This document shows, piece after piece, positions 1 to 64,000 of a stretch of 64,000 bases of DNA; position 1 is the first letter of the stretch, and each line of letters opens with the position of its first letter. A program made the translations under genes and the position numbers. The notes beneath the pieces were generated by a model. It saw nothing but the letters and a program-made list of their open reading frames with translations. It did not search any database and was not told the origin of the DNA. Source of the stretch: Konateibacter massiliensis (lineage in GTDB: Bacteria; Bacillota; Clostridia; Lachnospirales; Lachnospiraceae); the NCBI RefSeq assembly GCF_900184995.1, contig NZ_LT860097.1, positions 124,001 through 188,000 on the forward strand. The letters run 5' to 3'.

Positions 1-621
1 CGGGAAAAAGAGGGGTTTTGCATTATTTTTCTCACGGCATATGATAAATTTGAGTACGCCAAAAAGGCAATCAGCGTACATGCGCTGGAATATTTATTAA
101 AGCCTTATTCAGAAAAAGAACTGGTTTTTGTGGTGGAAGAGGCGCTTCATCTGGCGGAGGAGTATGGAGAAAGAAAGTGGAATGATAATTATACTTCACG
201 TGTCATGGAGCTTATGAAAAGTGAGGGAACAAAAAAGGATAGTGTACCGGAGGTATTGGCCAGTGAAGAAGAGAATGTAAGCCGGTTTAATGTGCTCGTA
301 TCCATGATGGAGGAATATGTCAGAGGGAATTATATGAATGACATTTCGATGCAGGAAGCGGCAAGGGCAATCAGCTACTCAGAGCCTTATTTCTGTAAAA
401 TGTTTAAACAGCAATTCGGACTGAACTTTACGACGTATTTGACGGAGTATCGTATGAATGAGGCAAAAAAGCTGCTGAAGCAGCCGAATATAAGTGTTAA
501 GGAAGTGGGGGTTAAGGTGGGATATCCTGACTCTAGCTATTTTGCCAGAGTATTTAAAAGAATTATAGGAATCAGCCCTTCCGAATATCAGGTACAAAAA
601 TTAAAGGAATTTTCAGAATAG
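1..621 (+). CDS. AraC-type response regulator (YesN-like), 5' end outside window
   Basis: The reading frame is open from base 1, so the gene starts before the window. The first ~45 codons are the end of a CheY-like receiver domain: a 'FLTAYDKFEYAKKA' stretch carries the conserved Thr/Ala position and 'EYLLKPYSEKEL' carries the conserved Lys-Pro. A short linker leads to a C-terminal AraC/XylS double helix-turn-helix with the usual 'GYPDSSYFARVFKRIIGISPSEY' type ending (described, not quoted in full). Such YesN-type regulators pair with YesM-type histidine kinases and usually control carbohydrate importers. The sugar ABC operon that follows at 1593 is the likely target, but an insertion sequence now lies between them. 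The GTG at 130 is only an internal codon. Specific ligand unknown. Confidence 0.88.
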   Translation, partial: REKEGFCIIFLTAYDKFEYAKKAISVHALEYLLKPYSEKELVFVVEEALHLAEEYGERKWNDNYTSRVMELMKSEGTKKDSVPEVLASEEENVSRFNVLVSMMEEYVRGNYMNDISMQEAARAISYSEPYFCKMFKQQFGLNFTTYLTEYRMNEAKKLLKQPNISVKEVGVKVGYPDSSYFARVFKRIIGISPSEYQVQKLKEFSE

Positions 622-632
622 GAATAAAGATG

Positions 633-668
633 GTGCTGCCGTTTGAAAAAATGGCAGCACTTTTTTTG
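633..668 (+). terminator. Rho-independent terminator after response regulator
   Basis: An 8-bp perfect stem (GTGCTGCC / GGCAGCAC) with a 12-nt loop is followed directly by seven T residues, just after the stop codon of the response regulator. Confidence 0.9.
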
Positions 669-738
669 TATAAACAGAAAAAATAAACCTCCGGCTATGC
701 CGGTGGTCCCACGGTTTTGCTTTAGCTTCAAGCAAAAA

Positions 739-795
739 ACCTCCTATGTTATAATAATTGCGGGTTTAGCCAACCACAAAAAAGACATAGGAGGT
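739..795 (+). promoter_or_regulatory. Hairpin sequestering the tnpA ribosome binding site
   Basis: ACCTCCTATGT at 739-749 is the exact reverse complement of ACATAGGAGGT at 785-795, which contains the tnpA Shine-Dalgarno sequence 8 nt before the ATG at 803. The 35-nt loop separates them. IS200 elements are known to limit transposase translation with such leader structures; here the seen pairing supports the same arrangement. Confidence 0.7.
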
Positions 796-802
796 ATCCA
801 AA

Positions 803-1276
803 ATGGATATGAATAGTTTAGCCCATACTAAATGGGAATGCAAGTATCATTTGGTATTTGCACCAAAATACAGAAGACAGATAGTATATGGAAAAATTAA
901 AGCAGATATTGCTCAAATATTAAGTACATTATGTAAGCGTAAAGGAATAGAGATAATGGAAGCAGAATGTTGTGTGGATCATATTCACATGTTAGTTAGA
1001 ATACCACCCAAATATAGTGTGTCTGAAATAATGGGATATCTAAAAGGAAAAAGTTCACTGATGATATTTGAAAGACATGCTAATCTAAAATATAAGTATG
1101 GAAATCGCCATTTTTGGTGTAGAGGATATTATGTAGATACGGTAGGAAAAAATACAAAGAAGATACAAGAATATATTGCAAATCAATTGAAAGAAGATCA
1201 TGAATCGGATCAAATGACATTGAATGAATATATAGACCCGTTCACGGGTGAGCCAGTACAAAAAAGCAAGAAGTAG
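803..1276 (+). CDS. tnpA: IS200/IS605-type transposase TnpA (Y1 HUH family)
   Basis: The 157-aa product catalyses strand cleavage and rejoining of single-stranded IS ends. The HUH motif is H60-I-H62 in 'VDHIHMLVRIPP', and the probable nucleophilic tyrosine is Y124 in 'IQEYIANQ'. Length and the N-terminal 'YHLVFAPKYRR' are typical of IS200 TnpA. The ATG follows GGAGGT, which can be buried in a leader hairpin. The gene appears intact. No accessory tnpB nuclease is present. The family assignment is secure; activity is inferred from intact motifs. Confidence 0.93.
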   Translation: MDMNSLAHTKWECKYHLVFAPKYRRQIVYGKIKADIAQILSTLCKRKGIEIMEAECCVDHIHMLVRIPPKYSVSEIMGYLKGKSSLMIFERHANLKYKYGNRHFWCRGYYVDTVGKNTKKIQEYIANQLKEDHESDQMTLNEYIDPFTGEPVQKSKK

Positions 1277-1471
1277 TCCCTGAAAGGGAAGCTAGGGAAT
1301 AAAGCTATAATGAAAGGCTCAAGGAGCTTGCAGGAGTAAGGAGGCAATAAAAAAGGCCCTTTAGGGCTGCCTGAGAAGGAAGTGCGGTTGGCAAAACCAT
1401 CAGGCGCCTCCGGGCGCAAGCAGGGAATAGACCCTTACAGGGTCAGAGCAAGCCACCGGCTAAGCCGGTGG
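1277..1471 (+). other. Structured non-coding 3' part of the IS element
   Basis: After the tnpA stop, about 180 nt carry no ORF but contain a series of short GC-rich hairpins: GCCC-ttta-GGGC-type near 1355-1368, GCGCC-tccg-GGCGC-type near 1404-1417, GACCC-ttaca-GGGTC near 1429-1444, and the right-end hairpin 1453-1471. The composition is more GC-rich than the flanks. This could be only DNA structure needed for transposition, or a transcribed RNA. Function not established. Confidence 0.4.
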
Positions 1472-1522
1472 TCTTGACTTATAAAAGATTAAAATTGTCC
1501 TTTGAATAATAAAAATATCCGA

Positions 1523-1551
1523 TATTTTTTTCTGGTGATGTCACCTATAAT
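1523..1551 (+). promoter_or_regulatory. Probable promoter and dyad operator of the sugar ABC operon
   Basis: TATAAT at 1546-1551 is preceded by the dyad GGTGATGTCACC at 1534-1545. The -35 region is poor, which fits an activator-dependent promoter. The site lies just outside the IS right end, so the insertion did not remove it. Confidence 0.45.
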
Positions 1552-1592
1552 CTAGTTGTAAGCAAGAAGCCACGAAAGGAGGATGGGAGATA

Positions 1593-3119
1593 GTGGAAGA
1601 ATTATTTCGCATGGAAGGAATAAGCAAAAGTTTTCCGGGTGTAAAAGCCTTGGATAAAGTATCCATGAATGTATGTAAGGGTGAAGTGCTTGGACTCGTT
1701 GGTGAGAATGGAGCAGGCAAGTCTACACTAATGAAAATACTGTCAGGAGTTCATCGAGCTGACGAGGGAGATATCTATATAGAAGGTGAAAAGGTAGTAA
1801 TTGACTCTGTCAGCAAGGCTCATGACCTGGGAATAAGTATTATTATGCAGGAGCTGAATATGTGCGGTCACTTAAGTGTGGCAGATAATATTTTTATCGG
1901 AAGAGCGCACAAAAAGGGATTGTTTATAGATGACAAGAAAATGCATGAGGAAGCCCAAAAAATATTGGATGATTTGGGGATTGAGCTGTCTACTTATACA
2001 CAGGTAAGCACTCTCAGCGTTGCGAAGCAGCAGATGGTAGAGATTGCAAAGGCAATCAGTTTTCACTCTAAAATACTTGTATTGGACGAACCTACAGCAA
2101 CCTTGACGGAGCGTGAGATAGAGCAGTTGTTTGGAATTATCCGCCGTTTGCAGCAAAGAGGTGTAGGAATGGTGTATATTTCACACCGTATGGCGGAGCT
2201 GAATCAGATTTGTGAGCGAGTAACCGTAATCCGAGATGGTCAATACATCGGAACAAGACATCTAAGTGAAATTTCAATGGATGAATTGGTGAATATGATT
2301 GTAGGCAGGTCTTTGGAGGATAAATATCCGAAGTATAAGAGAAAAATAGGTGATATTGCGCTAGAGGGTAAAAATATCCGCAGAGGAACGAAAGTAAATG
2401 TTGACCATTTTCATGTAAGAAAAGGTGAAATCCTTGGTATAGCAGGCTTGGTAGGTGCCGGACGAACAGAGCTGATGCGATGTGTGTTCGGAGCAGATAT
2501 GGCGGATAGCATGGAGCTGACCCTAGAAGGAAAGCCGATTAAGGTAAACTCTGTAATCGAGGCAATCAAGCATGGAATTGGCTATGCGACAGAGGATAGA
2601 AAGAGAGACGGATTGGCACTTGGATTGGATATCAAATACAATACCAACATGGCCCATTTGTCACAGCTTTCAAAGTTTGGCTTCCTCAATGATAAGGCGG
2701 GAGCAGAAAATGCAGAAAAATATGTAAAGCTGCTTCGCACAAAGACACCAAGTATCCACCAGCTATGCCAAAATTTATCCGGTGGAAACCAGCAAAAGGT
2801 AGTTTTGGCAAAATGGTTGTGCAACGATGTAAAGGTACTCATTGTGGACGAGCCTACAAGAGGAATTGATGTAGGAGCAAAGTATGAGGTATACGAATTG
2901 TTCAATCAGTTAAGTGAACAGGGTGTGGCAATTATCATGATTTCTTCCGAGCTTCCTGAAATATTAGGTATGAGCGACAGGGTTCTCGTAATTCATGAAG
3001 GAAAAATCAACGGAGAGCTGGATGCCAAAAAGACGACGCAGGAAGAAATCTTATATCTGGCGGCAGGCTATAACAAATTAGAGAAAAAAGCAGCCCCTAA
3101 ATTATCAGCAGGAAGCTGA
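1593..3119 (+). CDS. Sugar ABC importer ATPase, RbsA/MglA type
   Basis: The 508-aa protein has two fused ABC domains, the pattern of carbohydrate uptake transporter family 2. The first has Walker A 'GENGAGKSTLMK', signature 'LSVAKQQMVEIAKA' and Walker B 'ILVLDEPTATL'. The second has the degenerate Walker A 'GLVGAGRTELMR' usual in the family, signature 'LSGGNQQKVVLAK' and 'VLIVDEPTRGID'. It energises uptake of a monosaccharide with the permease and binding protein that follow. A GTG start is used, chosen for AAAGGAGG at 1575-1582. Substrate (ribose, galactose, xylose or other) cannot be read from the sequence. Confidence 0.93.
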   Translation: MEELFRMEGISKSFPGVKALDKVSMNVCKGEVLGLVGENGAGKSTLMKILSGVHRADEGDIYIEGEKVVIDSVSKAHDLGISIIMQELNMCGHLSVADNIFIGRAHKKGLFIDDKKMHEEAQKILDDLGIELSTYTQVSTLSVAKQQMVEIAKAISFHSKILVLDEPTATLTEREIEQLFGIIRRLQQRGVGMVYISHRMAELNQICERVTVIRDGQYIGTRHLSEISMDELVNMIVGRSLEDKYPKYKRKIGDIALEGKNIRRGTKVNVDHFHVRKGEILGIAGLVGAGRTELMRCVFGADMADSMELTLEGKPIKVNSVIEAIKHGIGYATEDRKRDGLALGLDIKYNTNMAHLSQLSKFGFLNDKAGAENAEKYVKLLRTKTPSIHQLCQNLSGGNQQKVVLAKWLCNDVKVLIVDEPTRGIDVGAKYEVYELFNQLSEQGVAIIMISSELPEILGMSDRVLVIHEGKINGELDAKKTTQEEILYLAAGYNKLEKKAAPKLSAGS

Positions 3120-3138
3120 CGGAAAGGAAAAAGAAATA

Positions 3139-4158
3139 ATGAATTCATTTAATAAGTTAAATGTTGCTACTAAACGAGCAATTTATTCTTTCGGAATTTT
3201 AGTTGCACTGTTTGCACTATTTTCTATTTTATCTTTTGATAAGTTTTTGGCACCTACAAACCTGCAGAACCTTTTGCAGCAAATTGTTACATACAGCATT
3301 ATCGGCTGCGGTCTGACCGTTTGTCTTGTCTGCGGCGGAAACGATCTTTCAGCAGGTGCATCCATGGCATTGTCAGGTATTATAGTAGTAAGTCTTCTGG
3401 CAAAAGGAATTCCGTTATGGATATGCATTGTATTATGTCTGTTTATGGGAATTATGACTGGTGTAATGAACGGATTTTTTATTGAAATACTCGGTGTTGT
3501 TCCATTTGTTGCAACGCTTGCGACCCAATGGGTCTATCGAGGGCTTGCCAACGTAATTGTAAACGGTGCCCCGGTATATACAACTACTATACCTTCTGAG
3601 AAGGTTCAGGCACAGTTTTATCTGCTTGGAGGAGGACGTATCGGAGGAGACGGACTGCCTTACAGTGTTATCATCACCCTTGTATATGCGATTATTATCG
3701 GAATTGTACTGGCAAAAAGCCGTATCGGACGTCAGATTTATGCTTGTGGTTCTAACTTGGAAGCAGCAAAATTATCCGGTATCAATGCAGTAAAAACACG
3801 TATGTTTGCATATTGTGTATCTGGTTTATCAGCAGCTATCTGTGGTATTTTAGTAGCTTCCAGATTATCAAGTGCACAGCCGACAGCCGGTGTGGGATAT
3901 GAGATGGAGGCGATTGCAGCATCCGTTCTTGGAGGTATATCCATTTTAGGTGGAGAAGGAACTATTCTGAATACGATTATCGGAGCGCTTATGATGGGTG
4001 TTATCCGAAACGGATTGAACCTAAACGGTGTCAATTCATTCTGGCAGCAGGTAATCGTTGGTCTTATCCTATTGATTGCAGTAGCATCACAGACAGCAAA
4101 TAAGGCAGGAAATTTGGATAGCATCAAACGATTCTTTTATAAAAAACAAAATGCATAA
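3139..4158 (+). CDS. Sugar ABC importer permease, RbsC type
   Basis: A 339-aa polytopic membrane protein of the BPD_transp_2 family, with about ten hydrophobic segments. It contains the family motif region 'GGNDLSAGASMALSGI' and the EAA-like cytoplasmic loop around 'CGSNLEAAKLSGINAVKTR'. It begins 20 bp after the ATPase gene and ends 32 bp before the binding protein, so the three form one operon. It probably acts as a homodimer forming the sugar channel. Confidence 0.93.
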   Translation: MNSFNKLNVATKRAIYSFGILVALFALFSILSFDKFLAPTNLQNLLQQIVTYSIIGCGLTVCLVCGGNDLSAGASMALSGIIVVSLLAKGIPLWICIVLCLFMGIMTGVMNGFFIEILGVVPFVATLATQWVYRGLANVIVNGAPVYTTTIPSEKVQAQFYLLGGGRIGGDGLPYSVIITLVYAIIIGIVLAKSRIGRQIYACGSNLEAAKLSGINAVKTRMFAYCVSGLSAAICGILVASRLSSAQPTAGVGYEMEAIAASVLGGISILGGEGTILNTIIGALMMGVIRNGLNLNGVNSFWQQVIVGLILLIAVASQTANKAGNLDSIKRFFYKKQNA

Positions 4159-4189
4159 ATAATGCATAAATGAAGGAGGATATTTTAGT

Positions 4190-5269
4190 ATGAAAAGAGT
4201 AACAGCATTACTATTTGCGGGGATATTAGCAGTATCATCTCTTGCAGGCTGCGGTTCTGCAACATCAAGCAAAAAAGAGGCAGCAGCAGAAGTAACACAA
4301 AGCACCACAGAAACAGAGGCTGCGGATAAAGAGGCAACAGATGCAGCAGCAACAACATCTGCAGAGAAAAAGACCATTTATGTAATCGTTAAAGTATTAG
4401 GAAACCAGTATTGGAGCGTATTGCAGGCAGGAGCAGAGCAGGCAGGCAAGGAATTGGGATGTAACGTAGTTGTAATTGGAACTGCTTTGGAATCAGATAT
4501 TGAAGGTCAGCTTACATTATTACAAAATGCGGTATCCGCTCAGGCAGATGCTATCGTAATTGCACCATTAGACAGTGTATCTTTGGATGCACCGATTACA
4601 GAAGCTTATAATTCCGGAACACCGGTTGTTTTAGTAGATACTTTGGTTAAGAGCGAGAACTACAGTGCTGCATTGATGACAGATAATGTTGCAGCTGGAA
4701 AAACTGCAGCAGAGGAATTAATCAGAAGAATGAAAGCATCAGGCGTATCAGAGACAGAAGAGGCACAGGTTGCTATTCAGGTTGGATCTACCGGTTCCCA
4801 GACAATCAATGACCGTGTAAACGGCTTCAATGAGTATTGGGCTGCAAATGCACCAGAAAGCTGGACCGTATTAAATGATGATATTAAAGTAAATGAAGGT
4901 GATATCAGCAAGGCAGTTGGTTTCTGTCAGGACTTCTTAACTACTTATCCAAACTTAAAGGGCGTATTTGGACCAAACAACGGCTCTACAGTAGGATTTG
5001 TAACAGGACTTACAGAGGCACAGAGAACAGATATTTCTATGGTAGGCTTTGACTTCTCTTCTGAAATGGAAACAATGATCAGAACTGGAAACTTTGATGT
5101 GGCTTCTGTTGTACAGCGTCAGTACTTCATGGGATATGACGGAGTGGAAACAGCACTTAAACTGGCACAGGGTGGAACTGTAAGTGAAAAGAAGGTTGAT
5201 ACTGGAGTAGTTTTGGTAGATAATACTAATGTAGATTCAAAAGAAGTACAGAGTATTATTAATCCGTAA
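4190..5269 (+). CDS. Sugar-binding lipoprotein, RbsB type
   Basis: A 359-aa periplasmic-binding-protein family 4 member. The N-terminus is a lipoprotein signal with lipobox 'SSLAGC' and lipidated C21, followed by an Ala/Thr/Glu-rich linker of ~35 residues. The mature domain starts near residue 62 with 'KTIYVIVKVLGNQYWSVLQAG', the typical ligand-binding opening. It captures sugar at the cell surface for the upstream ATPase/permease. An AAGGAGG site precedes the ATG. The operon order ATPase-permease-binding protein is usual. Confidence 0.93.
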   Translation: MKRVTALLFAGILAVSSLAGCGSATSSKKEAAAEVTQSTTETEAADKEATDAAATTSAEKKTIYVIVKVLGNQYWSVLQAGAEQAGKELGCNVVVIGTALESDIEGQLTLLQNAVSAQADAIVIAPLDSVSLDAPITEAYNSGTPVVLVDTLVKSENYSAALMTDNVAAGKTAAEELIRRMKASGVSETEEAQVAIQVGSTGSQTINDRVNGFNEYWAANAPESWTVLNDDIKVNEGDISKAVGFCQDFLTTYPNLKGVFGPNNGSTVGFVTGLTEAQRTDISMVGFDFSSEMETMIRTGNFDVASVVQRQYFMGYDGVETALKLAQGGTVSEKKVDTGVVLVDNTNVDSKEVQSIINP

Positions 5270-5298
5270 ATTCATAAATACAGGAATAATAAAATGCT

Positions 5299-5332
5299 TA
5301 ATACGCTTTTCGGGAATCCGGAAGGCGTATTA
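5299..5332 (+). other. Intergenic hairpin between sugar operon and TRAP binding protein
   Basis: TAATACGC at 5299-5306 pairs with GCGTATTA at 5325-5332, with further pairing inside. Only 'gtgatttt' follows, so termination would be weak. It may stabilise the upstream mRNA or reduce expression of the next gene. Confidence 0.5.
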
Positions 5333-5354
5333 GTGATTTTCAAAAGGAGTCAGA

Positions 5355-6374
5355 ATGGGTGATATGAAAAAAAACAGTTTTGTTATTGGGCTGCTTGCAT
5401 TAGCTGTTTTAATGCAGGCGGGGTGTGACTATGTAGGAGGAGACGCAAAAGCCGAGGGGGTACCGGAATATGTGTTTACTTATGCAGAGAATCAGGCGGA
5501 GGGGTATCCGACGACAGAGGCAGCACATTATTTTTCTGATTTGGTATATGAGCGTTCCGGCGGGCGGATAAAAATAGATGTCCACTCGGCAGGCTCACTT
5601 GGTGATGAAGTGGCTATTATTGAGCAGCTTCAGTACGGAGGGCTGGATTTTGCAAGAGCCTCTATTATGACGATGGGAGAATTTATACCCAAAATTAATG
5701 TTTTACAGCTTCCGTATTTATATAATGATTCGGATCATATGTGGGATGTATTGGAAGGAGATATTGGACAGGAGTTCATGGAGAGCATGGAGGAGCACAG
5801 TCTGATTGCATTGTCTTGGTATGATGCAGGGACAAGAGACTTTTATACAACACAAAAAATAACAAATTTGGAGGAGTTAAAAGGAAAGCGAATCCGTGTG
5901 GCAAAATCGGAATTTATGGAGAAGATGGTAGCAGCACTTGGAGCGACACCTGTGGCAATGGATTATTCTGAGGTGTACTCAGCTTTGGAGCTGGGGCAAA
6001 TCGACGGTGCCGAGAACAATTGGCCTTCTTATGAATTCACAGAGCATTATAAGGTAGCAAAGTATATGCTGTTGGATGAACATAATCGGATTCCAGAATT
6101 GCAGTTGATTTCTCAAATTACATGGAATAAGCTGTCGGAAGAGGATAGAAAAATAATAAAAGATTGCGCCGAGGCATCCTCTGTGTATGAACAACAGCTA
6201 TGGAAAGAGCAGGTTGAAGCATCAAAGAAAAAAGCCGTTGAGCAGGGAACCGTTGTGACAACCTTGACAAGTCAGGAGAGACAACGGTTTCGAGAAGCTG
6301 TGATACCGATATATGAAGAGCTTTCACCAGAATATGGGGAATTGATAAAGAGGATTATCGCTGCTGAAAAATAG
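5355..6374 (+). CDS. Orphan TRAP-type (DctP family) substrate-binding lipoprotein
   Basis: A 339-aa protein with a lipoprotein signal ending 'LAVLMQAGC' (C24) and a DctP fold. Visible family landmarks are 'RSGGRIKIDVHSAGSLGDE', the core 'LEELKGKRIRVAKSE' with the Arg that binds the ligand carboxylate in the family, and 'SALELGQIDGAENNWPSY'. DctP proteins normally feed DctQ/DctM membrane subunits, but none is encoded here. The gene follows the sugar ABC operon by 85 bp. It may present a ligand to a sensor kinase, as some binding proteins do, or work with a distant transporter. The start was chosen at ATG 5355 (AAAGGAG upstream); ATG 5364 is possible. Confidence 0.88.
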   Translation: MGDMKKNSFVIGLLALAVLMQAGCDYVGGDAKAEGVPEYVFTYAENQAEGYPTTEAAHYFSDLVYERSGGRIKIDVHSAGSLGDEVAIIEQLQYGGLDFARASIMTMGEFIPKINVLQLPYLYNDSDHMWDVLEGDIGQEFMESMEEHSLIALSWYDAGTRDFYTTQKITNLEELKGKRIRVAKSEFMEKMVAALGATPVAMDYSEVYSALELGQIDGAENNWPSYEFTEHYKVAKYMLLDEHNRIPELQLISQITWNKLSEEDRKIIKDCAEASSVYEQQLWKEQVEASKKKAVEQGTVVTTLTSQERQRFREAVIPIYEELSPEYGELIKRIIAAEK

Positions 6375-6395
6375 AAAAAGGCACTTCGTGCCAAA

Positions 6396-6476
6396 ATGCG
6401 CATCTCGCGGAGTGTAAGTAGTTGCTTCACAATCCGCGAAGGCGCAAAAAAAAAATGTGCAAAGCACATTTTTTTG
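6396..6476. terminator. Bidirectional terminator region between convergent genes
   Basis: A long imperfect hairpin (CGC..CGCGGA..GTGTAAG / CTTCACAA..TCCGCG..GCG, 6396-6445) is followed by a perfect AAAAAAATGTGC-aaa-GCACATTTTTTT terminator at 6449-6475. The latter has A and T tracts on both sides, so it can stop transcription from both the TRAP gene and aroE. Confidence 0.85.
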
Positions 6477-6486
6477 TTTTATCAAC

Positions 6487-7365
6487 TTATTTTGTTGTAA
6501 AGAATTTCTCCTTGATAAGATCGGTCGGCATCTCCTGATCGGTCCAGATTTTAAACGCTTCCGCTCCCTGATAGAGAAGCATGTACATGCCGTTGAAGGT
6601 GTTTAATCCGGCAGCTTCTGCTAATTTTAAGAGCTTTGTCTTCTGTGGATTGTAGATAACGTCTGATACAATCAAATTTTCATGAAACATCGTGCTGTCG
6701 TTAATGATGCTGCTGTCAACGTTTGGTGACATTCCAACGGAGGTTCCGTTTGTTAAGATGTAGCTTTCGGAAATACTTTTCCGAAGGGAAGTGTCATCCG
6801 GTAGCTCATATAGGGCAGCCTTGCAGCCTGTCGTCTTGGTGATATTGTCAACCATCTGCATAGCACGGTCAAAAAATTGATCCTTAATGCTGTAGACGTC
6901 AATCTCGGATACACCGTCAAGTGCAGCCTGTGCACAGATGGCAGTTGCAGCACCGCCAGCCCCAAGAAGTGTCATTTTTTTGCCGATAATATCATATCCT
7001 GCGTCTTTTACAGCAAGCATATAACCCACACCGTCCGTATTGTGTCCTGTCAAGACTCCGTTGTCATTTACAACAGTATTTACGGCACCAATCAGCGTCG
7101 CCGCGGGGGAAAGCTTGTCAACATATTCACAAATAAGGTTTTTATCCGGCATCGTGCAGTTAAAGCCACGTACGCCGAGCACCTTGAAGCCGTCTACGGC
7201 TGTTTTTAAGTTATCTGTTCCCACATCAAAAGCCAAATAAGCATAATCAAGATTCAAAAGTCGAAATGCCTCATTGTGCATCATCGGTGAAATACTGTGC
7301 GCAACAGGGCTTCCGAGCAAACCTGTGAGAACCGTGTGACCGGTAATTCGTTCTATCATTTTCAT
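6487..7365 (-). CDS. aroE: Shikimate dehydrogenase
   Basis: The 292-aa enzyme reduces 3-dehydroshikimate to shikimate with NADPH in aromatic amino-acid synthesis. N-terminal 'GLLGSPVAHSISPMMHN' carries the substrate-binding serines and 'CTMPDKNL' carries the catalytic lysine region. The nucleotide-binding loop is 'LLGAGGAATAICAQ'. The C-terminal 'NGMYMLLYQGAEAF' contains the conserved Gln. It stands alone on the minus strand and has its own promoter (7400-7428). It could be a quinate/shikimate dehydrogenase paralogue rather than the sole AroE; the catalytic residues do not decide this. ATG 7359 is a possible alternative start. Confidence 0.92.
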   Translation of the reverse strand: MKMIERITGHTVLTGLLGSPVAHSISPMMHNEAFRLLNLDYAYLAFDVGTDNLKTAVDGFKVLGVRGFNCTMPDKNLICEYVDKLSPAATLIGAVNTVVNDNGVLTGHNTDGVGYMLAVKDAGYDIIGKKMTLLGAGGAATAICAQAALDGVSEIDVYSIKDQFFDRAMQMVDNITKTTGCKAALYELPDDTSLRKSISESYILTNGTSVGMSPNVDSSIINDSTMFHENLIVSDVIYNPQKTKLLKLAEAAGLNTFNGMYMLLYQGAEAFKIWTDQEMPTDLIKEKFFTTK

Positions 7366-7399
7366 CCCGCCTTTTCTACGTTTAAGTAAAACTAGTTAT

Positions 7400-7428
7400 A
7401 TGATAAAGGAAAAAAATTTGTATGTCAA
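7400..7428 (-). promoter_or_regulatory. Sigma-A promoter of aroE
   Basis: Read on the minus strand: TTGACA (7428-7423), 17-bp spacer, TATCAT (7405-7400), about 35 bp before the aroE start. Confidence 0.7.
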
Positions 7429-7450
7429 ATGTAATTCGCAATAAATTAAC

Positions 7451-7479
7451 TTGAACCAGAGGCGGATGTCGGATATAAT
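7451..7479 (+). promoter_or_regulatory. Sigma-A promoter of the EamA transporter and yqeG
   Basis: TTGAAC at 7451-7456, 17-bp spacer and TATAAT at 7474-7479, 35 bp before the ATG at 7514. Confidence 0.75.
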
Positions 7480-7513
7480 AAAATAAGGAAAATAAAAGGA
7501 AATTGGCAGAAAA

Positions 7514-8428
7514 ATGGAATTAAACAAAAATAAGATAAAACTACTGGCGAGCATCGGCTTAATTGCAGCGGCAGTAATGTGGGGATTTGGATTTATCGTC
7601 GTAAAAGATTCTCTTGATTTTATACCGCCGGTCTATATGCTTGCATTTCGATTTACATTGGCAAGCGCAGGTCTTGGAATTGTATTTCACAAAAGGATTT
7701 TTAAAATTAACAAGAAAAATGTAAAATCCGGTTTGATACTGGGTATATTACTTTATATAAGCTACTTGCTGCAAACGATTGGTTGTCAGTATACGACAGC
7801 AGGAAAAAATGCTTTTATCACGACAATTTATGTCGTGATTGTTCCGTTTTTATATTGGGCAATGAGTAAGAAGAAGCCGGATATTTACTGTGTTGTGTCG
7901 GCTTTTATGGCAATTGCAGGAATAGGGCTTTTGTCATTAACAAGCGATTTAACGGTAAATATTGGAGATGTCTTGACCTTTTTATGCGGCATTGGTTTTG
8001 CACTGCATTTGATTTATATCAGTAAGTATTCCAAAGGTCAGGACCCGATTATACTGACTTTATTGCAAATATTTACGGCAGCAGTTCTTTCCTGGATAAC
8101 GGCTCCGTTTATAGACGGAGGCTTTCCAAGCCATATTGTGGATACCGACCCTGTGATTGCAATTCTTTATTTGGGAATAGGGGCTACAATGATAACGTTT
8201 TTGCTGCAAAATATCGGGCAGAAATATGTCGAGCCGTCCACGGCAGCCGTACTCTTATCGATGGAATCTGTATTCGGAGTAATATTTTCGGTCACCCTCT
8301 TGGGGGAGGTTTTAACGACAAAAATGCTGGTTGGCTGTGCTCTGATTTTTACAGCGGTTATTATGGCAGAGACGAAATTTGATTTTGCGAAATTCGCGGT
8401 TAAGAAAAGGAGTGAGAAGAATGCTTAA
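7514..8428 (+). CDS. EamA/DMT-family transporter
   Basis: A 304-aa membrane protein with about ten hydrophobic segments arranged as two EamA repeats. The first repeat starts 'AAAVMWGFGFIVVKDSL' and the second includes 'PSTAAVLLSMESVFGVIFS', the usual end of an EamA unit. Family members export amino acids, purines or other metabolites; the substrate is not evident. The 3' end overlaps the start of the YqeG gene by 8 bp, so the two are co-translated or at least co-transcribed. Confidence 0.88.
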   Translation: MELNKNKIKLLASIGLIAAAVMWGFGFIVVKDSLDFIPPVYMLAFRFTLASAGLGIVFHKRIFKINKKNVKSGLILGILLYISYLLQTIGCQYTTAGKNAFITTIYVVIVPFLYWAMSKKKPDIYCVVSAFMAIAGIGLLSLTSDLTVNIGDVLTFLCGIGFALHLIYISKYSKGQDPIILTLLQIFTAAVLSWITAPFIDGGFPSHIVDTDPVIAILYLGIGATMITFLLQNIGQKYVEPSTAAVLLSMESVFGVIFSVTLLGEVLTTKMLVGCALIFTAVIMAETKFDFAKFAVKKRSEKNA

Positions 8429-8927
8429 ACGATTTTATCCGAGTGAATATGTCAATTCCTCCTATGTGATTAATTATGAAGAGCTGTATCAGGCAGGTTA
8501 TCGTGGCATTTTATTTGACATTGACAATACGCTGGTTTCGCACGGTGCGAAGGCAGACGATAAGGCGATAGAGCTTATTACTTGCCTAAAAAACATCGGA
8601 TTTCGGGTCTGTTTGATATCTAATAATAAGGAAGAAAGAGTCAGAACCTTTAATGATGAGGTTCATGTAAAATATATTTATAATGCGCATAAGCCGTCAA
8701 GAAGTGGCTATCACAAGGCAATGGATACAATAGGAACGAACAAGGACAATACTATTTTTATAGGGGATCAGATTTTTACGGATGTGTTCGGTGCTAACCG
8801 CGCCGGTCTAAAGACGATACTTGTAAAACCAATCCATCCGAAAGAGGAGATTCAAATCGTATTGAAGCGATATTTGGAGAAGATAGTTTTGTTTTTCTAC
8901 ATGAAAGGACAGAAGAAAAAGCCTTAA
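8421..8927 (+). CDS. yqeG: YqeG-family HAD (subclass IIIA) phosphatase
   Basis: A 168-aa HAD enzyme. Motif I is 'FDIDNTLV' with both catalytic aspartates, motif II 'CLISNN' and motif IV 'FIGDQIFTDVFGANR'. YqeG proteins are widespread in Firmicutes and often precede aroE or yqeH; the physiological substrate is unsettled. A reading frame is open from TTG 8379, but ATG 8421 has AGGAG 8 nt upstream and matches the family N-terminus 'MLKRFYPSEYV', so it is preferred. aroE lies nearby but is divergent. Confidence 0.9.
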   Translation: MLKRFYPSEYVNSSYVINYEELYQAGYRGILFDIDNTLVSHGAKADDKAIELITCLKNIGFRVCLISNNKEERVRTFNDEVHVKYIYNAHKPSRSGYHKAMDTIGTNKDNTIFIGDQIFTDVFGANRAGLKTILVKPIHPKEEIQIVLKRYLEKIVLFFYMKGQKKKP

Positions 8928-8960
8928 ATGGATTATAGTGGGGCTTATACAAAAAAATAG

Positions 8961-8989
8961 TTGAAAAAGTTAATCAGTTAATATAAAAT
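8961..8989 (+). promoter_or_regulatory. Sigma-A promoter of efp
   Basis: TTGAAA at 8961-8966, 17-bp spacer, TAAAAT at 8984-8989, 62 bp before the efp start. Confidence 0.65.
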
Positions 8990-9051
8990 ATAAAAGAGTG
9001 TGGTAATAAAAGCGATTACCATCGGCATTATTTTAAGGAGGAATATCAGAC

Positions 9052-9609
9052 ATGATATCAGCAGGTGATTTTAGAAATGGTATTACAATTGAAGTAGATG
9101 GAAATGTATTCCAGATTATTGACTTTCAGCATGTAAAACCGGGAAAAGGTGCAGCTTTCGTTAGAACTAAATTAAAAAATATCAAGAGTGGCGGCGTTGT
9201 TGAAAAGACATTCAGACCTACCGAGAAATTTCCACAGGCTCGTATTGATAGAAATGATATGCAGTATTTATATTCAGATGGGGATTTATATAACTTCATG
9301 GACGTAGAGACATTTGAGCAGATTGCATTGAATGCAGACGAAATCGGCGATGCATTAAAATTTGTAAAAGAAAATGAAATGGTTAAAATTTGTGCTCACA
9401 ACGGAAGTGTGTTCGCAGTAGAGCCGCCTTTATTTGTTGAGCTTGAGATTACAGATACAGAACCGGGCGTTAAGGGTGATACGGCTACAGGTGCAACAAA
9501 GCCTGCTGTTGTTGAAACAGGTGCAACCGTATATGTTCCTTTATTTGTAAACCAGGGAGATAAGATTAAAATCGATACCAGAACAGGTGACTATCTCTCA
9601 AGAGCGTAA
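9052..9609 (+). CDS. efp: Elongation factor P
   Basis: The 185-aa factor enters the ribosomal E site and relieves stalling at polyproline stretches. It has the three beta-barrel domains of the family. The modification-loop lysine lies in '[15 protein letters not shown]', the middle domain contains '[16 protein letters not shown]', and the C-terminal domain ends '[17 protein letters not shown]', the standard EF-P signature. AAGGAGG precedes the ATG. It is monocistronic between its own promoter and a 13-bp hairpin. Confidence 0.97.
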
Positions 9610-9624
9610 TTATCAGAATGAAAT

Positions 9625-9665
9625 AAATAGTATATAGGAATAGAGAATGTTTCTATATACTATTT
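9625..9665 (+). terminator. Terminator-like hairpin after efp
   Basis: AAATAGTATATAG (9625-9637) pairs perfectly with CTATATACTATTT (9653-9665). The stem is long but A+T rich and the following run is only 'gttatag', so termination strength is uncertain. Confidence 0.55.
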
Positions 9666-10009
9666 GTTATAGTAAAAATATATTTTTCTATGTGAAAAGA
9701 TCACATTCATTTTGCACTTTCGTGCATAACTTCCTTTTTTAAATAATTAAATAATTTTGAATATCTAAAATGTTACAGTTTGATTCTTAATATTGTTAGG
9801 TGTTTTTTTGTGACAAATCAGAAGGGCATATCAGATATAAATTTGGGGTTTATATAAATAATTTGCCGCAAAATAATCAGAGAGTGTATTTTTGCGCGTT
9901 CAGGGGGGATTACATGAGAAAATTGTAAGAGAGACAAGAAGTGAGGGTACACGTAAATAAGGAATAAAGCAAATGGAAAAATAGGAAGGCTATTTTGGAA
10001 AGGAAATGT
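9666..10009. other. AT-rich intergenic stretch without gene
   Basis: About 340 bp between the efp hairpin and the DUF5688 gene. I find no ORF with a ribosome binding site, no tRNA and no clear repeat. It presumably holds the promoter of the next gene, but no box pair is convincing. Confidence 0.5.
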
Positions 10010-10900
10010 ATGGAGTATCATTTATTTTTAAGGGAAGTTAAGGGACAGGTGGCTGTTATGCTAGGGGATGGCTTTGAGGTTGAGTTGAGAACTGTCACAA
10101 AAAATAACAGTGTTATTTTGGATGGAATTGTAATTCGAAGGGGAGAGGAACGAGTATCGCCTACCATCTATTTAAACGGATATTATGGAGAATATATGCG
10201 GGGAGCTAGCATAGAGCAGATTACAGAAGAGATAATGGCGCTTTATGAGAGTAATAACGCAGGCATTGATGTTGATGTTGAATTTTTTTCGAGCTTTGAA
10301 AAAATAAAAGACAGAATCGTATTTAAGCTTGTCCACTATGAAAAAAATAAGCAGCTTTTACTTCAGATACCGCATGTCAGATTTCTGGATATGGCGATTG
10401 TATTTTATTATCTTGTTTGCAGTGATGAGCTGCATCATGCATCCATATTGCTTCACAACTCCCATATGGAGCTTTGGAAAAAGGAAGTATCGGAGCTGCT
10501 TGCAATTGCAAAACAGAATGCACAGAAGATATTGGAATTTCGGATTAATCACATAGAAGATATTTTGCGAGAAGAATTTGGAGAAGAATTCCCGGAGGAA
10601 AAATCAGAAGCAAGTATTCCGATGTATGTGCTGAGTAACCAAAGTAAGCTAAACGGCGCAGCGTGTATGCTGTATCCGGATGTATTGAAGGATTTTTCGG
10701 ATAAAATGGAGAGTGACTTATTTTTGCTGCCGAGCAGTATACATGAACTGATTGTAATCCCACAAAGATGCGGTGCAAAGCCGGAAGAATTAAGGGAATT
10801 AGTGAGGGATACAAATGACAATCATGTGGAAGCGGAGGAAATATTATCCTACAGTGTATATCAGTACTCGAGACAGCAGGATTTTATACAGATATTATAG
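10010..10900 (+). CDS. DUF5688-like protein
   Basis: A 296-aa cytoplasmic protein without signal peptide or membrane segments, of a kind common in Lachnospiraceae (DUF5688-like by overall pattern: an N-terminal 'NSVILDGIVIRRGEERVSPTIYL' region, a middle 'VFYYLV' helix and a C-terminal 'YVLSNQSKLNGAACMLYPDVL'). Function is unknown. The family is often found in many copies and sometimes near prophages. The frame opens at TTG 9995, but ATG 10010 lies 5 nt after GGAAAGGA and is preferred. The next gene is a tRNA on the same strand with its own promoter. Confidence 0.75.
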   Translation: MEYHLFLREVKGQVAVMLGDGFEVELRTVTKNNSVILDGIVIRRGEERVSPTIYLNGYYGEYMRGASIEQITEEIMALYESNNAGIDVDVEFFSSFEKIKDRIVFKLVHYEKNKQLLLQIPHVRFLDMAIVFYYLVCSDELHHASILLHNSHMELWKKEVSELLAIAKQNAQKILEFRINHIEDILREEFGEEFPEEKSEASIPMYVLSNQSKLNGAACMLYPDVLKDFSDKMESDLFLLPSSIHELIVIPQRCGAKPEELRELVRDTNDNHVEAEEILSYSVYQYSRQQDFIQIL

Positions 10901-10939
10901 TAAAGTTTGCAAAATTATTAAGAAACTATAAACTTCCAA

Positions 10940-10968
10940 TTGATTCTTTGGGCTGAATGAGGTACAAT
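10940..10968 (+). promoter_or_regulatory. Sigma-A promoter of tRNA-Arg
   Basis: TTGATT at 10940-10945, 17-bp spacer, TACAAT at 10963-10968, 34 bp before the mature tRNA. Confidence 0.7.
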
Positions 10969-11002
10969 ACTAGTTGTGGTGTGAACCACCACCAATTAGT
11001 AT

Positions 11003-11075
11003 GCACTCGTAGCTCAGGGGATAGAGCAATGGTTTCCGGTACCATGTGTCGGGGGTTCGATTCCCTCCGGGTGCA
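11003..11075 (+). tRNA. tRNA-Arg, anticodon CCG
   Basis: A 73-nt cloverleaf can be folded by eye. Acceptor stem is GCACTCG / CGGGTGC, D arm 'GCTCAGGGGATAGAGC', anticodon stem ATGGT / ACCAT with loop TTCCGGT, which places CCG at positions 34-36. The T arm is GGGGG-TTCGATT-CCCTC. The 3' CCA is not encoded. It reads CGG arginine codons, which are rare in this window. A long ORF frame runs through it but is not coding here. Confidence 0.95.
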
Positions 11076-11277
11076 TAGCGTAAGATATTTCCAGTTGAAT
11101 TTGAGCCTAAAATTTGTTAGTATATCTGAATATATTGTAAATTGGATTATGTCGGGTAAGATATTCCAATTTTGCAGAGTATACTATTTACGTTTGAAAA
11201 ATCGAAAGATAAAATACATCAAATGTTCACTGTTTCATTATATAATGAAACGTAATTCGGAAAATCAGGAGGTTTAT

Positions 11278-12471
11278 ATGAAACTTAATTTCGAGAATAT
11301 TAAAACATTTTTGATAAAAAACAAAAAATATGTATTGATAGGAGCTATTTTTATTGTAATGGTATTTACTCTGGTTAGAGTATCCTCGGGAAATGCTTCA
11401 AAGGAAGCGGAGGAAGCAAAATCAGAGGAAGTGATCAAGGTGGATGAGACAACAGCGCAGGAGCCGGCAGAAACAGAGGAAGCAGCCACAAATGACTTGC
11501 TTACCGATGCCTATCCAGAGGTCAATGACCTGATTAACAGGTACTTCACGGCAATGGCAAGCGGAGACATTGATACACTTCTGCAGATACAGAATCCGCT
11601 GAGTGAGGAAGAACAGGCACAGGTTTTACAGAAAATGGAATATATCGAGGGATATAACAACATTACTGTTTATACTAAAATCGGACCGACAGAGAACTCC
11701 TATATTGTATTTGCATATTACGAAATTAAATTTATTAACATTGATACGTTAGTTCCGGGAGAGACTCCGCTTTATGTCTGCACAAATGACGACGGAAGCC
11801 TTTATATTTACAATGGCGAACTTTCACCGGAGGAGTCTACTTATCTTTCTGATATTACGTCAGGGCAGGATGTATTGGATTTAATTAATTCGATTGAGAC
11901 AAAGTTTGCAGAGGCGCAGGAAGCAGATCCTGATTTAAAGGCGTTTATTCAGAAGCTTTCCGGTACAACGGAGGAAGCAGCAGAAGAAGAGACAACTGAG
12001 GAGGAGCAACCGGCAGAAGAACCAGCTGTTGAGGAAGAGCCGGCAGCAGAGGAAACAAATGCTGACGGGATGCAAGTTGTAGATGAGACCGTATATGCGG
12101 CTGAGACAATCAATATAAGAGAATCAGATAATCAGGATTCTGCAAGAATTGGACAGCTTTATATGGGAGACAGTGCAAAGAGAACTGCCATCTACTCAAA
12201 TGGCTGGAGCCAGATTGAATACAATGGACAGACCGGATATGTATTGACGGAATATTTGACAGACACCGGTGCATTGCAGGAAGTAAAATATTTAACCTCA
12301 ACTGTTAATATCAGAGCTGAGGCAGATGAGAGTTCATCCAGAGTCGGAACGGCATACTTAGGTGCTAAAGTTACGAGAACAGCGGTATTAGACAATGGTT
12401 GGAGCAGAATCAACAGTGACGGTGTTGTCGGCTATGTAAAATCAGAGTATCTCGCGGATACTTATAACTAA
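11278..12471 (+). CDS. Membrane-anchored protein with two C-terminal SH3b domains
   Basis: A 397-aa protein. One N-terminal membrane segment (about residues 18-36, 'YVLIGAIFIVMVFTLV') anchors it with the bulk outside. A middle domain (about 70-215) resembles small NTF2-like folds. A Glu/Ala/Pro-rich linker (about 225-265) follows, then two bacterial SH3 repeats, each with 'NIR...' and 'GWS.I....GYV..EYL'. SH3b repeats usually bind peptidoglycan, so a cell-wall role is inferred. The frame is open upstream through the tRNA gene to 10957, but ATG 11278 with AGGAGG at 11267 is the real start. Confidence 0.85.
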   Translation: MKLNFENIKTFLIKNKKYVLIGAIFIVMVFTLVRVSSGNASKEAEEAKSEEVIKVDETTAQEPAETEEAATNDLLTDAYPEVNDLINRYFTAMASGDIDTLLQIQNPLSEEEQAQVLQKMEYIEGYNNITVYTKIGPTENSYIVFAYYEIKFINIDTLVPGETPLYVCTNDDGSLYIYNGELSPEESTYLSDITSGQDVLDLINSIETKFAEAQEADPDLKAFIQKLSGTTEEAAEEETTEEEQPAEEPAVEEEPAAEETNADGMQVVDETVYAAETINIRESDNQDSARIGQLYMGDSAKRTAIYSNGWSQIEYNGQTGYVLTEYLTDTGALQEVKYLTSTVNIRAEADESSSRVGTAYLGAKVTRTAVLDNGWSRINSDGVVGYVKSEYLADTYN

Positions 12472-12483
12472 AAAGAGATAATG

Positions 12484-12513
12484 AAGGTGCTGCAGTTTTG
12501 CAGCACCTTTTTG
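12484..12513 (+). terminator. Rho-independent terminator after SH3b gene
   Basis: GGTGCTGC / GCAGCACC stem with six-nucleotide loop and a following T tract. Confidence 0.92.
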
Positions 12514-12666
12514 AATTGTATCATAGGAAATTCCTATGAGGATTAAGGTGTCAAAACATTCCAATGTTTTGCGATAAAATTTTACATAAAAGTTCATAAA
12601 TATCCATATCCTAACCTTACTAAAAGGAAATCAAGGTGCTACCTAATGAATATGGAGGTGAATTTT

Positions 12667-13098
12667 ATGATTGCCAGCTCGGACAGGCAGCTTTTGAAGG
12701 AGACATATCAAAGCAGCAGAAAGGGAATTGATACAATCAGCATGCTGTTGAACAAGGTCTATGATAACGATTTGAATTATGAAATGAACGAACAGCTTCA
12801 GCGGTATCGGGAGATTAACTCGAAGGCATCGGACAGACTGATTGAATCGGGGGTTATGCTAGAGAACAATCCTTTGAATAAGTTTAAAATGTGGTCTGCA
12901 ATTCAGGCGAATACTATTTTTAATACAAGTACAGAGCATATTGCCAATATGGTAATCCGCGAAAATTCGGAGGGAATGACAGGAATTATGTCAACCATGA
13001 GAGAGAATGACCACGCATCCAGGCATTGTGTGGAGTTAGCAAATGAGCTGCTGGCATTTGAAGAGGAAAGTATTCGAAAATTAAAAAGCTATTTATAG
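12667..13098 (+). CDS. Small all-helical protein, ferritin-like (DUF2383-like)
   Basis: A 143-aa soluble protein predicted to be almost wholly helical, in four segments, resembling DUF2383-type or spore-coat-associated ferritin-like bundles. No metal-binding Glu/His pattern is clear. Function is unknown. ATG 12646 is in frame, but ATG 12667 has TGGAGGTG 6 nt upstream and is preferred. The stop codon is inside the stem of the following terminator. It is monocistronic. Confidence 0.65.
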   Translation: MIASSDRQLLKETYQSSRKGIDTISMLLNKVYDNDLNYEMNEQLQRYREINSKASDRLIESGVMLENNPLNKFKMWSAIQANTIFNTSTEHIANMVIRENSEGMTGIMSTMRENDHASRHCVELANELLAFEEESIRKLKSYL

Positions 13099-13124
13099 TT
13101 AAAAGCTATAAATAGCTTTTTAAT
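13083..13124 (+). terminator. Terminator overlapping the 3' end of the helical protein gene
   Basis: AAAAAGCTATTTATAG (13083-13098) pairs with CTATAAATAGCTTTTT (13106-13121), a perfect 16-bp stem with a 7-nt loop. The stem includes the last five codons. Confidence 0.88.
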
Positions 13125-13126
13125 GT

Positions 13127-13170
13127 CAATGCGCAACCCGCTCGAGTGCGAAAAATGTGCTTTGCATATT
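13127..13170. repeat. Short copy of an intergenic repeat also seen at 6391-6476
   Basis: The words AATGCGCA..C.CGC..GAGTG and, further on, AAAAATGTGC.TTGCA.AT occur in the same order here and at 6394-6470, where the middle is longer and forms a hairpin. This suggests two members of one small palindromic repeat family, this one shortened. Confidence 0.4.
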
Positions 13171-13184
13171 CCTTTACAGAAAGC

Positions 13185-13213
13185 TTGACTATTGGAGAGG
13201 AGGCAGTTAAACT
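13185..13213 (+). promoter_or_regulatory. Probable promoter of the rluF-ligA pair
   Basis: TTGACT at 13185-13190, 17-bp spacer, TAAACT at 13208-13213, 48 bp before the ATG at 13261. Confidence 0.5.
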
Positions 13214-13260
13214 ATACATACGGCAGAAAATATGGCAGCAGTCAATGCTGGAGGAGCTTT

Positions 13261-14082
13261 ATGAGTGATCAGATGAAAAAGAATTTTGAGAGAAAAACGG
13301 AAGAACCGGTTCGGATTAATAAATATTTGAGTGAAGCAGGAATTTGCTCGAGGAGAGAGGCAGACAGGCTGATAGAGGCAGGTAAAGTGACCGTTGACGG
13401 CGTAAAGGCAGTTATGGGAACGAAGGTGGATGACAGCCAAAAAATTTGTGTGGATGGGAAAGAAGTGCAACATAAGGAGAAGATGGTACTTCTTGCCTTT
13501 CATAAACCAGTCGGGGTGGTATGCACCACCCAGAAGAAGGAAAAGAATAATATCGTGGATTATATTAACTATCCGCAGCGAATTTATCCGGTTGGCAGGC
13601 TCGACAAGGATTCACAGGGCTTGATTTTGATGACCAACCAAGGTGATATGGTTAATAAAATGATGCGTTCCGGAAACGAGCATGAAAAGGAATACCTTGT
13701 GGAGGTAGACAAGGTCGTCACGGAGCAATTTTTGCGTGGAATGGCAAAAGGTGTTCCTATCTTGGAAACCGTGACAAGACCATGTAAAATTGAAAAAACG
13801 GGAAAGCGAACCTTTCGCATTATTATAACGCAGGGGCTGAATCGGCAGATCAGACGAATGTGTGAATATTTCGGCTACAAAGTATGTAAGCTGGAAAGAA
13901 TAAGAATCATGAATATTAAGCTGGGAAATTTACCGCAGGGGAAATATAGAGATATCACGCCCGGAGAATTAAAAGAACTTCAAAGGCTTATAAAAAATTC
14001 CTCGAATACTACAATATATGGAGAGCAAAATGAGCGAAAACAAACTAAACCGAATCAAGGAACTAATCGAAATTTTAAATAA
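13261..14082 (+). CDS. rluF: RluF-type 23S rRNA pseudouridine synthase
   Basis: A 273-aa RsuA-family enzyme. The N-terminal S4 RNA-binding domain is 'RINKYLSEAGICSRREADRLI'. The catalytic aspartate is in 'PVGRLDKDSQGLILMTN', and the C-terminal 'GLNRQIRRMCEYFGYKVCKLERIRI' pattern favours the RluF branch (U2604 of E. coli 23S rRNA) over RluB. A GGAGGAG site precedes ATG 13261; the longer frame from 13192 lacks family similarity. The last 53 bp overlap the start of ligA in another frame, so the C-terminal tail 'SNTTIYGEQNERKQTK' is probably unconstrained. Confidence 0.85.
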   Translation: MSDQMKKNFERKTEEPVRINKYLSEAGICSRREADRLIEAGKVTVDGVKAVMGTKVDDSQKICVDGKEVQHKEKMVLLAFHKPVGVVCTTQKKEKNNIVDYINYPQRIYPVGRLDKDSQGLILMTNQGDMVNKMMRSGNEHEKEYLVEVDKVVTEQFLRGMAKGVPILETVTRPCKIEKTGKRTFRIIITQGLNRQIRRMCEYFGYKVCKLERIRIMNIKLGNLPQGKYRDITPGELKELQRLIKNSSNTTIYGEQNERKQTKPNQGTNRNFK

Positions 14083-15985
14083 GGCAGGCAGGGCTTATTA
14101 TCAGGAAGCGTCAGAGATAATGAGCAACTATGAATATGATGCGCTGTATGATGAATTGCTGGCACTGGAACAGGAGACCGGTGTTGTACTTGGCAACAGT
14201 CCAACGATAAATGTAGGATATGAAGTACTTAGTGAACTTCCAAAGGAACCTCACGAGAGGGCGATGCTCTCCCTGAACAAAACAAAATCAAGGGAAGAGC
14301 TTGGCGAATGGATGGGGGAGCAGGAAGCCATAATTTCGTGGAAACTTGACGGTCTTACAATTGTTTTGACCTATAGAAACGGTGAGCTTCAAAAGGCAGT
14401 TACGCGTGGAAACGGCGAAGTAGGCGAGGTTATTACGAATAATGCCAGAGTTTTTAAAAATATTCCGCTGAAAATCAGCTATCAGGGTGAGCTTATTTTG
14501 CGTGGTGAGGCGGTAATCCGCTATTCTGATTTTGAAAAAATCAACAATCAGATTGAGGACGTCGAGGCGAAGTACAAGAATCCAAGAAACCTTTGCAGCG
14601 GTTCGGTAAGACAGTTAAACAATGAAATTACAGCGAATCGAAATGTAAATTTCTTTGCGTTTTCCCTTGTGAGGGCGGAGGGAGTTGAGTTTCAAAATTC
14701 CAGAAAAAATCAATTTGAGTGGCTGAGGGAACAAGGTTTTGAGGTTGTAGAATACAAAATGGTGACCAAAGATACCTTGGAGGAGGCAATTGAGTATTTT
14801 TCAGAAAAAATAAAGAGCAATGATTTTCCGTCGGACGGACTTGTTGTTCTCTATGATGATATCGCCTATGGACAGAGACTTGGTGCCACATCAAAGTTTC
14901 CAAGGGATTCGATAGCGTTTAAATGGGCAGATGAGATTAAGGAGACAACGCTTTTAGAAATCGAATGGAGTCCGTCCAGAACAGGGCTGATTAATCCAGT
15001 TGCCATTTTTGAGCCGGTTGAGCTTGAGGGAACGTCAGTGAGCAGGGCAAGCGTCCACAATATCAGTATTTTAAAGAGTCTTGAGCTTGGATATGGAGAT
15101 ACAATCGAGGTATACAAGGCAAACATGATTATACCGCAAATCGCAAAAAACCTGACAAGAAGCGGCGTCTGTCCGATACCTACAGCCTGTCCGGTGTGCG
15201 GTGGAAACACGGCGATACGCAAAATGAATGATGTGGAAGCTCTTTACTGCGAAAATCCGGAATGTCTTGCTAAAAAGATAAAAGCATTTACGTTATTTGT
15301 GAGCAGGGATGCCCTAAATATTGAAGGCTTATCGGAAGCAACACTGGAGAAGTTTATTGCAAAAGGCTTTATCAAGGAGTTTGCTGATATTTTTAAGCTT
15401 GCACAGTTCGAGGAGACTATTGTAGAAATGGAGGGCTTTGGAAGGAAATCCTTTGATAACCTGATGGCAAGTATAGAGAGGTCAAGAGAGACAACTCTTC
15501 CAAGGCTTATTTACAGCTTGGGAATATTAAACATCGGTGTGTCAAATGCCAAGATGATTTGCAAGGAATATGGCTATGAGATAGAACATATTATACATGC
15601 TTCACGTGAGGAGTTGTCTCAGATAGCAGGAATCGGCGGGGTAATTGCAGACAGCATTGCATCTTATTTTGACAATCAAGATAATTTGGATAAGCTTTCT
15701 CATTTGTTGGAGGAATTGACCTTAGAGAAAATTGAAATCAACGAGGAGGAACAGATATTAAAGGGTAAAGTATTTGTCATTACAGGAAGCCTTGAGCAGT
15801 TTGAAAATCGAAATGCCTTAAAGGAGCTAATTGAGGAAAAAGGCGGTAAGGTGACGGGAAGCGTTACCTCCAAGACAAATTATCTGATTAATAATGATAC
15901 GACCTCCATGTCCTCCAAGAACAAGAAGGCAAAGGAGCTTGGTGTAGCTATTATTTCTGAGGAAGATTTTATGCAGATGATGTAG
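14030..15985 (+). CDS. ligA: NAD-dependent DNA ligase, divergent LigA
   Basis: A 651-aa protein with all LigA parts: Ia domain, adenylation domain with active-site Lys105 in 'SWKLDGLTIVLTY' (most LigA have 'KIDG'), OB fold, four-cysteine zinc finger (CPVCGG...CENPECL), helix-hairpin-helix repeats and C-terminal BRCT domain starting 'LKGKVFVITGSLEQF'. It seals nicks in replication and repair. The opening 'SWKLDG' and the short N-terminal region differ from the usual housekeeping enzyme, so this may be a second ligase. ATG 14030 is chosen for GGAG 6 nt upstream; ATG 14018 is also in frame. It overlaps rluF by 53 bp. Confidence 0.88.
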   Translation: MSENKLNRIKELIEILNKAGRAYYQEASEIMSNYEYDALYDELLALEQETGVVLGNSPTINVGYEVLSELPKEPHERAMLSLNKTKSREELGEWMGEQEAIISWKLDGLTIVLTYRNGELQKAVTRGNGEVGEVITNNARVFKNIPLKISYQGELILRGEAVIRYSDFEKINNQIEDVEAKYKNPRNLCSGSVRQLNNEITANRNVNFFAFSLVRAEGVEFQNSRKNQFEWLREQGFEVVEYKMVTKDTLEEAIEYFSEKIKSNDFPSDGLVVLYDDIAYGQRLGATSKFPRDSIAFKWADEIKETTLLEIEWSPSRTGLINPVAIFEPVELEGTSVSRASVHNISILKSLELGYGDTIEVYKANMIIPQIAKNLTRSGVCPIPTACPVCGGNTAIRKMNDVEALYCENPECLAKKIKAFTLFVSRDALNIEGLSEATLEKFIAKGFIKEFADIFKLAQFEETIVEMEGFGRKSFDNLMASIERSRETTLPRLIYSLGILNIGVSNAKMICKEYGYEIEHIIHASREELSQIAGIGGVIADSIASYFDNQDNLDKLSHLLEELTLEKIEINEEEQILKGKVFVITGSLEQFENRNALKELIEEKGGKVTGSVTSKTNYLINNDTTSMSSKNKKAKELGVAIISEEDFMQMM

Positions 15986-16060
15986 CCTCCTATTTCCTAT
16001 ATCGACAAAATGTGCTATACTGTTGAAAGAGAAAAACGCAGCGTAAAACTTAACATAAAA

Positions 16061-16206
16061 TGTAACGGTTCAGAGCCAAGCAAATTAGATGAAGATATGC
16101 GTAGAATGCTCGCATTCTTAAGCATACTCTTTATCAAATTTATTTGGCGGATACGCCACATCGAGGAAACACGTAGTGTTTTCGAGATTGGCTCTGAACA
16201 GTTACC
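16061..16206. repeat. 145-bp palindromic intergenic element with internal hairpins
   Basis: 18-bp inverted ends (16062-16079 and 16188-16205, GTAAC.GTTCAGAGCCAA, one mismatch) enclose smaller hairpins GAATG-ctcg-CATTC, GGCG-gata-CGCC and GAAACAC-gta-GTGTTTT. The whole could fold as a multi-arm structure in DNA or RNA. No coding function is visible; a 66-codon ORF across it looks random. It may be a MITE-like repeat or a structured RNA ahead of metA. Confidence 0.55.
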
Positions 16207-16235
16207 ATAAAATTATAGAATGAGACGGTGATATT

Positions 16236-17168
16236 ATGCCAATTAAGGTACAGAGCGATTTACCCGCTAAGGGAATACTAGAAACAGAAAATATATTTGT
16301 GATGGACGAAGGTCGTGCGATGCATCAGGACATTCGTCCGATTGAGATTGGAATTTTAAATCTAATGCCGGTAAAGCAGGATACGGAAATCCAGCTTATG
16401 CGGGCACTTTCCAACACACCCTTGCAGGTAGATTTGACCTTTCTAAATGTGTCCAGTCATGTATCAAAGAATACATCGGCAAGTCATTTAAATAAGTTTT
16501 ACAGTACTTTTGATGAAATTAAGCACAGAAGAATGGACGGACTCATTATCACCGGTGCACCGGTTGAGCAGATGGAATTTAAGGATGTAAATTATTGGAA
16601 TGAATTAACCCAGATTATGGAGTGGTCCAAAACAAACGTGACCTCAACCTTTCATATTTGCTGGGGTGCTCAGGCAGGCTTATACTATCATTTTGGAATT
16701 AACAAGGAACCGCTTGACCAGAAAATGTTCGGCTTATTTAAGCATTCCGTCCTTAATCGCAAGGTTGCGCTGGTAAGAGGTTTTGATGACGAGTTCTATG
16801 CGCCTCATTCCAGACACACAACGGTGTCAAGGGAAGCGATTGCGAACAACCCGAAGCTTACGATTCTTGCAGAATCCGAGGAAGCCGGAGTATACATCGT
16901 AATGGCAAACGAAGGCAAGCAGATCTTTGTCATGGGACATCCGGAGTATGACAGAGTGACACTGCATAATGAATATACGCGGGATAAGGAAAAAGGACTG
17001 GAGATTGAGATACCGAAAAATTATTATGCAGGTGATGACGATACCGGAAGACCATTGCTTCAGTGGCGGTCACATTGCAATAATTTGTATACGAATTGGT
17101 TGAATTATTATGTTTATCAGGTAACTCCTTATGATTTGGAGGCTAGTGAGCCGGAGTATATGATATAG
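16236..17168 (+). CDS. metAA: Homoserine O-acetyltransferase (MetA family)
   Basis: A 310-aa MetA-fold enzyme that acylates homoserine, the first committed step of methionine synthesis. The catalytic cysteine is C142 in '[10 protein letters not shown]', with His and Glu in 'VMGHPEYD'. Residue 111 in '[10 protein letters not shown]' is Glu; in studied MetA enzymes Glu at 111 marks acetyl-CoA use and Gly marks succinyl-CoA use, so O-acetylhomoserine is the expected product. That product accepts sulfide or methanethiol to give homocysteine or methionine, which is relevant to the nitrogenase-like locus at 31-37 kb. It appears monocistronic. The ribosome binding site is weak. Confidence 0.94.
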
Positions 17169-17210
17169 CAGGAAATTCCTTGTGTTTTGCAAGGGTTTGA
17201 GAACCGTCTC

Positions 17211-17230
17211 GTAGAGGGGCGGTTTTTGTT
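17211..17230 (+). terminator. Terminator after metA
   Basis: AACCGTCTC pairs with GGGGCGGTT (with G-T pairs) around a short loop, followed by TTTTTG. Confidence 0.75.
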
Positions 17231-17343
17231 TATATTATTTCATACATTTTCATGGATTTTGGTTTGAATGGTGTAAACTTGGTAGGGCGGAGTAAAGGGA
17301 AAAGGATTAATTAGCGTATTCAAAGAATTATTAATATATAGAC

Positions 17344-17430
17344 ATAGGGAATCATATTCGTAATTTACGAGAGCAAAAATTAGGTTTAACACTAGGATTG
17401 TTAATGAAAACGTTGGGATTGAAAGGAGTA
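17344..17430 (+). pseudogene. Possible remnant of an XRE-family helix-turn-helix gene
   Basis: The frame from 17344 reads IGNHIRNLREQKLGLTL then LGLLMKTLG, close to the N-terminus of XRE repressors (IRxLREQKGLTQ.ELG.LM) but with bases lost and no further domain. It has no start context. It may be chance similarity, as the stretch is short. Confidence 0.3.
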
Positions 17431-17437
17431 AATTTAA

Positions 17438-18142
17438 ATGAAAGAAATAGTAATGTTAGATATTAAGTTTGAATATAAAAATGAAATAAAGAACATTAAC
17501 CCTATTTTATTAATAGATAATAATGACATTATTTTAGTTGATTGTGGATATTCTGATTTTTTATCTTTACTAGAAGCTGAAATGAAGGCAAAGGGTATAG
17601 AGCCTAGTTCATTGACGAAAGTATTGATTACTCATCATGATGATGACCATATGGGAGCTTTATATGAAATTAAAGAAAAGTATCCACATATAAAGGTAGT
17701 CTCAAGTGAAATAGAGAGTGAGTATATTTCTGGCAAAAGAAAATCACTTAGACTGTTACAAGCGGAGGAAATGTTAACTTTTATGCCAGAAGAACAGAAA
17801 CAATTTGGAATTGAATTCTGTGAAGCCTTAAGGAAAGTAAAACCTGTCAATGTAGATATAACGGTTAAAGATGGTGATTATTATGAATGGGCCGGAGGAT
17901 GTCAGGTGATATCTACTCCTGGTCATATGCCAGGTCATATTTCTCTATTTTTAACAGAGACTAATTCTATTGTGACAGGTGATGCAGCAGTTATAGAGGA
18001 TGGTGAATTAGTAATTGCAAATCCGCAATTTACACTTGATTTAGTTCTAGCTGAAAACTCACTAGAAAAAATTAAGTCTATGAATGCAGATAATTATTAT
18101 TGTTATCATGGAGGAAAATTAGTAAGAATAATAACTAAGTAA
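17438..18142 (+). CDS. MBL-fold metallohydrolase
   Basis: A 234-aa metallo-beta-lactamase-fold protein. The zinc motif is 'THHDDDHMGALYEIK' (HxHxDH-like with Asp in place of the second spaced residue), a further His is in 'TPGHMPGHISLF' and the bridging Asp in 'SIVTGDAAVIE'; a late 'YCYHGG' supplies the last His. Members hydrolyse thioesters, lactones or other small esters; the substrate is not readable. AAAGGAGT precedes the ATG. Its codon use is more AT-rich than metA, as in the rest of this patchwork region. Confidence 0.85.
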   Translation: MKEIVMLDIKFEYKNEIKNINPILLIDNNDIILVDCGYSDFLSLLEAEMKAKGIEPSSLTKVLITHHDDDHMGALYEIKEKYPHIKVVSSEIESEYISGKRKSLRLLQAEEMLTFMPEEQKQFGIEFCEALRKVKPVNVDITVKDGDYYEWAGGCQVISTPGHMPGHISLFLTETNSIVTGDAAVIEDGELVIANPQFTLDLVLAENSLEKIKSMNADNYYCYHGGKLVRIITK

Positions 18143-18288
18143 TATAATCCTTATATACCTTTCTTCCAGGGCGGAAAGGCAACTTACATACATAGAATGC
18201 TTAAAACTGCGCATATTAAATGTTACAAAGCAAGCAGTAGAGAGAATTCAGAATAACTCCTACTTATAATTATAAAAGGAGGAATATC

Positions 18289-18423
18289 ATGCCAAAAGAT
18301 AGTCAACCAGATAACAAAGAGGCAAGAATGGAAAAATGCAATGGACAAACACCAATCACAAGAGAAAACCAAAACAAGAATAAAAATGCAAAACGTCACT
18401 CCATTGAGAATAATGATGTGTAG
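18289..18423 (+). CDS. Small hydrophilic protein, 44 aa
   Basis: A short ORF with a perfect AAAGGAGG 6 nt upstream of ATG. The product is very polar, rich in Asn, Lys and Gln, starting MPKDSQPDNKEARMEKCNG and with one Cys. There is no hydrophobic stretch. I do not recognise a family with certainty, although similar short 'MPK..' proteins occur in Clostridia. A perfect 12-bp hairpin ends the unit at 18484. Expression is plausible; function unknown. Confidence 0.55.
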   Translation: MPKDSQPDNKEARMEKCNGQTPITRENQNKNKNAKRHSIENNDV

Positions 18424-18483
18424 GTGATTGCTCATTAATTAAAATTAGTTGATAAATATTTAAAATAACGATGATTATCATAT

Positions 18484-18518
18484 AAATGCGAATTCTAAGG
18501 AATTCGCATTTATTATTT
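18484..18518 (+). terminator. Terminator-like hairpin after small ORF
   Basis: AAATGCGAATTC-taag-GAATTCGCATTT is a perfect 12-bp stem followed by a T-rich stretch. Confidence 0.75.
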
Positions 18519-18562
18519 GTGTAAATGGAAGAAGTACAATACCTCTGATTTTTTATGATTGC

Positions 18563-18591
18563 TTGACAATATGTAATGTAAGGCGTATAGT
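18563..18591 (+). promoter_or_regulatory. Strong sigma-A promoter of the LCM-type methyltransferase
   Basis: TTGACA at 18563-18568, 17-bp spacer, TATAGT at 18586-18591. Confidence 0.85.
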
Positions 18592-18600
18592 TAGCAATAT

Positions 18601-18622
18601 ATGGTTAGTCAAAACTAACCAT
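18601..18622 (+). promoter_or_regulatory. Palindromic operator just after the promoter
   Basis: ATGGTTAG-tcaaaa-CTAACCAT is a perfect 8-bp inverted repeat positioned at about +3 to +24 of the promoter at 18563-18591. A repressor binding here would block transcription. A related half TAGTTAGCAA lies just before. The regulator is not encoded next to it. Confidence 0.6.
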
Positions 18623-18654
18623 TGGGATTAAATTTATTAAGAGGAGGATTATAT

Positions 18655-19452
18655 ATGTCTGTAGAATTGAATGGGGTTATGGAGACGCTGCTGGTTACGC
18701 TTTATATCAGGGCAAAAGATGCAATGAGCAGTACTCCCGTAATCAACGATAAAAAAGCTGCTGAAATGATTAAAAAAATTGATTATGATTTTGAAAAATT
18801 TGACAGCGGTGTGATGTCTTATTACGGGGTTTTGGCAAGAACAAAAATTATGGATGAGCAGGTAAGAAAATTTATCAGTAAAAATCCAGACTGTGTTATT
18901 GTTTCGGTAGGCTGCGGTCTCGACACCCGATTTTCACGGGTGGATAATGGTAAAATAGAATGGTATAATCTGGATTTTCCAGAAGTCATAGCTCAGAGGG
19001 AGCTGTTTTTTGAAGCTCACGACCGTGTAAAAAACATTGCGAAATCAGCTTTAGACCCTACATGGCCACAAGATATCGAAATAAACGGGAAAAAATTATT
19101 GGTTCTTTCAGAAGGTGTGCTAATGTATCTGAAAGAAAGTGATGTCAGAGAGTTTCTTGAAATACTGACAAATGGCTTTGAAAGTTTTGAGGCACAGTTT
19201 GACTTGCTGTATAAAGGACTGGTCAACAAGGCAGGTATGCATGACACGATAAAAAAGACGAACGCACAATTTAGCTGGGGAGTGAAAGACGGTAGTGAAG
19301 TTGTTAATCTTTGCCCCGTTATGAAACAAAAAGGACTGATTAATTTTACGGATGAATTAAAGTACCTGCTTCCTGGTGCAAAAAAGTTGCTGACACCTAT
19401 TATGTATATTACGAATAACAGACTAGGTGTATATACTTATAAGAAAATTTAA
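18655..19452 (+). CDS. SAM-dependent O-methyltransferase, LCM/TcmP-like family
   Basis: A 265-aa class I methyltransferase of the leucine-carboxyl-methyltransferase-like group (COG3315 type). The SAM-binding glycine loop is 'VIVSVGCGLDTRFSRV', and 'WYNLDFPEVI' and 'LVLSEGVLMYL' are the family's second and third motifs. Members methylate carboxyl or hydroxyl groups of secondary metabolites. The start at ATG 18655 follows GAGGAGG; the longer frame from 18622 runs into the operator. The gene is alone under a strong, apparently repressed promoter. The substrate is unknown. Confidence 0.85.
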   Translation: MSVELNGVMETLLVTLYIRAKDAMSSTPVINDKKAAEMIKKIDYDFEKFDSGVMSYYGVLARTKIMDEQVRKFISKNPDCVIVSVGCGLDTRFSRVDNGKIEWYNLDFPEVIAQRELFFEAHDRVKNIAKSALDPTWPQDIEINGKKLLVLSEGVLMYLKESDVREFLEILTNGFESFEAQFDLLYKGLVNKAGMHDTIKKTNAQFSWGVKDGSEVVNLCPVMKQKGLINFTDELKYLLPGAKKLLTPIMYITNNRLGVYTYKKI

Positions 19453-19580
19453 CCTATTTATAAATACCCAAGTCCCCTGATTTTTTTTCTTTTCTTGTAT
19501 TATAATACAGAAAGTAATAAAATGGTAAAAGGGAGATGTTGAAAGGGGATAAAGAAATAAATTTATAAGACTACTTTTAT

Positions 19581-19610
19581 GCAGATTCTCTAGTGAGAAT
19601 CTGCTTTTTT
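19581..19610 (+). terminator. Terminator hairpin in the leader of the HD-domain gene
   Basis: GCAGATTCTC pairs with GAGAATCTGC (10 bp, 4-nt loop) followed by TTTTTT. It lies only 20 bp before the ATG at 19630 and after a TATAAT box at 19501-19506. It may end a short upstream transcript or act as an attenuator of the HD gene. Confidence 0.7.
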
Positions 19611-19629
19611 AGCTTCATGGAGGATAAGA

Positions 19630-20310
19630 ATGCTTAAAGAGAAATTTCAAGAAATAGAAAGTTACATGTGTGAATGTATGAATGACAGTGCACATGATAG
19701 GGAGCATGTATATAGGGTTTTATATACTGCATTAGACATAGCAAAATATGAAGAAAATATAAATTATGATATATTGATTACAGCCTGTTTGCTGCATGAC
19801 ATTGGAAGAGAAGAACAATTTCAAAATCCTAATCTGTGCCATGCAATAGTTGGAGGTGATAAGGCAAATCAATATTTATTAGAGTGTGGCTGGGAGCCGT
19901 CTGACGCTCAGGCAGTCAAAGAATGTATCATATCTCATCGGTACAGGACGCATCATTTACCGCAAATAATGGAAGCTAAAATATTATTTGATGCAGACAA
20001 ATTAGATGTTACAGGGACGTTAGGAATCGCAAGAACGTTATTTTATAAAGGATATGTTTCAGAGCCATTATATTCAACGAATGTAGAAGGTGAAATTTTG
20101 GACGGAAGTAAAGATAATGCTCCATCATTTTTTCAAGAATATAAATTTAAGCTGGAAAGGCTGTATGATAAATTTTATACGAAAAGAGGACAAGCATTAG
20201 CGATGGAGAGGCAGAAAGCGGCTGTAGATTTTTATAATAATATGCTGCGAGAAGTGCAGTCGGCCTATTCTCTGGGGAAAGGGCAATTAGATAAGGTATT
20301 GGATTTTTAA
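19630..20310 (+). CDS. HD-domain phosphohydrolase
   Basis: A 226-aa protein with an HD metal-binding pattern: His in 'AHDREHVYRVL', the paired HD in 'CLLHDIGREEQF', and a later Asp in 'ILFDADKLDVTG'. This resembles small HD hydrolases that act on nucleotides or other phosphate esters; the substrate is not evident. ATG is preceded by GGAGG. A terminator hairpin in its leader suggests regulated read-through. The next gene, dCTP deaminase, follows after 72 bp, so a nucleotide-pool role is possible. Confidence 0.85.
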   Translation: MLKEKFQEIESYMCECMNDSAHDREHVYRVLYTALDIAKYEENINYDILITACLLHDIGREEQFQNPNLCHAIVGGDKANQYLLECGWEPSDAQAVKECIISHRYRTHHLPQIMEAKILFDADKLDVTGTLGIARTLFYKGYVSEPLYSTNVEGEILDGSKDNAPSFFQEYKFKLERLYDKFYTKRGQALAMERQKAAVDFYNNMLREVQSAYSLGKGQLDKVLDF

Positions 20311-20382
20311 TTTTCTATACTAAAAATGAACGGTCTATTTCAAAATAAATAAAAACATCGAATTATAGAAAGGAGAAACTGA

Positions 20383-20904
20383 ATGATATTATCAGGAAAA
20401 GAAATCATAAAACATATGGGAAAAGAAATTATTATTTCACCATTTGACACAAATAAAGTAAACCCTAACAGTTATAATCTTACCTTGGCCAATGAGTTAC
20501 TTATTTATGAAGCCGAGGAACTTGATATGAAGGTTCCAAACAAAACGAAGCAGATTGTAATTCCAGAAGAGGGGCTTTTACTACAGCCTAATATTTTATA
20601 TCTCGGACGTACAAATGAGTTTACTAAAACCACTAAATTCGTTCCTATGCTGGAAGGGCGCTCATCCATAGGAAGGTTGGGACTTTATATTCATGTGACT
20701 GCCGGTTTTGGTGACGTTGGTTTTGCCGGATACTGGACATTAGAAATTCATTGTATACAGCCGGTTAGAATCTATCCAGATGTTGAGATATGTCAAATTT
20801 ATTATCACAATATTATGGGGGAATATGATTTGTATGACAGCGGCAAATACCAGAACAACAGGGGAATTCAACCAAGTTTATTGTATCGGGATTTTGAAAA
20901 ATAA
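20383..20904 (+). CDS. dcd: dCTP deaminase
   Basis: A 173-aa trimeric enzyme that deaminates dCTP to dUTP (some also hydrolyse dUTP). The family core 'LEGRSSIGRLGLYIHVTAGF' carries the phosphate-binding Arg-Ser-Ser, and the catalytic Glu lies in 'GYWTLEIHC'. N-terminal 'NPNSYNLTLANEL' is also characteristic. Length is normal. AAAGGAG precedes the ATG. It may be the regular housekeeping gene or an acquired copy; neighbours are accessory. Confidence 0.92.
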   Translation: MILSGKEIIKHMGKEIIISPFDTNKVNPNSYNLTLANELLIYEAEELDMKVPNKTKQIVIPEEGLLLQPNILYLGRTNEFTKTTKFVPMLEGRSSIGRLGLYIHVTAGFGDVGFAGYWTLEIHCIQPVRIYPDVEICQIYYHNIMGEYDLYDSGKYQNNRGIQPSLLYRDFEK

Positions 20905-20927
20905 GGGATGAGTTTTAAATGGGGTGA

Positions 20928-21290
20928 AATAATAAAAATCAGTATATTATTAATCAAGGTATTATCAGCATAGAACGATATCATGAATTTACAAGGCTAT
21001 TTTTAAATGTTTTATCAGACAATGGAATAGTGATAAAGGATATTTTCTTTTGTCCTCATACCAAAGAAGAGAATTGCAAATGCTTTAAACCAAAGACAGG
21101 ACTTTATGAACAAGCTTTATTAAAATATCCAGCTATTGATTTAGAAGAATCTTTACTAGTAGGGGATTCTCTATGTGATATTGAACTTGGTAATAGAGTA
21201 GGAATCAGAACATATGGGATTAATATAAAATCAGACCTGTTTGATTATATAAAAATTGAATCATTAGCAGATTTGAGTGACTATTTATAA
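20928..21290 (+). pseudogene. Truncated HAD-IIIA phosphatase (GmhB/HisB-N-like), 5' part missing
   Basis: From 20928 the frame reads through 'NQGIISIERYHEF', 'CPHTKEENCKCFKPKTGLYEQAL' and 'SLLVGDSLCDIELGNR', matching the C-terminal two thirds of D-glycero-manno-heptose-bisphosphate-type phosphatases, including their Cys/His zinc loop and motif IV. The N-terminal DxDG nucleophile motif is absent: a stop at 20925 lies directly upstream. A GTG at 21030 could start a fragment, but it would lack catalysis. It is best read as a decayed gene. Confidence 0.75.
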
Positions 21291-21334
21291 GAAAGATACT
21301 TAGGAGATATCTAATCACTTAGGGAGGAGAATAT

Positions 21335-21838
21335 ATGGGGCAAATAACATACCGATTGGCAAAACGTGATGATCGCTATTTGCTGGCTATGCTAAAGAAG
21401 GAAGTGTGGAATACTACATATAGGGGTATCTATCCAGACGAAAAAATAAATAGTTATGACATATTGAGGAATTCTTTAAAATTTGAAGAGATAATTAATA
21501 ATCCAAATATTAATTTATATGTTGCTGCTGACAACGAACAAATTGTTGGTTACATGAGTTGTGGTGAACCATGCAGACCATTTCGCAATTTTAAGCAGGA
21601 AATTGGATTACTCTATCTACTGAAAGAGTATCAAAGAAAAGGAATAGGACGAACGCTTTTTACTATAGGCAAAGATATAATTAAAAGCAATGGCAATGAT
21701 GAGTTTTTCATATCAGTCAATAAATATAATATAGATGCTCTTAATTTTTATGTTTCAATGGGCGGTAAAATAATTCATATTGATGAAGACAAGGAAGATA
21801 AGTCAAAAGTTCAAATAAAACTACATTATCATGTATAG
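21335..21838 (+). CDS. GNAT-family N-acetyltransferase
   Basis: A 167-aa single-domain acetyltransferase. The acetyl-CoA pyrophosphate loop is 'YQRKGIGRTLF' and the C-terminal 'VNKYNIDALNFYVSMGG' is the usual motif B. GGGAGGAG precedes the ATG. The substrate (small amine, antibiotic or protein N-terminus) cannot be told. It lies among unrelated single genes. Confidence 0.88.
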   Translation: MGQITYRLAKRDDRYLLAMLKKEVWNTTYRGIYPDEKINSYDILRNSLKFEEIINNPNINLYVAADNEQIVGYMSCGEPCRPFRNFKQEIGLLYLLKEYQRKGIGRTLFTIGKDIIKSNGNDEFFISVNKYNIDALNFYVSMGGKIIHIDEDKEDKSKVQIKLHYHV

Positions 21839-21906
21839 AAAGAGAACTGCCGGAGGAAAATTATGTTTGATGAACCGATTAATTCTAGTTTCTTTATAGT
21901 TTACTA

Positions 21907-21937
21907 TTGACCTAGAGTAAACGCTAAGGTTTATAAT
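21907..21937 (+). promoter_or_regulatory. MerR-type promoter with 19-bp spacer
   Basis: TTGACC (21907-21912) and TATAAT (21932-21937) are separated by 19 bp that contain the imperfect dyad CCTAGAGTaaACGCTAAGG. Overlong spacers with a central dyad are the hallmark of promoters activated by MerR-family regulators, known upstream of aldo/keto reductases and adh genes in Firmicutes. No merR gene is adjacent. Confidence 0.7.
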
Positions 21938-22026
21938 CTTATTATGAGCATAAGGCTATCCTTGCAAAGTGCTGTTAAATGCATAAGTGGGATAAAAAAT
22001 TTCAATGTAAAAGGAGAAAAACTATT

Positions 22027-22944
22027 ATGAAAACTATGAAATTAGGACAATCAACCTTGCAGGTACCGGTCATTGCAGTTGGCTGTATGCGTATTAACGG
22101 ATTAAGTAAACCGGATGCGGAGCATTTTGTACAAACAGCTTTGGATAATGGTGCTACTTTCTTTGATCACGCCGATATTTATGGTGGTGGGACTTGTGAA
22201 GAAATATTTGCAGATGCGATTCATATGAATGACGCAATACGTGAAAAGATTATCCTGCAATCGAAATGCGGAATTAGAAAGGGCATGTTTGACTTCTCTA
22301 AAGAACATATTTTAGAATCGGTAGATGGCAGCCTGAAACGCCTAAAAACGGATTATCTGGATGTTCTGCTTCTGCACCGCCCGGATGCATTGGTTGAACC
22401 GGATGAGGTTGCCGAGGCATTCGATAAGCTCTATAGCAGCGGAAAGGTTCGTAACTTTGGTGTATCGAATCAGAATCCCATGCAGATACAGTTGCTTCAA
22501 AAATCGTTGAAGCAGCCGATTGTGGCAAACCAACTGCAGTTGAGTATTACTAATTCCACTATGATTTCGGCAGGCATCCATGTCAACATGCTGGATGAAG
22601 CTGCTGTCAACCGTGATGGCAGCGTGTTGGATTTCTGTCGTTTGAACGATATTACGATACAGCCGTGGTCACCTTTCCAACATGGTTTTTTTGAAGGCAT
22701 CTTTTTGAATAATGAAAAGTTTCCAGAGCTAAATGCCAAGATTGACGAGATTGCTTCCAAATATGGAGTTACTAATACTACGATTGCGTTGGCCTGGATT
22801 CTTCGCCATCCTGCACACATGCAGCCTGTAACAGGAACTATGAATGCAGAACGCTTAAAGGATTGCATTAAGGCAGCAGATATTTATTTGACCCGCGAGG
22901 AGTGGTACGAAATCTATCGTGCAGCTGGGAATATCCTGCCGTAG
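22027..22944 (+). CDS. Aldo/keto reductase, YdhF-like
   Basis: A 305-aa NADPH-dependent reductase with the catalytic tetrad visible: Asp and Tyr in 'FFDHADIYGGG', Lys in 'ILQSKCGI', His in 'DVLLLHRPD'. It reduces aldehydes or ketones. ATG 22027 follows AAAGGAG; the frame extends back to 21979 without support. The upstream MerR-type promoter suggests induction by electrophiles or aldehydes. The gene is followed after 40 bp by an epimerase-like gene in the same direction. Confidence 0.9.
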   Translation: MKTMKLGQSTLQVPVIAVGCMRINGLSKPDAEHFVQTALDNGATFFDHADIYGGGTCEEIFADAIHMNDAIREKIILQSKCGIRKGMFDFSKEHILESVDGSLKRLKTDYLDVLLLHRPDALVEPDEVAEAFDKLYSSGKVRNFGVSNQNPMQIQLLQKSLKQPIVANQLQLSITNSTMISAGIHVNMLDEAAVNRDGSVLDFCRLNDITIQPWSPFQHGFFEGIFLNNEKFPELNAKIDEIASKYGVTNTTIALAWILRHPAHMQPVTGTMNAERLKDCIKAADIYLTREEWYEIYRAAGNILP

Positions 22945-22984
22945 GACAGGTCAAAATAAATTTGGAAAAAGGAGTGTAATAGAT

Positions 22985-23833
22985 ATGAAGAAAGTAGTAA
23001 TAACCGGCGGAAACGGACTGTTAGGTCCTTATGTCGTAGATCATTTTGTAGAAATGGGTTATGATGTTCTGAATGTAGATATTACGAAACCAGAAAAAAG
23101 CTCTGCAAGATTTTTAAAGGTTGATCTTATGAAGCTGGGTGAATGTTATGGTGCATTGGAGGGAGCGGATGCTGTTGTGCATCTTGCAGCCATTCCGGTG
23201 GCATACAGCCATCCAAATGAGGTGACTTTTCAGAATAATGTGATGAGCACCTATAATATTCTGGAAGCTGCGGCTGGTCTCGGTATTAAGAAGGCAGTGA
23301 TTGCATCCAGTGAATCTTCCTATGGTATAGTGTTCTCCAAGCAAAATCTGGCGCCTCAATATGTTCCGATGGATGAAGAGCATCCGCAGTTGCCGGAAGA
23401 CTGCTATGGGTTATCCAAAATCGTAGCAGAAAAAACTGCAGATATGATTAACCGCCGATGCGGTATGCAGGTGGTGTCTTTCCGTATTGGCAATGTTATT
23501 ACGCCTGAAAACTATAAGAAGTTCCCGGAATTTATTCATGAACCGAAGATGCGCCGAACGATTTTATGGAGCTATATTGATGCGCGTGATATCGCTGTGG
23601 CATGTAGATTAGCTATTGAAGCAGAGGGTCTTGGCTCCATAGCGCTTAATCTCTCGGCGGATGATACGAGTATGGATATAAAAAGCAGTGAGCTGATGAA
23701 AGCTGAATTCCCTGAGGTAAAGGATATCCGTATTCCGATTGACAATTACCATACATTGCTTAGTAATGAAAAGGCTAAAAAGGTATTAAATTGGCAGCCT
23801 GTACATTACTGGCGTGATAATGTACCAAAATAA
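22985..23833 (+). CDS. NAD-dependent epimerase/dehydratase family protein
   Basis: A 282-aa extended short-chain dehydrogenase. The Rossmann motif is 'VVITGGNGLLGPYVV', the active-site Tyr and Lys are in 'CYGLSKIVAEK', with Ser in 'VIASSESSYG'. Sugar epimerase, reductase or dehydratase activity is possible; the substrate is unknown. AAGGAGT precedes ATG 22985. It is likely co-transcribed with the aldo/keto reductase and the following methyltransferase (14 bp to its ATG). Confidence 0.88.
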   Translation: MKKVVITGGNGLLGPYVVDHFVEMGYDVLNVDITKPEKSSARFLKVDLMKLGECYGALEGADAVVHLAAIPVAYSHPNEVTFQNNVMSTYNILEAAAGLGIKKAVIASSESSYGIVFSKQNLAPQYVPMDEEHPQLPEDCYGLSKIVAEKTADMINRRCGMQVVSFRIGNVITPENYKKFPEFIHEPKMRRTILWSYIDARDIAVACRLAIEAEGLGSIALNLSADDTSMDIKSSELMKAEFPEVKDIRIPIDNYHTLLSNEKAKKVLNWQPVHYWRDNVPK

Positions 23834-23847
23834 AATATGAGGTGACT

Positions 23848-24534
23848 ATGAATACCAATCTGTTTACCGGAAAAGCTGAAGTTTATGCACAGGCCCGCCC
23901 GAGCTATGCAGCCGAAGCAATTGACTATATTTGCTCGCTTGCACCGCAGGATGCCGTATTTGCTGATATTGGAGCGGGTACCGGCAAGCTTTCAGAGCTT
24001 TTGGCCAGATGCGGAAACATATTGTATGCGGTTGAGCCAAACGACGATATGCGCTTGCAGCTTGAAAAAACGCTTGAGCCATATCACAATGCCCGTGTTT
24101 TGAATGGTACTGCCGAAAATACTAATTTGCCAACTGCGGGCGTGGACGTGATAACCGTGGCACAGGCGCTTCATTGGTTTGAACCGGCGACTTTCTTAAA
24201 GGAATGTCTGCGTGTACTTAGACCGGAGGGATTTGTCGTTGCGGTTTATAACACTGATCCGAAAAGCGAAGGTCCTGTCCACAGCAAAACGTCCACCGAT
24301 AAGTTTTTTGATAATCATCCCGTAATACGTGAGTTTTCAAATCCTGTCTATTACACTCGCGAGAATTGGATTGCCTATCGGTTGTCGCATTCGCACGACC
24401 CGAAACCGGGTGAAGAGAGGTTTAAGGCTTACATCGCTGAAGTAAACGGGGATTTCGATCGCAATAACGTAGAAGGTTTGATTAAGTTAGATCTCATGAC
24501 GACGGTATATACCTCCGGAGGTAAAAGACCATAA
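23848..24534 (+). CDS. Class I SAM-dependent methyltransferase
   Basis: A 228-aa methyltransferase. The SAM loop is 'VFADIGAGTGKLSELLA', the acidic motif 'LYAVEPNDDM' and the post-motif 'VAQALHWFEP' place it with Methyltransf_11 proteins often labelled as tRNA or small-molecule methyltransferases. Length is normal, although the last residues ('YTSGGKRP') differ from the usual ending. The substrate is unknown. ATG 23848 is preferred over GTG 23842. It ends before a hairpin at 24552. Confidence 0.85.
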   Translation: MNTNLFTGKAEVYAQARPSYAAEAIDYICSLAPQDAVFADIGAGTGKLSELLARCGNILYAVEPNDDMRLQLEKTLEPYHNARVLNGTAENTNLPTAGVDVITVAQALHWFEPATFLKECLRVLRPEGFVVAVYNTDPKSEGPVHSKTSTDKFFDNHPVIREFSNPVYYTRENWIAYRLSHSHDPKPGEERFKAYIAEVNGDFDRNNVEGLIKLDLMTTVYTSGGKRP

Positions 24535-24551
24535 TAAACAAAATATACAAG

Positions 24552-24594
24552 TAATGAACCAAGCCCCATACCCTAGGGCTTGGTTCATTAAAAA
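24552..24594 (+). terminator. Long hairpin after methyltransferase gene
   Basis: TAATGAACCAAGCCC pairs with GGGCTTGGTTCATTA, a 15-bp stem. The downstream run is A-rich rather than T-rich on the + strand, so it is terminator-like but not canonical. Confidence 0.6.
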
Positions 24595-24635
24595 TAGCAA
24601 GAAGACAAATTATTTACATAATACAGGAGGTTATG

Positions 24636-25148
24636 ATGAACAGACTAATTACAGAGGCTTTGCGAAACCAGTTTGACTCCACATTTCATATGGCACGTAT
24701 ACTTGTAAAGGTTTGTCCGGAAAAAATCTGGGCTGCATCTTATAACGAAGTGCCCTTTTGGCAGCAGGTTTTTCATTTCGTCTATTTTATTGATTTCTGG
24801 ATGCGCGAGAAGTATGATGATAGTGAATGGCGTACAATGATTTTTGATGATACCTATACAACTGACTTATATGCAGACAGCTACGAAGGGTTATTTATAC
24901 CACAAGGCAAAATGCTAGAGTACCTTGACGCAATTCAAATAAAAACTACGTCGATGTTTAATAATCTGAATGATGAAAAATTGAGTGTTTCTGTTTGTGG
25001 TGATAATCCACAATATACATATGCGGATGTGATTATTGGGCAAATAAGACATATCATGTATAACATTGGCTACTTAAATGGCATTTTGCGCGAGTTAGGG
25101 TTGCCGGAATCGGATTGGTATGCCTATAATGAACCGGAAGGCTCATGA
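24636..25148 (+). CDS. DinB-superfamily protein
   Basis: A 170-aa four-helix-bundle protein of the DinB/YfiT group. Potential metal-binding histidines are in 'FWQQVFHFVYFIDFW' and 'IGQIRHIMYNIGYLNG', the positions expected for the family's three-His site. Some members are thiol-S-transferases using bacillithiol; others have no known function. AGGAGG lies 5 nt before ATG 24636; ATG 24633 is too close to it. Isolated gene. Confidence 0.82.
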   Translation: MNRLITEALRNQFDSTFHMARILVKVCPEKIWAASYNEVPFWQQVFHFVYFIDFWMREKYDDSEWRTMIFDDTYTTDLYADSYEGLFIPQGKMLEYLDAIQIKTTSMFNNLNDEKLSVSVCGDNPQYTYADVIIGQIRHIMYNIGYLNGILRELGLPESDWYAYNEPEGS

Positions 25149-25216
25149 ACATATCAAACCAATTATTGGGGTTGAGAAGGCGCAAATAGAATAGATAAGA
25201 ATTTTGAAGATATAGT

Positions 25217-25345
25217 ATGGAAAAAACAAAAAGAATTATGCTGAAAATGGCTATAGTATTATTTATTGCGGTTGCTGTATTTACCCCTATTCAGCATCAA
25301 AAAAAGCAAGAAATCTACGATTGGATGTATTATGCCATACAATAA
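25217..25345 (+). CDS. Possible small membrane protein, 42 aa
   Basis: A short ORF with a charged start (MEKTKRIMLKM), one hydrophobic segment (AIVLFIAVAVF) and a polar C-terminus. No good ribosome binding site is visible, so it may be a fragment or chance frame. It is placed 18 bp before the YciI gene. Confidence 0.35.
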   Translation: MEKTKRIMLKMAIVLFIAVAVFTPIQHQKKQEIYDWMYYAIQ

Positions 25346-25363
25346 ATAAGAGGAGGAGAAACA

Positions 25364-25645
25364 ATGACGTATGTATATTTGATGAACAATGAAAAACCAT
25401 TAAATGAGGAACTAATAAAGAGCCATGTAGGCCACTTAAAAGAATTAAAGAAACAAGGGAAACTTGTATTTTGCGGACCTTTTACAGATTATCCCGGAGG
25501 AATGGTCATCTTTTTGGCTGAAAGCTTGGAGGAAGCAACGAATATTGCAAAGTCAGATCCTTTCATTGCTTCAGGATATAAATCTTTTGAAATCAGAACA
25601 CTGGAGCCTGCCAATGAAGAAAACAATTACTTATTGGAAGAATAA
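25364..25645 (+). CDS. YciI-like protein
   Basis: A 93-aa single-domain protein with the ferredoxin-like fold of the YCII family. It has the conserved His-Asp-like region 'SHVGHLKELKKQGKL', 'FCGPFTDYPGGMVIF' and 'AKSDPFIASG'. The family's role is poorly known, possibly hydrolytic or dehalogenase-like. AGGAGGAG precedes the ATG. It is the last gene before the beta-glucoside locus. Confidence 0.85.
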   Translation: MTYVYLMNNEKPLNEELIKSHVGHLKELKKQGKLVFCGPFTDYPGGMVIFLAESLEEATNIAKSDPFIASGYKSFEIRTLEPANEENNYLLEE

Positions 25646-25719
25646 AAGAGGAGTTTTCATTAGTGTCAGTTTCAAAAATACTACCAAATTTCAAGAATAA
25701 ACATTGTGCATAATGGCTA

Positions 25720-25748
25720 TTGTATTCCTTATGTGATTTTTATATAAT
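25720..25748 (+). promoter_or_regulatory. Promoter of the beta-glucoside locus
   Basis: TTGTAT at 25720-25725, 17-bp spacer, TATAAT at 25743-25748. Transcription would begin about 25755, just ahead of the RAT site. Confidence 0.7.
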
Positions 25749-25772
25749 GTGCAATAGATAAATAAAATTGAC

Positions 25773-25806
25773 TTGTAACTGATTTTTGATGATTGGGCAA
25801 GATTAA
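25773..25806 (+). promoter_or_regulatory. Ribonucleic antiterminator (RAT) site 1
   Basis: TTGTAACTG...GATTGGGCAAGA matches the RAT pattern of BglG/LicT targets (TTGTTACTG...GCAGGCAAAA). Its 3' half overlaps the 5' arm of the terminator at 25796-25855, so binding by the antiterminator and termination are mutually exclusive. Confidence 0.75.
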
Positions 25807-25855
25807 TAATCTGTATGATATGTGAATACAGTTATTGATGTTGCTTTTTTTGTTT
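25796..25855 (+). terminator. RAT-controlled terminator upstream of the antiterminator gene
   Basis: GCAAGATTAATAATCTGTAT pairs with ATACAGTTATTGATGTTGC (small bulges) and is followed by TTTTTTTGTTTTT. It stops transcription in the leader unless the RAT is bound. Confidence 0.8.
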
Positions 25856-25896
25856 TTAAAATTTATTAAATTCGTAATGGGAAAGGGCTGAAGCGG

Positions 25897-26748
25897 ATGA
25901 AGATTAACAAAATTTTAAACAACAATATGGTTCTGGCATTGGACGATGACGGCAAGAACGAAGTGGTGGTCATGAGTCTGGGTATCGGTTTTAAACGGAA
26001 AAAAGGTGAGGATTTCCCGAGGGAGGAGGCACAGAAGATATTTGTCCTTAAAGACGAAGAAGTTAAGGGGAAATATAATGAACTGCTGGAGAATGTAGAC
26101 CCAATCAGTATTGAGATCGCCGAAAATATCATTTCTTATGCAATGGACAAGTATAAGATGAAGTTGAACGACATTATCCATATTACATTAGCAGATCATG
26201 TGAACGGCATGATTAAGAGACTCAAAGAGGGGATTAATCTTACCAATCAACTGACAATGGAGATTGGGAGAATTTATCCCAATGAATTTGATATCGGACT
26301 ATTTGCCAACCAGGTAATTCAGGAAAAGATTGGGACATCATTGATACGGGATGAGGCGGCATTTATTGCTCTTCAATTTGTGAATAATCAGATGGATGCC
26401 CATGCGGATGGACAGGAAGTGAAGACAACGTTACGATTTGTGTCAGACGTGATTCAACTGGTAGAGCAGTATTTTAAAATTGAGATACAGGAAAATTCCT
26501 TTTCCTACTATCGATTTGTAACACATTTAAAATTCTTGTGTAAACGCATCTATTCCGGGGATGTATACCATGATGATCCGGAGCTGTTTGAGTCGGTGTC
26601 TAAGGCATATCCGAAAGCTACGGCTTGTGTGGAAAAGATTGTACACTTTATTCAGTTGAAATATAAGAAAGATGTTTCTACAGAAGAGAAGGCGTATCTT
26701 GCCATCTATGTAGAGAAATTACTGAGAGACTGCAGCAGACAGTCTTAA
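25897..26748 (+). CDS. licT: BglG/LicT-family transcription antiterminator
   Basis: A 283-aa RNA-binding regulator. The N-terminal CAT domain (1-55) starts 'MKINKILNNNMVLALDDDGKN', followed by PRD1 (about 65-170) and PRD2 (about 175-280). PTS phosphorylation controls such proteins. By alignment with LicT, His101 and His210 are kept, but the second histidine of each PRD is replaced: Q160 in 'AFIALQFVNNQ' (LicT H159) and Y271 in 'AYLAIYVEK' (LicT H269). This should change control by HPr/EII. It would bind the RAT sites at 25773 and 26775, so it is autoregulated. Confidence 0.93.
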   Translation: MKINKILNNNMVLALDDDGKNEVVVMSLGIGFKRKKGEDFPREEAQKIFVLKDEEVKGKYNELLENVDPISIEIAENIISYAMDKYKMKLNDIIHITLADHVNGMIKRLKEGINLTNQLTMEIGRIYPNEFDIGLFANQVIQEKIGTSLIRDEAAFIALQFVNNQMDAHADGQEVKTTLRFVSDVIQLVEQYFKIEIQENSFSYYRFVTHLKFLCKRIYSGDVYHDDPELFESVSKAYPKATACVEKIVHFIQLKYKKDVSTEEKAYLAIYVEKLLRDCSRQS

Positions 26749-26774
26749 TAAAACTAAGGGAATAAAAATGGCAG

Positions 26775-26811
26775 CTTGTAACTGGTCAGGTGCGCGATGA
26801 CTGGGCAATAC
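26775..26811 (+). promoter_or_regulatory. RAT-like site 2 before the PTS gene
   Basis: CTTGTAACTG...GATGACTGGGCAATA resembles site 1 (both share CTTGTAACTG, GATGA and TGGGCAA). The two differ in the apical region while keeping a foldable stem. No clear overlapping terminator follows, only a short T run. Confidence 0.6.
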
Positions 26812-26865
26812 TCCTTTTTATTTATAGAATTACAACTGTTAACAGCAGATTTGTTCTACAAATAA

Positions 26866-28815
<1,950 letters not shown>

Positions 28816-28836
28816 TGGGAATATCGATGCGGATAG

Positions 28837-30270
<1,434 letters not shown>

Positions 30271-30351
30271 CAAATTTCTAAAGACAAGTAATATAGAAAA
30301 TAAGCAGAACTTTGCTCCTGTTTGGAGAGACTTTTATTGGCGTAATGTTTA

Positions 30352-30360
30352 TGGTATAAT
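30352..30360 (+). promoter_or_regulatory. Extended -10 promoter of the nitroreductase gene
   Basis: TGGTATAAT gives a TGn-extended -10 element; no good -35 is needed in such promoters. The ATG is 52 bp downstream. Confidence 0.6.
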
Positions 30361-30411
30361 GGGATTACGTGAACCAAAACAAAAGACGCGAATGAAAGGA
30401 GACAAAAGAGA

Positions 30412-31032
30412 ATGGAAGATTTTTTAACTATAGTGCGAGAGAGACGCTCAGCAAATAAATTTTTAAAAGGAATTAAAGTACCAAGAGAGGATTTTGATTC
30501 TATATTTGAGGACTTAACACAGGCACCGACCTGCTTTAATCTTCAGCATGCTCACTACTATATCGGAGAGACGGAAGAGACAATAAACGAGCTTTACAAG
30601 GCTTCTTATAACCAATACAAAGTATTGACTTCCTCTGCAACCATCATTGTGACAGGAGATAAAGACGCATATAAGAATGCTGCGCAGATTTATGAGGCAT
30701 CCAAGTTCCTTAAAATCATTGATGAAGAGGAATACGAGGCAATGCTCAAGGCAATTAACGGGCTATATGAAGGCGGCGGAGCTGCTTTCCAGCATGATGA
30801 GGCAATCCGAAATGCGTCCATTACAGCAATGCTCTTTATGCTGTTGGCAAAGAATCGAGGCTGGGATACCTGCCCGATGATTTACTTTGACAGTGAAAAG
30901 GTAAAAGAAATTTTTGAAATACCGGAAAATGAAGTGCCGGTTCTGATGCTTACAATGGGCAAGATGGACCCGATGAGCTTTAGAGTAAGAGGGTATCGTA
31001 AGCCGCAGGAAGAGTATGTAAAATACAAATAA
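30412..31032 (+). CDS. Nitroreductase-family FMN enzyme
   Basis: A 206-aa flavoprotein of the nitroreductase superfamily: N-terminal 'VRERRSANKFLKGIKVPRE' supplies phosphate-binding Arg-Ser, and 'ITAMLFMLLAKNRGWDTCPM' and 'VLMLTMGKMDP' complete the fold. It may reduce nitro compounds, quinones or enones with NAD(P)H; the natural substrate is unknown. AAAGGAG precedes the ATG. It has its own promoter and terminator. Confidence 0.9.
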   Translation: MEDFLTIVRERRSANKFLKGIKVPREDFDSIFEDLTQAPTCFNLQHAHYYIGETEETINELYKASYNQYKVLTSSATIIVTGDKDAYKNAAQIYEASKFLKIIDEEEYEAMLKAINGLYEGGGAAFQHDEAIRNASITAMLFMLLAKNRGWDTCPMIYFDSEKVKEIFEIPENEVPVLMLTMGKMDPMSFRVRGYRKPQEEYVKYK

Positions 31033-31067
31033 GATTAAGAATTTTAAACATATAGTGAAGTGTGAAA

Positions 31068-31092
31068 GACCTGCCATTGGGCAGGTTTTTTG
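31068..31092 (+). terminator. Terminator after nitroreductase gene
   Basis: ACCTGCC / GGCAGGT stem with a short loop followed by TTTTTTG. Confidence 0.9.
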
Positions 31093-31145
31093 CGTTGTAC
31101 ATAGTGATAGGAGAATAAAAATACTAAAAAAATTATAAAAAAAGA

Positions 31146-31174
31146 TTGACAGATAAAAAAATAGAGATTATAAT
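31146..31174 (+). promoter_or_regulatory. Consensus sigma-A promoter of the nitrogenase-like operon
   Basis: TTGACA at 31146-31151, exactly 17 bp, TATAAT at 31169-31174: both hexamers are perfect consensus. The transcript would start near 31181, 51 nt before the leader peptide. No activator is therefore needed for initiation, which leaves leader attenuation as the natural control point. Confidence 0.88.
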
Positions 31175-31231
31175 CATTTCATACAAAACATACTAGAATA
31201 ATATGAATTAACAGAAAGGGGTGTAATACAT

Positions 31232-31336
31232 ATGAAAAACAGGAATAGTTATTCAGAAAACAAGTTAGGCTGTTGCTGTAACACTGTATACGAGGATAAA
31301 AATACGGTTTATTTTTGTATGTGTTACGCTGCCTAA
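31232..31336 (+). CDS. Cys-rich leader peptide, 34 aa
   Basis: A short ORF with AAAGGGG upstream encodes 34 residues with three consecutive cysteine codons (TGT TGC TGT at 31271-31279) and two more in 'FCMCYAA' at the end. It lies between a consensus promoter and a strong intrinsic terminator, the layout of amino-acid attenuators. Ribosome stalling at the Cys codons would cover 31278-31284 and free the downstream strand for an antiterminator. A role as a metal-binding or modified peptide cannot be excluded, but the RNA pairing argues for attenuation. Confidence 0.7.
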   Translation: MKNRNSYSENKLGCCCNTVYEDKNTVYFCMCYAA

Positions 31337-31385
31337 AGCTGAGTGCTGTGGGATAGCAGGTACCATACGGTGCCTGCTATTTTTG
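31278..31385 (+). promoter_or_regulatory. Predicted Cys-codon transcription attenuator
   Basis: Three mutually exclusive pairings can be drawn. 1:2 is GTAACAC (31278-31284) with GTGTTAC (31321-31327). 2:3 is TACgCTGC (31325-31332) with GCAGGTA (31356-31362), one bulge. 3:4 is ATAGCAGGTACC (31353-31364) with GGTGCCTGCTAT (31369-31380), 12 bp with one G-U, followed by TTTTT. Stalling at the three Cys codons overlaps strand 1, so low Cys-tRNA would favour 2:3 and read-through. Confidence 0.65.
31353..31385 (+). terminator. Attenuator terminator in the operon leader
   Basis: A 12-bp stem (one G-U pair), ATAC loop and T5 tail lie 16 bp after the leader peptide stop codon. Confidence 0.88.
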
Positions 31386-31421
31386 TAGCATAAGAAATTT
31401 TTGTAAACGGAAAAGGAAGGG

Positions 31422-31586
31422 GTGATTCCAATACCTAATTCAAATGTTCCAGATGCAGATAAGGAGTATGTTAAGTTAATTTATGAGATGGTTAAGAATA
31501 TGAAGTTTGGTTCTGTAACCATAGCAATCCAAGATGGAAAGATAGTGCAGATTGAAAAAATTGAAAAAATAAGATTAAAGAACTGA
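31422..31586 (+). CDS. DUF2292 (YezD-like) small protein, 54 aa
   Basis: The 54-aa product contains 'YEMVKNMKFGSVTIAIQDGK' and 'IVQIEKIEKIRLKN', the core of the YezD/DUF2292 family, whose members are 50-60 aa and often lie beside sulfur assimilation genes. The molecular role is unknown. GTG 31422 after AAGGAAGG is the most likely start. It is the first gene past the attenuator and precedes NifB by 85 bp. Confidence 0.72.
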   Translation: MIPIPNSNVPDADKEYVKLIYEMVKNMKFGSVTIAIQDGKIVQIEKIEKIRLKN

Positions 31587-31670
31587 CTGGACAACTGGAG
31601 GTTCTGATAGCAGGAAATGCGAATCAGACTTTGGTTGTCCTTTTTGTATTTTAGGAAAGAAGGTAAAGAA

Positions 31671-32543
31671 ATGCCGAACACATATCAAAACTTGCAGCAA
31701 TCGCACCCATGTTTTGGCGGACACAAAAATAATGTCGGGCGTATTCATCTTCCGGTCAGTCCGGGATGTAACATATCGTGTAAATTCTGCGACAGAAAAA
31801 TTAATGACACGGAAGAAAGACCGGGGGTAACCTCCAAGGTATTGTCCCCAACGGAAGCAATTGAGATACTTGGCAAAGCTCTTGCCCTATGTCCTGAGAT
31901 TACAGTCGCAGGCATTGCAGGACCAGGTGATACACTGGCAACTGATTACGCCTTGGATACCTTCCGCCTTGTAAAGGAGCATTATCCAAAACTCATCAAG
32001 TGCATGAGCACAAACGGTCTTCTTCTTGATGAGCGAGCCGAGGAAATTATTGAAATCGGAGTAGAATCCGTTACTGTCACGGTAAATGCGGTCGACCCTG
32101 AAATAGAGGCAAAGCTAAACAGAGGAATTGTATATCACGGCAAGGCATACAAAGGAGAGGAGGCGGCTGCAATCCTCATTGAAAACCAGCTAAAGGGAAT
32201 TCAAAAAATTGCAGAAACCGGCATTACAGTCAAGGTAAATACCGTGCTTGTTCCAAATATCAACGGCGATCACATTGAAGAGATTGCAAGGACTGTGAAG
32301 GCGGTGGGGGCAAGCATTTATAATCTGATACCTCTAATCCCTCAGTCCGATTTATCAGGGGAAAAAGCGCCTGTCTGTAACGAAATTGATGCGGCAAGAA
32401 CGCAGGCATCAAAGCACATTGACGTCTTTCGTCACTGTCAGCATTGCCGGGCAGATGCGGTGGGAATGCTTGGCGGAAAGGATTACGGCGACATGATATA
32501 CGAGAGACGAATCGCCAAAGCTGATACCTTTTCGCACGGCTAA
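31671..32543 (+). CDS. nifB: NifB-like radical SAM cofactor maturase
   Basis: A 290-aa radical SAM protein. The cluster-binding triad is C33, C37, C40 in 'SPGCNISCKFCDRK', with the NifB hallmark 'HPCF' at 12-15 and C-terminal 'FRHCQHCRADAVGML'. NifB fuses two [4Fe-4S] clusters and inserts a carbide to make the 8Fe core (NifB-co). It lacks the fused C-terminal NifX domain; a separate NifX-like gene follows. Its presence says the NifDK-like partner uses an FeS-carbide cofactor and is not a DPOR/COR- or CfbCD-type enzyme. ATG 31671 fits the family; the frame from 31617 has no support. Confidence 0.93.
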   Translation: MPNTYQNLQQSHPCFGGHKNNVGRIHLPVSPGCNISCKFCDRKINDTEERPGVTSKVLSPTEAIEILGKALALCPEITVAGIAGPGDTLATDYALDTFRLVKEHYPKLIKCMSTNGLLLDERAEEIIEIGVESVTVTVNAVDPEIEAKLNRGIVYHGKAYKGEEAAAILIENQLKGIQKIAETGITVKVNTVLVPNINGDHIEEIARTVKAVGASIYNLIPLIPQSDLSGEKAPVCNEIDAARTQASKHIDVFRHCQHCRADAVGMLGGKDYGDMIYERRIAKADTFSHG

Positions 32544-32563
32544 GACAGGAAGGAGGAGCAGAC

Positions 32564-32917
32564 ATGAGCTATAAAATAGCAATCGCTACAACGGACGGAA
32601 AGGTTGTAAACCAGCACTTTGGAAGGGCAAGTGTTTTCTATATTGTGAATGCCGACAGCGAGGGCAGGAAATATACCTATCTGGAAAGTAGGCAGGTGAC
32701 GCCGGTATGTCAGGGAAAGGAGCATGACGAGGGAAAACTAAGAGAGGCAGCAGGGTTGTTGAAAGATTGCAATTATGTGCTGGTGAGTCAAATCGGGGAA
32801 GGGGCTAGATATGCCTTAGAGCAGGAAAAAATTAAAGTGTTCGAGATACCGGGATTTATTGAGGATTCTATAAAAAAACTGCTTTCCTATGTAGAGGTTT
32901 CCAAGCTGTTGGAGTAA
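32564..32917 (+). CDS. NifX/NafY-like cofactor carrier, copy 1
   Basis: A 117-aa single 'Dinitrogenase iron-molybdenum cofactor' domain, starting MSYKIAIATTDGKVVNQHFG with the conserved His-Phe-Gly. Such proteins bind NifB-co or FeMo-co and pass it on. GGAGGAG precedes the ATG. Placed between NifB and NifH, it probably moves the 8Fe precursor from NifB to the NifDK-like complex, taking over work that NifEN would do in a true nitrogenase. Confidence 0.9.
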   Translation: MSYKIAIATTDGKVVNQHFGRASVFYIVNADSEGRKYTYLESRQVTPVCQGKEHDEGKLREAAGLLKDCNYVLVSQIGEGARYALEQEKIKVFEIPGFIEDSIKKLLSYVEVSKLLE

Positions 32918-32954
32918 AAGGAGCGAAAGGAAAAAGATGACCGAATCCCAATAA

Positions 32955-33845
<891 letters not shown>

Positions 33846-33860
33846 AAATGGAGGAGAGAC

Positions 33861-35324
33861 ATGGCAATTAATTTATCAAATTCTAATCTGGCAACGAGAG
33901 AGAACCGACTCGGTTCGATTACCGGATATGTTGGAGATTTACAGGACCTTGCAGGCCAGAGCAAGTGCGGAACCTTAAAGGGCTGCGGACGCTGTTTTTC
34001 ACAGTCAAGCACCTGTCTATCCGGCTGTGCACTGGGGCAGCTTGGAGGCATCAGAGATATCGCTGTAATTCATCACGGACCGTCCGGCTGTTCGGCGACG
34101 GCAAGCTCCCAGTATATTGTAACCAATCAGGTTGCAGCAAAACGTGGCGTTGTCAACAATTCCGTTTACATCGGAACAGATATGAATGAGAATGATACGA
34201 TATTTGGCTCAGCGGACGCCTTGGCAGATATTATTTTGGAGGTAAACAGACGTTATAAGCCAAAAGCTATATTTGTGAGCAGCTCTTGTGCATCGGGAAT
34301 AATTGGGGAGGATATCGACAGTGTGGTTGATGACGTGAAGGATGAGATTGAAGTACCGGTTATAGCAGTGCACTGTGAGGGATTTAAATCCCGTATTTGG
34401 GCGACCGGCTTTGATATTTCCGATCACGCAGTGTTAAGCGGTATTGTAAAACCGCCAAAGCAGAAACGAAATACAATTAATTTTAAAAACTTTTTTGAGA
34501 GTGCCAGAGAAGAGATTATTGATATTTTTAAAAACTTTGATCTTGACCCAATTTTTCTATATGCGAATGCCACAGTTGAAGAGCTAGAGAGATTATCCGA
34601 ATCCGTTGCGACGACGTGTATCTGCGGAACATTGGGAAATTACCTTGGAAACGGTTTGGAGGAAAAGTACAATGTGCCTTATATCAGAACGATTAATCCG
34701 CTTGGAATTGCAGGATTTGAAGCGTGGCTTCGAGAAATTGGAAAAGTGGCAAATAAGACGTTAGAGGTGGAAAACTATATAGAAGAGCAGCGGAAAATAT
34801 ATATTCCAAAAATCGAAGAGGTAAAAAAAGAGCTAAAAGGTTTAAAAGCCGTTCTGGGCATGGGACCGGGCTACACCTTTGAGGTTTCGAGAGTTTTAAA
34901 TGAGCTTGGTATTGAGGTGGTATGGGCACTTGCATGGCACTACGACAAAAAGTATGAAAATGGAGAGGTACCGCCTGCCATGAGCTATCTCTTGGAAAAT
35001 GACATTAATTTTGAGGCGAGTGTGGCAGACCAGCAAAACTATGAGGTTATGAATATTTTAAATAAATATCGCCCTGACCTTTATTTATCCAGACATCCCG
35101 GTTCCACCGTATGGGCAATTAAGCAGGGAACACCGGCAGTTTATGTGGCAGATGAATATATGATATTTGGCTATAAGCATACACTGGAATTTGCTCACGC
35201 CGTGCTTGACACGATACGAAACAGAAGCTTTGAGCAAAATCTGGCAAAGCGTGTGAAGCTCCCGTATACGGATTGGTGGTATAAGCAGGAGGTTGGAAAT
35301 TTCTTAGAGGAGGCAATTGGTTAA
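33861..35324 (+). CDS. NifD-like catalytic subunit (nitrogenase-like, MarD-like)
   Basis: A 487-aa subunit. P-cluster ligands C56, C77 ('HHGPSGC') and C143 ('SSSCASGIIGED') are kept, with the same 66-residue gap between the last two as in NifD. C255 in 'CICGTLGNYLG' aligns with the cofactor ligand C275. By eye, N2-reduction residues are changed: Q191 to W180, H195 to F184, and H442 to A430 in 'TPAVYVADEY'. It therefore probably carries an FeS cofactor but not canonical FeMo-co chemistry. The operon position and own NifB resemble methylthio-alkane reductase. Stop overlaps the next start. Confidence 0.9.
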   Translation: MAINLSNSNLATRENRLGSITGYVGDLQDLAGQSKCGTLKGCGRCFSQSSTCLSGCALGQLGGIRDIAVIHHGPSGCSATASSQYIVTNQVAAKRGVVNNSVYIGTDMNENDTIFGSADALADIILEVNRRYKPKAIFVSSSCASGIIGEDIDSVVDDVKDEIEVPVIAVHCEGFKSRIWATGFDISDHAVLSGIVKPPKQKRNTINFKNFFESAREEIIDIFKNFDLDPIFLYANATVEELERLSESVATTCICGTLGNYLGNGLEEKYNVPYIRTINPLGIAGFEAWLREIGKVANKTLEVENYIEEQRKIYIPKIEEVKKELKGLKAVLGMGPGYTFEVSRVLNELGIEVVWALAWHYDKKYENGEVPPAMSYLLENDINFEASVADQQNYEVMNILNKYRPDLYLSRHPGSTVWAIKQGTPAVYVADEYMIFGYKHTLEFAHAVLDTIRNRSFEQNLAKRVKLPYTDWWYKQEVGNFLEEAIG

Positions 35325-36622
35325 TGGCTAAAATATTAGATAAACAAAGATATAAGTGTGCGATGAGTGCCATGCAGACTGTTCAGGCGATTGAGAGGGC
35401 GATTCCGGTTCTTCACTCCGGTCCGGGCTGTGCACAAAAGCTGTCCAGTTCATCGGGAAGCTCAGGATATTTTTCGCCGAATATCTATCCGTGTACGAGC
35501 ATCAACGAGAAGGACGTTGTGTTCGGCGGTGTGCAGAAACTGCAATCGACAATTGAACATTCGCTGAATGTCATTGATGCAGATTTATATGTGGTTTTAA
35601 CGGGCTGTATTCCGGAAATTGTCGGAGATAATACAGAGGAGGTTGTGGAAGGATTTAAGGATGCGAAAAAGCCGGTTATCTATGCTTCCACAGCCGGGTT
35701 TAAAGGGAATAATTACAAGGGACATGAGCAGGTGGTGGAGTCTATTGTTGACAATCTACTGGAAAAATCAGATATACGGGTAAAGGGGCTCGTAAATATA
35801 TGGGCAGATGTACCTTATCAGGATGAATTTTGGCATGGCAATCTGAGAGAGCTTGAAAAGCTGGTTAGGGAGCTTGGCTTGACTCCGAATACGATATTTG
35901 GTTTCAAGAGAGGACTTGACAACATTAAAAAAATACCGACGGCTGATTTTAATCTTTTGATTTCTCCATGGGTAGGTTTACATAATATGAAGAAAATGGA
36001 GAAGAAATTAGGAATACCGTATCTTCATTATCCAACGCTTCCAATCGGTGCCTTTGAGACGAGCAAATTTTTAAGAGCAGTTGGGGAGTATGCCAAAGTG
36101 CCAAAGGAGAAGGTGGAAAAAATCATATCCGAAAAAGAGGAATATTACTATTACTACATTGAGCGATATGCAGATTTATTTTTGGAGACACGAGTTATGT
36201 CAAAGCAGTTTACGGTGGTGTCCGATGCCCAATATGCGCTTGGTATTACGAAATTTCTGGTAAATGACTTAGGGCTTTATCCGGCAAAGCAGTTCGTTGT
36301 CGATGATACGCCAAAGGAATTTCGTGACTCCATCAAAACATATTTCAAGGAGTTAAACTACGGGATTGAGGCTGATATCAGTTTTGAGACAGACGGATTC
36401 AAAATACACAGTGAAATCAAGGAACACGATTATCACGGCTATCCGCTTATCCTTGGAGGACATTGGGAAAAGCAGGTGGCAAAGGAAACTGACGCTCATT
36501 TTATCAACGTATCCTGGCCGGTAAATGAAAGATTGGTGATGAACAGCTATTATGTCGGCTACGACGGAGGGCTGAAGCTGATTGAGGATATCTATTCTGT
36601 GGCAAGGACGAGATTTAACTAA
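35324..36622 (+). CDS. NifK-like subunit (nitrogenase-like, MarK-like)
   Basis: A 432-aa partner of the NifD-like protein. The three P-cluster cysteines are C12 ('RYKCAMS'), C36 ('SGPGCAQ') and C95 ('LTGCIPEIVGDN'), spaced 24 and 59 residues (25 and 58 in NifK). It lacks the ~50-residue N-terminal extension of NifK. The start codon overlaps the upstream stop (TAATG), so translation is coupled. A full set of P-cluster ligands makes an electron-transfer P-cluster likely. Confidence 0.9.
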   Translation: MAKILDKQRYKCAMSAMQTVQAIERAIPVLHSGPGCAQKLSSSSGSSGYFSPNIYPCTSINEKDVVFGGVQKLQSTIEHSLNVIDADLYVVLTGCIPEIVGDNTEEVVEGFKDAKKPVIYASTAGFKGNNYKGHEQVVESIVDNLLEKSDIRVKGLVNIWADVPYQDEFWHGNLRELEKLVRELGLTPNTIFGFKRGLDNIKKIPTADFNLLISPWVGLHNMKKMEKKLGIPYLHYPTLPIGAFETSKFLRAVGEYAKVPKEKVEKIISEKEEYYYYYIERYADLFLETRVMSKQFTVVSDAQYALGITKFLVNDLGLYPAKQFVVDDTPKEFRDSIKTYFKELNYGIEADISFETDGFKIHSEIKEHDYHGYPLILGGHWEKQVAKETDAHFINVSWPVNERLVMNSYYVGYDGGLKLIEDIYSVARTRFN

Positions 36623-36663
36623 GAAAGTTTAAATGAGAAAATATCAAAGCAAGGAGGTGAACC

Positions 36664-37095
36664 ATGTCATATAAGATTGCAATAGCTTCCTCTGACCAAA
36701 TTAATATTAATTTGCATTTTGGAGGTGCGCAGGAATTTTTGATTTATGAGGTAGGGGAGAGTGGAACATATAGCCTTTTGGAAATTAGGGGAGAAGCAGA
36801 GGGCACTGCGGAAAGCTGTCAGGAAGTCTGTAACAACGGCTGTGAGAGTGGCGAGAAAAAGGGTGGCTGCGGCAAGAGCTCACAGTCCGATAATCCGAAG
36901 GTCCTTCTTATTGCAGACTGTCGCTGCGTTATTTGTAAAAAGGTAGGCTTCCATATTCAAAAGCAACTGGAAAAACGAGCAATAACAACCTTTGATGTGG
37001 AGGGAAGCATTGAGGAGGCATTGCAAAAAGTTACCTTTTATTTTAATCGTGTGGACCGTCACCAGACACTGAGAGGAATTGCCAACCAAGTTTGA
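36664..37095 (+). CDS. NifX-like protein, copy 2, with Cys-rich insert
   Basis: A 143-aa NifX-domain protein that starts almost like copy 1 (MSYKIAIAS) and has the His-Phe-Gly at 'NLHFGGAQ'. It carries an insert at about 53-75 with 'CQEVCNNGCESGEKKGGCG' and a later 'ADCRCVICKKVG'. These eight cysteines could bind a cluster or protect a cofactor precursor. AAGGAGGTGA is a perfect ribosome binding site. Probably a dedicated insertase or carrier for the NifDK-like enzyme. Confidence 0.85.
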   Translation: MSYKIAIASSDQININLHFGGAQEFLIYEVGESGTYSLLEIRGEAEGTAESCQEVCNNGCESGEKKGGCGKSSQSDNPKVLLIADCRCVICKKVGFHIQKQLEKRAITTFDVEGSIEEALQKVTFYFNRVDRHQTLRGIANQV

Positions 37096-37108
37096 GAGGA
37101 GATTTGAT

Positions 37109-38239
37109 ATGATACAAATAAAAACACCAGAAATATATGTAAGTGAACCAAATGCAATCAAGTCACTTGGCTTATTTGTTAAAAAATATGGAAAGAGAGC
37201 ATTGATTGTCTGGTCCACGACAGCCAAGAAGGTGACTGAGGATGCAATTATAGAAAGCTTGGGTATTCAGAAGATTTTTTATCAGGAGTATCTGTTTAGC
37301 GGTTATCCGACGCTTGAAACCGCCTATGATATTGCGAGAGAAGCAAAAGAGAGTGAAATAGAAATCATCATTGCAGTCGGAGGAGGAAGAGTGCTGGACA
37401 CCTCAAAGGCAGCAGGGGATATCGCCAAGATACCTGTCGCTTCCGTTCCAACGATTGCCGCGACCTGTGCCGCATGGGCAGCTCTTTCGGTCATCTATAC
37501 CGCGGAAGGAAACTTTGACCATTTCAGACATAATGAGCATTCACCGCAAGTGGTCGTAGCCGATACCGTGATTCTTGCAGGAGCACCGGAGAGATATTTA
37601 AAGGCGGGAATTGTGGATACACTTGCCAAATGGTATGAAACCTCAGTCGGTTACGAGGCTTTAAAAAGCGATTTTTCCTATATCAATTCTGTAAACGGAG
37701 CACTTCTGGCATATGATTTTCTGGAAGAACATGCAGCGGCTGTCGTTGACAATGCAAGAAGAAATATCATCGATGATAATACGGTGAAAACCATCGATAC
37801 CATTATCTTTCTGGCGGGGAATGTAGGAAGCTATGTGGGGGAAAAGGCATATTCAGGATTTGCACATCCATTTTATCATTCCTCTCGCATTGTACCGGAG
37901 ACAAGAGATACCCTGCACGGTGAAATTGTTGCTTTTGGCTTGCTTGTACAGGCGGTGCTGGAGAAAAAGAGTGAGGAAGAGCTCTACTCGATTATCGAGA
38001 AGTTTAGTGAGCTTGATGTGGCATTTACTTTGGAGGAAATCGGAATAGCAGAGAAGGCAGAGGAAAAGCTTCAAACTATCGAAGAGCGGATTTATAATGC
38101 ATTTCCGGGACTTATCCTATTGGAGAACAATAGGGGAGATGGGACAATTATCAATGCGGCATACAAGGCAGATGAGTATGTAAAAAGATTTCGAAGGGAG
38201 CAAAATTATGGCGACAGTGAAGGAAAGAGAAGGGCTTAA
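37109..38239 (+). CDS. Iron-containing alcohol dehydrogenase, GldA-like
   Basis: A 376-aa group III-type dehydrogenase of the glycerol-dehydrogenase branch. NAD site 'IIIAVGGGRVLDTSKAAGD', metal ligands Asp in 'AGIVDTLAKWYE' and His in 'SGFAHPFYHS' and 'DTLHGEIVAFG'. It may oxidise or reduce a small hydroxy compound; in this setting a hydroxyl-bearing organosulfur compound is a fair guess. ATG 37109 follows GAGGAG. The next gene overlaps its 3' end by 32 bp, so they are tightly coupled. Confidence 0.87.
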   Translation: MIQIKTPEIYVSEPNAIKSLGLFVKKYGKRALIVWSTTAKKVTEDAIIESLGIQKIFYQEYLFSGYPTLETAYDIAREAKESEIEIIIAVGGGRVLDTSKAAGDIAKIPVASVPTIAATCAAWAALSVIYTAEGNFDHFRHNEHSPQVVVADTVILAGAPERYLKAGIVDTLAKWYETSVGYEALKSDFSYINSVNGALLAYDFLEEHAAAVVDNARRNIIDDNTVKTIDTIIFLAGNVGSYVGEKAYSGFAHPFYHSSRIVPETRDTLHGEIVAFGLLVQAVLEKKSEEELYSIIEKFSELDVAFTLEEIGIAEKAEEKLQTIEERIYNAFPGLILLENNRGDGTIINAAYKADEYVKRFRREQNYGDSEGKRRA

Positions 38240-39305
38240 CGAAATCGCCCCGTATCAGGCAGCCAAGTCTTTGGAGGCATTAAAACGAGAGTTGAACCTC
38301 ACAGAAATTATAAAATTGGCGGGAAACGAAAACCGGATAGGCTGCTCTGTGAAGGTGCTGGACGCAATTTTAGCGGAGGAGAAGGAATTTTCCTTTTATC
38401 CGGACACCAATTGCACGCTTTTGAAGGAAAAATTAGGTTCCTTACATAAGGTAGACCCATCTAACCTGATAATTGGAAACGGCTCTTTTGAACTGATTGC
38501 TCTTTTGGCTCATGCTTATTTAGGAGAAGACGAGGAGGCAATCATACCCGAGCCTTCCTTTGGCTGGTATAAAAATGTGACGTTGCAGATGAATGCAAAG
38601 CCTGTTTTAGTTCCTCTAGAAGACTTTGCCATTGACACAAATGCCGTATTAAAGGCGATTACACCAAAGACAAAACTGATTTGGATTTGCAATCCGAATA
38701 ATCCGACCGGAACGGTATTGAAGGAAGAAGAGCTTAGAGCGTTTATCCGTCAGGTTCCGGATCATATACTGATAGCTGTCGATGAGGCTTATATCGATTT
38801 TGTTGAGGAGGAGTATTTTGATACCGTATCTCTAATTCGACAGCATAAAAATGTAATTCTTCTTCGAACCTTTTCAAAGCTTTATGGGCTTGCCTCCTTT
38901 CGGGTTGGCTATGGTATCGCAGAGGAGACGATAATCGAAAATCTGAACAAAATAAGAAGTCCGATTAATGTAAGCCTTACGGCGCAAAAGGCAGCCGCAG
39001 CGAGTTTGGAGGATGAAGCATTTGCAAAGCTTGTGCTAAACAATAACAAAAAGAGTCTGGAGCTGTATTATAAGGAGCTGAATGCTTTGAAGCTAAAGTT
39101 TGTCAGGTCAAATGGAAACTTTATATTGATTGAGACAAAGATAGACGGAAAAGTAGTGGAAGATATTTTTCTGCAAAACCAAATCCTGATTCGTAATGCC
39201 GCAGAATTTGGCCTGGATGGCTGGATAAGAGTATCCATCGGAACATTTGAGGAAAACAAAAGAGTAATCAGGGTGCTAAAGGAGATTGTTAACAAAAATA
39301 AATAA
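38208..39305 (+). CDS. HisC-like PLP aminotransferase
   Basis: A 365-aa class I/II aminotransferase close to histidinol-phosphate aminotransferases. The PLP lysine is in 'LLRTFSKLYGLASFRVGYG', Asp/Tyr in 'IAVDEAYIDF', and Asn in 'IWICNPNNPTGTVL'. Without other his genes around, it is more likely to act on another amino or keto acid, for example a keto acid made from the scavenged sulfur compound. The start lies inside the dehydrogenase gene. Confidence 0.88.
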   Translation: MATVKEREGLNEIAPYQAAKSLEALKRELNLTEIIKLAGNENRIGCSVKVLDAILAEEKEFSFYPDTNCTLLKEKLGSLHKVDPSNLIIGNGSFELIALLAHAYLGEDEEAIIPEPSFGWYKNVTLQMNAKPVLVPLEDFAIDTNAVLKAITPKTKLIWICNPNNPTGTVLKEEELRAFIRQVPDHILIAVDEAYIDFVEEEYFDTVSLIRQHKNVILLRTFSKLYGLASFRVGYGIAEETIIENLNKIRSPINVSLTAQKAAAASLEDEAFAKLVLNNNKKSLELYYKELNALKLKFVRSNGNFILIETKIDGKVVEDIFLQNQILIRNAAEFGLDGWIRVSIGTFEENKRVIRVLKEIVNKNK

Positions 39306-39326
39306 AAAGAGGAGTTGTATCAAATT

Positions 39327-40439
39327 ATGAAAAAATTATGGAAAAAAGTTGTAGCGAGCTTGGTAATAGGAGTACTTACGGTAGGTGCCGCAGGCTGCGC
39401 AAAAGGAGAGACCGCATCGTCAGGAAGTACGGAGGTTGTGACAGAAGATAATGTTTTGTCAGAGCAGGTAGACAGCACAAAAGAAGAGAATAACACGGAT
39501 GCTACAACAGAGGCAAATGAAACAATTCATCTGCGCTTTGGGGCAACGGGCTGGAAGCTCTATGAGTCGCTGCTGCAGGCGGCAGGGCTTGATGACTTTG
39601 AAGGATATGAGGTGGAATACTTTGTATTTCAGGGAGGAAATCTTTGCCTGGAGGCACTTGCAGCCGATCAGATTGATTTTACAACAACGAGTGAAATTCC
39701 TCCGATTGCGGCATCTAAGTCAGCAGGAGGGGGTAATTTTAAAATAGTTTTAATCGGAAGCAGCAGTCCGCAAAATCAGGAGGTTGTGGCGCTTGAGACC
39801 TCAGGTATTAAGACGATTGCAGATTTAAAAGGAAAAAAGGTTGGATATATCAAGAATACAACCGCTCATTATTTCTTAAATGAAATGCTTAAAAAAGAGG
39901 GGCTTTCATGGAACGATATTGAACCAGTTGAAATTACAACCGCCGACGGTGTGACTGCATTAATCGGAGGAGAGATTGCTGCGTTTGCAAGCTATGGCAA
40001 TTCCATCAATGCGGCAAAAGCAAATGGAGCGATAACGATTGAAACAGCGGTTAACATTTTATCCGGAAACTTCCCGCTTGAAATATCGGAAACGGCATTG
40101 CAGGATGAGGCAAAAACGGAGGCAATCGCTGATTATTTTGCAAGGGTTCAAAAGGCATATGAATGGGCAGGAAATAATCTGGAGGAATGGGCAAAAATTC
40201 AGGCAGAACCGACCGGTAATACCGAGGAGGAGTCGCTTGATTTGTTACAGAGAACCTATAATGACAGGGGATACTACTATAATCTGATCGGAATTGATGA
40301 CAATGTAATTGCCTCCGAACAAAGTGTTGCAGATGCGCTCTATGAGCTGAAGGTATTAGATGACAAGACAGATGTTTCTACCTTCTATGACACTTCCTTC
40401 TATGAAAAATATCAAAAGGCACTTGAAAACCTGAACTAG
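39327..40439 (+). CDS. SsuA/TauA-like binding lipoprotein
   Basis: A 370-aa NMT1/THI5-fold substrate-binding protein. The lipobox is 'VGAAGC' near residue 23, followed by a Ser/Thr/Glu-rich linker. The mature domain shows 'HLRFGATGWKLYESLLQAAG', 'LAADQIDFTTTSEIPPI' and 'IADLKGKKVGYIKNTTAHYF', all typical of sulfonate/taurine-type proteins. ATG 39327 is preferred over TTG 39315, which is only 1-2 nt after the ribosome binding site. It supplies substrate to the permease and ATPase that follow. Confidence 0.88.
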   Translation: MKKLWKKVVASLVIGVLTVGAAGCAKGETASSGSTEVVTEDNVLSEQVDSTKEENNTDATTEANETIHLRFGATGWKLYESLLQAAGLDDFEGYEVEYFVFQGGNLCLEALAADQIDFTTTSEIPPIAASKSAGGGNFKIVLIGSSSPQNQEVVALETSGIKTIADLKGKKVGYIKNTTAHYFLNEMLKKEGLSWNDIEPVEITTADGVTALIGGEIAAFASYGNSINAAKANGAITIETAVNILSGNFPLEISETALQDEAKTEAIADYFARVQKAYEWAGNNLEEWAKIQAEPTGNTEEESLDLLQRTYNDRGYYYNLIGIDDNVIASEQSVADALYELKVLDDKTDVSTFYDTSFYEKYQKALENLN

Positions 40440-40452
40440 AAGGGAGGAAAAA

Positions 40453-41220
40453 ATGGCTTGGAAAAAGACTGAGAAATTAATGAAGTGGTTTCTTCCATGG
40501 CTGGTGCCGATGTTGATACTGCTTGTATGGTATTACACGACTCTTCCGGGAAAGAACAATACCCTCTTTCCGTCACCGGATAAGGTTATCAGCAGGACAA
40601 TCGAAATGACGAAGAGCGGGCAGCTCTGGCAATATATTTCAATCAGTGCTCTTCGCGCCGGAAAAGGGTTGCTGCTTGGCGGCTTCATAGGTCTTGTGCT
40701 CGCCTTTTTTACTGGCTTGAATAAAAATCTTGATTTGACCTTTAACACAACAATACAAATGCTTCGCACAATACCGGTGCTTGCGGCAATCTCGCTTATG
40801 ATTATCTGGTTTGGAATCGGGGAACAGGTTAAGGTTTATATCGTTGCTTTTGGGGTGTTTTTTCCAATCTACATCAACACTTATCATGGAATCAAAACGG
40901 TGGATAGGGGACTTTTGGAGATGGGAAGAGTATACGGATTGAGCAGATTTAAAATCTTTTGGGAAATTATTTTGCCTGGTGCTCTGCCCTCTATCCTAGT
41001 TGGAGTAAAGCTGTCGCTTGGCACGATGTGGCTTTTACTCATTGCCTCGGAGCAGATTGCGACAGATGCAGGAATCGGCTATATGGCGATGTCAGCCAGA
41101 GAGCTTCTACAGATGGATAAAATTGTTCTGGCAATCCTCTTGTATGCTATATTGGGGAAGCTTTCAGATGTGATTGCGACCTTTTTGGAACGGGTATTAA
41201 TCCGATGGAGGGAGGCATAA
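40453..41220 (+). CDS. SsuC-like ABC permease
   Basis: A 255-aa BPD_transp_1 membrane protein with about six helices. The cytoplasmic EAA motif is in 'EMGRVYGLSRFKIFWEIILPGALPSILVG'-type sequence (described, key residues G and P kept). Closest to permeases for sulfonates, taurine or nitrate. GGGAGG lies 7 nt before the ATG. Part of the operon. Confidence 0.9.
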   Translation: MAWKKTEKLMKWFLPWLVPMLILLVWYYTTLPGKNNTLFPSPDKVISRTIEMTKSGQLWQYISISALRAGKGLLLGGFIGLVLAFFTGLNKNLDLTFNTTIQMLRTIPVLAAISLMIIWFGIGEQVKVYIVAFGVFFPIYINTYHGIKTVDRGLLEMGRVYGLSRFKIFWEIILPGALPSILVGVKLSLGTMWLLLIASEQIATDAGIGYMAMSARELLQMDKIVLAILLYAILGKLSDVIATFLERVLIRWREA

Positions 41221-41223
41221 AAG

Positions 41224-41976
41224 ATGGAAAATGAACAGAATGGATATGAGATACAAATAGAAAATCTTGAAAAAAAATTTGGCAGCCTAAATGTTTTGGA
41301 GGAACTGAATTTAAATATTCAGGCAGGCGAATTTGTGGCAATCGTAGGAAAGAGCGGCTGCGGAAAAAGCACGCTGCTTCGGTTGATTGAAGGCTTGGAT
41401 ACACCTACTGTGGGGCAGATAAGTGTAAATGGGGTTAAAAAATCAGGGGTAGACAGCAATATCCGCTTTGTTTTTCAGGAGCCGCGCCTTCTTCCATGGA
41501 AAAAGGTATATCAAAATGTGCGCCTTGGTGCCATCAATCATGATGAGAGCATTGCGCTGCAGGCATTAGAAAGTGTGGGACTATATGAAAAGAGGAATGT
41601 TTATCCGCATCTGCTGAGTGGAGGGCAGAGGCAGAGAGTTTCTCTTGCAAGGGCATTGGCGGGCAGACCGAAGGTTCTTTTGCTCGATGAGCCTCTTGGG
41701 GCGCTGGATGCGCTCACAAGGCTAGATATGCAGGAATTGATTGAAAATCTCTGGAAGGAGCTTGGATTTACCGCTATTATTGTCACGCATGATGTGAGTG
41801 AGGCGGTAAAGTTGGCTGACCGGGTTATTGTGATTGAGGAGAACAAGGTCAAACTGGATATTAAAATCCAGCTTCCAAGACCAAGAATAACAGGAAATGA
41901 CAGCAGCTATTATGAAAAGATTATTTTATCACATATTATGAAGCAGCAGGAGGCAGCAAAGGATTATACAATCTAA
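41224..41976 (+). CDS. SsuB-like ABC ATPase
   Basis: A 250-aa ATPase with Walker A 'VGKSGCGKSTLLRLI', signature 'LLSGGQRQRVSLARAL' and Walker B 'VLLLDEPLGALDALTR', the D-loop wording usual in SsuB/TauB/NrtD. It energises the SsuABC-like importer. The gap to the permease gene is 3 bp. The cargo is presumed to be a sulfonate or similar organosulfur compound by context only. Confidence 0.92.
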   Translation: MENEQNGYEIQIENLEKKFGSLNVLEELNLNIQAGEFVAIVGKSGCGKSTLLRLIEGLDTPTVGQISVNGVKKSGVDSNIRFVFQEPRLLPWKKVYQNVRLGAINHDESIALQALESVGLYEKRNVYPHLLSGGQRQRVSLARALAGRPKVLLLDEPLGALDALTRLDMQELIENLWKELGFTAIIVTHDVSEAVKLADRVIVIEENKVKLDIKIQLPRPRITGNDSSYYEKIILSHIMKQQEAAKDYTI

Positions 41977-42012
41977 TCTGTGATAGGAGACAAATAAGAA
42001 AGAAGGAATTTT

Positions 42013-42837
42013 ATGAAAAAAATAGGAAAACAGCTTATAGCAGCAGTACTAATTACAGCATTGGCGGCGACTTTCACAGGTTGTGGAAGAAAAGAGGCAC
42101 TTGCGAATGCGGATGTGGAGAAGATAATTGTAGGAACCGGAAATGCCTACGAGCCTTACTGCTATTTGGATGACAGCGGAAATTTGGCAGGCTATGAATA
42201 TGAGGTGCTAAAGGTAGTGGATGAACTGCTTCCTCAGTATGAGTTTGAATTTCAAACTTCCGATTTTGCCAATGTACTTATCTCGTTAGATGCGGGAAAA
42301 ATCGATATTGCGGCTCATCAATATGAATATAATGAGGAGCGCGATGAAAAATATCTGTTTGGAGAAGAGGCATATACTACTTATGTAACCTATCTTGTGG
42401 TAGCGGGAGATAGGACGGATATTACCTCCCTTGATGATTTGCAAGGGTTGAAGGTAAAAAGCTCATCCGGCTCAAATGCAAGCTATATTCTTGAAAATTA
42501 TAATCAGGAGCATGCCGACAATCCGATTCAGATTGACTATGTAAATAACTCGACCGATGAGGAGACGGTAACCGGAATTTTAAACGGTGTCTGGGACGCA
42601 ACCATCGCGACAAAGCGAGATGTAGAGAAGTTAAACAAAGGATACGGGGACGGAGCAGATGTTTTAAAGACAGTCGGCGAGGCGGTGCAGTCCTCCTCTA
42701 CCTATTTTCTGTTCGACAAAGAAAACACGACACTGAAAGAAGCTGTTGACGGTGCAGTGAAGGAGCTTAGAGAAAACGGCAGACTTGCAGAAATTTCAAC
42801 ACAGGTAATCGGCGGAGATTATACGGAAAGTGAGTAG
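42013..42837 (+). CDS. Polar amino-acid (cystine-like) binding lipoprotein
   Basis: A 274-aa family 3 binding protein. Lipobox 'AATFTGC' near residue 24; mature start 'EKIIVGTGNAYEPYCYLDDSGNLAGYEYEVLK' type with the ligand-binding Tyr and Asp, then 'SLDDLQGLKVKSSSGSNASY'. It resembles TcyJ/TcyK-type cystine or S-methyl-cysteine binding proteins, though amino-acid specificity cannot be fixed by eye. It is followed by two permeases and an ATPase. Confidence 0.88.
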   Translation: MKKIGKQLIAAVLITALAATFTGCGRKEALANADVEKIIVGTGNAYEPYCYLDDSGNLAGYEYEVLKVVDELLPQYEFEFQTSDFANVLISLDAGKIDIAAHQYEYNEERDEKYLFGEEAYTTYVTYLVVAGDRTDITSLDDLQGLKVKSSSGSNASYILENYNQEHADNPIQIDYVNNSTDEETVTGILNGVWDATIATKRDVEKLNKGYGDGADVLKTVGEAVQSSSTYFLFDKENTTLKEAVDGAVKELRENGRLAEISTQVIGGDYTESE

Positions 42838-42842
42838 ACGGT

Positions 42843-43553
42843 ATGGATAGACTGTTTGACTGGGGAAGATTTTTAGATAACATCCCCAAAATCGCTCCGT
42901 ATTTATCCATAACACTGTCCATTGTAGTATTTGGCACGCTGTTTGGAGTTATTCTGGGAATTGGCATTGTGCTAATCAACATGAAAAAGCTTCCCGTGCT
43001 GTATCCGATTTCCAAGGTGTACGTCTCTTTTATGAGAGGTACACCAATGCTGGTACAGCTTATGATTGTTTATTATGGCATTCCGGCATGGATTGATCCG
43101 ATTTTTGGGACGAATATCAACCGGGAGTGGAGTGCAGTCACATTTGCTTATATCACATTTATTTTAAATCAGGGAGCCTTTCTCTCCGCTATTTTTTATG
43201 GTGCGATTACAGCAGTTCCATATGGACAGACAGAAGCGGGATTAAGCGTTGGTCTTACCGGATTTCAGACTTTTCGTCGGATAGTTGTGCCGCAGATGAT
43301 AAGAACAGCTCTGCCTCCTTTTGGTTCAGATTTGGTTGGTCTGTTTCAGAATTCCTCACTTGTATTTTTGGTTGGTGTCACAGATATTATGGGGAGGGCA
43401 AAGACAATCGGGAGTGCCACAAAGCATGTATTGGAAGCCTATGTGTTTGTTGTTATCGTGTATATCAGCATCAGTCTGCTGATCAGACTTAGCTTTTACT
43501 GGCTGAATAAGAAGCTTTCCTATGGAAGAGGAGGTGTGGCGGGTGAATTTTAA
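42843..43553 (+). CDS. Polar amino-acid ABC permease, first subunit
   Basis: A 236-aa HisM-family permease with 'YVSFMRGTPMLVQLMIVYYG', the N-terminal hallmark, and EAA loop 'GLSVGLTGFQTFRRIVVPQMIR'. The gap to the binding protein is 5 bp. The ribosome binding site is weak, so coupling is likely. It forms a heterodimer with the next permease. Confidence 0.9.
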   Translation: MDRLFDWGRFLDNIPKIAPYLSITLSIVVFGTLFGVILGIGIVLINMKKLPVLYPISKVYVSFMRGTPMLVQLMIVYYGIPAWIDPIFGTNINREWSAVTFAYITFILNQGAFLSAIFYGAITAVPYGQTEAGLSVGLTGFQTFRRIVVPQMIRTALPPFGSDLVGLFQNSSLVFLVGVTDIMGRAKTIGSATKHVLEAYVFVVIVYISISLLIRLSFYWLNKKLSYGRGGVAGEF

Positions 43554-44253
43554 TATCGCTCATTTCAATGAGAGCCTTATCTATGGAATAAAATATCTGC
43601 CAAATACCTTGAAGCTGGTTTTCATTCCGCTGGTTATGGGGCTTATTTTGGGAACTGCAGTGGCGCTCGTCAGAGCTTATAAGGTGCCGGTTTTTGCTAA
43701 GCTTTTAGCAGGGGTGGTGACCATTTATCAAGGAGTTCCCATTGTAGTAGCCCTTATGATATATAATCTGCTCTTTATGCTGAAATTCAATGATTTGGCA
43801 AAGCTGCTGCATATACAGTCAAGTGTTGCGGATGTGGATAATATATGGGTCGGCATTTTTGCACTGACGCTTATGGCAGTCTGTTCCATGTCGGAGGCAA
43901 TCAGAGGAGCTCTTTTATCAATCGACCATGGGCAGAATGAGGCAGGCTATTCGGTGGGACTTACCAAGGTGCAAACGATACGGCGCATTATTATCCCGCA
44001 AATGATTCCTGTTGTGATTCCTACTTTGATTAACAATGTGGTTGGCTTGATAAAGGCTTCTTCGGTCGTAATGGCAATCGGAATTACGGAGCTTGTTGCC
44101 GGAGCGACCATTCCAAGTTCCAGAACCTATTCCTTCTATGAAGGCTATGTGGCAGCGGCAGTCCTATATTGGGGACTTACGATTATAATTGAAAATCTGG
44201 CAGGTATATTGAGAAAGCATACAGGAAAATTTAGGGGGAATGCATATGATTGA
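43543..44253 (+). CDS. Polar amino-acid ABC permease, second subunit
   Basis: A 236-aa HisM-family permease with '[17 protein letters not shown]' and EAA loop '[22 protein letters not shown]'. The GTG at 43543 lies 9 nt after GAGGAGG and is preferred over ATG 43522, which precedes that site. It overlaps the first permease by 11 bp and the ATPase by 8 bp. Confidence 0.88.
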
Positions 44254-45001
44254 GGTGAAAAATGTAAAAAAGGCGTTTGGAAAGCTGCAGGTCTTAAAGG
44301 ATGTCTCGGTGAAGGTGGAGGACGGTGAGGTAGTCGTTATTCTCGGACCGAGCGGCTCCGGAAAGACAACGCTTCTTCGCTGCATCAACTTTCTTGAAAA
44401 TGCGGATAGCGGCAGCCTCACAATCGGAGATACCTCGGTAAACTTTAAAAAGGCATCCAAGCAGCAGATTTTAGATATAAGGAGAAAAACAGCATTTGTT
44501 TTTCAAAATTACAATCTCTTTGCCAATAAAACGGCACTTGAAAATGTGATGGAAGGGCTTGTAACGGCAAGGAGGATTCCAAAGGAAACCGCAAGAGAGA
44601 AGGCGAAAGAAGCACTTGACTGGGTTGGTCTGTCTGATAAATACGACCATTACCCTTGCCAGCTTTCAGGTGGGCAGCAGCAGCGAGTTGGCATTGCAAG
44701 AGCGTTTGTACTGAATCCTGAGGTGATTTTGTTTGATGAGCCGACATCTGCACTTGACCCGGAATTAGTCGGTGAGACGCTTGATATTATCAAAAGAGTG
44801 GCGGGAAAGGGCATCACGATGATTGTCGTGACACATGAGATGTCGTTTGCACAGGACGTGGCAGACAAAGTGATTTTTATGGATGAGGGCTATGTCGTAG
44901 AGGAGGGGAAACCGGAAGAAATTTTTTCCAGACCAAAGGAGGAGAGAACGAAGCAATTTTTATCGAGAATTATCTCGATTGAGCCTAGTTATGTCATATA
45001 G
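44246..45001 (+). CDS. Polar amino-acid ABC ATPase
   Basis: A 251-aa GlnQ/TcyN-type ATPase: Walker A '[19 protein letters not shown]', signature '[16 protein letters not shown]', Walker B '[14 protein letters not shown]', and '[20 protein letters not shown]' with the switch His. ATG 44246 lies 7 nt after AGGGGG; ATG 44240 is too close. It is the last gene of the long operon, closed by the terminator at 45055. Confidence 0.92.
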
Positions 45002-45054
45002 AAACGTATTAGGAGCTGCTGTGTGCAGTTTCCTTTAAAGTGATTTCAAACATG

Positions 45055-45105
45055 AAAGAGGAGTCCGTTGTTAATCCTTTCGGAAAGTAACAGACTCCTC
45101 TTTTT
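45055..45105 (+). terminator. Terminator closing the nitrogenase-like/ABC operon
   Basis: AAAGAGGAGTC pairs with GACTCCTCTTT, with further TTGTTA..TAACA pairing inside and a T5 tail. Confidence 0.9.
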
Positions 45106-45148
45106 AATATATTTTGTAACGGTTTAGGACGTCACAGTTGATATATTT

Positions 45149-45688
45149 CTACATCAACGCCTCATACAATTTATCCATCGGTCTCGGAATAACAACGCTG
45201 TGAATCATCAACTCACTGACAGACTCGGCAGCCTTCAATGCCTCTGTCACGGCACTGACATCGCCGCTCATTGTTACAAATCCCTTGCCGCCGACTGCAA
45301 AGCCGGTACGGATTTCAATCAGGTTGATGGCTGCTGCTTTTGCTGCGGCATCGGCGGCTAAAATTGCGGAGGCAACGGAATAAAATTCGATGACCCCGAC
45401 TGCTCCTTCGGTAGGAACCTGTGAGGTGCCGCTGAGTGCAGGCATAAGCTGGTCGCTTATGTTGGCAATTAATAATTTATCTACAAGAAATTGTGCGGCA
45501 GTTTCCTCGCCGACCTTCATGGCTGCATCGACGCTTCCCGTGTCACCGCCGATAATAACCATATATTTTCCAGGACAGATAGTGGAAGAACGAAGAAGTT
45601 CAACGTCTGCCGCCTTTATCATGGAATCACATGTTTCAATACCCTTTGCTATGCTGGATAGCTCTATCATACCAACTGAATTTGCCAT
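45149..45688 (-). CDS. pduT: PduT-like microcompartment shell protein
   Basis: A 179-aa tandem BMC-domain protein. BMC domains cover about 4-85 and 95-172. 'SSTICPGKYMVIIGGDTGSV' carries C38, the residue that in PduT holds a [4Fe-4S] cluster at the trimer pore. It ends 'VIPRPMDKLYEALM' as PduT does. It would conduct electrons across a shell together with PduS. The gene follows pduS by 14 bp. No other shell protein is seen in the window, so any compartment must use genes elsewhere. GGAGG precedes the start. Confidence 0.92.
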   Translation of the reverse strand: MANSVGMIELSSIAKGIETCDSMIKAADVELLRSSTICPGKYMVIIGGDTGSVDAAMKVGEETAAQFLVDKLLIANISDQLMPALSGTSQVPTEGAVGVIEFYSVASAILAADAAAKAAAINLIEIRTGFAVGGKGFVTMSGDVSAVTEALKAAESVSELMIHSVVIPRPMDKLYEALM

Positions 45689-45702
45689 TTTTTATTCCTC
45701 CA

Positions 45703-47052
45703 TTAGTTAAGACTTATTCTGATGCCGGCAGGTGTCACACTGCTTACCGTACCGTTTACGCTTGCATGTATATTTGCGGATAGTCCCGTTTCATCGGCAC
45801 TTCCGATTAGTTCACCCTCGTATACTTTGTCGCCGGCTGCCTTTGTCGCAACAGCAGGTTTGCCGATATGCTGCGCAAGAGGAATAAATACTTCTTTTGG
45901 AGTTAAGCTAAGACAGACATGCGCATGCAGGCCGTTATATTTTCCCAGATTTAATCTGGCGATTAAACGGTCGGTCGGAACCTTGCTGACCTCAACAGAA
46001 GACCTTGCTACCGGATTCATGTTTTTTTCTACCATGATACCTTTTTCACGGAACTTGCCCTTCATGTACTGGTTTACTCTTCGAGGAGATAAGCTCATCG
46101 GACAGGAAAACAGTTCACAAAGTCCGCAGTCACAGCAATTTACTGCATCTCCGTAGCATTTTTCAAATTCCTCGTCGGAGGTGATGGTGCTTTCTCTCCA
46201 GACATTTCTCATAACAAGATGCGGCTTAATCCGGTGTCCAATCTGAAATCTTGGACATAGGTCCGTACACATGCGGCACTGGATACAGGCACTTCTTGTC
46301 TGGTGCTTAATTCGATCAATTGTCACCTTTGTACGTTCAATTAAGTAATGGTCCTTTGGCAAAACAATGATATTACCGGTTGTCTTTGTCACATATTGCT
46401 CATCGATTAGAGCATTATCAGAGACAACACGTCCCATCATCGGACCGCCGAGAATAATAGCATAATCAGAAATGACAGGGTTTGCTGCCTGAATACATTC
46501 CCGTATCGGTGTTCCAATCGGAACCTCGAGCATAATCGGTTCTTTTACTTCACCCACGACAGAGAGATATTTGTTTGTCACTTTTTTCTGACGCTCCACA
46601 GCCTCGTAAATATTGATGACGGTTCCGACATTATCAACAACAGCGCCGACCTCAATCGGGATACCACGTTCCGGAATACTTTTTCCGGTTACCTGCTGAA
46701 CGATAATCTGCTCATCACCTGCCGGATAGAAGGTTCTCATCTCAAAAATTTCGATGTCGGCATTATTTTTTTCAATGGCATCTTTGAGTGCAGCTATCTC
46801 AGCTTTATATTTTCCTTTTAAAGCAATGACAGATTTTTTTGCCTCCAAATGCTTTGAAACATACAAAATACCCTTGACGAGTTCATCCGCAAAGGTTCTG
46901 CACAAAAATTTATCTGTTTCGATCAAAGGCTCACATTCAGCGGCGTTTACAATGAAATATTCTGCCTTTGTATTCAGCTTAATATGTGTAGGGAATCCGG
47001 CACCACCTGCGCCGACAATACCTGCATCCTTAATTATCTCAATCAAATTCAT
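45703..47052 (-). CDS. pduS: PduS-like RnfC-family electron-transfer flavoprotein
   Basis: A 449-aa protein. N-terminal 'GIVGAGGAGFPTHIKL' binds FMN as in RnfC/PduS, and two [4Fe-4S] motifs are 'CIQCRMCTDLCPRF' and 'CCDCGLCELFSCPMSL'. PduS reduces cobalamin in propanediol compartments and probably passes electrons through PduT. The start MNLIEIIKDAG at 47052 follows GGAGA; the longer frame to 47241 lacks support. Its lone pairing with pduT, away from diol dehydratase, suggests a general electron conduit. Confidence 0.92.
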   Translation of the reverse strand: MNLIEIIKDAGIVGAGGAGFPTHIKLNTKAEYFIVNAAECEPLIETDKFLCRTFADELVKGILYVSKHLEAKKSVIALKGKYKAEIAALKDAIEKNNADIEIFEMRTFYPAGDEQIIVQQVTGKSIPERGIPIEVGAVVDNVGTVINIYEAVERQKKVTNKYLSVVGEVKEPIMLEVPIGTPIRECIQAANPVISDYAIILGGPMMGRVVSDNALIDEQYVTKTTGNIIVLPKDHYLIERTKVTIDRIKHQTRSACIQCRMCTDLCPRFQIGHRIKPHLVMRNVWRESTITSDEEFEKCYGDAVNCCDCGLCELFSCPMSLSPRRVNQYMKGKFREKGIMVEKNMNPVARSSVEVSKVPTDRLIARLNLGKYNGLHAHVCLSLTPKEVFIPLAQHIGKPAVATKAAGDKVYEGELIGSADETGLSANIHASVNGTVSSVTPAGIRISLN

Positions 47053-47161
47053 AGTGATCTCCATTTCTCCTGTGCTATTTTCTTTGAAAATACAACTAAA
47101 ACCAAATGAAACAATGAAAAACTTACAAGAAAAGATGTTGCTTCTTCTGTTATTTAAGTAT

Positions 47162-47190
47162 ACGTTATCGTAAAATGAGCCATTTGTCAA
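47162..47190 (-). promoter_or_regulatory. Possible promoter of pduS-pduT
   Basis: On the minus strand TTGACA (47190-47185) is perfect, with a 17-bp spacer and a weak TAACGT -10 (47167-47162). Confidence 0.45.
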
Positions 47191-47327
47191 GACTTTCACA
47201 CATTTTATTAGTAGAAAAAACATTGCCTTTCTAAAAAACATATGATAGCATTATTATAGGAAATAAAAAGAAAATTCTTACCTATTTAATATAGAAAGTT
47301 TACGAATTTACGCGTAGGAGGAAACAA

Positions 47328-48005
47328 ATGGATTTACATCGCAGCATGCAAATAACAAGCGAAGATATTTACGAAGATATGTGCAAAAAAATAGAGAAGC
47401 TCGAATATATGCCGGGACAAGGAATCAGTGAAAACGAGCTCTGCAAGCAATACAATGTTTCCAGACATATGGTTCGAGGGGCTTTGACCAGATTAAAACA
47501 GAGAAGGCTTATCGATGTTTACCCGCAAAAAGGAACTTTTGTCAGTTTGATTGACATGGATTATATTTCCGATATCCTCTATTTAAGAGAAGCCATCGAG
47601 CAGGAGGCACTTCAAAGAGTGGTACAGCTGGAGGACGTCTCGGATTTATGTGAAAGACTTGAGGCAAATATAGCACTGCAAAAGGAATGTTCCTGTGAGG
47701 GCGGCTACAGTGACGACTTTTATCAGCTCGATACGGAATTCCATGGCTTTATTTTACAGGAGATAAAGCGTGCAAATGTCAACAACTTAATTGAAGAGCC
47801 ATACATTCATATTCGCCGCTGGAGAAATTTTGAAATCCGTTCTGCGGATAGAATGTACCAACTTATCAACGAGCATGAGAGCATTGTGGACGCAATTAAG
47901 GCGAAGGATGCAGTACAGGCGAGGGCTGCCATGCACACACATCTGGATACCGTCAAGCGTTACGGGGAGAGCTTCAAGGAGATAGAAAAATATTATTTCT
48001 TTTAA
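47328..48005 (+). CDS. GntR-family regulator with FCD domain
   Basis: A 225-aa repressor-type protein. The N-terminal winged helix has 'GISENELCKQYNVSRHMVRGALTRLKQRRLI'-type recognition sequence, and the C-terminal FCD domain has metal-ligand candidates in 'LDTEFHGFIL', 'NEHESIVDAI' and 'AMHTHLDTV'. FCD regulators sense organic acids. It is divergent from pduS and upstream of the dehydratase operon, whose promoter carries a GntR-like palindrome. AGGAGG precedes the ATG. Confidence 0.9.
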   Translation: MDLHRSMQITSEDIYEDMCKKIEKLEYMPGQGISENELCKQYNVSRHMVRGALTRLKQRRLIDVYPQKGTFVSLIDMDYISDILYLREAIEQEALQRVVQLEDVSDLCERLEANIALQKECSCEGGYSDDFYQLDTEFHGFILQEIKRANVNNLIEEPYIHIRRWRNFEIRSADRMYQLINEHESIVDAIKAKDAVQARAAMHTHLDTVKRYGESFKEIEKYYFF

Positions 48006-48033
48006 TCGGAAAAGGACAAAAATGCCAATACCC

Positions 48034-48081
48034 ATACCAAAGGTTCTTCTTTACAAAGGGAAGAAAGTTTGGTATTATTTT
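48034..48081 (+). terminator. Terminator-like hairpin after gntR
   Basis: ATACCAAA pairs with TTTGGTAT, with inner TTCTT..AAGAA pairing; a T-rich run follows. The hairpin overlaps the promoter of the next operon. Confidence 0.6.
48050..48078 (+). promoter_or_regulatory. Probable promoter of the dehydratase operon
   Basis: TTTACA at 48050-48055, 17-bp spacer, TATTAT at 48073-48078. Transcription would start about 48085. Confidence 0.55.
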
Positions 48082-48088
48082 AACAAGG

Positions 48089-48102
48089 ACTTGTCGACAA
48101 GT
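48089..48102 (+). promoter_or_regulatory. Candidate GntR operator
   Basis: ACTTGTCGACAAGT is a perfect 14-bp palindrome at about +5 to +18 of the promoter above. FCD-type GntR proteins bind short TNGTNNNACNA-like palindromes. A second related half (TATACAAGTCGAC) follows. Confidence 0.55.
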
Positions 48103-48146
48103 ATACAAGTCGACCAAATCGAAAAAAAGAAGGGTTGGTATTTATT

Positions 48147-49385
48147 ATGGCAGAAGAAGTAAAAAAACACCGGACACCGCCGGATCCGAATTCCGCAAAA
48201 TATAAGCTGAATGCCATTGCGGCAAAGGCGTATGCAGATGCGCAGGCAGCAAAAGAAGCCGGAGAGATGGTAGGCTGGTGTTCCAGCAATTTTCCGGTTG
48301 AGATTCCTGAGACATTAGGGCTGGCAGTCTGTTATCCGGAAAACCAGGCGGCAGCGATTGCGGCAAGAGGAGCAGGAGAGAGAATGTGCGAGGTGAGTGA
48401 AGCCGACGGCTACTCAAATGATATTTGTGCCTATGCCCGCATCAGTCTTGCCTATGCAAAGATAAAGGATGCGCCGGAGCAGAACATGCCTCAGCCGGAC
48501 TTTCTTCTCTGTTGCAACAATATTTGCAACTGTATGATTAAATGGTATGAAAATCTGGCAAAGGAATTGAGCATCCCGATGATTATGATTGATATTCCGT
48601 TTAACCCTGACTACGAGGTGTCAGAGGCGGAAGTGGTTTACATAAGAGAGCAATTTCTTGCTGCAATCAGACAGTTGGAGAAAATAACTGGAAAGAAATG
48701 GAAGGAAGAGCGTTACAAAGAGGTTATGGAATACTCAGGACGCACAAGCCGCGCATGGCTTGCGGCAACAGCTTGTGCAAAGTATAAGCCATCACCCTTT
48801 AACGGCTTTGATTTGCTGAACCATATGGCGGTTATGGTTACGGCAAGGGGAAAGGCAGAGGCTGCAGAGGCAATGGAAACGCTACTTAAGGAGTATGAAG
48901 AAAATCATAAAAATGGTGTTTCTACCTTCCGAGAGGAAGAGAAGCATCGCATTATGTTTGAGGGAATTGCCTGTTGGCCATGGCTTCGTGTCACCTCGAC
49001 CGCATTGAAAAGCAGGGGCATTAATATGGTGACTACCATTTACGCAGATGCATTCGGCTTTGTTTACAAGGATTTTGATGATATGTGCCGCGCCTACGCG
49101 AAGGTTCCGAATGCGATTAATTTGGAGATGGCAAGAGATAAGAGAGTTAAGCTTTGCAAGGATAATGCAGTGGAAGGGCTTTTGGTTCATACAAACCGTT
49201 CCTGCAAGCTGTGGAGCGGTTTTATGTATGAGATGAGCCGCCAAATTGGAGAAGCCTGTGATATTCCTGTTGTGAGCTTTGACGGGGATCAGGCAGACCC
49301 TAGAAACTTCTCCGAAGCCCAGTTTGAGACAAGAGTGCAGGGGCTTGCAGAAATTATGGAGGAGAGAAAGGGGGCAGCGAAATGA
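48147..49385 (+). CDS. 2-hydroxyacyl-CoA dehydratase, alpha-type subunit
   Basis: A 412-aa HgdB-superfamily subunit. Cysteines for the [4Fe-4S] cluster are in 'MVGWCSSNFP', 'SNDICAYARIS' and 'LLCCNNICNCMIKW', as in lactoyl-, phenyllactyl- and hydroxyglutaryl-CoA dehydratases. With the second subunit it removes water from (R)-2-hydroxyacyl-CoA by a ketyl-radical mechanism after one-electron activation. ATG 48147 fits the family. The stop overlaps the next start by 4 bp. Which acid is used cannot be told. Confidence 0.92.
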   Translation: MAEEVKKHRTPPDPNSAKYKLNAIAAKAYADAQAAKEAGEMVGWCSSNFPVEIPETLGLAVCYPENQAAAIAARGAGERMCEVSEADGYSNDICAYARISLAYAKIKDAPEQNMPQPDFLLCCNNICNCMIKWYENLAKELSIPMIMIDIPFNPDYEVSEAEVVYIREQFLAAIRQLEKITGKKWKEERYKEVMEYSGRTSRAWLAATACAKYKPSPFNGFDLLNHMAVMVTARGKAEAAEAMETLLKEYEENHKNGVSTFREEEKHRIMFEGIACWPWLRVTSTALKSRGINMVTTIYADAFGFVYKDFDDMCRAYAKVPNAINLEMARDKRVKLCKDNAVEGLLVHTNRSCKLWSGFMYEMSRQIGEACDIPVVSFDGDQADPRNFSEAQFETRVQGLAEIMEERKGAAK

Positions 49386-50503
49386 GTTCAAAGGAAATAT
49401 TGACAACATTAAAAGAGATTGCGTTAAATCCCAAAAAGCAGAAAGAGCGCTATCTGGCAGAGGGAAAGAAAATTGTGCTCACAGCCCCTGTTTATACACC
49501 GGAGGAAATCATTCATGCCATGGATCTTGTTCCGATGGGAGCGTGGGGAGCTGATTTAGAGTTAAAGGAATCAAAGGTTTATTTTCCGGCTTTCATCTGT
49601 TCCATTGTGCAAAGCATTGTAGAGCTTGGTATCAAAGGAACCTATGAAGGAGTCAGTGCAATCGTGGTGCCAAGTCTTTGTGACAGTCTGAAGGTGCTCG
49701 GAGAAAACTGGAAATACGCGGTGCCTTCCATTCCTTTTATTCCGATGACCTATCCGCAAAACAGAAGGGAGTCCTACGGCATTGCCTACACATGTGCGGG
49801 CTATGAAAGAGTGATTGCGGATTTGGAGCGCACTACAGGAAATACGTTTAGCGAGGAAAAGCTCGTAAAAACGATAGCGATATACAACGAGCATAACCGT
49901 GTAATGCGAGAGTTATCAAGTGCCCTCGCGGACCACCCCGAGGTAAGTGCGACAGACAGAAGTGCAGTATTTAAAAGTGCTTACTTTATGCTAAAGGAGG
50001 AGCACACAGCGCTTGTAAAGAAGCTTGTGGAAGCCTTAAAGCAGGAAACACCGGCAAAAGAAAAGACAAGGATTATGACAACGGGTATTCTTGCGGACAG
50101 CGCCTCCTTCTTACAAATTCTAGATAAGAATGGCATGCATATTGTGGATGATGACATAGCGGCAGAGAGCAGACAGTACCGGATTGATACAAAGCAGGGT
50201 GAAGCACCTCTTTTGAGGCTTGCAGAAAAATTTGGAGAGATGGGGCATTGCTCCGTGCTGTACGATGCAGATAAGAAGCGGATTGCAAGAATTGTTCAGA
50301 GAGCAAAGGAATATGACGTAAAGGGTATTATTCTTGTGCTGACAAAGTTTTGTGACCCGGAAGAGTTTGACTATCCTCTTATGAAAAAAGCCTGTGAGCA
50401 GGCAGAAATTCCGCTTTTATTAGTGGAGGTGGACAGACAGATGGTGGATTATGCGCAGGCAGAAACGATGATAGAGACATTTTCCGCAATGATGGCGGGA
50501 TAA
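49382..50503 (+). CDS. 2-hydroxyacyl-CoA dehydratase, beta-type subunit
   Basis: A 373-aa second subunit with 'IVLTAPVYTPEEIIHAMDLVPMGAWG', cluster cysteines in 'YFPAFICSIVQ', 'VVPSLCDSLK' and 'LTKFCDPEEFDYP'. It pairs with the upstream subunit and overlaps it (ATGA-type coupling). Domain order and length match HadC/FldC/LcdB-type proteins. Confidence 0.92.
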   Translation: MSSKEILTTLKEIALNPKKQKERYLAEGKKIVLTAPVYTPEEIIHAMDLVPMGAWGADLELKESKVYFPAFICSIVQSIVELGIKGTYEGVSAIVVPSLCDSLKVLGENWKYAVPSIPFIPMTYPQNRRESYGIAYTCAGYERVIADLERTTGNTFSEEKLVKTIAIYNEHNRVMRELSSALADHPEVSATDRSAVFKSAYFMLKEEHTALVKKLVEALKQETPAKEKTRIMTTGILADSASFLQILDKNGMHIVDDDIAAESRQYRIDTKQGEAPLLRLAEKFGEMGHCSVLYDADKKRIARIVQRAKEYDVKGIILVLTKFCDPEEFDYPLMKKACEQAEIPLLLVEVDRQMVDYAQAETMIETFSAMMAG

Positions 50504-50525
50504 GTTTGACAGGAGGATGTAAGAG

Positions 50526-51764
50526 ATGAGTGAAATAAAACGCCCGTTGGAGGGTGTAAAAGTAATTGAGCTGGCAACGTTTATCGCAGGACCTTGCTGC
50601 GCCAGATATTTAGCTGATTTAGGAGCTGATGTAATCAAGGTGGAGGCGCCAAGCGGCGACCCTTTGCGCTATACAGCAGTAAATGAAGGAAGACCGTACG
50701 GTGATGCGGAGGATACAAGTTTTTCTTTAGAAAATACAGGAAAGAAATGTGTCACACTGAATACAAAGACCGAGGTAGGTAGAAAAGTGCTTGAGGAACT
50801 TATCGCCGAGAGTGATATTTTTATAACAAACTGGCGTCAGCCGGCGTTGAAGAGAGCAGAGCTTGATTATGAGTCTTTGAAGCAGAAATATCCGAAGCTT
50901 GTTATGGGCTATGTGAGCGGCTATGGTGAAAAAGGACCGGATAAGGACCTTCCGGGATTTGATTTTACCGCCTATTTTGCGCGCGGAGGTATTATGGGAA
51001 CGATGTATGACGTAGATTCTGCACCGATGCTTCCGGTTGCAGGCTTTGGAGATCATCAGGTAGGAATATATCTGGCAAGCGGTGTTTTGGCGGCGCTTTA
51101 CCGTGCGAGAGAGACCGGACAGGGCGATCAGGTTACCGTGAGCTTGTTTCACACGGCTATTTGGGATATTTCTCTGTATTTACAGTGCAATCAGTACGGC
51201 GACAGTTCAACCCAGTATCCAATCAGCCGTAAATTAATTGCAAATCCATTGAACGTGGCACATAAGACAAAGGATAACCAGTGGATACAAATTTCCATGC
51301 CGCGCTATGATTTTCACTATCCAATCTTTATGAAGGCGCTGGGAAAAAATGAGCTTGCGGAGGACAGCCGTTTTTATCCGCAGACAAATCTTCAGGAGCA
51401 TTTGGAAGAATTTTATCATATTTTAGATGATGCGATTAGAAGCTATACACTGGATGAACTTGTAAAGATCATGAATGAAGCCGACCTTCCTTACGCGGTG
51501 TGTCAGACATGGAATCAAGTGCTTGAAGACCCGCAGGCATGGGGATCTGACGCTCTTGCCAAGGTGACATTTCCAAACGGAAAAGAGCGGACAATGGTGC
51601 GCACGCCTGTTATGTTTGCAGAAACCGGATTGCCGGCGTATGAAAGGGGAGGCTTCCTCGGTGAAAATACGGAAGAAGTGCTTGCAAAACTTGGATATTC
51701 CAAGGAGCAGATTACAGCGATGATTGCGGCGGGAGAAGCGACAGGCTGTAAGAGAATCGGATAG
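50526..51764 (+). CDS. Class III (CaiB/BaiF) CoA-transferase
   Basis: A 412-aa CoA-transferase. N-terminal 'PLEGVKVIELATFIAGPCCARYLADLGADVIKVE' type opening, catalytic Asp in 'LPGFDFTAYFARGGIMG', and 'PYGDAEDTSFSLENTGKK' are family marks. In HadA/FldA systems this enzyme moves CoA from the product acid to the incoming 2-hydroxy acid. GGAGG precedes the ATG. Its place between dehydratase subunits and activator matches the Had/Fld gene set. Confidence 0.92.
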   Translation: MSEIKRPLEGVKVIELATFIAGPCCARYLADLGADVIKVEAPSGDPLRYTAVNEGRPYGDAEDTSFSLENTGKKCVTLNTKTEVGRKVLEELIAESDIFITNWRQPALKRAELDYESLKQKYPKLVMGYVSGYGEKGPDKDLPGFDFTAYFARGGIMGTMYDVDSAPMLPVAGFGDHQVGIYLASGVLAALYRARETGQGDQVTVSLFHTAIWDISLYLQCNQYGDSSTQYPISRKLIANPLNVAHKTKDNQWIQISMPRYDFHYPIFMKALGKNELAEDSRFYPQTNLQEHLEEFYHILDDAIRSYTLDELVKIMNEADLPYAVCQTWNQVLEDPQAWGSDALAKVTFPNGKERTMVRTPVMFAETGLPAYERGGFLGENTEEVLAKLGYSKEQITAMIAAGEATGCKRIG

Positions 51765-51779
51765 GAGTAGGAGGCAGTC

Positions 51780-52553
51780 ATGAGTTATACAATAGGAATT
51801 GATATTGGCTCTACAACGTCAAAATGCATATTGCTGGACAGCCAGCGGATTATTGTTGCCAAGGCTCTTGTGCAGGCAGGAACAGGGACGGACGGACCTG
51901 CAAGGGCATATGGGAAGGTATTAAAGGAGGCAGGCTTAAAGCGGGAGGACATTGCTTATATTATGTCAACCGGCTATGGAAGAGCCTCCTTTGAAGAGGC
52001 AGATGCAAATATGAGCGAGCTAAGCTGCCATGCGAAGGGTGTTTACCGGACGATGCCGGATATCCGGACGATTATTGATATCGGAGGGCAGGATGCCAAA
52101 GTAATCCGATTGAACGATAAGGGAAGCATTAGCAATTTTGTTATGAATGATAAGTGTGCGGCAGGGACGGGGCGCTTTTTGGAGGTCATGGCAAATATCC
52201 TTCAGCTTGAGGTCAAAGAGTTGGAGAGTTATGCGCTAAGGGCCAAGGAGCCAGTCAAAATATCCAGTACGTGTACGGTGTTTGCGGAATCTGAAGTCAT
52301 TTCTCAACTCTCAAAAAATGTGGATGTATCCGATTTGATTGCAGGAATTTGCGGCAGCGTTGCAAGCCGTGTCGCAGGTCTTGCAAAACGAATCGGGATA
52401 CAGAATCAGGTATGCATGAGCGGCGGCGTGGCAAAAAATGGCGGAGTGAGAGGCTCGCTTGAAAGGGAGCTTGGAACAGAGATTTTTTATTCGGAGGATG
52501 CCCAGTATATGGGTGCATACGGCGCTGCGATTTTTGCAAGTGAGAAGGTGTAG
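51780..52553 (+). CDS. 2-hydroxyacyl-CoA dehydratase activator ATPase
   Basis: A 257-aa ASKHA-fold activase (HgdC/HadI type). The ATP site begins 'GIDIGSTTSKCILLD' and the dimer-bridging [4Fe-4S] ligands are C126 in 'NDKCAAGTGRF' and C165 in 'STCTVFAESE', matching C127 and C166 of HgdC. It injects one high-energy electron into the dehydratase at the cost of ATP. A GGAGG site precedes the ATG. One activation serves many turnovers. Confidence 0.95.
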   Translation: MSYTIGIDIGSTTSKCILLDSQRIIVAKALVQAGTGTDGPARAYGKVLKEAGLKREDIAYIMSTGYGRASFEEADANMSELSCHAKGVYRTMPDIRTIIDIGGQDAKVIRLNDKGSISNFVMNDKCAAGTGRFLEVMANILQLEVKELESYALRAKEPVKISSTCTVFAESEVISQLSKNVDVSDLIAGICGSVASRVAGLAKRIGIQNQVCMSGGVAKNGGVRGSLERELGTEIFYSEDAQYMGAYGAAIFASEKV

Positions 52554-52579
52554 AACAGTGAAGGGAATGGAGCTTCATT

Positions 52580-54166
52580 ATGCAGTTAGAAAATATTACC
52601 GTAGATAAAAAAATGGCGGACCATGTAAGACAAAATCCAAATGATTTGGCATTGGAATTTGGAGCTTACAGGCTGAACTGGAAGAAACTAAATGAACAGA
52701 CCGATTGTATTGCCATTGCTCTTATTGAGAAGGGAATCAAAAAGGGGACACACGTAGGACTTTTTGGCACAAACAGTCTAAACTGGGTCTGTACTTATCT
52801 CGCACTCGCAAAAATTGGGGCAGTCAGTGTATTGATTAACTTTAACAACAAAAAAGAGCAGATTTGTCAGATGTTAAATTACGCCGACATTGCGTATTTG
52901 TGCTATGGAGATGGCTATAAAGAGCAGGATTTTAACGAGATGGCGGACGAATTGCGGTGCCAGAAGGAGCATGCACATATTAAGTACATACCAATCGGCG
53001 AAAAAAGCTGCGGTTTATGGAAAGAAAAGGGATATGAGGAGCAGGAATATCAGAAACTGGCTGTTTATAAAAGCGAAGTGAAATCTTCGGATTTCCTAAG
53101 TATGATTTTTACATCAGGCACGACGGCGCAGCCCAAGGGCGTTCTTCTGACGCAGTATCAAATGCTAAATATAGCAGCACAGGCAGCATCTATTATGAAA
53201 TGGAGCAAGTCTGATAAAATCTGTCTGGCACTCGCCCTCTTTCACTGTTTTGGGCTGTCTACCGGACTTTTGGCGGGGCTTTGCAGCGGAGCTTCTGTCT
53301 GTCTGCTGCCCGGTTTTCGCTCCACGCAGGTATTGGAAGCAATTGAAACATACAAATGCACGGTGATAAATGGCGTTCCGTCCATGTTTCTGGCTCTTTT
53401 GGAGCATGCGGATTATGAAAAATATGATTTGAGCAGCTTAAAATCCGGTATTATTGCAGGCTCGGGAGTTCGCAGCCAGGATTATGTCAGGATAACAAGT
53501 TCTTTGAAGATACCATGCCTGCACCAGTCCTATGGGCAGACCGAGGCGTCACCAAGTATTACATTTTCTCTCTGTGAGGACAGCAGAGAGATAAAGGCGG
53601 TTTCTGTCGGGCGTGTTATGGAGCATATGGAGCTTCGGATTACGGATAAATGCGGCAAAGTTGTGTCAGCTTTTGTGGACGGTGAGGTTCAGATTAAAGG
53701 CTACAATGTAATGCAGCATGGCTATTATAAGAAAGATGAAGAGACTGCTTTGGCGTTTAGTAAGGATGGGTGGCTGAAAACGGGAGATATCGGACACCTG
53801 GACGAGGATGGAAATCTTTTTATCACAGGGCGGATAAAGGATATTATCATTCGCTGCGGAGAAAACATATCGCCGAAGGAGATTGAGGAAGTCATATCGG
53901 AATACAGCGGGATTAAAGACGTAAAAGTATTTGGGATACCGGCTGAAATTGTGCAGGAGGAGATTGTCGCCTGTATTGTTGCAGAGCAGGTGCTTTTGCT
54001 GGAGGATTTGAAAGGCTATTTAAGACGGCGACTGCCGGATTATAAATTGCCCAAATACATATATGAATGCAAGGAATTTCCGTTGCAGGCAAATGGGAAG
54101 TTAGATATAGGGAAGATGAAGGAACACGCAATAAAGGAAAAAGAAAAGACAATATTAAGCCTTTAG
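52580..54166 (+). CDS. AMP-forming acyl-CoA synthetase
   Basis: A 528-aa ANL-family ligase. P-loop 'MIFTSGTTAQPKGVLLT', A5 motif 'SYGQTEASP', hinge 'WLKTGDIGHLDEDGNLFITGR', and catalytic Lys in 'PLQANGKLDIGKM'. It activates a carboxylic acid to its CoA ester with ATP. With a CoA-transferase also present, it may prime the pathway with the first CoA ester. It follows the activator by 26 bp. Confidence 0.92.
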   Translation: MQLENITVDKKMADHVRQNPNDLALEFGAYRLNWKKLNEQTDCIAIALIEKGIKKGTHVGLFGTNSLNWVCTYLALAKIGAVSVLINFNNKKEQICQMLNYADIAYLCYGDGYKEQDFNEMADELRCQKEHAHIKYIPIGEKSCGLWKEKGYEEQEYQKLAVYKSEVKSSDFLSMIFTSGTTAQPKGVLLTQYQMLNIAAQAASIMKWSKSDKICLALALFHCFGLSTGLLAGLCSGASVCLLPGFRSTQVLEAIETYKCTVINGVPSMFLALLEHADYEKYDLSSLKSGIIAGSGVRSQDYVRITSSLKIPCLHQSYGQTEASPSITFSLCEDSREIKAVSVGRVMEHMELRITDKCGKVVSAFVDGEVQIKGYNVMQHGYYKKDEETALAFSKDGWLKTGDIGHLDEDGNLFITGRIKDIIIRCGENISPKEIEEVISEYSGIKDVKVFGIPAEIVQEEIVACIVAEQVLLLEDLKGYLRRRLPDYKLPKYIYECKEFPLQANGKLDIGKMKEHAIKEKEKTILSL

Positions 54167-54178
54167 GGAGGAAAAAGC

Positions 54179-55318
54179 ATGAATTTTACAAGGCAGCATG
54201 AGCTGATACGAAAATTGGCAAGGGAATTTGCCGAGGCAGAACTGACACCGGAGATTTTGGATAAAGTGGAGGAGACGGCTGAATTTCCAAAGGAAATTTT
54301 AGATAAGATGGCGGCGGCAGGGTTTTTCGGCATCAAGATACCAAAAGAACTTGGAGGCGCCGGGGCGGATACGGTTGCATACGTTATTGTGATGGAGGAG
54401 ATTGCGAGAGTAAGCGCTGTGGCAAGTCTCTATGTGTCTTCACCAAACTCCTTATCAGGCGGACCGCTTCAATTGTCCGGCACACCGGAGCAGCTTGAAA
54501 AATATCTAAGACCTGTTGTGACAGGAGAAAAAATACTGGCATTCGCGCTGACAGAGCCGGGAGCAGGCTCCGATGCGGGCGGTATGACAAGCACTGCGGT
54601 GGAGGATGGCGACTACTATGTGTTAAACGGACGTAAAACTTTTATCACAATGGCACCTCTCGCTGATTTTGCGGTGGTTTATGCAAAGACGGATATGAGC
54701 AAGGGCTCAAGAGGAATCTCTGCATTTATCGTGGATATGAAGCAGGAGGGAGTATCCTGCGGCAAGGCAGAGCATAAGATGGGACTCATCGGCTGTGCAA
54801 CAAGTGATATTATCCTCGAAAATGTCCGCGTACATAAGAGCGATATGCTCGGTGAGATAAACAAGGGCTTTACAAATGCGATGAAAACCTTGGATGTAGG
54901 GCGTATCGGAGTAGCGGCACAGTCCATCGGCGTGGCGCAGGCAGCACTGGACGAGGCGATAAAATATGCCAAGGACAGGAAGCAGTTTGGAAGAAAAATA
55001 GCAGATTTTCAGGCAATCAGCTTTATGATTGCAGAGATGGCGACAAAGCTGAAGGCGGCAAAGCATCTTGTCTATGATGCGGCATATTTAAAGGATACAA
55101 ACCAGAATGCCTCCATGGCGGCTTCCATGGCAAAATACTATGCCTCCGAGGTGTGCAATGAGATTTGTGCAAAATCCTTGCAGATTCATGGCGGCTACGG
55201 CTACACGAAGGAATACCGCATTGAGCGTCTGTACAGGGATTGCAGGGTATTTACCATATATGAAGGAACCTCACAGGTACAGCAGATGGTCATTGCAGGA
55301 CAGCTTTTGAAGAAGTAG
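54179..55318 (+). CDS. Acyl-CoA dehydrogenase
   Basis: A 379-aa FAD enzyme: 'FALTEPGAGSDAGGMTSTA', 'FITMAPLADFAVVYA', and the catalytic base Glu in 'FTIYEGTSQVQQMVIAG'. In this operon, beside EtfB and EtfA, it probably runs as an enoyl-CoA reductase that saturates the dehydratase product, as AcdA or CarC do. GGGAGG precedes the ATG. Confidence 0.94.
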   Translation: MNFTRQHELIRKLAREFAEAELTPEILDKVEETAEFPKEILDKMAAAGFFGIKIPKELGGAGADTVAYVIVMEEIARVSAVASLYVSSPNSLSGGPLQLSGTPEQLEKYLRPVVTGEKILAFALTEPGAGSDAGGMTSTAVEDGDYYVLNGRKTFITMAPLADFAVVYAKTDMSKGSRGISAFIVDMKQEGVSCGKAEHKMGLIGCATSDIILENVRVHKSDMLGEINKGFTNAMKTLDVGRIGVAAQSIGVAQAALDEAIKYAKDRKQFGRKIADFQAISFMIAEMATKLKAAKHLVYDAAYLKDTNQNASMAASMAKYYASEVCNEICAKSLQIHGGYGYTKEYRIERLYRDCRVFTIYEGTSQVQQMVIAGQLLKK

Positions 55319-55346
55319 GGGAAGAAGGAAGAGAGGAAATAACGAG

Positions 55347-56132
55347 ATGAACATATTAGTTTGTGTAAAACAGGTGCCGGATACGACAGAAGTAAAAATT
55401 GATCCGGTAAAAGGTACGTTGATTCGTGATGGTGTACCAAGTATATTGAACCCGGATGATGCCAATGCGCTGGAAGCGGCGCTTTCCATCAAGAATAAAA
55501 ATCCGGACACGCAGATTTCAGTTATCACGATGGGACCGCCGCAGGCGGATGAAATGCTGCGCGAATGTCTTTCGATGGGAGCTGACCATGCATATCTGCT
55601 GAGCGACAGAGCATTTGGCGGTGCGGATACATGTGCAACCTCCACGACGATTGCGGCAGGGATTAAAAAAGTAGGAAACATCGATCTCATACTGGCAGGA
55701 CGTCAGGCGATTGACGGTGACACCGCTCAGGTGGGACCGCAGGTAGCGCAAAGACTTGACTTGCCTGTTGTCACCTATGTGCAGGATATTCAGCTTGAAA
55801 ATGGTAAGGTAAAGGTACAAAGACAGCTTGAGGATGGCTATGAGGTGATTGAGGTACAGACACCGTGTCTGCTGACTGCGGTGAAAGAGCTGAATAAGCC
55901 GCGCTATATGAGTATTTATCAGATAATGGAAGCCTTTGAGAAGAACATAACGGTATGGAACCACGAGGACGTGGAGCTTGATCCGGCAGATTGCGGATTA
56001 AATGCCTCCCCTACGCAGGTTTTCCGCTCCTTTACGCCGGAACCGAAGGGAAAGGGCGAAATGCTTGCCGGAGATACGAAGGAAATGGCAAAAACACTTG
56101 TGACAAAATTAAAAGAAAAGCACATTTTATAG
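55347..56132 (+). CDS. etfB: Electron transfer flavoprotein, beta subunit
   Basis: A 261-aa EtfB with '[18 protein letters not shown]' at the start and the AMP/FAD loop '[20 protein letters not shown]'. In anaerobes such EtfB may bind a second FAD and take part in flavin-based electron bifurcation from NADH. It lies between the acyl-CoA dehydrogenase and EtfA genes. Confidence 0.94.
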
Positions 56133-56148
56133 AAAGAAGGGTAGAAGG

Positions 56149-57330
56149 ATGGCAGTCAGAATTATAAAAGATAAATGTAAGGGTTGTACCAAGTGTGTAA
56201 AAACCTGCCCTTTCAGTGCAATTACAATGGAAGGAAGATGTGCGGTAATCGGTGATGCCTGTACAAGCTGCGGTGCTTGTGTGGAAGCCTGCCCGTTTCA
56301 TGCGATTGAGAAGGACGAAGAAGAGAAGAATGCAGCAGATTTAAGCGCTTACAAGGGTGTCTGGGTATTTGCGGAGCAAAGAGAAGGAAGTATTATGCCC
56401 GTGGCACTTGAGCTTTTGGGAGAAGGAAGAAAGCTTGCCGACGAGATTGGAACAAAGCTGTGCGCCGTACTTTGCGGACATGAGATTTCTGAGCTTTCCA
56501 AGGAGCTGATTGCTTATGGTGCAGATACGGTATATGTGGCAGACGACATTGAGCTTAAAAACTATCGAACCGATGCCTATACAAAGGTGATTTATGAGGC
56601 AATCATGCAGTATAAGCCGGAGATACTTCTTCTTGGGGCAACCCATATCGGGCGTGACCTTGGACCTTGTCTTGCGGTAAAATGCGGAACAGGTCTGACC
56701 GCAGACTGCACAAGGCTTGAAATAGATTCGGAAGATAAAAAGATAAAGCAGACAAGACCTGCATTCGGCGGAAATCTGATGGCAACGATTGTATGTCCGA
56801 ACCACCGCCCGCAGATGTCCACCGTGAGACCGGGCGTTATGGACAAAGCCGTATATGATGCGAACCGTGCAGGAGAGACGATAGAACTTACCGTAGCGTT
56901 TCAGGAAGGGGATATCAGAACAAAGGTGCTTGAAATTGTGAAAACGGCAGGAGAGGCTGTGAGACTTACCGATGCGGAAATCATTGTGGCAGGCGGTATG
57001 GGACTTGGCGGAGCAGAAGGGTTTTCACTTCTTCAAAAGCTTGCAGATAAGCTTGAAGGAAGCATTGCGGCTTCCAGAGCTTGTGTAGATGCAGGATGGA
57101 TTGAGCACTCCTACCAGATAGGACAGACCGGAACAACCGTAAAGCCAAGAATTTATTTTGCTTGTGGCATTTCAGGCGCGATTCAGCACTTATCCGGTAT
57201 GCAGGATTCCGATTATATTATCGCCATCAATAAAAACGAGGCGGCACCTATTTTTGAGTGTGCCGATTACGGTATTGTGGGCGACCTGTATAAAGTTATT
57301 CCGGCTATATTGGAGGAACTGGAGAGCTGA
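56149..57330 (+). CDS. etfA: Electron transfer flavoprotein alpha subunit with ferredoxin domain
   Basis: A 393-aa EtfA. Residues about 1-60 form a two-cluster ferredoxin: '[13 protein letters not shown]' and '[13 protein letters not shown]'. The EtfA domain follows, with C-terminal FAD site '[20 protein letters not shown]'. This fusion is known from CarE (caffeyl-CoA reductase complex) and related anaerobic Etf. It points to transfer between NADH, ferredoxin and the enoyl-CoA. The stop is only 9 bp from the convergent PucR gene. Confidence 0.94.
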
Positions 57331-57339
57331 TGTGCTCCT

Positions 57340-58869
57340 TTATTCCAGCTCCATAAATTTTAGAGTTAAATGAATTTTTAACCGCTCTTCACCGTCGGAT
57401 AAATCCAAGGTGAAGAGCTCTTTTATTTTAGCCATACGGTAAAACAGGGTATTTTTATGGATAAATAGATTTTGGGCAGCCACGGCTGGGGTGTCAGGGT
57501 AGGTCAAATATTCCTTTAATGTTATAAGAAGATTTGTATTATGCAAAGCATCGTATTCCTTCATTTTTATAACACCCGGATGATAGAAGCTGCTTAGCGG
57601 ATACTGTTCCGCCAGGATGCCGCCGATATGCTGGCAGAGATAGTCAGTGTAAAAATGCAGAGAATCTTCCGGATGAAACCGCTGCCCGAACTGGTAAGCA
57701 GCAAGCGATTCCTGATAAAAACGCCTCGTATCAATCAGGCTGTGAAAGCAGCGGCTTACCGAGCCTGCCAGCTTGTTGATTTTTAAAAAGTCGACAAGGG
57801 TATTCTCTTTGACAAGAGCGGCAGCAGAAGGGTCTGCGAGGCATACGAGGAACACGATATGCCCCTCATAAATGATCCAATGGCTGTTTGGCAATATTTT
57901 ATGAAGCTGGTTTGCGATAAGCTGTGCCTTTTTATCAAAAATGTTCATTGTCTGCTCTGTGATGGTCAAAACTCTAAGATATTCCGTCAAATTCCAGTTC
58001 AGGCTCTGAGCACGCCGTAAAATGGTGGGCATATCCCGCATATGGTTGTCCAAAAGCTCAGAGAGAAAAAAGCTGTGCATCAAGGATTCGTTTGTTCTGT
58101 AAAAATCGCTTTTTTGAAGCTCCAGCGAGACAAGTTTGCAAAGGAAATCTACAAATTCAAAATCATTGTCTGTGAAGGGGCGATTGCTGTCATTGACTGC
58201 AATGTGCGCGGACTCAATGCCGTAAATATAGACGAGTGCCGTAATCCAGCCCTCCTTGGCATCCTTTTCCTTGTTGTAATAAGGATAGCGTTTCTCTCTT
58301 GCCCGCTCGTACAGTTTTGCCTGCTTCATCGCCAAAATATTGCTTTCAACGATATAGCCCAGCTCTTTTTGCGTCTCCAAATCAGGTCGGTTGTAAACTA
58401 CGTTTTGACAAGAAGCCAAAATCTTATAGCTGGAATCCACCAGCAGAATAGGATTTTGCAGTATCTCATAGGCAGTGTCAATCAACGCTTGAATTCCGAA
58501 ATTGGAGTGAATGACCTGCATCAGCTTGTACATATTGCCGGAAAGGACATTGTAATCGGAAATGATAAAATCCACCTGCTCCTTCAATGCCATCAGGGTG
58601 CCGGGGGCGGTCACGTAGATTAGGTTTGCATTGTGAAAACGGTAGGAAAGCTGCTCGTCGGGAGCAGAAATCAGGCACAGGAAATTATAGCCCATGCTGT
58701 CAAAATCCTTTGATAAGGTTTTTGGGGTACAGAGATAGAGATAGTTCGGTTTTGGCACATTGTTTTCGTCTAAAATCAGGCAGTTATAAATTTCCTCATT
58801 GGAATTGGTGTTGGAAGCCCATGTAAAAGAGCTGTTTTTCAATTTATGGATCAGCTTTGAAAGGTTCAT
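57340..58869 (-). CDS. PucR-family transcriptional regulator
   Basis: A 509-aa regulator. The N-terminal PucR-type sensing domain and a GAF-like middle lead to the C-terminal HTH_30 domain with 'TPAVAAQNLFIHKNTLFYRMAKIKELF', the usual PucR/CdaR DNA-binding end. The start at 58869 follows AGGAG; the longer frame to 58938 runs into the promoter region. It is divergent from the ACP operon and probably controls it, or both acyl operons. Confidence 0.88.
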   Translation of the reverse strand: MNLSKLIHKLKNSSFTWASNTNSNEEIYNCLILDENNVPKPNYLYLCTPKTLSKDFDSMGYNFLCLISAPDEQLSYRFHNANLIYVTAPGTLMALKEQVDFIISDYNVLSGNMYKLMQVIHSNFGIQALIDTAYEILQNPILLVDSSYKILASCQNVVYNRPDLETQKELGYIVESNILAMKQAKLYERAREKRYPYYNKEKDAKEGWITALVYIYGIESAHIAVNDSNRPFTDNDFEFVDFLCKLVSLELQKSDFYRTNESLMHSFFLSELLDNHMRDMPTILRRAQSLNWNLTEYLRVLTITEQTMNIFDKKAQLIANQLHKILPNSHWIIYEGHIVFLVCLADPSAAALVKENTLVDFLKINKLAGSVSRCFHSLIDTRRFYQESLAAYQFGQRFHPEDSLHFYTDYLCQHIGGILAEQYPLSSFYHPGVIKMKEYDALHNTNLLITLKEYLTYPDTPAVAAQNLFIHKNTLFYRMAKIKELFTLDLSDGEERLKIHLTLKFMELE

Positions 58870-59086
58870 AGTATTCTCCTGTTGTGTTGTAACACAATAT
58901 ACGTGTTTGAAAATCACTAATTTTGGTTTTGGGTACATTGTTTCGATTAGTTAAATTATATATAATAGAAATGTAAAAAGCAATAAATCTGTAAAATATA
59001 CTAAAAAAGTTCACAAATTAGCAGATTGAATGCTTGCAGCTAATAAATTTTATAATTGTGTTTTAATTTAAATAGGAGGTTTTGAA

Positions 59087-59338
59087 ATGGAATTAAGAGA
59101 TAGCATTAAAGAAAAATTAATCGAGAGAGGAGCACCTCTTTTTGGCAAGAAGCCGGAGGAAGTAACAGAGGATATGAGATTTGTGGAGGATTTGAATGCA
59201 AAATCCGTACACTATTCCCAGATTACCACATATTTAGAGGATGAGTTTGATGTGGAAATTCCTTATATGAATTTCAGAAGAAAAGCTACAATCGGAGAAG
59301 CTGTTGACTATGTACTTGATTTAGTAGAAAACGAATAA
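59087..59338 (+). CDS. Acyl-carrier-protein-like protein
   Basis: An 83-aa helical protein matching ACP from 'FVEDLNAKSVHYSQ' to 'YLEDEFDVEIPYMNF' and 'TIGEAVDYVLDLVENE'. The phosphopantetheine serine is S40, but the usual Asp-Ser-Leu is Lys-Ser-Val. It is not next to fatty-acid synthesis genes; it heads an operon with a CocE-type hydrolase and acyl-phosphate enzymes. It may carry an acyl group for this pathway. AGGAGG precedes the ATG. Confidence 0.85.
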   Translation: MELRDSIKEKLIERGAPLFGKKPEEVTEDMRFVEDLNAKSVHYSQITTYLEDEFDVEIPYMNFRRKATIGEAVDYVLDLVENE

Positions 59339-59353
59339 GCGGGAGGAAGAAAA

Positions 59354-61114
59354 ATGGCAGACTTAAAAGGTGAATTTTTCACACAGAAGGAAGTTTTCAA
59401 AGGAGAAGAGATAGAGGCTATCTATCGTGTGGCAAGAAAGCCGGTAGCAGAACAGGGTGAAATCGATTTATCAGCAAGTGACGACCCGATGGCAAGAATG
59501 GGGCAGGGTTTTTGCCCTGCATTTAACCAGAGAACCTATGAGGCGGCACCGGGAATTATATGTGAGCAGGATACTGAGGTTGTGATGCGTGACGGTGTAA
59601 AAATCTATTGTGATATTTATCGTCCGGCAGATGTGACGACAAAAATTCCGGTTATCGTTTCTTGGAGCTGGTTCGGAAAACGTCCGGGTGATGGCATGTC
59701 AGAGTGGCAGATTATGGGTGTTCCGCCTCATACCGTATCAAAAATGGCTAAATTTGAATCACCGGATCCGGCATATTGGTGCCACCAGGGCTACGCTGTG
59801 GCAAACGTGGATGTCAGAGGTGCAGGACATTCAGAGGGAAATGTACATATGTTTACCCATCAAGACAGAGAGGACGGCTATGATTTTGTAGAGTGGATTG
59901 CAACACAGGAGTGGTGTAACGGCAAGGTTGGTATGTCTGGAAACTCAGGCGTTGCCATGCATCAGTGGGGAATTGCGGCAGAGCAGCCTCCTCATTTAGC
60001 TTGTATCGCACCTTGGGAGTGTACGACAGACCTTTACAGAGAGTCATTGTTTGAGGGCGGAATTCCGGCACTCAGCTTTAACGAGTTTATCGCGGCACAG
60101 GTAACCGGACCAAACGGTGTGGATGATCAGGTTGCGATGGCACGTAAATATCCTTTGATGAACGGATACTGGGAAGATAAAATCCCTGATTTTTCAAAGG
60201 TTCGTATTCCGGTTTATCAGACAGCAGGTTTCTCACACTTCCATTTGATGGGGTCTGTAAAGGCATTCCGCAAATGTAAATCACGCAGAAAATGGCTTCG
60301 TATGCACAGAGATTTTGAGTGGCCAGATACCTATATGCCTGAAAATCTGGAAGATTTAAAAAGATTCTACGACAGATATTTAAAGGAAATTCACAATGGC
60401 TGGGAAATGACTCCAAAGGTAAGAGTGGACATTATGGATGCTTACGATTGTGATTATCAGGTGAGAAGAGCGGAGGATGCATTCCCTCTGAGCAGAACCG
60501 AATATAAGAGATACTATTTAGATGCCGCCAAAATGACGATGCAGGATGCTCCTGTTTCAACAGTGTCCAAAGTATCTTATGATGCAAACACAGAGGAAGC
60601 CGTATTTGATATGGAATTTACGGAAGATACTGAATTGACCGGTTATATGTTCCTTCGTCTCTATGTGGAGGCAGACGGTCATGACGACATGGATATGTTT
60701 GTCAACATACAGAAGGCAGATGAAAAGGGTGAATTCCTTCCTTGGAATACCTTGGATGAGCCTCATCCGGGAGCATGGGGAAAAATCCGTGTATCCTGCC
60801 GCGAATTGGATGAAAAATTGTCCACAAGCTTTAATCCGGTGAGAAGCGGAAAAAGCGTTGAGAAATTAAAGACAGGTGAAATTGTGCCGGTTGATATCGC
60901 AATTGTTCCAAGTGCCCGTATCTGGCATAAAGGACAAAAGCTTCGCATTCAGGTTGCAGGAAGATACATCCGTGAGGGTTGGTTTGAGCCGCTTGCATGG
61001 GATGCGGAAAACAAGGGTAAGCATATTATCCACACAGGCGGAGAATATGAATCCTTTATTCAGGTTCCGGTTATACCGCCAAGATATGTTGCGGGAAGCT
61101 ATGTATACCGCTAG
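59354..61114 (+). CDS. CocE/NonD-family hydrolase
   Basis: A 586-aa alpha/beta hydrolase with the X-Pro dipeptidyl-peptidase (S15) fold and a C-terminal jelly-roll domain (about 380-580). The nucleophile is S198 in 'KVGMSGNSGVAMHQWG', and 'NVDVRGAGHSEGN' precedes it. Members hydrolyse esters such as cocaine, acyl-amino acids or beta-lactams. There is no signal peptide, so it is cytoplasmic. The 15-bp gap to the ACP gene suggests that it acts on an acyl ester or thioester in the same pathway. Confidence 0.88.
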   Translation: MADLKGEFFTQKEVFKGEEIEAIYRVARKPVAEQGEIDLSASDDPMARMGQGFCPAFNQRTYEAAPGIICEQDTEVVMRDGVKIYCDIYRPADVTTKIPVIVSWSWFGKRPGDGMSEWQIMGVPPHTVSKMAKFESPDPAYWCHQGYAVANVDVRGAGHSEGNVHMFTHQDREDGYDFVEWIATQEWCNGKVGMSGNSGVAMHQWGIAAEQPPHLACIAPWECTTDLYRESLFEGGIPALSFNEFIAAQVTGPNGVDDQVAMARKYPLMNGYWEDKIPDFSKVRIPVYQTAGFSHFHLMGSVKAFRKCKSRRKWLRMHRDFEWPDTYMPENLEDLKRFYDRYLKEIHNGWEMTPKVRVDIMDAYDCDYQVRRAEDAFPLSRTEYKRYYLDAAKMTMQDAPVSTVSKVSYDANTEEAVFDMEFTEDTELTGYMFLRLYVEADGHDDMDMFVNIQKADEKGEFLPWNTLDEPHPGAWGKIRVSCRELDEKLSTSFNPVRSGKSVEKLKTGEIVPVDIAIVPSARIWHKGQKLRIQVAGRYIREGWFEPLAWDAENKGKHIIHTGGEYESFIQVPVIPPRYVAGSYVYR

Positions 61115-61122
61115 GAGGAAGT

Positions 61123-62133
61123 ATGGAAAATAATTTAATTCAAAGCTTGGAAGAAAAGGCGAAACAGAAACCGCAAAAAATTGCTTTTCCCGAGACGGGA
61201 AATGAAATGATATTAAAAGCAGCCGAGGAGGTTGTGAAAAGAAAAATCGGGTATCCGGTCATGGTGGGCAATCAGGACGTGATTGAAGCGTTTGCAAAGG
61301 AGCATCAGGTGAGTACGGAGGGCTTTTCCTACTACGACAACACAAGTGAGGAAGCGAGAGAAAAACTTGCGAAGGAATATATTGCGAAATTCGATGATTT
61401 CAGCGAAAAGGCAGTTATGCGAAAAGCAAAGGACAGCGTGAATTTTGCCATGTTCTTGTTAAAGCTCAAAAAGGCAGACGGCGTGGCAGCGGGAAGAGAG
61501 TATACGACCGCGGATGTTATTATCTCGGCACAGACTATCGTGGGACTGAAAGAAGGCTTTAACTCCATCTCAAGTCTTGGAATTTTAAATGTACCGGGCT
61601 TTGAAGGACCGGAAGGACAGATGCTTGCAATCGCAGATTGCGCAGTAAATGCTCAGCCAGATTCTGATGACCTTGCAGATATCGCCATCTCATCCGCAGA
61701 TACAGTAAAAACACTGCTGGGCTGGGAACCGCGTGTTGCTATGCTTTCCTTTTCGACTTGCGGAAGCTCAGAGCATGAGAGTATCGATGTGATCAGAAAA
61801 GGAATTGAAATTGTAAAGATAAGAAGACCGGACCTTAAAATTGACGGTGAATTCCAGCTTGATTCCGCGATTAATCCAAAGACGGCAGCCAATAAGGTAA
61901 AACGCGAGAGCGACGTAGCCGGCATTGCAAATGTATTGATTTTCCCTAACTTACATGCGGGAAACATCGGAGTTAAGCTGATACAGACCTTTGGAAAAGC
62001 AGATGCCTACGGTCCTGTATTGCAAGGCTTTGCGCTACCGGTTTGTGATTTTTCGAGAAGTGCGCCGCTGTCAGAGATGATGGGAAATATCATTATGCTT
62101 ATCATTCGTGCACAGGAAGACGGAGGAAACTAA
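61123..62133 (+). CDS. Phosphate acyltransferase (Pta/Ptb family)
   Basis: A 336-aa enzyme that swaps CoA for phosphate on an acyl group. It has 'GAAAGREYTTADVI'-like and 'VLIFPNLHAGNIGVKLIQ' regions and ends near 'VCDFSRSAPLSEMMGNI'. It is nearer to Pta-type than to short Ptb, but the partner next door is a butyrate kinase, so a C3-C5 acyl-CoA may be used. AGGAGG precedes the ATG. Confidence 0.88.
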   Translation: MENNLIQSLEEKAKQKPQKIAFPETGNEMILKAAEEVVKRKIGYPVMVGNQDVIEAFAKEHQVSTEGFSYYDNTSEEAREKLAKEYIAKFDDFSEKAVMRKAKDSVNFAMFLLKLKKADGVAAGREYTTADVIISAQTIVGLKEGFNSISSLGILNVPGFEGPEGQMLAIADCAVNAQPDSDDLADIAISSADTVKTLLGWEPRVAMLSFSTCGSSEHESIDVIRKGIEIVKIRRPDLKIDGEFQLDSAINPKTAANKVKRESDVAGIANVLIFPNLHAGNIGVKLIQTFGKADAYGPVLQGFALPVCDFSRSAPLSEMMGNIIMLIIRAQEDGGN

Positions 62134-62134
62134 A

Positions 62135-63247
62135 ATGGCAGATTGTTATAAGATTTTTACATTAAGTCCGGGCTCTACCTCCACAAAGCTTGCGGTGTTT
62201 GAGAATGATAAGCTGATATTTAAGGCAAACGTGTCTCACGATCCGGAAAAATTAAAAGGCTTTGCGGAAATCAGCGACCAGCTTTCCTATCGTAAGGAGA
62301 CCATTCTGGAGGAGCTTGAAAAAGCAGGAATTTCCCTGAGCGAAATGAACGCCTTTGCTGCATACAGCGGTGGCTTGGAAAGCATGGTCGGAGGCGTATA
62401 CCCTGTCAATGACATGATTTTAAAGCACTCCCGCGAGGGAAGAACGGTAAAGCACCCCGCTATTTTGGGAGCACAGCTTATCGATGCATTTTCCAAGGAA
62501 TATGGTGCGCCGTCCTTTCTTGTGAATCCGCCTGATGTGGATGAATTTGAGGATTTGGCACGTGTGACGGGAATGAAGGGCATTTACCGGGAAAGCCGTG
62601 TCCATGTATTGAATCAGAAGGAAGTGGCGATGCGCTATGCGAAGGAGCTTGGAAAGCGCTACGAGGAATGTAACTTCGTCGTATGCCATGTCGGAGGCGG
62701 ACTTTCCGTTACGGCACACAAGCAGGGACTTATGGTGGACGGAAATGATGTGCTAAACGGCGACGGACCGATGGCGCCAAACCGCACCGGTGAACTTCCG
62801 GCTGTTCCGCTTATCAAGATGTGCTTCTCGGGTGAGTTTAACGAGAAGGAAATGATAGCAAAGGTGAGCAAAACCGGAGGTCTTTTGGGACACCTTGGTA
62901 CAGACAACACCTTAGAGATTACAAAGAGAATCGATGAGGGTGACTTGTACGCAAAGCTCATTTTTGACGGAATGGCATACCAATTGTCCAAATATATCGG
63001 CTCCTATTCAGTTGTACTGGAAGGAAAGGTAGACGGCATTATTTTGACAGGCGGAGTGAGTAACAGCTGTTATTTCACAGACCAGATTACAAAGAGATGT
63101 GCATGGATTGCCCCTGTTAAGATTTACGGCGGTGATTTCGAGATGGAAGCCTTGGCAGCAGGCGCACTTCGCGTCTTAAACAAGGAGGAAGAGCCAAAGA
63201 ATTACACGGGAGATCCTGTTTGGAGTGGTTTTGATTTTGTGAAATAG
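62135..63247 (+). CDS. buk: Butyrate kinase
   Basis: A 370-aa ASKHA kinase that makes ATP from acyl-phosphate. N-terminal 'LSPGSTSTKLAVFEND', phosphate loop 'VCHVGGGLSVTAHKQGLMVDGND' and 'DGIILTGGVSNSCYF' are family marks. ATG 62135 lies after GGAGG and 1 bp after the acyltransferase stop. With that enzyme it converts acyl-CoA to free acid plus ATP. Branched or aromatic acyl groups are also possible. Confidence 0.94.
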   Translation: MADCYKIFTLSPGSTSTKLAVFENDKLIFKANVSHDPEKLKGFAEISDQLSYRKETILEELEKAGISLSEMNAFAAYSGGLESMVGGVYPVNDMILKHSREGRTVKHPAILGAQLIDAFSKEYGAPSFLVNPPDVDEFEDLARVTGMKGIYRESRVHVLNQKEVAMRYAKELGKRYEECNFVVCHVGGGLSVTAHKQGLMVDGNDVLNGDGPMAPNRTGELPAVPLIKMCFSGEFNEKEMIAKVSKTGGLLGHLGTDNTLEITKRIDEGDLYAKLIFDGMAYQLSKYIGSYSVVLEGKVDGIILTGGVSNSCYFTDQITKRCAWIAPVKIYGGDFEMEALAAGALRVLNKEEEPKNYTGDPVWSGFDFVK

Positions 63248-63379
63248 TAAAAAGTACAAAAATATTATTTATATTTAAAAATAATTATGCATTTTGATAA
63301 AAATAGTGGGGCAACAACAAAAGAATAATTGTAATTTAGTTATAACCAAATGGATATAAATGAAAGTTTTTATATGTAT

Positions 63380-63408
63380 TTCACAAATGTATTCGTTGCG
63401 GTTATAAT
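63380..63408 (+). promoter_or_regulatory. Promoter of the flavoprotein gene
   Basis: TTCACA at 63380-63385, 17-bp spacer, TATAAT at 63403-63408. Confidence 0.65.
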
Positions 63409-63463
63409 TAAATTATCATTACATGTTAAAAAAATAACGAATAGATAAGGAGGAAGTCGTTTT

Positions 63464-64000
63464 ATGAAGATTTTAGGTATTTCTTTTGGAACGCAAAACG
63501 GAAACAACGATGCAGTGTGCAAGGAGGCATTAAAAGGAGCTCAGGAGGCGGGGGCAGAAATTGAGTTTATTAATGTGTTCAAGCTTAACATTAAGCACTG
63601 TACGGGCTGTATTGCATGCGTAAAATCCCTTATGACGGGAAGAGGTAATATGTGTGCGATAAAGGACGATTTTGACTGGCTGCTTGATAAAATGTTAGAT
63701 GCAGATGGTATCGTTGTTGCCGATCCGATTTTTGAAAAAGGCGGAACAGGAATGTTTCACACGATGACAGACCGCTTCGGACCTAGAATGGACAGAGGAA
63801 ACAATTTGATTAGCTGTAAGATTGCAGAGGCTACAGGCGGAAAAGCTCCGGACCCTCGAATTTTGAAGGACAAAGTAATTTCCTACATGGGAATCGGCGG
63901 ATCTGACTGGACAACGAGAGTACAGTGTGATCATGCAATGCATGCATTGACTCCGATGTGGAAGGTAATAGACAATGATTTCTTTAAATGGTCAAAGGGC
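63464..64000 (+). CDS. NADPH-dependent FMN reductase / iron-sulfur flavoprotein-like, 3' end outside window
   Basis: The first 179 codons encode a flavodoxin-like fold: 'MKILGISFGTQNGNNDAVCKEALKG' type FMN phosphate loop, then 'HCTGCIACVKSL', a CxxC.. motif like that of iron-sulfur flavoproteins, and 'ADGIVVADPIFEKGGTGMFH'. AAGGAGG precedes the ATG. The frame is open at base 64000. Possibly an electron-transfer or enoate/nitro-reducing protein; the role is unknown. Confidence 0.85.
   Translation, partial: MKILGISFGTQNGNNDAVCKEALKGAQEAGAEIEFINVFKLNIKHCTGCIACVKSLMTGRGNMCAIKDDFDWLLDKMLDADGIVVADPIFEKGGTGMFHTMTDRFGPRMDRGNNLISCKIAEATGGKAPDPRILKDKVISYMGIGGSDWTTRVQCDHAMHALTPMWKVIDNDFFKWSKG

Follow-up and report, generated by a model that had tools for sequence, protein, structure and literature searches.

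The window, a stretch of 64,000 nucleotides of contig NZ_LT860097.1 from Konateibacter massiliensis, carries a nitrogenase-like gene cluster (Table 1); the host genome has true nif genes as well, at other positions. A promoter, a leader with cysteine codons, a hairpin and a DUF2292 gene are followed by genes for NifB-, NifX-, NifH-, NifD- and NifK-like proteins and a second NifX-like protein, and then by GldA-, HisC-, SsuABC- and cystine-importer-like genes, all co-directional and presumably transcribed as one operon. The six nif-like genes listed in an earlier note on this DNA were all found in place with profile matches. The absence of nifE and nifN that it stated for the operon held for the contig, where the NifD- and NifK-like genes (hereafter D and K) were the only Oxidored_nitro genes, but the host has six more: four that form a nif cluster with a nifH (C6:228991-236521) and two on C7. 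An acetyl-type MetA, also claimed for the window, was found 14 kb upstream (NF047918, 494.1 bits, cut-off 460.5).

Table 1. Features of the nitrogenase-like locus, with positions in the window
Feature	Position	Strand	Support
Promoter TTGACA-17-TATAAT	31146..31174	+	12/12 sigma-70 consensus; at the start of the stretch singled out in the earlier note
Leader peptide, putative Cys attenuator	31232..31336	+	34 aa, 5 Cys; CCC and CMC codon runs
Terminator-like hairpin with T-run	31345..31389	+	-27.8 kcal/mol, 19 pairs
DUF2292/OscA-like small protein	31422..31586	+	54 aa; PF10055 2.4e-17
NifB-like radical SAM protein, no NifX domain	31617 (ATG 31671)-32543	+	Radical_SAM 2.2e-21
NifX-like cluster carrier 1	32564..32917	+	PF02579 (Nitro_FeMo-Co) 5.2e-20
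NifH-like reductase	32964 (ATG 32997)-33845	+	PF00142 (Fer4_NifH) 1.6e-127; TIGR01287 457.1 bits, cut-off 394.35
MarD-like catalytic subunit (D)	33861..35324	+	Oxidored_nitro 2.6e-71; C52/C77/C143 (P-cluster), C255 and R411-H412 (active-site cluster)
MarK-like catalytic subunit (K)	35324..36622	+	Oxidored_nitro 2.1e-66; C12/C36/C95 (P-cluster)
NifX-like protein 2, Cys-rich insert	36664..37095	+	PF02579 1.4e-13
GldA-like iron-type alcohol dehydrogenase	37079..38239 (likely start 37109)	+	NF006941 5.8e-65, under cut-off
HisC-like PLP aminotransferase	38208..39305	+	TIGR01141 2.5e-93, above cut-off
SsuA-, SsuC-, SsuB-like importer	39315..41976	+	TIGR01728 155.5 bits, cut-off 163.5
Cystine-type amino-acid ABC importer (binding protein, two permease-like genes, ATPase)	42013..45001	+	NF008426 2.9e-25, NF008428 2.3e-97, both under cut-off

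The NifB-like protein scored under the cut-off of the nifB model TIGR01290 (1.7e-82, 277.5 of 343.65 bits), which includes the NifX domain that the protein lacks, and its motifs HPC, CxxxCxxC, E-x-RP and CxxCRxDAxxG are intact. The NifH-like protein possesses a P-loop and both cluster-cysteine motifs. The closest solved chains to the GldA-like protein were glycerol dehydrogenases, and a second HisC-type protein above the cut-off is encoded elsewhere in the host (C7:1430761). The SsuABC- and cystine-like importers named in the earlier note were recovered as best or near-best profile matches (SsuC and SsuB among the best), but all scores fell under the cut-offs, and the permease-like genes of the second importer were called by eye and by clustering.

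A promoter scan of the region returned 33 promoter-like sites, compared with 28.0 in shuffled sequences, and only one had all 12 consensus positions; TTGACA-17-TATAAT was also read by eye ahead of the leader in L. celerecrescens (L049). The Cys-codon attenuator and upstream DUF2292 gene of the earlier note were both borne out in sequence, attenuation itself being putative. The 221-nt leader stretch gave a folding z-score of -6.4; the hairpin was absent from the output of a simple terminator scan, and the leader peptide had no match in NCBIfam or Pfam profiles. When an antiterminator was modelled, the terminator-pair probability stayed at 0.67-0.97 whichever 5' part was omitted. Among relatives from the best 80 of 544 matches, a CCC leader followed by a hairpin was also seen in L049, L050, L051 and L118, and eight of the 57 regions upstream of NifB held a Cys-rich small ORF, accompanied by a hairpin in seven (the window, L049, L050, L051, L118, L086 and L098) and without one in L107. 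One further Cys-rich small ORF without a hairpin occurs in the window and was taken as chance. The DUF2292 protein scored 35.7 of 85 bits (6.3e-9) on the OscA model NF033785, and sequence similar to it was found in L049, L050 and L118 (again within the best 80 of 544).

The solved proteins nearest to D and K were the corresponding subunits of Rhodospirillum rubrum methylthio-alkane reductase (MAR, MarBHDK; PDB 9fmg, 9d9u), with wide gaps (for K, 2e-107 to 9d9u_C versus 1.4e-22 to nitrogenase). The predicted fold of D was likewise nearest to MAR, in a model with pLDDT < 50 at residues 34-52 and 174-180, which cover Cys52 and Ile179-Trp180. According to the MAR paper, no other nitrogenase-like enzyme has been described that carries the large P- and Fe8S9C clusters (PMC12552129). 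Both loci comprise B, H, D and K genes with a NifB-type B and no EN genes beside them; the one studied here differs in its separate NifX proteins and its Cys leader.

In the phylogenetic tree of D, the window sequence fell into a clade, here called clade A, that branches as the sister group of MAR together with two further clades (starred on both sides) and is separate from the R. rubrum MarD clade. Placing clade A within the MarD clade was rejected by an AU test (p 0.0058) in which the group had been named only after the tree was viewed and from whose tree L150 and the L137-L139 group were excluded; the first tree had long branches, among them host NifD, host NifE and L150. Clade A also lay outside NifD/NifE, the nitrogenase references being host NifD and NifE only (named by gene order), with no VnfD or AnfD. 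The check by phylogeny suggested in the earlier note placed D in the MAR superclade. Records of clade A among the best 80 of 544 relatives came from Lachnospiraceae, Clostridium, Selenomonadales, Treponema and Bacteroidales, many of them from ruminant guts. Both types, clade A and the MAR clade, occur in one locus of Propionispira (L084) and in one genome (G278).

All six P-cluster cysteines of MAR are kept (Table 1), as is Cys270 (C255 in D). The suggested Loop I hallmark of MAR, Arg428-His429, was present (R411-H412 in the window) in all 81 clade-A sequences from the best 80 of 544 relatives, and Trp195, Phe199 and His375 of MAR were conserved in clade A together with the ligands of both clusters. 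In contrast, among the same sequences the active-site His194 of MAR was replaced by Ile in 81/81, Cys73 by Gly (49), Ser (26) or Ala (4) in 79/81 (two others), and Cys stood at position 70 in 80/81. MAR-clade sequences had His194 in 4/4 and Cys73 in 3/4; the one from L084 ends before the Arg-His site.

Gene neighbours were surveyed in stretches from the best 80 of 544 relatives, some of which were contig ends; 79 of 83 stretches, the window included, gave a clade-A D. Names for the neighbour clusters came from testing one or two members each, from the annotation of L047 or by eye (IscS, IscU, MetQ). Within this set, a CysK-like gene lay directly upstream of D, between H and D, in 55 of 78 stretches, and the CysK family occurred anywhere in the stretch in 64 of 79. 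Genes of cystathionine-synthase/lyase or O-acetylhomoserine-sulfhydrylase type were found in 31/79, a PatB C-S lyase in 25/79, LysR in 22/79, and an SsuA-type binding protein (cluster c13) and an IscS-like gene (by eye) in 12/79 each; GldA, HisC, SsuA and SsuC neighbours recurred in L051, L059 and L126. The gene-neighbour survey recommended earlier showed recurrent sulfur genes beside clade-A D, and the operon context (Cys leader, DUF2292 and these neighbours) supports the sulfur-scavenging role that the earlier note proposed. No CysK-like gene was found in the window's own operon. Two members tested scored 332.5 and 325.5 bits (cut-off 344.15), and CysK motifs were present in 34 to 60 of 67 long members of the cluster, depending on the motif, so some of these genes may act otherwise or be mis-called ORFs.

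NIR_SIR domains, whose profile also takes in nitrite reductases, were detected in 6 of 26 clade-A genomes, whereas genomes that lack a MAR-like D had them in 189 of 352 cases (Fisher p 0.004, kinship ignored; genome lists compiled by hand from search tables). Two of the clade-A genomes were counted on partial D matches (G151, 74 % over 1-190; G221, 88 % over 376-484), and G151 was scored positive on a weak match (1.9e-6). The host, which has NIR_SIR genes, is an exception among the carriers. Searches in 24 of the 26 genomes gave a serine acetyltransferase match (≤1.1e-43) in 23, above the curated cut-off in 10. The mtnK and mtnA genes, which feed R. rubrum MAR, exceeded their cut-offs in one and two of the 24, respectively, with a third mtnA match just under; the only clade-A genome with both, G278, also has MAR-clade D genes. 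Neither gene had a match in the host, and methylthioadenosine salvage of the R. rubrum type was rejected as the feed.

The operon enzyme is probably an assimilatory, ATP-driven C-S reductase that forms its own clade in the MAR superclade; this nitrogenase look-alike most probably cuts C-S bonds to obtain sulfur. An alternative nitrogenase that borrows NifEN from the other nif locus of the host is very improbable. Such genes are indeed present there, and the P-cluster and cluster-cysteine ligands are kept, but the equivalents of NifD Gln191 and His195 are Trp and Phe, Arg-His stands where host NifD has a gap, D lies outside NifD/NifE of the host, and sulfur genes surround it in the best 80 of 544 relatives. 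True nitrogenases of groups I-III were rejected on the same residues, the Arg-His insert, the tree and the lack of nifEN in synteny. CfbCD and the chlorophyll-type enzymes (DPOR, COR) were discarded on profile scores under the cut-offs (D, 57.7 of 268.4 on CfbD and 58.3 of 324 on BchN; K, 100.1 of 490.35 on BchB), as was CfbC for H (386 of 402, while the nifH model exceeded its cut-off). The exclusion of these families and the assignment to a MAR-like family agree with the earlier note. Identity with MAR itself was not supported, given the position of D outside the MarD clade and its two sister groups, the two altered active-site positions, the coexistence of both types in L084 and G278, and the lack of mtnK and mtnA matches in the host. 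A MAR in function, freeing methanethiol from thioethers (dimethyl sulfide, 2-methylthioethanol) for methionine, is a special case of the C-S reductase reading. The conserved Arg-His, Trp195, Phe199, His375 and cluster ligands, the cystathionine-synthase/O-acetylhomoserine-sulfhydrylase-type neighbours and the MetA of the window speak for it; the same counter-evidence, including the rarity of mtnK and mtnA in carriers, makes it rather unlikely.

The earlier note allowed for a substrate unlike that of known MAR. It did not mention IsrBHDK, a further candidate to be judged by the cluster ligands and the type of NifB. IsrBHDK of Rhodobacter capsulatus, like the present system, combines nitrogenase-like proteins, a radical SAM gene and an SsuABC importer (SsuCAB) in sulfur assimilation (PMC11423573). 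An isethionate or sulfonate reductase of this kind would free sulfite from an SsuABC-imported sulfonate, with GldA- and HisC-like enzymes feeding it from an amino-sulfonate; the SsuABC-like genes in the operon, the recurrence of its neighbours in L051, L059 and L126 (best 80 of 544) and the host NIR_SIR genes, which could use sulfite, are in keeping with it. However, IsrD retains a single P-cluster cysteine out of three and has no counterpart of Cys275, and IsrB does not resemble NifB (PMC11423573), whereas D and K of the window have all these cysteines and B has the NifB motifs; 20 of 26 clade-A genomes, moreover, had no NIR_SIR match. Identity with Isr was rejected on these ligands and the NifB-type B, Isr features being taken from description rather than sequence, and a function of this kind is improbable. 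The GldA-like protein was considered for a taurine-to-isethionate feed with HisC; with the model for sulfoacetaldehyde reductase it reached a score of 29.8 (cut-off 700).

For the C-S reductase, a shortage of charged Cys-tRNA would stall ribosomes on the leader Cys codons, so that transcription would pass the hairpin into the long operon, and the importers would take up an organosulfur compound. NifB would make an [Fe8S9C] cluster, carried by the NifX-like proteins and inserted straight into DK, with no NifEN step, to be ligated by Cys255 and His412. Electrons from NifH would pass through the P-cluster to this cluster, which would break the C-S bond of the substrate, and the sulfur released (a thiol or, more likely in clade A, sulfide) would enter O-acetylserine-dependent cysteine synthesis. 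Tentatively, clade A may be a sulfide-releasing branch of the L-cluster enzymes, a nitrogenase-type desulfurase. Its substrate would be a sulfur compound taken up from outside (a thiol or sulfonate, for example coenzyme M, or perhaps sulfite bound at the cluster), which it would reduce fully to sulfide and pass to the cysteine synthase whose gene adjoins it in most relatives. As the window operon has no CysK-like gene and the host has NIR_SIR, the argument for this product rests on the relatives. SsuABC would fit a sulfonate just as well. If the desulfurase reading is true, the enzyme would take the place of sulfite reductase in many anaerobes of the gut and rumen, and it would be the first case of a nitrogenase relative that supplies cysteine directly with its product.

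Clade A is apparently a widespread branch adjoining MAR and not yet characterised; the open-licence full-text literature searched held no description of it and yielded papers on MAR, Isr, mlp clusters and Pillotina. As a second widespread clade with the cluster ligands of MAR and an altered pocket, it offers a natural comparison for protein control of cluster chemistry and, for anaerobes that lack sulfite reductase, a sulfur source that can be tested; bacteria that carry it may also produce methane, ethylene or sulfide in the gut. Endomicrobium group IV proteins are named Nfa in PMC11423573, and in the portions available of two papers on sulfoquinovose (PMC11659671, PMC12330013) Isr is only cited or used as a screening target. 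Group IV-A MarHDK-like genes occur near type I mlp clusters, according to the accessible part of PMC10418091; these are likewise MarHDK-like proteins with sulfur genes, but are tied to corrinoid methyltransferase clusters. In the termite spirochete Pillotina, a single genome, group-IV nifD and nifK lie beside a cysteine synthase, with a suggested sulfur role (PMC13067680, from the part available); judged by that description, they possibly belong to clade A.

The family and role of the operon in the window are fairly secure when taken together: it is a real, conserved sulfur-scavenging operon encoding a C-S reductase of a distinct clade, similar to the methylthio-alkane reductase (MAR) of R. 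rubrum. The role, already proposed in the earlier note, is drawn from the operon and from the neighbours of its relatives. The window corresponds to positions 124001-188000 of contig C5 in the 4.26 Mb host genome. The same note had pointed to missing nifE and nifN; these were absent from the operon but not from the cell, since contig C6 carries a nif cluster in which order and motifs point to H, D, K, E and a NifN-NifB-type fusion, and contig C7 a third nitrogenase-like set. The nif cluster (G000:C6:228991-236521, L149) encodes the fusion as an open frame of 889 aa, and the C7 HDK set (G000:C7:544863-547839; L150:8861-12029), whose D protein is about 19 % identical to the window D (BLAST), adjoins a FecCD-like importer.

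Features of the operon and of its downstream flank in the window
Feature	Position	Strand	Basis or remark
Operon, tightly packed co-directional gene series	31146-45001	+	begins at promoter
Promoter, 12/12 consensus	start of series, 31146	+	consensus match
Leader with Cys codons	31232-31336	+	translated reading
Hairpin	31345-31389	+	folding
DUF2292, NifB-like, NifX-like, NifH, NifD-like, NifK-like, second NifX-like (in order)	after hairpin	+	profiles
GldA-like, HisC-like, SsuA/C/B-like, cystine-type amino-acid importer (in order)	after second NifX-like, to 45001	+	
PduT-like microcompartment shell protein beside PduS/RnfC-like protein	45149-47241	-	TIGR02526, 143 bits, under cut-off (PduT-like); by eye (PduS/RnfC-like)

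In a tree of 73 D sequences, which included host NifD and NifE, the window D grouped within a clade of its own (clade A). Clade A, joined by a small SsuABC-linked group and by a more distant D, the second in a Treponema locus (L093:13856-15322), was sister (98/94) to a group of 14 sequences (99/98) comprising R. rubrum MarD with Firmicute relatives and two further clades. Together the two sides (38 sequences) were supported at 99/99 with host NifD and NifE outside. A quick K tree likewise placed the window K apart from MarK. A single common clade of clade A and MarD was rejected (lnL -25, AU p 0.0058, 35 sequences), the tested group having been chosen after the first D tree had been viewed.

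The pocket also differed: His194 of MarD was replaced by Ile in all 81 clade A sequences and Cys73 by Gly (49), Ser (26) or Ala (4), with Cys found at position 70 in 80 of the 81; in the window D the two replaced positions are Ile179 and Gly59. D of both kinds, clade A and MAR-type, occurs in Propionispira arboris (L084) and in genome G278. The separate clade, the AU test, this co-carriage and the differing pocket speak against MAR proper: of the identity first proposed, a MAR-like C-S reductase is supported and MAR itself is not. Taken together, these results suggest a substrate different from that of MAR, which the earlier note had allowed for. Morimoto et al. (2024; PMC11423573) describe isethionate reductase, IsrBHDK, which with SsuCAB releases sulfite from isethionate in R. 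capsulatus. According to that paper, IsrD retains one of three P-cluster Cys and lacks the cluster Cys, and IsrB is dissimilar to NifB, whereas the window is opposite on all three; these described features, rather than tree placement, argue against identity with Isr. MAR and Isr are already known, and two further papers report group-IV nifDK adjoining cysteine synthase in one termite spirochete (PMC13067680) and MarHDK-like genes adjoining mlp clusters (PMC10418091). No description of clade A, its residue signature, the general CysK linkage or the co-occurrence with MAR was found in the open-licence literature searched.

The small SsuABC-linked group (L137, L138, L139) kept Arg428 but had Ala for the cluster ligand His429 in all three members. 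A second D of another clade was present in 24 of 79 clade A stretches (e.g. L142:8605-11398, L124:7195-9965 and L140:6388-9122); most of these belonged to one group of 27 sequences without the Arg-His loop, in which Trp195 was replaced by Cys in 24.

Sulfite and nitrite reductase (NIR_SIR) domains were found in six of 26 clade A genomes vs 189 of 352 genomes without MAR-like D (Fisher p 0.0037, kinship ignored), and in three of 19 genomes with other MAR-like D; they were rarer in all 45 genomes with MAR-like D than in the 352 (Fisher p 2.4e-5, kinship ignored). Serine acetyltransferase matched at 1.1e-43 or better in 23 of 24 clade A genomes, 10 of them above the curated cut-off. Most carriers therefore seem able to make cysteine from sulfide but show no NIR_SIR enzyme for sulfite, which disfavours sulfite and favours sulfide or a thiol as the clade A product; the host, which has NIR_SIR genes, is an exception. 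Sulfide specifically is a reasoned but rather doubtful bet. The MTA salvage genes mtnK (1/24) and mtnA (2/24) were rare above the curated cut-off, occurring together only in G278, which also has MAR-clade D genes.

Among the best 80 of 544 named loci (flanks up to 10 kb), a majority were from Clostridia and many were from ruminant guts; going by record titles, eight Bacteroidales/Paludibacteraceae and seven Treponema/Spirochaetes (D identity 76-80 % in both groups), as well as Propionispira and Megamonas, were also present. These carriers point to horizontal spread, although some are MAGs in which binning errors are possible. At 92 % in both cases, the closest named D among the matches listed, which may omit records of the window's own genome, were those of Lacrimispora celerecrescens and Clostridium sp. 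Marseille-P2415. In Treponema saccharophilum the set lies on a plasmid, with OAH-sulfhydrylase, cysK and an importer as neighbours.

Sulfur genes recurred around clade A D in 79 stretches (window included). K followed D in 75; a CysK-like gene stood immediately 5' of D in 55 of 78, and NifH took this place in 13. Counted over the whole stretches, there were also the CysK family (64/79), cystathionine-synthase/lyase type (31), PatB (25), LysR (22), Rrf2/CymR-like (18), SsuA-type binding protein (cluster c13; 12), IscS-like (by eye; 12) and serine-acetyltransferase-like genes (6), with a MetQ-like cluster (by eye) in seven of 83 stretches. Of the CysK-like proteins encoded between H and D, the two tested fell slightly under the cysteine-synthase cut-offs, and among the 67 long members of this cluster 34 to 60 had the CysK motifs, depending on the motif. 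The window operon belongs to a less common type that lacks CysK but has GldA, HisC, SsuA and SsuC, as do L051, L059 and L126.

The 221-nt leader had a folding z of -6.4, and CCC-type leaders with hairpins lay 5' of NifB in L049, L050, L051 and L118, with DUF2292-like sequence in L049, L050 and L118; no such leader was seen in 49 of the 57 NifB-upstream regions. We infer that the operon may be attenuated by Cys-tRNA: the Cys-codon leader noted earlier is present and followed by a hairpin, but modelling of the leader found no clear antiterminator.

An acryloyl-CoA-reductase-like gene with electron-transfer flavoprotein genes lay about 5 kb downstream of clade A D in L076 (16525-19485) and L115 (16414-19354), and in the window such genes lie 19 kb downstream of D, there beside 2-hydroxyacyl-CoA-dehydratase-like genes (region 48135-57330). 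A 375 kb plasmid of Ca. Chlorohelix allophototropha (L048) bears two sets of the nifH-D-K type together with an OAH sulfhydrylase; one of the sets falls in clade B of the D tree. In three Butyrivibrio loci (L110:18405-20504, L113:18943-21054 and L114:16077-18176), carbon-monoxide dehydrogenase (TIGR01702 above cut-off; L110 tested) followed an SsuABC-like importer near clade A D; use of carbonyl sulfide there would be a guess.
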